From a virus: 31,754 nt of DNA. Under the pieces are notes generated by a model, which was not told the DNA's origin, made no database searches, and was given only the letters and a program-made list of their open reading frames with translations. Position 1 is the stretch's first letter; the number at the start of each line of letters is the position of its first letter. Shown here piece by piece: positions 1 through 31,754 of this stretch. A program made the translations under genes and the position numbers. Where the stretch lies: positions 1 to 31,754 of IMG/VR virus record IMGVR_UViG_3300038618_000047; one strand, written 5' to 3'.

Positions 1-1435
1 AATTTACAGAAAAACTTGTATTTGAATCTGTATATTCTGATTCACTGCCGTCATTATGATTAAATTTAATTGTTGCACCAGCCGAACCTCCAGTACGATC
101 AGTTGATATTGGTCTAATATATGAACTTGAATTGTCTACAGTAAAAGTTTGATTCCAATCTACACCACCTGCTGGTGTTTGTGAATAACTACCTGCTGAA
201 TAATTACTTAAAGTACCGTTAACACTTCCACTTGTTTGAGTGATAGAGTAAACTGAACTTATAAAATCGTTTGTAACGTCACTAGGGTTGTCTACAGATA
301 CAGAAAATCCTGTTGCTGGTACATCCCAATTATTAGTACTTGAAGGATTACCTGAAGCTGAAAATGAAGGAGTAAAAGTTGCTAAAGTTAATCTTAATAA
401 GTTAGATGAAAATTCTGCCGTTCTAACTGTGTTTGTTACGCCACTTTCTTTGTAACCTGTAAGTGTTCTATAATCTCCTGAAGTTGTAAATACAAATGGA
501 GAATCTGAACCTGATCCTGCTGAACCAGTGAAACCAACAGTACCAACTGAACCAGTGAAACCTGTTCCTGTATCTCCTTTTGATCCTGAATAACCTACGC
601 CACCATCTGAACCATCGGCGCCTTTTGATCCTGAATAACCTATTGTACCTTGATCGCCTTTTGAACCTGAAAATCCTACTGTGCCGGCTGAACCATCAGC
701 ACCTTTTGATCCTGAATAACCTATTGTACCTTGATCGCCTTTTGAACCTGAATATCCTAAACCACCTGCTGAACCAGTATAACCACCACCTGGCCCTTGA
801 GCACCTGTAGCACCTCTTGATCCAGTGTAACCTGCACCAACTGATCCTGTAAAACCAACTGAACCATCTGAACCTGCTGTTCCTGAATCTCCTTTTGATC
901 CTGCATAACCCGATGTACCTTGTAAACCTCGTGATCCTGAAAAACCAATTGTACCTTGTGTACCTTGATCACCTTTTGAACCTGAATAACCTATGGCGCC
1001 AGCTGAACCTGTGTCGCCTTTTGAACCTGAATAACCTATTGTACCTTGATCACCTTTTGATCCTGAATATCCTGCTCCGGTAGAACCAGTGAAACCAACA
1101 GCGCCATCTGATCCGTCTGAACCATCAACACCTTTTGATCCTGTGTAACCTACTCCTGTTGAACCAGTGAAACCAACTGTACCAGATGAACCTGTGTACC
1201 CTAAACCTCCTGAGGATCCTGTAAATCCTACAGCACCTGCCGAACCAGTGTAACCACCACCTGGCCCTTGAGCACCAACTGATCCTGTGAAACCTTGTGA
1301 ACCTGAATAACCACCTGGTGATCCAGCGGCTCCGTCAGCCCCTTTGGAACCTGTAAAACCTGTTGGACCTCCTGATCCTGTATAACCTATACGTCCTAGG
1401 CCGACACGAACACCGGCGTTCTGAATTATTGGCAT
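1..1435 (-). CDS. Collagen-like phage fibre protein, C-terminus cut by window edge
   Basis: An open frame runs from an ATG at 1435 leftwards to the window edge (478 codons) with no stop. After a short leader (MPIIQNAGVRVG) it carries roughly 95-100 Gly-X-Y triplets (about residues 13-310), dominated by GYTGS, GFTGS and GSKGDQGTIG units. A few one-residue slips (GSTGVGYTGS, GPGGGYTGS) break the register. Lysine sits in the Y position in about eleven GSK triplets. From about residue 315 the sequence becomes a Ser/Thr/Asn-rich beta-type C-terminal domain. Collagen-like triple-helical shafts are known in phage tail fibres; the role as a fibre here is inferred from family and context. An AGGGAG ribosome site lies at 1450-1455, unusually far (14 nt) from the ATG, but no other in-frame start exists between them. 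A late promoter octamer lies at 1504-1511. Confidence 0.85.
   Translation of the reverse strand, partial: MPIIQNAGVRVGLGRIGYTGSGGPTGFTGSKGADGAAGSPGGYSGSQGFTGSVGAQGPGGGYTGSAGAVGFTGSSGGLGYTGSSGTVGFTGSTGVGYTGSKGVDGSDGSDGAVGFTGSTGAGYSGSKGDQGTIGYSGSKGDTGSAGAIGYSGSKGDQGTQGTIGFSGSRGLQGTSGYAGSKGDSGTAGSDGSVGFTGSVGAGYTGSRGATGAQGPGGGYTGSAGGLGYSGSKGDQGTIGYSGSKGADGSAGTVGFSGSKGDQGTIGYSGSKGADGSDGGVGYSGSKGDTGTGFTGSVGTVGFTGSAGSGSDSPFVFTTSGDYRTLTGYKESGVTNTVRTAEFSSNLLRLTLATFTPSFSASGNPSSTNNWDVPATGFSVSVDNPSDVTNDFISSVYSITQTSGSVNGTLSNYSAGSYSQTPAGGVDWNQTFTVDNSSSYIRPISTDRTGGSAGATIKFNHNDGSESEYTDSNTSFSVN
510..1396 (-). repeat. Coding tandem repeats of the collagen-like shaft
   Basis: The region is a degenerate 9-nt (Gly-X-Y) periodicity with higher-order units. 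One exact example is a 51-nt block at 621-671 repeated identically at 702-752, an offset of 81 nt or 27 residues (nine triplets). A near copy lies around 1015-1070. The repeats are in frame, so slippage or recombination would change shaft length without breaking the gene. Confidence 0.85.
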
Positions 1436-1473
1436 ATTGCGATACTTATCTCCCTCATATTAATGTCCAAGCA

Positions 1474-1502
1474 TTGACATTTTTTTACTATTCTGTTATA
1501 GT
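1474..1502 (+). promoter_or_regulatory. Sigma70-type promoter for the GT operon
   Basis: TTGACA at 1474-1479 and TATAGT at 1497-1502 are separated by exactly 17 nt. The predicted start is near 1509, giving a leader of about 35 nt before the ATG at 1544. Host RNA polymerase could use it early in infection. Confidence 0.75.
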
Positions 1503-1503
1503 A

Positions 1504-1515
1504 TATTTATAAATA
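1504..1515. promoter_or_regulatory. Overlapping divergent T4-type late promoters
   Basis: TATTTATAAATA is a perfect 12-nt palindrome containing TATAAATA on the plus strand (1508-1515, facing the gene at 1544) and on the minus strand (1511-1504, facing the collagen-like fibre gene at 1435). TATAAATA is the T4 late promoter consensus. That both directions are used is inferred. Confidence 0.6.
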
Positions 1516-1543
1516 AACTGTAGTGAGTTGATAAATTAAATAA

Positions 1544-3574
1544 ATGATTTCTATTGCATTTTTAGATATAATTGGTCTTCCGTATGACGGAGATACATTA
1601 AAGAAAAGAGGCCTTGGTGGTAGTGAGTCTGCGACTATATTGATGGCCAAAGAACTAACAAAGTTAGGTTTCAAAGTAACTATTTTCAACAACTGTAATA
1701 AAGACTCAAAACTCGCAAGAGAAGGCACTTATGATGGTGTACAATATTTTGACAATACTATTTTAGATTATAAAAGTAATTTCAAATTTGATATTGTAAT
1801 TTCATTAAGAACTATAATTCCTTTCATAACACCTAACTTATATAAACAATTTGAAGGATATAATCCTCAAAGATATTCAGCAATCACAGCTAACGCTAGA
1901 CATAAAGCAGTTTGGATGCATGACACATTTGCAAACGGCGATCTTATACTAGAAGACCTTTTAGTACAAGGACATATAGATGAAATATTTACTTTATCAG
2001 ATTTTCATTCAACTTACGTAATGAATTGTGACCATGGTAAAAGAAGAAACATGGAAGTATTAAAACATAAATTTTTTCAAACTAGAAATGGAATAGTAAC
2101 TTATAAAAATGATGTTGATATAAGAAAGAAAGACCCACACTTATATGTTTTCAATGCAGCTTTCACAAAAGGTATGGCACCTTTAGTTAACGATATATGG
2201 CCAAAAATAAAAGAAAAAATACCTGAAGCTAAACTAATATGTATTGGTGGTTTTTATGTTTTTCCAGGACAAGAGTTAGACGCTCAAGGAAAAGAATGGA
2301 CTAAAATGTCAAATGATCCTAAAAATAAAAATTTAGGTATAGAATTTACAGGTGTTATAAAACAATCTGAAATAGCAGATATATTAGAAAGAGCAAGTTT
2401 TAAATTATTTCCAGGTGCTTTTCCTGAAACTTTTGGTATATCATCTTTAGAAGCAATAGCATATAACACTCCTTTAATCACTACACGTTTTGGTGCTTTA
2501 GAAGAAACAGCAGTAAACGAAGCTTGTTACTTAATAGATTATGCAATAGAACCTAATGGTTTATTTCCATGGATACCAAAAAAGAAACAAGTAGATAAAT
2601 TTGTCAACACTGTATTAATGGCTCATCATAATAGATATTTACATCAACAAAAACAATATGCTTGTAATCAAATTAAAGGTATTGTAGGTTGGGACTCTGT
2701 AGCCTTACAATGGAAACAACATCTATATAGACAATTAGGAAATTACTTATCAAAAGAAGAATATAGAAAAGTATGTCATATAAATTCTAGAGTTAGAAAA
2801 GTTTTTGGTAGAAGATTTACTAATATAGAAGAAAATTATTTACCAAGAAAAGTAGAACAAAAGATAGTTATAATATCTCCTACTTACAACTCTGAAAAAT
2901 ATATTAGCAACTGTATTGAATCAGTTGTCTCACAAGATTATGATAACTATGAAATGATTGTAATTGATGACGCCTCTACAGATAATACTTACAACATTGC
3001 CAAACAATGGGAAAGTGATAAAATAAAAGTGATTCGTAATGAAGAAAATAAAGGCGCTGTTAGAAATCAAATAGAGTCTATAAGAAAATATTGTAAAGAA
3101 GATGACATTGTTATGTTTTTAGATGGTGATGATTCTTTTATAAATGACAATGAGATACTTCACTTTTACAATAATCTTTATGACGGCACTACAGAATTTA
3201 CCTATGGGTCTTGTTACTCAATGGTTGATAGAATACCTTTGATAGCACAAAACTATCCAGAGGAAATAAAACAAAAGAAAGAATATAGAAAATACAAATT
3301 TAATTGGAACATGCCATACACACATTTGAGAACATTTAAAGCAGGACTTTTAAATGATATTGATGACAGTAATTTCCAAGACGAAAACAAAAACTGGTAC
3401 AAAGCTGGTGGAGACGGTTCTATATTTTATTCACTCATAGAACAAGCTGATCCAGATAAGGTAAAAGTTGTATCAGATATAATATATAATTATAATGATA
3501 TAAATCCTTTAAACGATTATAAAATTAACGGAGACGAACAAACCAAAAATGCGAATAGGATAATGAACCAATGA
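1544..3574 (+). CDS. Two-domain glycosyltransferase (GT4-like plus GT2-like)
   Basis: The 676-aa protein has a GT-B half at about residues 1-400, with a Gly-rich donor-site start (GLGGSESA, residues 23-30) and the GT4 C-terminal signature FPGAFPETFGISSLEAIAYN at about residue 290. This is followed by a GT-A/GT2 half from about residue 438 (IISPTYNSEKYI, then VIDDASTD and the metal-binding LDGDDSF near residue 525). It probably transfers two sugars in sequence from nucleotide-sugar donors; substrates cannot be read from the sequence. It follows both a sigma70-type and a late-type promoter. Its stop overlaps the next ATG (ATGA), so the two are translationally coupled. Possible targets are the adjacent fibre or host surface polysaccharide. 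The ribosome site is weak (A-rich upstream). Confidence 0.88.
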   Translation: MISIAFLDIIGLPYDGDTLKKRGLGGSESATILMAKELTKLGFKVTIFNNCNKDSKLAREGTYDGVQYFDNTILDYKSNFKFDIVISLRTIIPFITPNLYKQFEGYNPQRYSAITANARHKAVWMHDTFANGDLILEDLLVQGHIDEIFTLSDFHSTYVMNCDHGKRRNMEVLKHKFFQTRNGIVTYKNDVDIRKKDPHLYVFNAAFTKGMAPLVNDIWPKIKEKIPEAKLICIGGFYVFPGQELDAQGKEWTKMSNDPKNKNLGIEFTGVIKQSEIADILERASFKLFPGAFPETFGISSLEAIAYNTPLITTRFGALEETAVNEACYLIDYAIEPNGLFPWIPKKKQVDKFVNTVLMAHHNRYLHQQKQYACNQIKGIVGWDSVALQWKQHLYRQLGNYLSKEEYRKVCHINSRVRKVFGRRFTNIEENYLPRKVEQKIVIISPTYNSEKYISNCIESVVSQDYDNYEMIVIDDASTDNTYNIAKQWESDKIKVIRNEENKGAVRNQIESIRKYCKEDDIVMFLDGDDSFINDNEILHFYNNLYDGTTEFTYGSCYSMVDRIPLIAQNYPEEIKQKKEYRKYKFNWNMPYTHLRTFKAGLLNDIDDSNFQDENKNWYKAGGDGSIFYSLIEQADPDKVKVVSDIIYNYNDINPLNDYKINGDEQTKNANRIMNQ

Positions 3575-4947
3575 AAAGAGTATTAATAGCAATACCAACA
3601 AACAAGTATATAGAACCAGAAACATACAAAGCGATATATGATCTTACAATACCAGAAGGATACAAAGTTGAATTTCAATTCTTTTTTGGTTATCAAGTAG
3701 ATCAAATTAGAAATCTAATTGCTAAATGGGGAGAACATTATGATTATTTGTTTTCAGTAGATAGTGATATATCTTTTGATAAAGATACACTAGTTAAAAT
3801 GTTAGCACATGATGTAGATATTGTATCAGGTCTTTATATTCAAAGAATACCAGGAACACACTCATTAGAAATTTATGAAGCTGCTAATAACGGTGGTTCT
3901 AGACGTATTCCTTGGGTAAAAGTTAAAGATACTCCGTTTTTAGAAATAGTTGCTTGTGGTATGGGTTGTGCCCTTATTAAAGGAAAAGTATTTAGAGAAG
4001 TTGGTTATCCTCAATACACATATCATTCAGCACTTGATCATAATAATACATTATCTGAAGATGTTGACTTTTGTAGAAAAGCAAGAGCAAAAGGTTTTAA
4101 AATATGGGCAGATACTACAATACGTTGTAGACACACAGGTAGCAGTACATTTGAAGTAGGACAAATTATGGATAATCGTAATATGTTTGAAGAAAAACCA
4201 CCTATTGAAAAAACTTATGTTCAAGAAGTTGAAGGCAAAGGTAAAAAAGATACTAGATTTATTGATAAGACTGCAAAAGATGTTAGTAGAGTTTATCCAG
4301 GTATTGATCCTAAAACTGGAAAATATTCACTAGAAGTAAATGAAGGAGAAAAATTTACTGGTGATAGTGTAGAATATGCTTCATTAGCAGAAGCAGTACA
4401 AAGATTAAAAAATCCTATTGGTCAAAGTATGGAGATTGGTGTTAGATTAGGTCTAGGAAGTAAAACTATTATAGACGCATACAGACATTATCATCCTGAT
4501 ACTAGTCTTGTTCATTTAGGTGTTGATCCATATGGTAATATTGACTATGCAGCTTCTGATAGTGTATTAGCCAGAAAATTTAACTATGATAATTTAATGA
4601 GAAAAACTACGCTAATAAATTTTGCTGAAGATTATCCAGAGTTTCATCTTGTAAATCTAGAAGATTCAGAATTTATGAATAGTTTTGCTAATGGTTATCC
4701 TGTCTATGATGAATATAAAAGAATGATAGACAAATATGAAATGATACACTTTGACGGTCCACATGATACAAAAAGTGTTTTAAAAGAAGCAGTATTCTTT
4801 AATCAAAGAAAAGCAGATCAAACTGTATGGGTTTTTGACGATATAAGTGGTTTAAATTGGGTTACTCTAGAAAACTTTATGACTAAAGCACAGTTTAAAC
4901 TTGTTAACAAAGGTATGAACAAAGCAGTATTTGAATATCTTGCTTAA
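3571..4947 (+). CDS. GT2-like glycosyltransferase fused to a methyltransferase-like domain
   Basis: The N-terminal half of this 458-aa protein resembles GT-A enzymes: VDSDISFD near residue 62 supplies a DxD-type metal site, and SEDVDFCRKAR near residue 165 resembles the later acceptor/ED region. The C-terminal half, from about residue 280, looks like a class I SAM methyltransferase of the Methyltransf_24 type (SMEIGVRLGLGSK near 286, GVDPYG near 315, HFDGPHD near 393, WVFDDISG). It may therefore add a sugar and methylate it, capping a glycan. It starts 4 nt inside the previous gene. Its stop overlaps the stop of the convergent gene behind it. Domain calls are by motif only. Confidence 0.78.
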   Translation: MKRVLIAIPTNKYIEPETYKAIYDLTIPEGYKVEFQFFFGYQVDQIRNLIAKWGEHYDYLFSVDSDISFDKDTLVKMLAHDVDIVSGLYIQRIPGTHSLEIYEAANNGGSRRIPWVKVKDTPFLEIVACGMGCALIKGKVFREVGYPQYTYHSALDHNNTLSEDVDFCRKARAKGFKIWADTTIRCRHTGSSTFEVGQIMDNRNMFEEKPPIEKTYVQEVEGKGKKDTRFIDKTAKDVSRVYPGIDPKTGKYSLEVNEGEKFTGDSVEYASLAEAVQRLKNPIGQSMEIGVRLGLGSKTIIDAYRHYHPDTSLVHLGVDPYGNIDYAASDSVLARKFNYDNLMRKTTLINFAEDYPEFHLVNLEDSEFMNSFANGYPVYDEYKRMIDKYEMIHFDGPHDTKSVLKEAVFFNQRKADQTVWVFDDISGLNWVTLENFMTKAQFKLVNKGMNKAVFEYLA

Positions 4948-5285
4948 AAAGATTTGACTACAGATGGAGTTACGATAACAATACCCTCTAATAAACGAGT
5001 AACAGTACTATCAGCGTGAGTAGCTACAACATCAAATACGTGACGACCTGCCTTTAAAGCTTTCGTTTGGTCAGCAGTTAAACTTATAGTAACAACACCC
5101 TCCGTTGGTTCCGTTACCGTACACGTAAAAACTGTTCTAGGATATGTAGAAGAATAACCTCCAGACATTTTAGCAACCATCGTAAATCCAGTAAGATCAA
5201 AAGTTGTACCATCGGTATTAGTAACTTCTAAATCGTATGTAAAATTGGACCCTTGGTCTATCGTTAAGTTTGCTATTCCAGCCAT
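4944..5285 (-). CDS. Small BppU-like (Ig-fold) virion protein
   Basis: This 113-aa protein has no signal peptide and alternates beta-strand segments. FDLTGFTMVAKM, then a VTISLTADQTKALKAGRHVF segment and the end LLEGIVIVTPSV resemble the N-terminal domain of phage upper baseplate (BppU-type) proteins, often found as stand-alone small structural proteins in marine phages. Its position as a lone minus-strand gene between accessory cassettes fits a virion decoration or adaptor protein. A TATAAATA octamer ends exactly 5 nt before the ATG, and no Shine-Dalgarno sequence is present between them. Confidence 0.65.
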   Translation of the reverse strand: MAGIANLTIDQGSNFTYDLEVTNTDGTTFDLTGFTMVAKMSGGYSSTYPRTVFTCTVTEPTEGVVTISLTADQTKALKAGRHVFDVVATHADSTVTRLLEGIVIVTPSVVKSF

Positions 5286-5290
5286 ACAGT

Positions 5291-5298
5291 TATTTATA
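5291..5298 (-). promoter_or_regulatory. Late promoter octamer, possibly giving a leaderless mRNA
   Basis: TATAAATA (minus strand) is followed by 5 nt and then the ATG at 5285. With T4 spacing (octamer at about -13 to -6) transcription would begin on the A of the start codon. Confidence 0.55.
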
Positions 5299-5307
5299 TT
5301 CGGAAAG

Positions 5308-5336
5308 TTGCCATTTTAGATAAAATATTATATACT
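5308..5336 (+). promoter_or_regulatory. Sigma70-type promoter of the riboswitch-btuB transcript
   Basis: TTGCCA (5308-5313) and TATACT (5331-5336) are separated by 17 nt. The predicted start is near 5343, about 9 nt before the first paired stem of the riboswitch. The -10 lies inside a perfect 22-nt palindrome. Confidence 0.7.
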
Positions 5337-5349
5337 ATATAGTATATAA
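5328..5349. promoter_or_regulatory. Perfect 22-nt palindrome over the -10 and start site
   Basis: Positions 5328-5349 read identically on both strands (centre between 5338 and 5339; core CTATATAG). It covers the -10 element and the predicted transcription start. It could be an operator for a dimeric regulator, or simply an AT-rich melting region; no binding protein can be named. Confidence 0.5.
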
Positions 5350-5351
5350 CA

Positions 5352-5455
5352 ATGGCCTAAAAGTGTAGTGGGAAAGTGACGTGAAATTCGTCCAGATTAC
5401 TTGATACGGTTATACTCCGAATGCCACCTAGGCCATACAACGAGCAAGGAGACTC
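5352..5455 (+). promoter_or_regulatory. Cobalamin riboswitch (class II, env8-like), translational
   Basis: An 8-bp perfect closing stem pairs 5352-5359 with 5429-5436. Inside it lie the conserved GGGAA (5370-5374), a GACG/CGTC hairpin around TGAAATT (5378-5392), a CGG/CCG hairpin (5407-5419) and the GCCACC box (5423-5428). A 3-bp hairpin GAG/CTC (5442-5455) follows, whose loop holds the Shine-Dalgarno AAGGAG. CTCC at 5415-5418 is complementary to GGAG at 5448-5451, matching the loop5-loop13 kissing interaction that hides the ribosome site when cobalamin binds. The next element is the btuB-like ATG at 5459. From memory this sequence is nearly identical to the env8 hydroxocobalamin riboswitch solved by crystallography (PDB 4FRN). 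Expected behaviour is repression of translation by hydroxo- or methyl-cobalamin. Confidence 0.93.
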
Positions 5456-5458
5456 AAC

Positions 5459-7066
5459 ATGGTAAGATTAATTCTTATATTAATCTTGGTATGGGCTAAT
5501 GTTGCCTATTCCAAGGAAGATGATTGTAAATGGGATGACGATATTCCTTGTCTTACAATATATCCAAACATAAACAACTCAAACGCATTAGGTGATAAGA
5601 TAACACCTACACTTACAATTAAAAAATCTGAAATTCAAAAGTATAATCTAATTGATTTACCTAAAGTATTAAACTATGTTCAAGGTTTAGACATAACTCA
5701 ATCAGGTCCTACAGGTCAACAATCATCGGTGTTTTTAAGAGGCACTAATTCTAATCATACATTAGTATTATTAAATGGAATATCAATCAATGATTACTCT
5801 ACACCTACAGGCGCCCACGATGTTGGTCAAGACTTTATGTTTAATGTTGTACAAATAGATGTATACAAAGGGTCACAAGGTGCTCATTGGGGAGCAGACG
5901 CTGTTGGTGGTGCAATTAATTTTAGAACAACTGTAGATTATGATAAAAAATTAAGTATTGGTGGTAATGGTAATGATAAAACTATTAGTGGTAATTACTA
6001 TACTAAATTAAATGACTTTGATATATCTTTTTCAGCTGGCGAACATAAGTCACAAAACGTTTCTGTTTTATCAGGAGCTGACGAAAAAGATGGAACAAAT
6101 AATAAAACAATAGGTGTTAACGTAAGTAAATGGTATAATCAAATACATTGGCGAACATCTTGGTTTGCAAGAAACACTTTCTCTGATATAGATGGTCATA
6201 GTGTTTCCATACAAGACGGTAAATGGGCAGATAATACTTTCTTTGCCTTACAAACAGGTGTTGATTATTTAAATAATAGTTTAACTTTTCATACACATAA
6301 ATATGATAGAGACTATGACGACTCTCATTATGAAAGTGAAAACTATACAATAAGAGGAACACATCAAAAAGAAAAATATGGTTTTGGCTTTGATTATAAA
6401 CATAATGAATCTTTAGCAAGTCAACATCATAATCTAGGATACTTCTTTAATTTTTCACACAATATATTTTCATATCATCATAGGTTTGATGAAGAACACG
6501 AAACATATAAATTAGGTTTCTTTAAAGAGATAGAAGATGGTTTAAGTATAAGTGGTAGTACATCAACAAGTTATAAAGATAAGACAACATGGACTGCTAT
6601 TGAATATGGAGAATCACAAGAGTTAACATTAACTAAAAATAATTTTGCAACAACTATATTTAAAAATGATATTGGCGATTTAAATACTGACGGTATAGAG
6701 TTTAGTTATAATCAAGAAAATTCTAAATTTTTTATTAGTCATTTAAATAGTAAAAAGATTGATGTAGTACAATTAAGAAGACCTAATTGGTCTCTTGGTT
6801 TTATGCATACAAAAGAATTAGAAAATAACTTTTCTATAACTACTAATTACAAATATAAAGGCAGACATTTAGATGTGCATAATTCTAATTGGTCAACTAT
6901 AACAATGCCTGAAACACATTTGTTAGATTTAAATCTTGGATATAATTATTATGGTATAGATTTTGGTGTTAGTTTGTTAAATCTGTTTGATGAAAATTAT
7001 GAATCGCCTCATGGGTTTAGTCAAGAAGGAAGAAAGTTTACTTTAGGATTTAATAAATCTTTTTAA
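5459..7066 (+). CDS. btuB: BtuB-like TonB-dependent outer-membrane cobalamin receptor
   Basis: The 535-aa protein begins with a signal peptide (residues 1-18, hydrophobic core LILILILVWANVA). A plug domain follows at about 50-158, with DLPKVLNYVQGLDITQSGP, SSVFLRGTNSNHTLVLLNG and WGADAVGGAINFRTT. These closely track E. coli BtuB plug segments (RGTN.SHVLVL..G, YGSDAIGGVVN). The rest is alternating aromatic beta-strands ending in a terminal Phe, as in outer-membrane barrels. It is somewhat shorter than E. coli BtuB (about 590-610 aa), so some loops or strands may be reduced. The preceding cobalamin riboswitch makes B12 the most likely substrate. It would act in the host outer membrane with host TonB; no tonB or ABC permease genes are in the window. 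Its stop overlaps that of the convergent radical SAM gene. Confidence 0.9.
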   Translation: MVRLILILILVWANVAYSKEDDCKWDDDIPCLTIYPNINNSNALGDKITPTLTIKKSEIQKYNLIDLPKVLNYVQGLDITQSGPTGQQSSVFLRGTNSNHTLVLLNGISINDYSTPTGAHDVGQDFMFNVVQIDVYKGSQGAHWGADAVGGAINFRTTVDYDKKLSIGGNGNDKTISGNYYTKLNDFDISFSAGEHKSQNVSVLSGADEKDGTNNKTIGVNVSKWYNQIHWRTSWFARNTFSDIDGHSVSIQDGKWADNTFFALQTGVDYLNNSLTFHTHKYDRDYDDSHYESENYTIRGTHQKEKYGFGFDYKHNESLASQHHNLGYFFNFSHNIFSYHHRFDEEHETYKLGFFKEIEDGLSISGSTSTSYKDKTTWTAIEYGESQELTLTKNNFATTIFKNDIGDLNTDGIEFSYNQENSKFFISHLNSKKIDVVQLRRPNWSLGFMHTKELENNFSITTNYKYKGRHLDVHNSNWSTITMPETHLLDLNLGYNYYGIDFGVSLLNLFDENYESPHGFSQEGRKFTLGFNKSF

Positions 7067-8364
7067 CTTTGAACGTGTAATTTAGGAAATTTTTTCTTTT
7101 TAGGGTGATCAATTCCTATAGACTTTCTGTTTTCATTTAGTTTATCGGATTTATATCTTTCTATTTTATCAATACAATGTTGTTGAAACTCATAACCTAA
7201 TTGATTACCTAATTCGTAAACTTTTATGAATCTTTGAAATCTTATGTCAAAGTCAGAGTTTTTATTTTTCCATTTAAAGCCAAATTCTCCACCAAACAAT
7301 TCTCTATGTTCAAAGTCTAAAGGTGTATTTTCAAAAGTCATCATAACGTGGTGAGATATACTAATTAAATGTGAATACTTTGCATAATCTCTTAATAGTT
7401 GCATAGTATCCTCAAACATTTCTTCCGTTTCTGTAGGATATCCTACAATCAGTAAGAACTTCATTTTAATATTTCTTTCTCCTAGATTGGTAACAAAGTA
7501 TCTTATATCATCATTAGTAAACTTTTTTTTCATATGATTTCTAACACTTTCATTACCTGATTCTATACCCATTTCTAAACCACTGCAACCAGAGTTTGCC
7601 AAATTATCAAAATCTCCTTGAGAAAAAGTCTTTTCGGCTCTAACAATAAACTGTCCTTCCCATTTTACTTTTTTCTTTTTTATAGATAATTCGTAAACCA
7701 TATCCCTAAAATGTTTCATTGAACCATTAATCAATGAATCAGAAAATGCTATCTTTTCAGATTTAGTATGTTCGGCAACACTATGTATTTCGTCAGCAAT
7801 TTTTTTACCTGATTTCCATCTAAATTTTGGCCAGATACTTGCAACATCACAGAAAGTACAATTTCTAACACAACCTCTAGAACCAGATATTATAAATCTG
7901 CCATATTTGTGTTCTTTTATTACGTCTGAATAATCTGGTGGTGGCAAATCTTCTATGTTTTCTATCTGTTTTGGTAGTCTTCCGTTAATACCAGGATAAT
8001 CAAAATTTCCTTTTAAAAATTCTTGTACAGCATATTCTCCTTCTCCTACTATAAAATTTTTAGAAGGCCATTTTATATCAACACCTGATCCTCCGTAAAA
8101 AACATTATCATATTTTTCTCCTAATTTTAAACCATCTTCTTTTTGCATAAAAGAAAATACAGATATACCTAACCATCTAAATTTATATTTTGCAATTTCT
8201 TTGTGTATATTTTCTAAAGTATCTAATTGATTACCATCTATAACTTTAATTTTAAATCCTAATGGTTCTAAATATCCTTTTAAAAAACAAGGACCAGGTG
8301 CAGGTTTACCCTTATCCATTCCTGGCAGTGATGTAATAACGGCGTCATATAATGTATTATCCAT
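7063..8364 (-). CDS. Radical SAM protein with N-terminal B12-binding-type domain
   Basis: This 433-aa protein has a Rossmann-like N-terminus (about 1-125; GISVFSFM, VFYGGSGVDI, IVGEGEYAV) typical of the B12-binding domain of class B-like radical SAM enzymes. It lacks the DxHxxG lower-ligand motif, as many members do. The radical SAM core follows, with C165-x3-C169-x2-C172 (RGCVRNCTFC), FSDSLINGS, a GLEMGIESGN strand and a LLIVGYPTET strand. Members modify sugars, lipids or tRNA by methylation or rearrangement; the substrate here is unknown. The gene starts in the stop of the upstream oxygenase gene (TAATG) with GGAGG upstream. It is convergent with the btuB-like gene, overlapping it by 4 nt. 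Confidence 0.87.
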   Translation of the reverse strand: MDNTLYDAVITSLPGMDKGKPAPGPCFLKGYLEPLGFKIKVIDGNQLDTLENIHKEIAKYKFRWLGISVFSFMQKEDGLKLGEKYDNVFYGGSGVDIKWPSKNFIVGEGEYAVQEFLKGNFDYPGINGRLPKQIENIEDLPPPDYSDVIKEHKYGRFIISGSRGCVRNCTFCDVASIWPKFRWKSGKKIADEIHSVAEHTKSEKIAFSDSLINGSMKHFRDMVYELSIKKKKVKWEGQFIVRAEKTFSQGDFDNLANSGCSGLEMGIESGNESVRNHMKKKFTNDDIRYFVTNLGERNIKMKFLLIVGYPTETEEMFEDTMQLLRDYAKYSHLISISHHVMMTFENTPLDFEHRELFGGEFGFKWKNKNSDFDIRFQRFIKVYELGNQLGYEFQQHCIDKIERYKSDKLNENRKSIGIDHPKKKKFPKLHVQS

Positions 8365-8819
8365 TAATAAGGTAGTCCTCCAACAATATGAGTACGATCT
8401 TCATTTGAACAATTTAGTGCTGTATGTTTTTTTCTAGTGTCTATTACATACGCCTCTCCTGTGGCTGGTATGTGTATTCTATCATTATCTAGTAATAAGA
8501 AACAGTGTTCATTTGTTACTATTGGTATATGTAATCTTTGTGTCAAGTCATTATGCCAAAGATAACATGCTTTAGGTTTCATTCTCATCAATCTTGTTCT
8601 AGTAAGTTTGTGTTCTTCCATTATACTGTTAATATAGGGTATATCAAATAAAGGAACAGTGTATGTGTGTTCTACCTTATCTACGTCATAACCTTTACCA
8701 GCTCCTTCTTCAGGATCCATGTCTTTAGAATAACCTTGTAGATATAATTGTTTATTATAATCTGGTAAAGTTTCTAACTCTTTTTTAATCTTTTCTAAAT
8801 CGTACTGGTAAGTCTTCAT
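8364..8819 (-). CDS. 2-oxoglutarate/Fe(II) oxygenase-like protein (Asp/Asn beta-hydroxylase type)
   Basis: In this 151-aa protein the C-terminal 70 residues show a double-stranded beta-helix pattern with a candidate iron triad H89-x-D91 (WHND) and H132 (KKHTALN), and R142 as the likely 2-oxoglutarate anchor. The segments LHIPIVTNEHCFL and GEAYVIDTRKKHTALN are typical of the aspartyl/asparaginyl beta-hydroxylase cupin family. It is a small single-domain form. It may hydroxylate a protein side chain or a small molecule. It starts inside the stop of the small upstream gene (ATGA) and has a good GGAG site at 8-12 nt. It is probably co-transcribed with the B12-type radical SAM gene. Confidence 0.7.
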   Translation of the reverse strand: MKTYQYDLEKIKKELETLPDYNKQLYLQGYSKDMDPEEGAGKGYDVDKVEHTYTVPLFDIPYINSIMEEHKLTRTRLMRMKPKACYLWHNDLTQRLHIPIVTNEHCFLLLDNDRIHIPATGEAYVIDTRKKHTALNCSNEDRTHIVGGLPY

Positions 8820-8986
8820 AAACTCCTTCTTTTTTTAGATAATCTTAACTTATCTTTCATTTTTAGTTTTAATTTTTTTAATGTACGTAAATCTGTCCAA
8901 CTTCTTGAACCTCGTCTAGTTTCTCTTTTTACTTCAGCTTCTTTAACTTTCTTTTTTAAGTCTTTGTGTTTTGCTTTTATAGTCAT
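8816..8986 (-). CDS. Small basic coiled-coil protein, DUF465/YdcH-like
   Basis: This 56-aa frame begins at an ATG at 8986, preceded by GGAGG with 4-nt spacing, and ends in TGA overlapping the next gene (ATGA). The sequence is about 40 percent Lys/Arg with heptad-like Leu/Val spacing. KHKDLKKKVKEAEVKRE and LRTLKKLKLKMKDKL resemble the DUF465 (YdcH-like) helical hairpin family, common as tiny phage and proteobacterial proteins of unknown role. A late promoter octamer lies 21 nt upstream, so it probably heads the three-gene minus-strand operon. Confidence 0.7.
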   Translation of the reverse strand: MTIKAKHKDLKKKVKEAEVKRETRRGSRSWTDLRTLKKLKLKMKDKLRLSKKRRSL

Positions 8987-9007
8987 ATAGCCTCCATGTT
9001 ATATAAC

Positions 9008-9015
9008 TATTTATA
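9008..9015 (-). promoter_or_regulatory. Late promoter octamer for the 8986-7063 operon
   Basis: TATAAATA on the minus strand, 21 nt before the ATG at 8986. The predicted 16-nt leader includes the GGAGG ribosome site. Confidence 0.65.
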
Positions 9016-9037
9016 AGAAGGATAAATATGCATAACG

Positions 9038-9066
9038 TTGACAAATTAATCAAAAAATGTTATAAT
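9038..9066 (+). promoter_or_regulatory. Perfect-consensus sigma70 promoter of the long plus-strand cassette
   Basis: TTGACA (9038-9043), a 17-nt spacer and TATAAT (9061-9066) match the consensus at every position. Only 5 nt separate the -10 from the ATG at 9072, so the first mRNA would be leaderless or start within a base or two of the start codon. It is the only strong promoter seen before a run of about 11 kb of tightly packed genes. Confidence 0.85.
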
Positions 9067-9071
9067 AATAT

Positions 9072-9938
9072 ATGAATAGATTAAATGTAATAGTGACTTC
9101 TAAACCAGGCGATGGTTTAATGCATTATAGTTTTGAACAAGTACAATATCTAAACGATTTAGGTATTAATGCAAAACTTATAATCATACCTCACTATAGA
9201 TTTACAAAAGAAACTTACATAGAGGCCTTAACAGAAAAGTATATACATATGAAAAATGTATATTTTGATTATGAAGAAGCTGATGTAAATTTAATTATGG
9301 GTAGAAGTATGTTAACTTTGGCATATAAGAGTATTAAAGACTATGATAAAGATACACAATTAACTTTACGTTTGTTATTTAAGAAACCTCTTATATCAGT
9401 ATATTCAGAAAACCACCCTAAAGAATATCCTTTAGCACTAGAATTTTTTAAACCAGAAAAAGTAATTGACTTATGCGATCACGAGGTATATGTTAATGGT
9501 ATAGGTAGACAATTTGAAAAGATTATTAACTACAGTGTATATAAACCTATAGTCAGAGACGTTAAGTTTAAGTATCTATTTTTAGGTACAAACGAAAGTT
9601 ATTATACTGAACTAAAAAAACATATTCACAAATACCAAAATCATGGTATCTTGGCATACAAAGATAAGTACATAGACCATAATTTAAATCATGTATTTGT
9701 ACCTGTAAAAAATTTATTAGGTATGTTTGATACTTACGTTTATACTAAACACACATTTGATCCGGCACCAAGATTAATGCAAGAGTGTCGTTTCTTTGGA
9801 ATGAATTTTATATATGCAAGAGATAAAAATATTAAAGACGCAGGACCTGTTTATTATAAAAGGCCAGCAAACTGTTTAACGGACCCGACAAATAAAAGTA
9901 ATATAAATACACTTGTAGAAGCTATAAATCAATTATAA
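9072..9938 (+). CDS. Probable GT-B-like glycosyltransferase, function uncertain
   Basis: The 288-aa protein starts with a Rossmann strand (MNRLNVIVTSKPGDGLMHYSF) and a QYLNDLGINAKLIII segment typical of the first domain of GT-B enzymes. Its C-terminal FDPAPRLMQECRFFGMNFIYAR resembles the donor-site helix of GT4-like proteins, where PR..E..F.G precedes the last strand. No full family signature is visible, so the call rests on fold-level similarity and on the surrounding sugar genes. It is first in the long operon, with no ribosome site between the promoter and the ATG. Its TAA overlaps the next ATG by one base. Confidence 0.5.
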   Translation: MNRLNVIVTSKPGDGLMHYSFEQVQYLNDLGINAKLIIIPHYRFTKETYIEALTEKYIHMKNVYFDYEEADVNLIMGRSMLTLAYKSIKDYDKDTQLTLRLLFKKPLISVYSENHPKEYPLALEFFKPEKVIDLCDHEVYVNGIGRQFEKIINYSVYKPIVRDVKFKYLFLGTNESYYTELKKHIHKYQNHGILAYKDKYIDHNLNHVFVPVKNLLGMFDTYVYTKHTFDPAPRLMQECRFFGMNFIYARDKNIKDAGPVYYKRPANCLTDPTNKSNINTLVEAINQL

Positions 9939-10624
9939 TGTCATATTTTAAAACAAGAACAAACAATTTAAATTTGGATTTATCTCATAGATGTCCTTTA
10001 GAATGTCCTAATTGTCAAAGACAAACAGCCTTTACAAATAAAGGCTTAATACCACATGGGCGTGATCTAACGTTGCATGAAATGGATATGATAACAGATC
10101 ATTTTAAAGCAGTTGGCTTTTGTGGACAATTATCGGATCCTGTACACCACCCTAGATTTAATGAAATACTAGAATTATTTAATAAAAAAAATATTGGAGC
10201 TACAGTTCACAGCGCAGCCACGGCTAAACCTATATCATGGTTTATTAAATCATTTAAAGCAAATCCAAATGCAAGGTGGGTATTTGCCTGTGACGGCTTA
10301 CCAAAAGATAGTCATAAGTATAGAAAAAATCAAGACGGAGAAAAAATGTTTGAGATAATGAAAATAGCAAAACAACATTTAAATACCACACCACAATGGC
10401 AATACATAATATTTAATTACAATGAAAATAATATAGAAGAAGCCAAAAAAATGGCTTCGGACAACGGACTTGAATTTATATTGGTTCAATCTTCTAGATG
10501 GAGGGATGATGATGGTAAACCAGATCCTTTAAGACCAACAGGTTCTTCCGGAATTAAAACACTATTGACAAAACTAACTGAAAAAGATAAAGATGGAAAT
10601 TACAAATGGCAGAAATTGAATTAA
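9938..10624 (+). CDS. Radical SAM core protein (N-terminal part of a split SPASM-type enzyme)
   Basis: In this 228-aa protein C19-x3-C23-x2-C26 (CPLECPNC) follows LNLDLSHR near the N-terminus, as in radical SAM/SPASM enzymes. GFCGQLSDPVHHPRFNEI carries the glycine-rich strand that binds SAM. The core barrel continues to about residue 190. The expected C-terminal auxiliary-cluster domain is missing but is encoded by the next ORF, which overlaps by 19 nt in the -1 frame. Together they would make a roughly 350-aa SPASM-type enzyme. The substrate (peptide or sugar) is unknown. Confidence 0.82.
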   Translation: MSYFKTRTNNLNLDLSHRCPLECPNCQRQTAFTNKGLIPHGRDLTLHEMDMITDHFKAVGFCGQLSDPVHHPRFNEILELFNKKNIGATVHSAATAKPISWFIKSFKANPNARWVFACDGLPKDSHKYRKNQDGEKMFEIMKIAKQHLNTTPQWQYIIFNYNENNIEEAKKMASDNGLEFILVQSSRWRDDDGKPDPLRPTGSSGIKTLLTKLTEKDKDGNYKWQKLN

Positions 10625-10998
10625 GTCCTCTTTGTTTACCAGATAGAGAAGGCACAAGACTAGACAAAATGCCTATGGCAGTTAACAATAGAGGTTATCT
10701 ATTACCATGTTGTTGGTGTGATGAAAAAAATATAATAAATTCAAAACAATTTAAACCTTTGTATGATGTAAGTAAACTTGAAGATTATAATAGTATAAAT
10801 GAAATACTTGAAACAAAAGAATGGATTGAGTTTGAAAATGATTTAATTAATGCTAGAGACAAGGGAGATGAAGACAGTTTAAAAAAAGTACAACCAGTTT
10901 GTTTACATCATTGTAAGGTAAGAAAAAAAGAAGATAAAATGAAAATAGAAACTCACTTTTCAGCTGAAGGTAAAAAAATAGTAGAGGACATAAAATAA
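10606..10998 (+). CDS. SPASM-like Cys-rich protein (C-terminal partner of the preceding radical SAM)
   Basis: This 130-aa protein resembles a free-standing SPASM/auxiliary Fe-S domain. C10, then a VNNRGYLLPCCWCD segment (C35, C36, C38), with PVCLHHC near the end (C99, C103). In fused enzymes the same pattern (nnrGyllpCC...C..C) follows the radical SAM barrel directly. Its ATG lies 19 nt inside the upstream gene, so translation is coupled and the two products probably assemble. Its TAA shares one base with the next ATG (TAATG). Confidence 0.72.
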   Translation: MAEIELSPLCLPDREGTRLDKMPMAVNNRGYLLPCCWCDEKNIINSKQFKPLYDVSKLEDYNSINEILETKEWIEFENDLINARDKGDEDSLKKVQPVCLHHCKVRKKEDKMKIETHFSAEGKKIVEDIK

Positions 10999-12050
10999 TG
11001 GATTCATGGAATAAAGAATATGCACTAAACAAAGAAGAATATCTTAAACTTTTTGATGAGTGTATGCAAGAAAAACAAGAACAAAATATAGAGTTTTTAG
11101 AAAAAACAATTACAGATACAATAGGAAGAAAATATGCTGTTGCTTGTCAAACCGGTACAGACGCTTTAATGTTTTCTTTAAAATGTTTAAATATAAAACC
11201 AGGCGATGAAGTATTGACAACCAACTTTTCGTGGATATCAACGGCGTCTTGTATATCTATGGTAGGTGCAACTCCTGTATTTTGCGATATAGATAAAAAA
11301 ACTTATCATATGTCACTTGACAGTATCAAACGTATGTATTCAGACAAAGTAAAAGCAATTGTCTATCCACATTTATTTGGTAATATGTCAGATATAACAG
11401 AGATATTAGAATTTTGTAAAGAAAAAAACATATCATTTATAGAAGACGCAGCTCAGGCTATAGGTTCTAGTCTTAATGGTACTAAAGCAGGTACTCTAGG
11501 AGAATTGAGTACAATAAGCTTTAATGCAAACAAAACGATAGGTGGAATCGCCGGAGGTGGTGTGGTATTGACAGATAACAAAGACTATGCTGATATGTGT
11601 ATTAAGCTAAGAAAACATGGTAATCATGAGATACTAGGATACAACTCTAAAATGTTATTCTTTAATGCAAAGTTTATTGATTATAGATTAAAAAAACTAG
11701 ATCAATATGTTGAGGCTAAACAAATAATAGCAAAAAAATATGATGAACAACTAAAGGACGACATAATTGTACAACCAACCTCAAATGGTGTCAATCATAC
11801 ATATCATAAATATATTGTCAGATTTGAAGACAAAGAAACAAGAAACAGAGTTAAAAAAAGATTAAATGCCAATGTACACTATGAAAAACCTATATCTGAA
11901 CGCCCTATGTATAAAAACATATCACATAGAAGCGATGATTGTATTAATTGTAAACATATCAGTGATACAATTTTAACATTACCAATTGATCCTTTTTTAA
12001 CAGATGAAGAAATAAATAACACATGTAATACAATATTAGCCTCACTGTGA
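10998..12050 (+). CDS. DegT/DnrJ/EryC1-family PLP sugar aminotransferase
   Basis: The 350-aa protein is normal length for the family. CQTGTDALMFSL (about 50-61) forms the cofactor phosphate site, EDAAQAIGS has the PLP-nitrogen aspartate D150, and SFNANKTIGGIAGGG holds the Schiff-base lysine K179. These enzymes convert keto-sugars (nucleotide-linked) to amino sugars with glutamate as donor. In this operon it probably supplies an aminodeoxy sugar for the neighbouring transferases. Its TGA overlaps the GTG start of the next gene. Confidence 0.9.
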   Translation: MDSWNKEYALNKEEYLKLFDECMQEKQEQNIEFLEKTITDTIGRKYAVACQTGTDALMFSLKCLNIKPGDEVLTTNFSWISTASCISMVGATPVFCDIDKKTYHMSLDSIKRMYSDKVKAIVYPHLFGNMSDITEILEFCKEKNISFIEDAAQAIGSSLNGTKAGTLGELSTISFNANKTIGGIAGGGVVLTDNKDYADMCIKLRKHGNHEILGYNSKMLFFNAKFIDYRLKKLDQYVEAKQIIAKKYDEQLKDDIIVQPTSNGVNHTYHKYIVRFEDKETRNRVKKRLNANVHYEKPISERPMYKNISHRSDDCINCKHISDTILTLPIDPFLTDEEINNTCNTILASL

Positions 12051-12349
12051 TAGAAATAATAGCAAATCAAACTTTAGATCAAATCAGCTACATTGATAGT
12101 AATGGTAATCCTGTTGCTATAACTGATCAAAATCTTATTAAGACCTGTCAAATGATAAAAAGAGCATTAGGCACCAGTGATATATTTGATGAGAGTTTAA
12201 TTAATGAGTACAATGAACCGGTTTATGAATATATAGTTGAAAAAACTTATATAACACCAGAGTATGACTACGGTCCATTAAACTTTAAAGAAGGACCTAA
12301 ACAAAAAATGAAAATAGCATTTAATAAATTATTCTGGAGTAAAATATGA
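12047..12349 (+). CDS. Unknown 100-aa protein
   Basis: I do not recognise this protein. It starts with GTG inside the stop of the aminotransferase gene (GTGA) and ends in an ATGA overlap with the radical SAM gene, so it is firmly embedded in the operon. It is acidic in the middle (DIFDESLINEYNEPVYEYIVE) and basic at the end (KQKMKIAFNKLFWSKI). It has no signal peptide, no Cys cluster and no membrane segment. Its place directly before a radical SAM gene would fit an accessory or substrate protein, but nothing in the sequence proves that. Confidence 0.65.
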   Translation: MIEIIANQTLDQISYIDSNGNPVAITDQNLIKTCQMIKRALGTSDIFDESLINEYNEPVYEYIVEKTYITPEYDYGPLNFKEGPKQKMKIAFNKLFWSKI

Positions 12350-13188
12350 AAAAATTTGATCTAGAATACGCTCAAAAGAATTACTTAGCCGTAGACTTTT
12401 TTCTATCTATGTCTTGTAATAAAGATTGTCATTATTGTACAAGTTATACTTTAGAAATGAGAAACTTGACAGTAGATTTAGATTTTTTAAGATCAACCTT
12501 AGAAGCGTTAAAAGAATATAAAGTTAGAATATGTTTACTTGGTGGTGAACCAGGTTTAATTAAAAACCTTCGTGAAGTAATTGCAATGGTAAAAGAATAT
12601 CCTAATTTTATTCCTCAAGTTTTATCTAATTCTTTTATAAGAAAAAGATATCCTGAAATATTAGAAGATCCTGAAATATTATACGTAGAACACTTAACAC
12701 TGGATTTTTATCCAGATAAAATAAAAAAATTAGGTAACTACGATTATCTAGCACCTAATGATATGAATAATTATAATGTAGTACTTAAAACGCCTAATTA
12801 CTTTAAGTACATAGCTAACTATCCAGAATTTAAAAAACAATTAGAACATAAAAATACTATGTTCAAAGCATTTAACGGTAGAACACCATCTAAAGGTGAT
12901 GTAGAAGAAGTACACACACAGGCGGCTGAAATAGATCGTAAAATGTGTGCTGCTTTTCCTATGGTACCTGTTATAGACTTTGAAAAAAAACATATAGTAC
13001 ACTGTAGTAAAAAATTTGCAAATAACACCGAATTGTCTAGGTCTTTTCCTATGACTAAAGAAAACATTGATAAGATGATGAACTTCCAGTTATTCAAATA
13101 TGAGAAGTATTGTGTAACATGTAAAGAATATGTACAACCGAAAGGACATTTTCCTATTGAAAAGTATAGTAATATATTAAAATTATGA
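12346..13188 (+). CDS. Radical SAM protein
   Basis: In this 280-aa protein C24-x3-C28-x2-C31 (MSCNKDCHYC) follows a VDFFLS strand, and LLGGEPGL near residue 65 is the SAM-amino GGE motif. The C-terminal third has further Cys (CVTCKEY near residue 260, others near 204 and 223) that could bind an extra cluster. The middle (LTLDFYPDKIKKL) is not diagnostic of any subfamily I can name. It is translationally coupled on both sides (ATGA at the start, ATGATG at the end). Confidence 0.83.
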   Translation: MKKFDLEYAQKNYLAVDFFLSMSCNKDCHYCTSYTLEMRNLTVDLDFLRSTLEALKEYKVRICLLGGEPGLIKNLREVIAMVKEYPNFIPQVLSNSFIRKRYPEILEDPEILYVEHLTLDFYPDKIKKLGNYDYLAPNDMNNYNVVLKTPNYFKYIANYPEFKKQLEHKNTMFKAFNGRTPSKGDVEEVHTQAAEIDRKMCAAFPMVPVIDFEKKHIVHCSKKFANNTELSRSFPMTKENIDKMMNFQLFKYEKYCVTCKEYVQPKGHFPIEKYSNILKL

Positions 13189-13883
13189 TGAAAACGGTTG
13201 ATATTTCTGTTACTAATCTTTGTAACATTAAATGCCCACAATGTAAAAGAACTGATCCTAACGGATTAGGAACTCACAAGTTACTTCCTTTGGATACTTG
13301 GTCATTAGAACAGTTTCAAACTGCTTTTCCAATAAATGATTTAGATGACATGGAAGAATATAGTTTTTGTGGTTTATGGGGAGATCCTTTGATGGCCAAA
13401 GATATAAAAAAGATTATATATTACATAATAGACAATTCAATAAAATCTAAAGTAACCATAACAACAAATGGTAGTATTAGGTCAGAAAAGTTTTATGAAG
13501 AAATAGGTAATTATTGTGATAAAAGATTAGCAATCGTTTTTGATATAGATGGTATTAATGAAGAAATGCACACCAAATATAGACGTGGTGCTTCATTAAA
13601 AAAATCTTTAGATAATATGTATGCTTTATCAAAAACAAACGCAATACCGTTATCTCAAACAATTATATTTAAACATAACCAGGATTATCAAAAAGATATA
13701 CTAGATTTAGTAAAGAAATGGGGATCACATAACCATGAATTTTGTTTATCAGATAGATTTGATGGTAAATCAAAATGGCATTTTGTCAATGAAAAAGGAG
13801 AAGATGAATATTTAGAAGCTGCTACAGACACAACAGTACAAATAGCAGTAGACAAATATCCAAAAAATAAAGAAAATGGCTAA
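13185..13883 (+). CDS. Radical SAM core protein (N-terminal part of a second split SPASM-type enzyme)
   Basis: In this 232-aa protein, VDISVTNLC13-x3-C17-x2-C20 begins it exactly as in SPASM enzymes, with FCGLWGDPLMAKDI as the SAM-binding strand and TITTNGSIRS following. IVFDIDGINEEMHTKYRRGA closely resembles strand 5 of peptide-modifying or sugar SPASM enzymes. The barrel ends around residue 200 and the C-terminal Fe-S part is on the next ORF. There are two adjacent possible ATGs (13185, 13188); the first overlaps the upstream stop. Confidence 0.83.
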   Translation: MMKTVDISVTNLCNIKCPQCKRTDPNGLGTHKLLPLDTWSLEQFQTAFPINDLDDMEEYSFCGLWGDPLMAKDIKKIIYYIIDNSIKSKVTITTNGSIRSEKFYEEIGNYCDKRLAIVFDIDGINEEMHTKYRRGASLKKSLDNMYALSKTNAIPLSQTIIFKHNQDYQKDILDLVKKWGSHNHEFCLSDRFDGKSKWHFVNEKGEDEYLEAATDTTVQIAVDKYPKNKENG

Positions 13884-14190
13884 AAGTATTATTTGCAAAT
13901 GGAAAGAAAGTAGTAGGTGTTTAATACAACCTGACGGACAAGTGTTTCAATGTTGTTTTCTAAAATTACATTTTGTAGATTATGAAAACAAAAGAGAAGT
14001 TGATGGCAGATCACATCCTATTATAAAAGACTATCTATCTAAAAAAGAAGAATATAACATAAAAAATGACTCTTTAAAAAACATACTAAATAAAGAGTGG
14101 TTTCAAAAGACTTTACCAAACAGTTTGATTGATTATGATAAGGCACCTAAACCTTGTAAAAGAGTTTGTACAATAGAAAGTAAAAAATAA
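13876..14190 (+). CDS. SPASM-like Cys-rich protein (C-terminal partner of the second radical SAM)
   Basis: In this 104-aa protein, C7, C15, then LIQPDGQVFQCCF (C26, C27) and PCKRVC near the end (C94, C98) give the SPASM-type pattern seen in the 10606 ORF. It overlaps the radical SAM core gene by 8 nt in the +1 frame, while the first pair overlaps in the -1 frame, so the two splits are not copies of a single event. Both begin with ATGGC inside an A-rich stretch. Confidence 0.72.
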   Translation: MAKSIICKWKESSRCLIQPDGQVFQCCFLKLHFVDYENKREVDGRSHPIIKDYLSKKEEYNIKNDSLKNILNKEWFQKTLPNSLIDYDKAPKPCKRVCTIESKK

Positions 14191-14193
14191 ATT

Positions 14194-14562
14194 ATGAATG
14201 AACCATCAATTGATCCACAAGTAAACGCTACTTTATCAGATATTAAAGACGATCAAGAAATGCGTCTAGAGTTTATTAATAAAATTACAGAGAAACTTAA
14301 AACTTGTTATGATCCTGAAATTTCTACAGACATATACACACTCGGACTTATATATGATGTTAAAGTTACCTCTGAAAGATACGTATTTGTATTAATGAGT
14401 TTAACATCTGCTTTTTGTCCGGCCGTAGATGAAATAGTTAACGGAGTAAGACAAGCCGTTGAAAGTATACCAGGACTTAAATGTAAAGTTAGAATTACAA
14501 TGACACCTACGTGGTCTAGGGATATGATTGATCCTGAAATAAGAGATTTAATGGGTTTATAA
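14194..14562 (+). CDS. DUF59/MIP18 family, SufT/PaaD-like Fe-S cluster assembly factor
   Basis: This 122-aa protein has the family hallmarks: CYDPEISTDIYTLGLIYDV (about 38-56), LTSAFCPAVDEI with the conserved Cys C75, and RITMTPTWSRDMI. Family members help mature [4Fe-4S] proteins (SufT) or the PaaABCE oxygenase (PaaD). It lies directly after two split radical SAM genes, so a role in loading their clusters is a reasonable inference. It follows its neighbour by 3 nt. Confidence 0.85.
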   Translation: MNEPSIDPQVNATLSDIKDDQEMRLEFINKITEKLKTCYDPEISTDIYTLGLIYDVKVTSERYVFVLMSLTSAFCPAVDEIVNGVRQAVESIPGLKCKVRITMTPTWSRDMIDPEIRDLMGL

Positions 14563-14565
14563 ATA
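14558..14565 (+). promoter_or_regulatory. Candidate internal late promoter before the carbamoyltransferase
   Basis: TATAAATA overlaps the DUF59 stop codon and lies 12 nt before the ATG at 14578 (24 nt before the in-frame ATG at 14590). In such AT-rich DNA a chance match is possible. Confidence 0.4.
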
Positions 14566-14577
14566 AATTTATTAAGA

Positions 14578-16113
14578 ATGAAGAATAAAATGAAAATAAA
14601 TGCTGTTGCGATAAACTTACATGATCATAATACCTATGATGGTGTATACCACAATCAAAGAGAAAGACACACACGTTTTAAACATAACTTACCTTATAAA
14701 ACAGAAGCTTATGATCATCAATCAGATATATTAAATCCTGGTGATTATACTTTAAATGATCAGTTTTTAAGTGAATATCTTAAAAAGCCAGAGGAGGGTG
14801 TTTTAGCATTTACATATACTTATGGTGGTATAAGAAAATCAAAAGAAGAATTATTTAATACTATATTCAAAGGTCACGATGAGATTTTAGACTATGAAGT
14901 TAAATCATTATGGCAAAATCATTATAAAGACGGTATCTATTATATTGATCATCATCAATCACATGCTGCTTATGCATTTTTAAATTCAGGTTATCAACAA
15001 AGTGATGTACTTGCAATAGATGGTATTGGTTCAAGATATAGATGTTTATTTTTTGATAGAGACGGTAAAGCAACTGATCTATCATCTAAACTGCCTATCG
15101 GGTGGTTATGGAATCATATGTCTAATCTTACAGGTTTCGGAACATTAGGTGCAAGTAAACTTATGGGTAAAGTTGGTTATGGTAAACATAGTGATTATTA
15201 TTACAATGTATTATCAACAATATTAGAAGGACCTATTTTAGAAAGAAAATATCCAGAATGGAAACAAATAGAAATCACCAAACACGGTATAAATGATTTA
15301 GCATATACACTACAAGAAATTACTATGGAAAGAATTAAAGAACATGTTTATCCTTTAAAAACTTCAGATAACTTATGTCTTTCTGGTGGTGTTGCATATA
15401 ACGGTTATTGTAATGAAATGTTTACCGAAAAATGGGATAATGTATTTGTTCCACCTGCAATAGGTGATGAAGGCCAAGCTATTGGTGCTTATCAACATGC
15501 CGATTATACAATAAATAATAATGTACATAAGTCTAACGTTTATGCTGGTAAATCATATGATTACTATAAAGGTGCTGAAAAGTTAACTTCATACAAAGAA
15601 GTTGCTCAGGCAATTGCTGATGGTAAAATAGTAGGTTGGTTTCAAGGTAAATCAGAAAGTGGTAATAGAGCATTAGGTAATAGAAGTATATTGGCTGATG
15701 TAAGAAATCCAGATATTAAAGATATTATTAACAGTACTATTAAAATGAGAGAAGACTTTAGACCATTTGCACCAGCAGTTTTAGAAGAACATTATAAACA
15801 ATATTTTGAAACTAATCAACCTAGTCCTTATATGTCAAGAATATGTAAAGTTAAACCAGAAATGAAAGAAGTAATACCTGGTGTTACTCACGTTGATGGT
15901 ACAGCTAGAATACAAACAGTTAACAAAAACGACAACAGTAAATTCTATAAACTTATAAGAGAATTTGGAGAAATTACTGGTGTACCTATGTTGCTTAATA
16001 CAAGTTTTAATTGTCAAGAACCAATAGTAGAAACACCAGAAAATGCATTAAGAACTTTTAAAAAAACTGCACTAGATATATTAGTCATTAACGATTATAT
16101 TTACAGAAAATGA
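14578..16113 (+). CDS. NodU/CmcH-family O-carbamoyltransferase
   Basis: This 511-aa protein's N-terminal Kae1/ASKHA-like domain contains IDHHQSHAAYAF near residue 124 (metal-binding histidines), and LAIDGIGSR follows. LCLSGGVAYNG and FVPPAIGDEGQAIGA are the nucleotide-binding parts. The YrdC-like C-terminal region has GWFQGKSESGNRALGNRSIL near residue 353 and FRPFAPAV near 394. It uses carbamoyl phosphate and ATP to carbamoylate a hydroxyl, typically on a sugar. Similar genes occur in marine T4-like phages. A second in-frame ATG at residue 5 is an alternative start. Its TGA overlaps the next ATG. Confidence 0.93.
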   Translation: MKNKMKINAVAINLHDHNTYDGVYHNQRERHTRFKHNLPYKTEAYDHQSDILNPGDYTLNDQFLSEYLKKPEEGVLAFTYTYGGIRKSKEELFNTIFKGHDEILDYEVKSLWQNHYKDGIYYIDHHQSHAAYAFLNSGYQQSDVLAIDGIGSRYRCLFFDRDGKATDLSSKLPIGWLWNHMSNLTGFGTLGASKLMGKVGYGKHSDYYYNVLSTILEGPILERKYPEWKQIEITKHGINDLAYTLQEITMERIKEHVYPLKTSDNLCLSGGVAYNGYCNEMFTEKWDNVFVPPAIGDEGQAIGAYQHADYTINNNVHKSNVYAGKSYDYYKGAEKLTSYKEVAQAIADGKIVGWFQGKSESGNRALGNRSILADVRNPDIKDIINSTIKMREDFRPFAPAVLEEHYKQYFETNQPSPYMSRICKVKPEMKEVIPGVTHVDGTARIQTVNKNDNSKFYKLIREFGEITGVPMLLNTSFNCQEPIVETPENALRTFKKTALDILVINDYIYRK

Positions 16114-16733
16114 TAGATTTAAATTTATTAAAAAATTTGATGGAAGAAATTAGAGAGAATGACGACCTATTAGATTCGTTAAGTCCTAATCAATTCAATA
16201 CTAAATTAAAACTTATAAAACATATTAATAAAATAGTACCATTAGAAAAAGAAGATGATATAGCTATCTTTGGTTGTTGGTATGGTAGTATATTGATACC
16301 TGCTTTTTATGATAAAGTTAAAAGAATTACAGCAATAGATTTAGATCCACAAGTTATTAGTAGAAACAAATATAGAATATATCCTGGATATAAACAACTT
16401 GATTTTGTATCTAAAGATTGTTTTGAATGGGCTGAAGATTCTAACAGAATTAAAAAAACAAAATTAATCATTAATACTTCTTGTGAACATATGAAACCAA
16501 TGAAAGAGTTAAAGATATTAAGTAAAATAAATTCTTATTTTGCATTTACTTCAAATAATATGTATGACATTGAAGGACATACAAACTGTGTAGACACAAT
16601 AGAAGATTTTAAAGCACAATTACCAGAAACGGCAACCGTTCTTGCTGAAGAAAAGGTAACAGACTATAGAGGAACAAGATTCTTATTAGTTGGAGAATTA
16701 AAAACAGATAACCCAGCGTACCACAAGGAGTGA
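16110..16733 (+). CDS. Class I SAM-dependent methyltransferase-like protein
   Basis: In this 207-aa protein a helical N-terminus leads to DDIAIFGCWYGSILIPAF (about 49-66), a variant of the SAM-binding glycine loop (GCWYGS instead of GxGxG). ITAIDLDPQVISR provides the acidic ribose-binding residue, and LIINTSCEHM the fourth strand. The family and substrate are uncertain. It could methylate the sugar product of the cassette. It is coupled to the carbamoyltransferase by an ATGA overlap. Confidence 0.68.
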   Translation: MIDLNLLKNLMEEIRENDDLLDSLSPNQFNTKLKLIKHINKIVPLEKEDDIAIFGCWYGSILIPAFYDKVKRITAIDLDPQVISRNKYRIYPGYKQLDFVSKDCFEWAEDSNRIKKTKLIINTSCEHMKPMKELKILSKINSYFAFTSNNMYDIEGHTNCVDTIEDFKAQLPETATVLAEEKVTDYRGTRFLLVGELKTDNPAYHKE

Positions 16734-16734
16734 A

Positions 16735-17619
16735 ATGAAAAGAGTAATATTCAGTTTATTCATAGATATACCTAAAGAAGAATTAGATATATTTGATAAA
16801 CATATAAAAAAAGAAGGAGCCATACCTACAAACTACAATACTAAAAATGAGTTTCAAAAAAACTATAAACAGTTAGTAGAAAATAAAGTTAACTATGCTA
16901 AATCAATAGGTATAGATTTTGTAATGGTAGAAAATGATACAAAGTGTGGTTCTTTAAATACTAGTTATATTAATTATTATAAATGGATGAGAGAATTTTA
17001 TCCAGAAATTACAAGTTATAATATAGTTAATTTTTTCAAAATACATTTACTATATGAGTTTAGTAAAGAGTATGATGAGGTGTTATATCTAGACTTTGAT
17101 GTAGTTACCAATACTACTGAAAACTTTTTTGAAGTGTGGGACTTATCAAAAGGTGTATGCGTTTTAAATAATAACGAGAGAGTATCTCCTATTCAAAAGA
17201 TAACTGATAAAACACAAACTATAAGAAGTCCTAATGCAAAATTCTATAATGCTCAGGCTATGTTAATAGAAAAAGGATTAAGTCCTGAAAATGATGTTAT
17301 CAATACAGGTATAGTAGGTATTAGTAAAAAACATTTAGATCAATTAGAATATTTTAAAGATTTTAAAGAAACAATACAATTAATGAAAAGTCTTATAGGA
17401 GAAACAGATATATTTCCTAAAAAGATTGCTGATTTTTTTGGTTATGATAATGAAACAATATTTGCTGTTAAATTAAAAGAACATAAAGTACCGGTACAAT
17501 GGTTAGATCAAAAATGGCATTATTTCTTTGATACACAAATGTTTATACCTTCAACTGCAAACTTCATACATGCCATTAACAAAAGGTTTGATATAGTTTG
17601 GAGAAACATTAATGCTTAG
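16735..17619 (+). CDS. GT-A glycosyltransferase (GT8-like)
   Basis: In this 294-aa protein a DxD motif sits in EVLYLDFDVVTN near residue 119, after a helix that carries YYKWMREFYPEI. NTGIVGISKKHLDQL lies downstream, as in nucleotide-sugar transferases that build surface glycans. An AAGGAG site lies 4 nt before the ATG, one of the few clear ribosome sites in the cassette, suggesting independent re-initiation here. It overlaps the next gene by 8 nt. Confidence 0.72.
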   Translation: MKRVIFSLFIDIPKEELDIFDKHIKKEGAIPTNYNTKNEFQKNYKQLVENKVNYAKSIGIDFVMVENDTKCGSLNTSYINYYKWMREFYPEITSYNIVNFFKIHLLYEFSKEYDEVLYLDFDVVTNTTENFFEVWDLSKGVCVLNNNERVSPIQKITDKTQTIRSPNAKFYNAQAMLIEKGLSPENDVINTGIVGISKKHLDQLEYFKDFKETIQLMKSLIGETDIFPKKIADFFGYDNETIFAVKLKEHKVPVQWLDQKWHYFFDTQMFIPSTANFIHAINKRFDIVWRNINA

Positions 17620-18400
17620 AATATGTACTGTATATTATAAAGGTAGTTACACACCAGAATATGTTGGTAACTTTTATAAAGCTTTAAGAAAGAATAGTAC
17701 CATACCTTTTATATCAGTATGTATAAGTGATGATCCTAATGTTGAAGCTGACATTGTACTACCATATAATCATCATAGTGATATTAAAAAACACTGGCAT
17801 AAATTAAAATTCTTTAGTCCTTTATTTGGTGGCCAACAACCAGGTGATGATATAATAATAATGGATATAGATCAAGTTGTCGTAGGTAATGTAGACGATC
17901 TTATAGGTTTTCCTGTTGGAGATAATGAGTTAGTATCTTATGGTGTTTGGTGGAATAATGATACTAAAAAAATTAAAGATTCTAAAAAATTACGTGATCA
18001 TAATATTCTACCGTTAAACGGAGGCTTTTACAAGTTTAAATCAGGACAATTAAAGCATGTATGGGACGATTTTGCACTCAACCCACCTTATTGGCAACTA
18101 CACTATTATAATATAGGTAAAGTACATTTTAAGTATTATGGAGAACAAAATTATGTTGACTGGAAAATATTTGAAAAAGAAAGTAAGTTAACTTTAACAC
18201 CACCAGAGTGGTTAGGTAAATACACTGAAAATAAAGAAGATATGATAAAATTAAACATATTATATTCAAAAACGTTTGATACTGATTATATGTTAATAGA
18301 TGAACCAGATGAAAAGTTAAAGATTTTTCACTATACAGGTGTAGGTAGAACTGTACATGAAAACAATACTAACGCTTTGTATAAATATTGGAAACAATAG
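17612..18400 (+). CDS. GT-A glycosyltransferase
   Basis: In this 262-aa protein the N-terminal strand LRICTVYYKGSYTPEYVGNF is typical of the nucleotide-sugar-binding half. IIIMDIDQVVVGNVDDL near residue 84 has the DxD metal site. LPLNGGFYKFKSGQL resembles the acceptor-side loop of GT8-like enzymes. It shares this general plan with the flanking proteins at 16735 and 19339 but is not a close copy. Donor and acceptor are unknown. Confidence 0.74.
   Translation: MLRICTVYYKGSYTPEYVGNFYKALRKNSTIPFISVCISDDPNVEADIVLPYNHHSDIKKHWHKLKFFSPLFGGQQPGDDIIIMDIDQVVVGNVDDLIGFPVGDNELVSYGVWWNNDTKKIKDSKKLRDHNILPLNGGFYKFKSGQLKHVWDDFALNPPYWQLHYYNIGKVHFKYYGEQNYVDWKIFEKESKLTLTPPEWLGKYTENKEDMIKLNILYSKTFDTDYMLIDEPDEKLKIFHYTGVGRTVHENNTNALYKYWKQ
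18380..18387 (+). promoter_or_regulatory. Candidate late promoter for the nitroreductase gene
   Basis: TATAAATA lies inside the end of the preceding gene. The predicted start is near 18393, giving a 29-nt leader that contains AAGGAG before the ATG at 18422. Confidence 0.45.
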
Positions 18401-18421
18401 CCAATACCAATAAGGAGTAAA

Positions 18422-19324
18422 ATGGATAGAAAAGATAGATTAAAAGCAATGATGTCTGATGTTCGTAGTGAACAAATGACACAAATGAGAAAAAGTTTAT
18501 ATGAAATAGATAATGAAAAAGATATTATATTAGACGCTCAAAAATGTCAAAGAAACTGGAACTATGATAAAAAAATTGAATACGAATATATGGACTATTT
18601 TCTATGGTTAGCTAAAGAAGCTCCCTCAAAACAACATGAGGGTTACTATGATGTTTATTATACAACAGATAGAAAAGTTATTCAAGAATGTAGCAACTAT
18701 ACATGGGGTTGTACTCACGACAGAGAGCCACCTTCAACTTGGCAAAATTCACAACAAAACGCAAGTGCTTATATATTATTTGTTGCTAAAGAACCTATAA
18801 CTCAAATGAATTGTAACGCTGATGGTACGTTAAAATCTAATAAAACACCAGCACGTTGGGAAAATTCTTACGTTAGTATTGGTATAGCTTTAGGTATAAT
18901 ATTAAGAGCTGCTAATGCTTTAGGATTTGTAACTGGTTGTAACAAAAGTCATGGTGATATGTCAGGCGATGAATTTTGGCATAAAAAATTAGGAATACTT
19001 GACGATGTAAAAGCAGGAACTAAAAAGATTGCTTATGGTATTGGTATTGGATTTCCAAATGAAGGAAGACCTAGATGGGAATCAGATCAAACAATGTTGG
19101 CTTTAGGAGCTGCTAACGGTAGTGACCTAACTACAGATCATACTTTAGAAAAACATCCTAGAACAGGTCAACCAACTAGAAAAATTAAACTAGTTGATAT
19201 TACTGAACATAAAGGTAAAATTATGAAAGACCCTTATGGTAATGAACATCTTATACCTGATAATGCTGATATTAAAATAAATCAGCCTAGAGAAAGAGGA
19301 ATAAAAGTTATAGAGATTAAGTAG
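18422..19324 (+). CDS. Nitroreductase-fold (FMN) protein
   Basis: In this 300-aa protein QKCQRNWNYDK (about 40-50), the LWLAKEAPSKQHEGYYDVYY segment, SIGIALGIILRAANALGFVTG and YGIGIGFPNEGRPRW match the nitroreductase/FMN oxidoreductase layout seen in marine phage genomes. The expected N-terminal arginine cluster for FMN phosphate is represented by QRNW. It may act in redox steps of the cassette or in thiol/nitrogen metabolism; its true substrate is unknown. AAGGAG lies 4 nt before the ATG. Confidence 0.72.
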   Translation: MDRKDRLKAMMSDVRSEQMTQMRKSLYEIDNEKDIILDAQKCQRNWNYDKKIEYEYMDYFLWLAKEAPSKQHEGYYDVYYTTDRKVIQECSNYTWGCTHDREPPSTWQNSQQNASAYILFVAKEPITQMNCNADGTLKSNKTPARWENSYVSIGIALGIILRAANALGFVTGCNKSHGDMSGDEFWHKKLGILDDVKAGTKKIAYGIGIGFPNEGRPRWESDQTMLALGAANGSDLTTDHTLEKHPRTGQPTRKIKLVDITEHKGKIMKDPYGNEHLIPDNADIKINQPRERGIKVIEIK

Positions 19325-19338
19325 GTTTAAATTATATT

Positions 19339-19926
19339 ATGAAAAGAATAATAGCTTGTAGGTTTGGTAACAAATTTACTCAATGGCATGTTGATAATTT
19401 AAAGTATATGATAGATTTCCACTCTGGAATATCTTATGATAGTTTTGAAGTTATTGAAAATGACATTTATGGTAATTGGTATAACAAGTTTCAAATGTAT
19501 GATAAATTTAGAGACGGAGAAAATCTATACTTTGATTTAGATGTTATTATATGGAAAGAATTACCAGATTTATTCAGAAAAGATTTTACTATATTAAATG
19601 ATCTATGGTGGAGAGAAGAAGCTCATACACCACTAAACTCAACTATAGTTTCTTGGACAGGTGATGTATCTCATATATGGGATAAATTTAAAGAAGACGA
19701 AGATGTTTACCTAGAAAAATATGATAAAGGTAGTGATGAATTTTACTATAGAGAAATAGATTATAAAAACTATGATAAAGTTTGTCCTTCTATTAAAAAC
19801 TATATTTATGAAATACCACCAAAAGAATTTAGTATTTGTACTCTAGGTCAAATGAACCACCTATTAGAACCAGGTTGGCAAGGTTGGTGGTCAAATTTTA
19901 TTCTGCCTCACTATAAAGATCAATAG
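19339..19926 (+). CDS. Short GT-A glycosyltransferase-like protein
   Basis: In this 195-aa protein NLYFDLDVIIWKEL near residue 65 has the DxD motif. WNKFQMYD-like residues precede it (NWYNKFQMYDKF), and FTILNDLWW plus LNSTIVSWTGD follow, as in small GT8/GT-A proteins of phages. It is shorter than typical family members, so it may be a minimal enzyme. It ends convergent with the gene behind it, overlapping by 29 nt. Confidence 0.68.
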   Translation: MKRIIACRFGNKFTQWHVDNLKYMIDFHSGISYDSFEVIENDIYGNWYNKFQMYDKFRDGENLYFDLDVIIWKELPDLFRKDFTILNDLWWREEAHTPLNSTIVSWTGDVSHIWDKFKEDEDVYLEKYDKGSDEFYYREIDYKNYDKVCPSIKNYIYEIPPKEFSICTLGQMNHLLEPGWQGWWSNFILPHYKDQ

Positions 19927-20434
19927 CACCTTTAAGTAATTCTATTCTAGTCTTACTTTTTCTTAATGCTTTTTTACCGTCAAGATTTTTAGAATCTTTT
20001 ATCTTATCTACTTCAAATAAAGCAATTTTCAAAGCAAACATTTCATCCTCACTTGCTTCTTTATCGTTAAAAATATAATCAAGTATTCTACTTGGAGAAG
20101 TATCGTCTGTTTGTACAAGACCTTCTCTTTTAGCAATTGAAATTGCAAATTCTTCAAATTCTTTTCTTTCTTTAGTTACTTTATTATACGTAGCTTCATG
20201 TATATCATCTAACGTAGTAAATTTCATTAATGCTTGACAATTAGGATTCTCTAAATCGTATTCAATGTGATGTGAAGAAAGACTATCTCCATTTTCATTA
20301 GTTAAAACTTCTATCCATGTTCTTTCATTGTTTGTAAAGTGAGCTCCTGCAAAATGATTTTTTAGTAATTCTTCACCAAATCCTATTTCTTTATGTTCTA
20401 CACTAGCTACATTTATTTTCATATCAGTTGACAT
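19898..20434 (-). CDS. Unknown protein, 178 aa
   Basis: I do not recognise this protein. It is charged and probably alpha-helical in its C-terminal half (RKEFEEFAISIAKREGL, ALKIALFEVDKIKDS). The N-terminal half has beta-type segments (RTWIEVLTNENGD). It has no signal peptide, Cys motif or membrane segment. AAGGAG lies about 8 nt before its ATG, which sits 11 nt inside the upstream epimerase gene. It overlaps the convergent transferase gene by 29 nt, which is unusually long for this window. Confidence 0.72.
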   Translation of the reverse strand: MSTDMKINVASVEHKEIGFGEELLKNHFAGAHFTNNERTWIEVLTNENGDSLSSHHIEYDLENPNCQALMKFTTLDDIHEATYNKVTKERKEFEEFAISIAKREGLVQTDDTSPSRILDYIFNDKEASEDEMFALKIALFEVDKIKDSKNLDGKKALRKSKTRIELLKGAIDLYSEAE

Positions 20435-21155
20435 TTTTATACTCCTTTATATAATCGTAAAGGTCAATTGTAGTTGACCAGTTTAATTTGTTTAATACTT
20501 TGTTGTCTGCTTTATTATCTTCTCTCTCAAACTCGTTCCCAATTCTTTTTTCAGCGTCAATTCCGAAGTAAGTTAATAACTCTATTAAGTTATAAGACTC
20601 TCCTCTACCAACATCACATATTCCTTTAAAATCTGATTGTATTAATGTATCAATGGCCATGATTAAATCATTTATATGAATAAAGTCTCTTGTATGATTT
20701 GTATGTATAAAAGGAACATCGTCTCTTAATATTCTTGGTATTAACATATGCTCTCTTGCACCAGGTCCGTATACAGTTGTAAATCTCATACCTACACTAT
20801 TCTTTGGTGCTATACTCTCTAAAGACTTCTTACTCATTGCATATGGATTTCTCCAAGGATCTACAGCCGTTGATGAACTAGCATATAGTATTCTTGTGTT
20901 TGGAAAATAATCAAATAGTCTTTGGCCTGCAATTACATTTTCTTTCCAGTATTCTGTAGGTCTATCTAAACTATCTCTAACACCTGATAGACCAGCCAAG
21001 TGTATGACTAAATCTACATCGTATTTAAGGTCACAATTTAATAAATCGTTACCTGTTAGTTTGTCTATTGGGATTACTTTGTGATTGTTTTTTTCTAGAT
21101 GTTTATAAAGGTGTTTACCTATAAATCCTTCACTGCCTGTTAATAATATATTCAT
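20424..21155 (-). CDS. NAD-dependent nucleotide-sugar epimerase/dehydratase
   Basis: This 243-aa short SDR has GSEGFIG at 7-13 (NAD Rossmann loop), HLAGLSG near 52, an SSS segment (93-95) and the catalytic Y105-x3-K109 (YAMSK). VGMRFTTVYGPG and TRDFIHINDL are the usual extended-SDR downstream motifs. It is shorter than the usual 310-330 aa, mostly in the substrate-binding C-terminus. It probably interconverts NDP-sugars for the transferases on the opposite strand. TATAAATA ends 5 nt before its ATG, with no ribosome site between. Confidence 0.86.
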   Translation of the reverse strand: MNILLTGSEGFIGKHLYKHLEKNNHKVIPIDKLTGNDLLNCDLKYDVDLVIHLAGLSGVRDSLDRPTEYWKENVIAGQRLFDYFPNTRILYASSSTAVDPWRNPYAMSKKSLESIAPKNSVGMRFTTVYGPGAREHMLIPRILRDDVPFIHTNHTRDFIHINDLIMAIDTLIQSDFKGICDVGRGESYNLIELLTYFGIDAEKRIGNEFEREDNKADNKVLNKLNWSTTIDLYDYIKEYKNVN

Positions 21156-21160
21156 AATCT

Positions 21161-21168
21161 TATTTATA
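21161..21168 (-). promoter_or_regulatory. Late promoter octamer for the epimerase, possibly leaderless
   Basis: TATAAATA on the minus strand is followed by exactly 5 nt and the ATG at 21155, the same spacing as before the gene at 5285. Confidence 0.55.
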
Positions 21169-21189
21169 TCACCGTTAAGTGACTAGTTT

Positions 21190-21726
21190 TTAAACGCCAG
21201 CGCCGTGTACTGTTTTTAATGTAGTACCTGAACTATCTTTAATTAATAGTGTAGATAATGATTTCAATTCAGTTGAACTAATTGCGTCATTAGCCATCAT
21301 ACTTTCACTAACTAAATCAGTTGATCCAGTTGTTATAATTTCTCCTGTTGCACTTGGAAAAGTAATTGATTGTCCGTTCAATGTACCACTAACTGTTAAG
21401 TTAGTAATCGTCACGTTAGTTGGAAAAGCTAACGTCACTGTATCTGGACTTGAAACTGTAGCAGTTATTTGATTACTTGTACCTAAAAAAGATATAGTAT
21501 TACCTGGAGCAATCAACTGAACTGTTGAACTTGCGTCTCTTATGTAGTGTCCTTCTCCAGTACCTATTTGAGAAGATAACTCAACTACTGCACCAACAAC
21601 AGAGGTTGCTGAAATACCAGCGGGTGCTAATAAAGCTGCGTCACCAAAATCATTAGCCGCTAAATCGTTAAATTGCGTTCTAAATGTTTCTAGTGTATCA
21701 GTAGTTGATATATTTTTTACAGCCAT
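21190..21726 (-). CDS. Small virion fibre-like protein
   Basis: In this 178-aa protein MAVKNISTTDTLETFRTQFNDLA is typical of N-termini of short phage fibre proteins. The middle is low in charge and beta-rich (ITNLTVSGTLNGQSITFPS). The C-terminus LLIKDSSGTTLKTVHG nearly repeats the end of the YadA-like fibre gene at 29535-30803 (LLIKDSSGSTLKTIYG). It is probably a structural protein near the baseplate or distal fibre. AAGGAT lies upstream, and the ATG overlaps the previous stop (TAATG). Confidence 0.7.
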   Translation of the reverse strand: MAVKNISTTDTLETFRTQFNDLAANDFGDAALLAPAGISATSVVGAVVELSSQIGTGEGHYIRDASSTVQLIAPGNTISFLGTSNQITATVSSPDTVTLAFPTNVTITNLTVSGTLNGQSITFPSATGEIITTGSTDLVSESMMANDAISSTELKSLSTLLIKDSSGTTLKTVHGAGV

Positions 21727-21968
21727 TATTTTTTATCCTTTATCAATTTTTTTATTTCAAATAATTCTTTCTTTAAAGTATTTATCTCTTTACAAAGACC
21801 TCTTACCATATCACTATTATTTTCTCTAGTCTTAACTCTTTTCATATAGTTGTTATAGTCTGCTCTGTTAGTATTAATTATAGCACTAGTGTTTACGTCT
21901 CTTACTAAACTTTCAAATCCTTCAACTTTTAATGTTTTAACTGCCATATTTTTATACTGCCAATGCAA
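21726..21968 (-). CDS. Small coiled-coil virion-associated protein
   Basis: In this 80-aa protein DVNTSAIINTNRADYNNYMKR and a C-terminal coiled coil (LCKEINTLKKELFEIKKLI) resemble a small protein found among structural genes of marine T4-like phages. The start is uncertain. The ATG at 21968 has AGAGG 6 nt upstream but overlaps the large gene before it by 17 nt. The ATG at 21947 (MAVKTLKVEG) has no good ribosome site but gives a start like its neighbour's MAVKNIS. Confidence 0.65.
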   Translation of the reverse strand: MHWQYKNMAVKTLKVEGFESLVRDVNTSAIINTNRADYNNYMKRVKTRENNSDMVRGLCKEINTLKKELFEIKKLIKDKK

Positions 21969-24900
21969 TACCTCTTAAATCTCTTATTATAGGTGGATAA
22001 GCAGAGTTTGTTCCTTCCATAACTATTTTAATTTGAAAAGTATTAAATTCTGTTAAGCCACTTGCACTATATTTGTATTCGTTATACGTTTCATCATTTT
22101 CTGCTGGTGTGACAGTTATGTCTTCTTCTCCAGCTGTGTTGAACGGTGTCCAGCCTATGTCTGAAATATTTCTAGATTCTTCCGAAGATGATAATCTGAA
22201 ATATAATTTAACATTTGAAGTTGATCTTACATTTTGTGTTAATCTAACATCTAAAGCAGTTGATAAGTTTTCTAGTACAACCGGTTTAGTTATATAAGCA
22301 GCCGCTGATGATGTTCCTGAACTTTCTATATCTGAAATATAATTAGGTGTATTACTTGTAGTTGCTTTATTAATTCTGTTTTGAACTACATATGCACTAA
22401 CTCTTTGCACGTCTAATACAGGAGAAAGTTTAGTATTTGTAGTTGTAAATGTTAAGTTAACAAATAAAGATTTACTACCTGCCATCTTATTTGTTTCATT
22501 GATTGTACTAGCGACCATTTGAGGAGCTGTAAAGTAAATATTGTCATTTGAAATTGTAGCAACTGGACTATCAGCTGACGTTAAACTAAATTCTGTTTCT
22601 GTGCCATGTACTGATCTACCTGTAGTAGGTCTCATATCATAAGAGATATTTGTACCTGGAACATTTACTGTTTGTAGATTTAAGTTTAGTACATCGTACA
22701 ATCTATTCTGGGTTGCTGTTATAACGTCACCACCTATATCTCCAGTAGCATTTGCCGTTCCTGTAGTAGTTATATCATAACTATCTAAAGTTACGTTAGA
22801 AATACTTGTATATGTTCCATTAATAAGATTATGAGCAATACCATTGTAGGTACCTGATGGAACTCCAGCAATTGTGACATTGTTTGATGTACCATGCATA
22901 CCGTGGTTGGGATGCGAAACTCTAATTACACCTGAACTGTTTGTTGTTCTTAATGCATTATTTTTTAATGTTCTAACAGGTAAATCATCATTACATAAAG
23001 TAACTGTACCTGTAACATTTTCAAATTCTGCTCTTTTAATTTTAAATTTAATATCTTCGTTTTGTTCAGCTGTCCATGTAGAACCGTTTTGTGATTTAAA
23101 CATAACACCAGCATATGGTTGTTGAGAAATTGTTCTATCTGATCCTATTACCTTTTCACCTAATCTTCCAACATAACAGTTGTAAGCATTACAGTTAGAC
23201 AACACAACAAAACAATATTCTGTTTTTTCTTGTAAGTAAATTGGTGAATCAAAAGTAAATGTAGTAGCCGTTGTTGCGTCTGTACTTGTTGACACTGCAC
23301 TTGGATTTAAAGTTTTTTCAGAAAAAGGAACTATTCTTTTTCCTGGATAACCATTTACTACTTCTCTAATTTGTATTGTTACTGGAATATTGTCATCTTT
23401 TGAACTAAAGAATAAGTCCATTGAAGTTAAGAATACACCACCAACATCATCTATCATAAATGTTTGTGCTAATGGATCTGTCCAACCTATTGTAGTATCT
23501 ACATTTCTTGTACTTGTTCTATTTCCTAAACTAACTGATTCAACTGTACTTTCTCTTAATGTCAAAGGCTCTCTTGTAGAAATAATTGTTTCTTGTATTG
23601 TTTGTAAAGCACCTTTGGCTAAGTAGTCTGCTTCTCCTGAAGTTTCAACTGCTGTACTTAATACATTTGTTGATGAAGAAGTTAATCTGAATACTCTTGT
23701 ACCTGTTCTCCATCTAGGATTAGAATTATTTTTTGAGTCAGGAATTGCAAAAGTACCTGATACAGCACCGTTAATATCTGTAACTAAATTTCCACCTAAT
23801 GAACCACCTGTTGGTGTAATATAGCTTGATATGTCAATATTATCAAAGAAAGGATAAACTCTTGTTTCAGGTTTCATTCTTGTAGCACTAAATGTTAATG
23901 TTCTACTTCTTAAAAAAGGAACAATACCAACACTAACAACTCTGTCGCCTATTGAATTTCTTATTACTTGTGGTACTATTCTTGTTCTAATACCTGTTCT
24001 AGTGTTAGACATTTGACCAGATAAAGTTTCTTGTGTTCTTTGTACAATTCTTCTACCCTCTCTATGTTGTCCTAAAACTCTTGAACTTGTTACTGTTGGT
24101 GTTCCTGACCAATGTTCTTGCCATTCATTCCATATAGTACCTATCTCTACACTTGAAAGATTAGGATTTCCTAAATTTTGTACTAACGTGTCAAAGCCAC
24201 CTGTTCTATTAACAACTAATTCAGGTGCTCTTTCTGTTTCTTTCCATTCGTCTGACGGAGGTGTTAACGCAATAGAACCAGTCCAACTAAAAATGTCAAA
24301 TGGGTTTACGTTAACAAATTTACTAGCAAATGGTTGATCAATTAAAGTTGTTTCACTATAAGGTAATGTAATTAAATCTCCTGTTTTTGCATACTTGGCA
24401 TCCGTTCTATCAGCCGAAGTAATCGTAGTTCCGTCATTATCACTTTCAATCAATTGTACGGCATCCTCATTAAACATAGGTCTAACTTCACCTCTTGCCA
24501 TATCCATTGATACTTTGTAGTCTAAATTTCTTACATCACCTATACTATGTCCTGTAAAATTGTCTACTATAAAGCCATTTTTAAATCTGTCAAATCCTTG
24601 AGCGTCTTGTGTTTGCAAGTTTTGAGCTTGCATTTCCAATAAAGAAAGTTGAGTATAGTATTCAATGTTTTCAATTCTATTTTCTAATCTACCAATATCT
24701 CTCATAGTGTAACGTTTGTTATCAACTTTTGTAATTGTAATATCTGCTGTGTCAAGTGTGTATGCTGGTATATCTAATGTGTATAAATGCATTGCACCAT
24801 CTAAATTTTTTGGAGATAGAGGTACTAATGCACTTGATCCTTCAGATATTTTAAATTTACCATCTTTATCTATAAACACCTTGTCTATTCTTGGCAAATA

Positions 24901-27900
24901 GTATTCTAAATCTGAAGTTATATCAGTACCAAATTTAACAACATCAACTGTTGAAGCACCAGCACCGTTATAGTATCTATCAACTTCTCCTTTATTAATA
25001 CTTGAAGCGTCATCTACTCTAGGTCTAAAATCTAAACTGTCTCTTAATTCATAAACTTCACCTGTTGTATCGGAAGTATGAGAAGGAATATCTGCATAGT
25101 CAACAACTCCTGAATAACTATCAACAGTGAAAACATCTCCTGAACCATGAGAAAAATAATCAAAGTCAATTTTAATTGAACCCGTTGGTACTATAGAACC
25201 ATCGTTTAATGTTATTCTACCTATATCATAGAAGTTATCTCTTTGTCCGTTGTCTAAAGTAAATCTATCTGTAATATCAATTTCTCCTGAATTTGAATAA
25301 GTACCAAAAGCAGTTGCCATTTTAACAGAATTTAATTTGTAAATATCAGCTTTAGTTAATCTTATACCACCTTGTTTTGTAATATCTGCTAATGTAGTGT
25401 AGTGTTTTAATTCATTTTGTACTAAAACTTTTGATTTTTCTTCTACAACAGCTCTATTAACTGTTGCTAAAATTTTAATTTTATGTCCTGCATAATTAAC
25501 ACCAAAGTCTAATAATAAAGATTTTCCTGTTGGAGAACCACTTAATGTAAATATAGGGTTTCCTTCGTGGTTGTTTCCTTGTAAAGATAAAAAATCTCCT
25601 ACTGCACCTGATCCACCAGAACCAGTTGACATAATTGAAACTGAAAAATCTGAATCTAATAAAGAAGCAAATGTCTCGTCTGTTCCTGCTGAAATAGTTT
25701 CGTCACCGTTTCCAGTTAATGTTTTTACAAAATGTCTTCTAACTTTAAAACTTGTATCACTAGCACCAGAGTTTGAAGCTGTTTTTAATGTTTTAACTGT
25801 TTCATATGGTAACTTAAATATAGAAATATTTTTATTTGTATCTTTAAGTGTTGATCTATTTCTAGTTGCATTTGATTTAGTTGATACGTCTGAACCACCA
25901 ATAGCTGATGATAATTCTAAAGAAGTATCTGAAACAATTGCCTCAATAATTTTTGTTATTGAAGAACCTGCGTCTGTAGTAAATGTAATTGAATCACCTA
26001 ATCTTAATTCTGTATTAAATTTAGTACCGAAACCTGTAACAGTTGTACCACTGTTTGCAATAGATAATGTACCTGTAATTTGTAAACTTTCTCCGTTTGT
26101 GCTATCTAAAATTGTATCTGCTGTGTATGTAGGAGTACCTGGCATACCAATTTGTTTTGTATATGAGAAATCGTATGAAGTGACACCTTTAAAGCCTCTA
26201 GCGTCTGCTTGAATAGTAGCAGTGTTAGATGAAATACCACCTGTTATAGTTTCTCCTGGTACAAATGTTCCTGATACATTATATAATACTACAACTGATT
26301 GATCTGCTGTACCACCACTTGTATACGTGGTAAAAGAAGAACCATCCACATCTAATTCAAAATTTGAACTAGTTGGATTTTTAACTGTATAAGTGTTACC
26401 ATTTAATTCTGTCATGCCACCAACACTGTTGATTGTCACTTGTTGACCGTCTTGTAAAGTGTTTGTAGCAGTAATAACTACAGGATTAGCCGCTGTTGCA
26501 CCTGTAATTGAATATTGATTGCTTGTTGATAATTGATCAACAGTACCTTTGGCACCTGAAGTACCACCTGTAATTTCTTCTCCGTTTGTAAATGCTTGAT
26601 TTTTTGCAACGTTAATATGAGTAAACATAACAACATCAAATAGGTAATGTCTGAATACGTTTGATGTTGCACTTGAACTAGCATAATTACCACTAACAGC
26701 ATTACCTGAAACATACTGAAATCCTTTAGATTTAGCGTGGCCTACTGATTTTATATTTGAACCTGATCCTGCATTTTCTGTTCCTCTTACAGCTGTTCCT
26801 TCTTTGTATAAATTTACTTCCTTAAAAGCTGCAACAGGTCCAGATGATACAAATCCTATGTCTGGAGAACCGTAAACATTATTTACGTTTACAAAGTTAC
26901 CTACATCAAATCTAGTAGTAGAATTATTTTGTGTATCAAATGATCTTGCTTTATTTACATCAACAAAAGTAGTACCTAAAGTTTCTATTTCATAACCTTT
27001 TACATATGCTTTACCTGATTCCATACCAGCAGCAATTTTACTTTCTGATCCACCATCGCTTGAAGTGTAGATACCTCTATTAGTACCTGAAATTAAATGT
27101 TCTCTTAAATCTATATCAAAGTCTTTTACTACATAATCACCAGATTCATCAAATGTTCTTCTTGCTAAAGTATCTTCTAATACTGCATATTCGGTTGTTC
27201 TAACTTGGTTTTGAATAATACCATTTTTTAATCTTAGCAACTCTACAAAGTTTGCGTCATCTGTAGCAGCTAATGATTTTTTAGTTAATGTTAAATCTAT
27301 TTTAAATCTATGAGCACCTGGAGCATTTGTGTTTGAAACTCCTTGAGCATTATCATTTAAAGTTAGGTCATCGTTTTGAGTTACGAAACTTTCTGTTACT
27401 GTTAAACCTACTCTGTAAGATGGTGTGTTTGTATACTTGTCTAGTATTAAATTTTGATCACTTACCTTAACATGATAACCATTTATATAGTAAACACCTT
27501 CTTTAACTAAAGCTGCACTACCTGTTGCTGTAGAAGATACTACTGCTGAAACTGTTGTTGATGTAGATTGTAAAGTAGTATTTACTGAAATTGTTTCTGC
27601 TGAAAAAGCAGTTGATGTATTATTAGTACCTGAATTTAAATATTTTACAAATAAAGTATTGGGGTCAGTACCATCTGTTGCTACAACATTAACAACTCTT
27701 GCTTTTACACCTGAAGAAGCGCCTGTTAATGTTAAACCAATAAAATCGTTTAATGTAACACCTACAGAAGCTGAGTCTGTAAACGAAGTTAATTTTACTG
27801 CATAGTAATTTAAGTCATAACTGATATCGCCAGGTATAACCATAGCGCCTTGTTCAAAGATGTGATCTGATAATCTTTCAATCTGATTTTGTAAAATAGA

Positions 27901-28026
27901 TTGTGATTGTGTTAACTCTCTACCTTGTACTGCAAAAGCAGGTCTAAAAAGAACTCTATGAAACTTCTTTGTTTCATTAAAGTCATCGTAGTAAGGCGAA
28001 AGATTAAAGTCTGTTGGACTTGGCAT
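21952..28026 (-). CDS. Giant DUF4815-type virion structural protein
   Basis: This protein is 2024 aa. Its N-terminus (SPYYDDFNETKKFHRVLFRP, then RELTQSQSILQNQIERLSDH) is the DUF4815 signature found in large tail or baseplate proteins of marine T4-like phages. Around residues 505-570 there is an E1_FCCH-like beta domain (AANPVVITATNTLQDGQ, MTELNGNTYTV). A weaker similar unit sits near residue 1680. NVSGTFVPGETITGG-type motifs recur and also appear in the partial gene at the right edge. It probably forms part of the baseplate periphery or fibre attachment. AGGGAG lies at good spacing before the ATG, 11 nt after the gp8 gene stop, so it is probably co-transcribed with it. Confidence 0.88.
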   Translation of the reverse strand: MPSPTDFNLSPYYDDFNETKKFHRVLFRPAFAVQGRELTQSQSILQNQIERLSDHIFEQGAMVIPGDISYDLNYYAVKLTSFTDSASVGVTLNDFIGLTLTGASSGVKARVVNVVATDGTDPNTLFVKYLNSGTNNTSTAFSAETISVNTTLQSTSTTVSAVVSSTATGSAALVKEGVYYINGYHVKVSDQNLILDKYTNTPSYRVGLTVTESFVTQNDDLTLNDNAQGVSNTNAPGAHRFKIDLTLTKKSLAATDDANFVELLRLKNGIIQNQVRTTEYAVLEDTLARRTFDESGDYVVKDFDIDLREHLISGTNRGIYTSSDGGSESKIAAGMESGKAYVKGYEIETLGTTFVDVNKARSFDTQNNSTTRFDVGNFVNVNNVYGSPDIGFVSSGPVAAFKEVNLYKEGTAVRGTENAGSGSNIKSVGHAKSKGFQYVSGNAVSGNYASSSATSNVFRHYLFDVVMFTHINVAKNQAFTNGEEITGGTSGAKGTVDQLSTSNQYSITGATAANPVVITATNTLQDGQQVTINSVGGMTELNGNTYTVKNPTSSNFELDVDGSSFTTYTSGGTADQSVVVLYNVSGTFVPGETITGGISSNTATIQADARGFKGVTSYDFSYTKQIGMPGTPTYTADTILDSTNGESLQITGTLSIANSGTTVTGFGTKFNTELRLGDSITFTTDAGSSITKIIEAIVSDTSLELSSAIGGSDVSTKSNATRNRSTLKDTNKNISIFKLPYETVKTLKTASNSGASDTSFKVRRHFVKTLTGNGDETISAGTDETFASLLDSDFSVSIMSTGSGGSGAVGDFLSLQGNNHEGNPIFTLSGSPTGKSLLLDFGVNYAGHKIKILATVNRAVVEEKSKVLVQNELKHYTTLADITKQGGIRLTKADIYKLNSVKMATAFGTYSNSGEIDITDRFTLDNGQRDNFYDIGRITLNDGSIVPTGSIKIDFDYFSHGSGDVFTVDSYSGVVDYADIPSHTSDTTGEVYELRDSLDFRPRVDDASSINKGEVDRYYNGAGASTVDVVKFGTDITSDLEYYLPRIDKVFIDKDGKFKISEGSSALVPLSPKNLDGAMHLYTLDIPAYTLDTADITITKVDNKRYTMRDIGRLENRIENIEYYTQLSLLEMQAQNLQTQDAQGFDRFKNGFIVDNFTGHSIGDVRNLDYKVSMDMARGEVRPMFNEDAVQLIESDNDGTTITSADRTDAKYAKTGDLITLPYSETTLIDQPFASKFVNVNPFDIFSWTGSIALTPPSDEWKETERAPELVVNRTGGFDTLVQNLGNPNLSSVEIGTIWNEWQEHWSGTPTVTSSRVLGQHREGRRIVQRTQETLSGQMSNTRTGIRTRIVPQVIRNSIGDRVVSVGIVPFLRSRTLTFSATRMKPETRVYPFFDNIDISSYITPTGGSLGGNLVTDINGAVSGTFAIPDSKNNSNPRWRTGTRVFRLTSSSTNVLSTAVETSGEADYLAKGALQTIQETIISTREPLTLRESTVESVSLGNRTSTRNVDTTIGWTDPLAQTFMIDDVGGVFLTSMDLFFSSKDDNIPVTIQIREVVNGYPGKRIVPFSEKTLNPSAVSTSTDATTATTFTFDSPIYLQEKTEYCFVVLSNCNAYNCYVGRLGEKVIGSDRTISQQPYAGVMFKSQNGSTWTAEQNEDIKFKIKRAEFENVTGTVTLCNDDLPVRTLKNNALRTTNSSGVIRVSHPNHGMHGTSNNVTIAGVPSGTYNGIAHNLINGTYTSISNVTLDSYDITTTGTANATGDIGGDVITATQNRLYDVLNLNLQTVNVPGTNISYDMRPTTGRSVHGTETEFSLTSADSPVATISNDNIYFTAPQMVASTINETNKMAGSKSLFVNLTFTTTNTKLSPVLDVQRVSAYVVQNRINKATTSNTPNYISDIESSGTSSAAAYITKPVVLENLSTALDVRLTQNVRSTSNVKLYFRLSSSEESRNISDIGWTPFNTAGEEDITVTPAENDETYNEYKYSASGLTEFNTFQIKIVMEGTNSAYPPIIRDLRGIALAV

Positions 28027-28037
28027 AATATCTCCCT

Positions 28038-29507
28038 TTAAAACTCAATAACTAGTTTAATATTTTCTGTTTGGTCTGTTGCTCTTTGAATAGGTGCTCT
28101 GTTTTCTATGTACAATACATCGCCAGAGTCATGATCTATTTCAGAAGCAGAATACCCACTTGAAAATACAACATTGTTAACTGTTGCCGAAACGCTTGTG
28201 TCTGGCGTTCCTGTTGCTGAAGACGATTGACCAGTAATTACATGAGTACTAGAAATAGCTGTCAAGTTACCGTTAGCGTCAACGCCGGCGTCATTATGTC
28301 TTGATTGAATGTAATATAAAATTCTGTTTGTTGCGTCCCACTCTACTACTTTAGCAACAGCGCCTGTAGTTGCTTGATTAATTTCTTCATCAACTGTAAA
28401 TGTGCCTGGTGTAGGAGAAGCTGCTAGTCTTACTGCTTTAGTACCTCTTAAAGTTGAAGCACTTGCAGCTGAACCTGAAGCTTTTGGATCTCTGATTAAA
28501 CAAATTTTTCTAAAGTCGTTACCAGCATGGAAATCTCCAGAGTTTGCTGATTCTGTTCCTTCTAAATTTATATTTAACATTACAAAAAAACCACCTAATT
28601 CTTGTACTGCATTAAAACCGTGACCACCTTTTGGAGATATAATCACATCTAATTCTGCACCTGTTAAGTTTGTTGCCCCAGCAGATACTATTTCTGCATT
28701 TGAAACTGTACCAAAAGTATAACCTGATCCTACGTTAGTCATAGTTACCTCTGTAATAATACCACCTGCAACTACAACATTAGCTGTTGCACTTGATCCA
28801 TCACCTTTAATTGTTACTGAATGTGTTCCGTTTGTTCCACCTGAACCTGCTGATTTAATTTTTATACAATCAATTGAACCGTCTATAGCGGCTGAACTAA
28901 CAGTTGAGTTGGTTGAAACTGCCATAAAGTCAGTTGATAAAAAATTTGATTGTTGAGAGGCTGACATAGTGTACATGTATTTCCATTTGTAACCATCAGC
29001 AGTTGTTATAATAGCATTACCTGTTCCTGTTGGTTCTATTGTTGAAGCAGTATTATCGTCATTGTCAATACATTTGTAAACATTTCTATCACTTGTTAAT
29101 ACATAAAAATTAGCGTCATGTAAAGTTGTTGCACCACCATTAGCTGTATTTTTTGTAGAAGTACTACCTGTAGTATATTCTCCATAATCGTGTCTATAAA
29201 TATCGTAAGTTGTTCCTGTTGCCCAATTTCTTCTTGGTACTGCAAAACTAACATCTGAACTTGTAATTTTTTTAGCAGCTAATAAGTCATCAAAAGCAGA
29301 AAATTCTGTAACTACAGTATCACTTGGTGTTACTGGATTTGCGTCTGTTCCTTCGTAATCTGTTCGGCCATCACCTCTTGTAGATGTACCATAAGCTTGT
29401 GGTCTTGCTAGACCTAGATAGTAAATATTTGGAGAAGCTTCTGTGAAAGATTCGTGAAACTGCTCACTATTATTAATTCTGAATTTATTTGTTATTATCG
29501 CTGGCAT
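28038..29507 (-). CDS. 8: Baseplate wedge protein, T4 gp8 homologue
   Basis: In this 489-aa protein, T4 gp8 features are recognisable: an early AVPRRNW (T4: IPRRDW), NVYKCIDN with an IEPTGTG segment, DGYKWKYMYT (T4: DGYVWEYLF), and the C-terminus GDVLYIENRAPIQRATDQTE (T4: GEMIYMENRPPIIMAMDQTE). It is about 150 residues longer than T4 gp8 (334 aa), with inserted beta-rich, Gly/Ser/Thr segments around 215-300 and 340-450. gp8 forms dimers that connect baseplate wedge parts. A TATAAATA octamer is 12 nt before the ATG. Confidence 0.9.
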   Translation of the reverse strand: MPAIITNKFRINNSEQFHESFTEASPNIYYLGLARPQAYGTSTRGDGRTDYEGTDANPVTPSDTVVTEFSAFDDLLAAKKITSSDVSFAVPRRNWATGTTYDIYRHDYGEYTTGSTSTKNTANGGATTLHDANFYVLTSDRNVYKCIDNDDNTASTIEPTGTGNAIITTADGYKWKYMYTMSASQQSNFLSTDFMAVSTNSTVSSAAIDGSIDCIKIKSAGSGGTNGTHSVTIKGDGSSATANVVVAGGIITEVTMTNVGSGYTFGTVSNAEIVSAGATNLTGAELDVIISPKGGHGFNAVQELGGFFVMLNINLEGTESANSGDFHAGNDFRKICLIRDPKASGSAASASTLRGTKAVRLAASPTPGTFTVDEEINQATTGAVAKVVEWDATNRILYYIQSRHNDAGVDANGNLTAISSTHVITGQSSSATGTPDTSVSATVNNVVFSSGYSASEIDHDSGDVLYIENRAPIQRATDQTENIKLVIEF

Positions 29508-29519
29508 AATTGTTATTCC

Positions 29520-29527
29520 TATTTATA
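29520..29527 (-). promoter_or_regulatory. Late promoter octamer for gene 8
   Basis: TATAAATA followed by GGAATAACAATT and the ATG at 29507. The predicted leader is about 7 nt and would exclude most of the GGAAT ribosome site. Confidence 0.6.
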
Positions 29528-29534
29528 ATACTTC

Positions 29535-30803
29535 CTATGATGATGTTCCATAAATTGTTTTTAATGTTGAACCACTAGAGTCTTTTATCAGTAGACTTTG
29601 AGTATTTGAAACGGCTGATAAACTGATTGATCCACCAGTAATATTGACACTATTTGCATTTTGAGTAGACATAGTACCTGTTCCTGCTTTAGCATATTGA
29701 GACCAAGTAATATTAGTAGTACCCATAGTAACCATTTCAGTTGTTTGAACAAAAGAACTATTATTATTTACTGTTCCATTCGTTATAAAAGTAAAATCAC
29801 CTGCTTGAATGTCAGCAACTTGATCATAATCTGTAGCTCTTGTTAAAACTGTTGCACTTGTTCTTACGTAAATACCGTTATGTGCTTGATTTGTTTCATC
29901 TTTAATCAAAACTCTATCTGCATTTACTAAACTGTAACCGTCTAAAGTTGACATAGCTGAACCCAATGTTAAAGTTGCTCCAACACCTAATGTTCCGTTA
30001 TCATATGTAACTGTTCCACCTGTTTCGGTAGCTAAATTTTGTGTAGTTGCAGCTGCAACTGATTCGTGTACATTTAAACCGGCAGCTGTATTATCTACAT
30101 ACTGTTTAGTAGCAACACCTAAATTTGAAACGGGATCCATTGTTACAGTAACCTCACCTGTACTATCTCCTTTTAACCAAACTGTAGTTGTTGAGCCATC
30201 ATATCCAGCAATTTCCATTTGTCTATCGCCTGTGGCTGAATCTGCTTGAGAATTACCTATAAATACGTTTCCTGATCCTGTTGTAATATTATCTCCAGCT
30301 TCAGCACCTATTAAAGTATTATTTCTTCCTGTTACTAATTTACCTGCTTCAAAACCTACGGCAACATTATCTCTTGATGTTAAGTTGGCATTTAAAGCTG
30401 ATCTTCCGATAGCAACGTTACCTCTAGCTGATGTTGCACTCGCTAATGTTGATTTACCTACAGAAATATTATCTTGACCATCTTGTAAACTAGTAGCCGA
30501 TTCATAACCTATGGCAGTGTTTCCATCTCCTGAAGTTATGGCATCCATAGCTGCTAAACCAACAGCAGTATTTGTATTAGCGTCGTTTAATGTTCCTGTT
30601 GTAGAGTGACCAATGATGATACTATTAGAAAAATTTGTACCTTCAATTTTACCAGTAATTACACCAGAAACTAAATTAGTACCGTCTCCAAAATTAGTAT
30701 AAATTTCGTTAAAGTTATCGTTGATTATATCTCCACCAGCTCTAATAGTAGAACCTGTGCCGTCATTTGGAGTTGAACCGATTGATATTGTTTGTTTTGC
30801 CAT
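29535..30803 (-). CDS. YadA-head-like phage fibre protein
   Basis: In this 422-aa protein the N-terminus carries the common fibre attachment motif (GSTPNDGTGSTIRAGGDIIN, then DNFNEIYTNFG). Residues about 75-190 are degenerate repeats of about 22-24 residues (NTAVGLAAM, NTAIGYESA, NVAIGRSAL, NVAVGFEAG, NVFIGNSQA) as in YadA-like left-handed beta-roll heads, which are trimeric. ATKQYVDNT (about 235) is another trimer-fibre motif. The C-terminus LLIKDSSGSTLKTIYG is shared with the small fibre at 21190. It is probably a trimeric receptor-binding or short fibre on the baseplate. Confidence 0.83.
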   Translation of the reverse strand: MAKQTISIGSTPNDGTGSTIRAGGDIINDNFNEIYTNFGDGTNLVSGVITGKIEGTNFSNSIIIGHSTTGTLNDANTNTAVGLAAMDAITSGDGNTAIGYESATSLQDGQDNISVGKSTLASATSARGNVAIGRSALNANLTSRDNVAVGFEAGKLVTGRNNTLIGAEAGDNITTGSGNVFIGNSQADSATGDRQMEIAGYDGSTTTVWLKGDSTGEVTVTMDPVSNLGVATKQYVDNTAAGLNVHESVAAATTQNLATETGGTVTYDNGTLGVGATLTLGSAMSTLDGYSLVNADRVLIKDETNQAHNGIYVRTSATVLTRATDYDQVADIQAGDFTFITNGTVNNNSSFVQTTEMVTMGTTNITWSQYAKAGTGTMSTQNANSVNITGGSISLSAVSNTQSLLIKDSSGSTLKTIYGTSS

Positions 30804-30812
30804 TTCTATCTC

Positions 30813-30832
30813 TATTTATAGTTATATTTATA
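30813..30832 (-). promoter_or_regulatory. Tandem late promoter octamers before the YadA-like fibre
   Basis: Two TATAAATA copies lie at 30813-30820 and 30825-30832, 12 nt apart. The distal copy overlaps the stop codon of the upstream structural gene and gives a leader of about 16 nt with GAGATAG. The proximal copy gives only about 4 nt. Confidence 0.6.
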
Positions 30833-31754
30833 CGTTTGTTTGATCAAATTTTTCATTTGTGCTATCAAATTTATTGGTAGTACCACTAAACGATTCTTCT
30901 CCTGGGAATGTAATATCTGCTGGAAAAGTAAAGTTAGTTTTAATTCTTCTACCAGCATTTTTATCAGTACCGGCTATCATTTCTAGTAAAGCAGGTTTGC
31001 CATCTAAACTTGTTCTAGTACCAGTTACTTTTAAATCACTCAAAACTGCAAAAGTGATACCACTTGTTCCGTTTATACCAGCTGCTCTATTAACTGTAAC
31101 ACCATATGCTGTATTAGCATATTTGTTTATTGAACCAAAACTTGGACCACAATATGCAAATCCTTGAGCTACATTTACGTTTGTAGCAACTGTTGCTCCT
31201 AGATATGTTTCTCTTAATCTTAAATTTAATTTGATACCAATAGCTTCTCGTCTTAAAGTTACAGCTCTTGTATTGGTGCCATAAAAAGAAACGTCTTGTT
31301 GAGGATTTGATCTTAAAGTTGAACTATCATCTATTGTTCCCAATTTTCTACCAAACATAGAACTAAACAACAAACTCAACATTTGTTTTATAGGCGTTCC
31401 GTCTACACCTGTATTAACAGCCTGCGCTATTCTATTTTTTAAATCTAATCTACTTTCTAAATTAACTTGTCCTGTAAAATAAAAACCTGAAGTATGCATT
31501 GTTTTTTTAAATGCGTCTCTCCATGAATTAATTGAGTTACCTACTTTTAATACATAAGAAAAATCTTGATAATATAAACTATCTTGTATTTTCATTGTAG
31601 TTTCTGAAATATGACCTTTTTCATTTAAGAATTTTCCGTCTGTGTCTACTACAGCAGTTACATCTAAACTTATTGAAGCTACATCTATATTTTTAAGCAC
31701 TGCACTAGCTGATACAGATGTTATTGTTTCGTTTGCTTGAAAGGTTCCTGAAAC
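30828..31754 (-). CDS. Large virion (baseplate/tail) protein, N-terminal part outside window
   Basis: The frame is open to the right edge (309 codons visible). The GTG at 31700 is internal, since VSGTFQANETITSVSASAV continues upstream in the same frame. The visible part contains GKFLNEKGHISE, KIQDSLYYQDFSYVLKVGNS and INSWRDAFKKTMHTSGFYF, a C-terminal signature seen in large structural proteins next to gp8 in marine T4-like phages. By gene order it could correspond to the gp7 position, but this is inference. The end is rich in Phe, Thr and Asn (TNKFDSTNEKFDQTNV). Confidence 0.75.
   Translation of the reverse strand, partial: VSGTFQANETITSVSASAVLKNIDVASISLDVTAVVDTDGKFLNEKGHISETTMKIQDSLYYQDFSYVLKVGNSINSWRDAFKKTMHTSGFYFTGQVNLESRLDLKNRIAQAVNTGVDGTPIKQMLSLLFSSMFGRKLGTIDDSSTLRSNPQQDVSFYGTNTRAVTLRREAIGIKLNLRLRETYLGATVATNVNVAQGFAYCGPSFGSINKYANTAYGVTVNRAAGINGTSGITFAVLSDLKVTGTRTSLDGKPALLEMIAGTDKNAGRRIKTNFTFPADITFPGEESFSGTTNKFDSTNEKFDQTNV

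Follow-up and report, generated by a model that had tools for sequence, protein, structure and literature searches.

A short cobalamin riboswitch of the env8 type precedes a btuB-like gene in a T4-like marine phage related to the SAR11 myophages. We interpret this arrangement as feedback-controlled import of B12 during infection, and we give this interpretation a probability of about 85%. The stretch of DNA analysed, hereafter the window, is a virus record of 31,754 bases. The riboswitch fold, the placement of the Shine-Dalgarno (SD) sequence in L13 as read from the sequence, the BtuB fold of the gene product, the viral setting and the recurrence of the element were observed. The ligand, the repression, the import and the benefit to the phage are inferred from these observations and from analogy.

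The leader of the btuB-like gene contains the following features.
5352-5436, plus strand: P1 extension of two pairs (AU.. / ..AU), the closing helix of the aptamer (sequence, minimum free energy fold)
5354-5434, plus strand: AdoCbl-II (class II cobalamin) riboswitch aptamer (RF01689, covariation across phage and SAR11 copies)
5399-5402, plus strand: L5 loop ACUU (Rfam structure; invariant in all aligned short-type copies)
5442-5455, plus strand: P13 hairpin, the expression platform, GAG-CAAGGAGA-CTC (sequence)
5446-5451, plus strand: SD sequence AAGGAG within L13, 7 nt upstream of the ATG at 5459 (sequence)

When the whole window was scanned with cmscan against 4227 Rfam families, the sole match was RF01689 (AdoCbl-II). 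This match covers the full length of the model (positions 1-81 of 81) and, at 75.2 bits (E=3e-17), lies above the gathering score of 36.5. The initial annotation had claimed a class II cobalamin aptamer with every element and had named the Rfam cobalamin covariance models as a check; the full-length match and the covariation described below bear this claim out. The class II elements are complete in the leader (P1/P3, P4, P5, P6 and L5, followed by P13). The P1 strands, ATGGCCTA (5352-5359) and TAGGCCAT (5429-5436), pair with each other, and this helix is present in the minimum free energy fold too. In addition, our own covariance model, for which 17 aptamers of phages and SAR11 were used, gave 93 bits for the riboswitch and 11.7 bits for the next-best match in the window.

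Covariation was assessed in 16 distinct phage and SAR11 aptamers. In this alignment, 95.7% of the cells were paired and two-sided changes were found at 13 of the 22 pairs. None of the slid control alignments, and almost none of the shuffled ones, came near the real aptamer alignment. Thus, the aptamer structure is strongly supported by covariation across the phage and SAR11 copies. The plain minimum free energy of the leader was not significant (z=0.32) and gives no support alone. An unremarkable folding energy is expected of RNAs in which tertiary contacts matter.

The aptamer is followed by a 7-nt linker and then by P13, in which GAG (5442-5444) pairs with CTC (5453-5455) and encloses the 8-nt loop L13 (5445-5452). 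CUU in L5 (5400-5402) is complementary to AAG in L13 (5446-5448), and pairing between them is possible. This agrees with a further claim of the initial annotation, namely that the SD sequence lies inside an L13 loop able to kiss L5. In 10 distinct short-type phage copies, the binding core, L5 and L13 are invariant and the flanks vary; within the short phage type taken alone, variation is low. P13 shows one compensatory pair, a change from G-C to A-U in the copy L277. Because the kissing pairs between L5 and L13 never vary among the short-type copies, the kissing loop rests on conservation, not on covariation. The SD sequence in L13 is conserved across the short-type copies with three exceptions (L001, L025 and L027), which read GGAA. 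In these three leaders, L13 is GCAAGGAAACTC, not GCAAGGAGACTC, and the three kissing bases are kept.

The window is identical at 101 of 102 positions to the presumed sequence of env8 (4FRN); the one difference is C11 to U at position 5364. No difference from this presumed sequence was seen in six loci of two contigs, L018 and L004. That either is the deposited 4FRN RNA is presumptive and should be treated as a lead. The selectivity nucleotides of env8 that are named in the literature, G19, A20 and A68 (PMC11838749), are in register in the window as G5372, A5373 and A5421 when 5354 is numbered 1. In env8, the ribosome-binding site lies in the P13 loop, which docks on L5 upon ligand binding, and the site is thereby hidden (PMC10907184).

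A candidate promoter precedes the leader.
5308-5336, plus strand: sigma-70-type promoter TTGCCA-17-TATACT (consensus scan, 10 of 12 matches, 17-nt spacer)

RNA from this promoter would begin about 10 nt upstream of the aptamer. A consensus scan alone is no evidence of promoter function; most relatives of the window type have kept both hexamers. Elsewhere in the window, a perfect TTGACA-17-TATAAT promoter sequence (9038-9072) lies ahead of an apparently leaderless open reading frame at 9072.

On the basis of these features, we propose the following mechanism. A host-type sigma-70 polymerase would transcribe the leader and btuB from 5308-5336, and early timing is inferred. When cobalamin is scarce, the P13 loop would be free, the SD sequence would be read, phage BtuB would be made and B12 would be imported. 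The ligand may be hydroxo- or methylcobalamin, by analogy with env8. When cobalamin binds to the four-way junction, L5 would dock on L13, the SD sequence would be hidden and BtuB translation would stop. Rising cobalamin would mean less BtuB and, in effect, negative feedback on B12 import. The imported B12 might serve a neighbouring B12-type radical SAM enzyme, host B12 enzymes, or both.

The gene downstream of the riboswitch is as follows.
5459-7066, plus strand: btuB-like gene for a TonB-dependent cobalamin receptor of 535 aa (Pfam, NCBIfam, PDB, fold)

The product has a signal-peptide-like N terminus and a TonB plug domain (Pfam Plug, E=1.1e-17, above the cut-off). Its best NCBIfam match is TIGR01779 (TonB-B12, E=2.9e-27), and E. 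coli BtuB chains lead its PDB sequence matches (E=1.6e-23). We compared its structure model (mean pLDDT 79.9) with PDB folds: the top 12 are all E. coli BtuB, with a best TM-score of 0.83. The TIGR01779 equivalog cut-off was not reached (95.5 versus 599.7 bits). Because BtuB leads the family, PDB sequence and fold matches and yet the equivalog cut-off is missed, we use the name BtuB-like. According to the structure model, the product is a BtuB-like protein with the plug and beta-barrel of the BtuB fold; import by this protein is inferred.

The next gene runs in the opposite direction.
7063-8364, minus strand: B12-binding-type radical SAM enzyme, convergent with btuB with a 4-nt overlap

Its product matches Radical_SAM (E=5.1e-18) and contains the CxxxCxxC motif. 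The N-terminal B12-binding domain PF02310 is weak in the window copy (14.5 bits versus a cut-off of 32.1); PF02310 was matched in all 7 relatives (best E=1.4e-4). The closest folds of its structure model, which is of modest quality (pLDDT 65.6), are MgmA, OxsB and TsrM, all cobalamin-dependent. The convergent arrangement with btuB is found in the window and in many relatives, and a B12-type radical SAM gene lies near btuB in L224 and L277 too. These recurrent neighbours suggest that imported B12 feeds a phage enzyme, although this is an inference. The infection logic proposed above is drawn from this adjacency of a BtuB-like receptor and a B12-type radical SAM enzyme.

In a complete pattern scan, the short-type riboswitch core was found in 30 IMG/VR contigs, the largest of which (L224) is 172 kb. 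Each of the 30 elements runs into a btuB frame, either whole or cut by the contig end. Phage btuB is present in about 65 contigs, many of them without a riboswitch, and in several of these the -10 box comes so close to the ATG that the gene looks leaderless. L132/L134 and L133/L135 have a common promoter region and a nearly identical btuB body; between the two, a cassette composed of the riboswitch and the signal peptide is present in one pair and absent from the other. Three phage contigs (L019, L026 and L264) carry a SAR11-like platform. The phage isolate collection yielded neither a DNA match nor a match to BtuB over its full length; its few protein matches, in records labelled Salmonella and Acinetobacter, are btuB of the bacterial type. 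Many matches from a loose motif scan of viral contigs were rejected, as the covariance model did not recognize them as riboswitches.

Several further observations were made in these contigs. The cassette locus is at 1200-1500 in L132 and at 3150-3570 in L133. In L132, L134, L136-L139, L151, L152, L155 and L163, a phage gene is apparently leaderless, with a sigma-70-like -10 box that stops a few bases short of the ATG. Upstream of 1058 in L010, and also in L011 and L012, the riboswitch lacks the usual promoter, and a possible GC-rich hairpin (GGCCGGCTAGGAGT...ACTCCGGCC) lies just upstream of it. In L157, L159, L160, L162, L165, L166 and L168, btuB is followed by a gene that resembles, by eye, the large subunit of a tripartite tricarboxylate transporter; these contigs, up to 165 kb in length, have no riboswitch. 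The divergent phage BtuBs (L264 1241-3774, L183 and L277) adjoin DUF6580, a membrane protein, which also neighbours btuB in SAR11. In L264, the SAR11-like platform precedes DUF6580 and btuB.

Among cellular BtuBs, the closest come from SAR11 genomes, both single-cell and other. A genome scan with the phage protein alone as query gave no match, and the SAR11 BtuBs were found by plug-region alignment with E. coli BtuB. An AdoCbl-II aptamer lies upstream of btuB, in chromosomal surroundings, in 10 of the 11 nearest SAR11 loci. Of 197 Pelagibacteraceae genomes, 41 have the aptamer, usually before btuB, and a BtuB match was obtained in 38 of these 41. Among the inspected SAR11 copies, we found no short P13 with an SD sequence in L13. 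The short form was also absent from 397 Pelagibacterales genomes by DNA search. When 385 Alphaproteobacteria and 399 Pseudomonadota genomes were scanned with a full-length short-type model, all matches were partial and of the SAR11 type. An exact match of 20 nt, present in 16 SAR11 genomes, was discarded as chance; the four loci that were read are antisense to a polyphosphate-kinase-like gene. In several SAR11 leaders, the SD sequence could pair with a GTGGC-like segment of the long platform. An ExbD search in SAR11 could not show the TonB machinery, since the family also includes TolR.

A tree was built from 54 BtuBs, in which the phage and SAR11 proteins form one group (100/100), apart from those of other proteobacteria. 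The SAR11 clade has most of the phage rows as its sister, and three phage rows, which are divergent, lie outside both. It should be mentioned that the SAR11 rows were chosen by plug similarity and that more distant SAR11 BtuBs were left out. Both phage branches contain the short riboswitch (the window and L224 in one, L183 and L277 in the other). Therefore, the riboswitch and btuB have probably been shuffled.

The riboswitch could be functional and the BtuB-like protein could nevertheless not serve B12 enzymes; it might block superinfection at the cell surface or import another compound, the riboswitch having simply come with the gene. We regard this as unlikely. In enterobacteria, phages are known to use BtuB as a receptor, and the relatives without a riboswitch retain btuB, which implies that B12 control is not essential to the value of the gene. 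However, two different B12 riboswitch platforms precede phage btuB, and B12-type radical SAM neighbours recur. Similarly, although the protein is under the BtuB equivalog cut-off, its best fold matches are BtuB, and the DUF6580 partner is common to the SAR11 btuB locus and some phages.

It seems very improbable to us that the leader is merely a relic, which came from a host together with btuB and has lost its switching in the phage. In favour of a relic, the Rfam score of the window copy is below those of the SAR11 copies (75 versus up to 101 bits), a base of L13 is changed in L001, L025 and L027, and some phages lost the riboswitch or never had it. Against it, the binding core, L5 and P13 are nearly invariant in the distinct phage copies while the flanks vary, and two BtuB lineages that are deeply separated have both retained the short form ahead of the gene. 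Moreover, the window matches the presumed sequence of an RNA that has been shown to bind and switch.

Two structural genes bear on the viral nature of the window.
21952-28026, minus strand: VrlC-like structural protein, 2024 aa (full-length identity to pelagimyophages)
28038-29507, minus strand: T4-like baseplate wedge subunit, gp8 type (phrog_438, E=3.8e-141)

The VrlC-like protein shares 66% identity over its full length with its counterpart in Pelagibacter phage Mosig and 45% with the one in HTVC008M, and baseplate genes adjoin its gene. The window and Mosig have a common gene order: baseplate (gp8), VrlC, epimerase, and sugar and radical SAM genes. By sequence comparison, the window is thus assigned to a T4-like phage fragment related to the SAR11 myophages (pelagimyophages). 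Cellular or chimeric DNA, for which only the 31.8-kb length of the fragment and its many host-like metabolic genes could be cited, is virtually ruled out by the baseplate and VrlC-like genes in Mosig order on the same contig, the presence of the element in 30 IMG/VR contigs of up to 172 kb, and the UvsX- and ssDNA-binding-like genes beside btuB in L264. The initial claim of an env8-kind class II riboswitch in a phage, placed to control a viral gene, is supported by the Rfam match, the 30 viral contigs, the synteny with a cultured SAR11 myophage and the absence of the short form from the sampled cells.

Given the btuB and aptamer relatives in SAR11, SAR11 is the likely host of the phage. Mosig, the nearest cultured relative, infects HTCC1062, which has been reported to have no TonB-dependent transporter (PMC3400609). 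In Mosig, btuB is not annotated in the compared stretch and none was found by tblastn. These two points, the TIGR01779 score, the invariant kissing pairs and the minimum free energy count against feedback-controlled B12 import. Two other regions of the window were noted. A collagen-like protein with GFTGS/GYTGS repeats (2-1435, minus strand) is probably a tail fibre. A cluster at 9938-19926, common to Mosig, contains small radical SAM, aminotransferase, SUF-associated, carbamoyltransferase (NodU-like) and glycosyltransferase-like genes; surface sugar modification is its likely role.

Beyond feedback-controlled B12 import itself, we tentatively suggest, with somewhat less than even confidence, that the short env8 form represents the SAR11 btuB riboswitch in a minimal version specific to phages. 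The riboswitch and signal peptide would then be a movable cassette, gained and lost at the same promoter, and the short form a viral invention that tunes B12 import during infection. If this is true, the best-studied B12 riboswitch structure is viral in origin. Since alleles that have the cassette and alleles that lack it both occur in nature, the value of the switch can be put to the test.

Neither the RNA class nor the gene family is new, and riboswitches have been described in phages before; it is the setting that is unexpected and informative. A survey of pelagimyophages found no riboswitches (PMC7029224), and in our literature search no paper described a phage with a cobalamin riboswitch or with btuB. 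Here, a virus appears to use an RNA switch to sense a vitamin and to control a transporter of that vitamin, which is paired with a B12-type enzyme. Structural biology has worked with env8 as a reference RNA for more than a decade without knowing its genome; the RNA would now have a native setting, consisting of a phage, its promoter and the controlled gene, together with a probable group of hosts. For the cells, a field study called the B12 regulation of SAR11 btuB unknown (PMC9296465), and the B12 riboswitch before btuB in many SAR11 cells bears on this regulation.

Among known systems, the window element most resembles the env8 hydroxocobalamin riboswitch (PDB 4FRG/4FRN), with a short P13 directly after the aptamer, the ribosome-binding site in L13 and complementarity to L5. 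Whereas env8 is described as a sequence from an environmental metagenome (PMC10907184), in the window the genome, the promoter and the controlled gene are visible, and all are viral. The SAR11 btuB riboswitches have the same AdoCbl-II aptamer ahead of btuB; however, all inspected copies have a long, AGTCCGCTGTTGAATGAAGGCCAGGAAAAGTC-like platform. The phage protein has the same fold as E. coli BtuB, with 35% identity in the plug region over about 120 aa, but it is shorter and falls under the equivalog cut-off. Unlike E. coli BtuB, the phage protein and the SAR11 BtuBs have an N-terminal Cys-x-Trp...Pro-Cys motif. Structured RNA switches or candidates are known in other T4-like marine phages: the manA and wcaG motifs in cyanophages (PMC2864571) and the glutamine (glnA) riboswitch in Melnitz and Mosig (PMC9004378). 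These are similar in kind but differ from the element described here in their ligands and in their genes.
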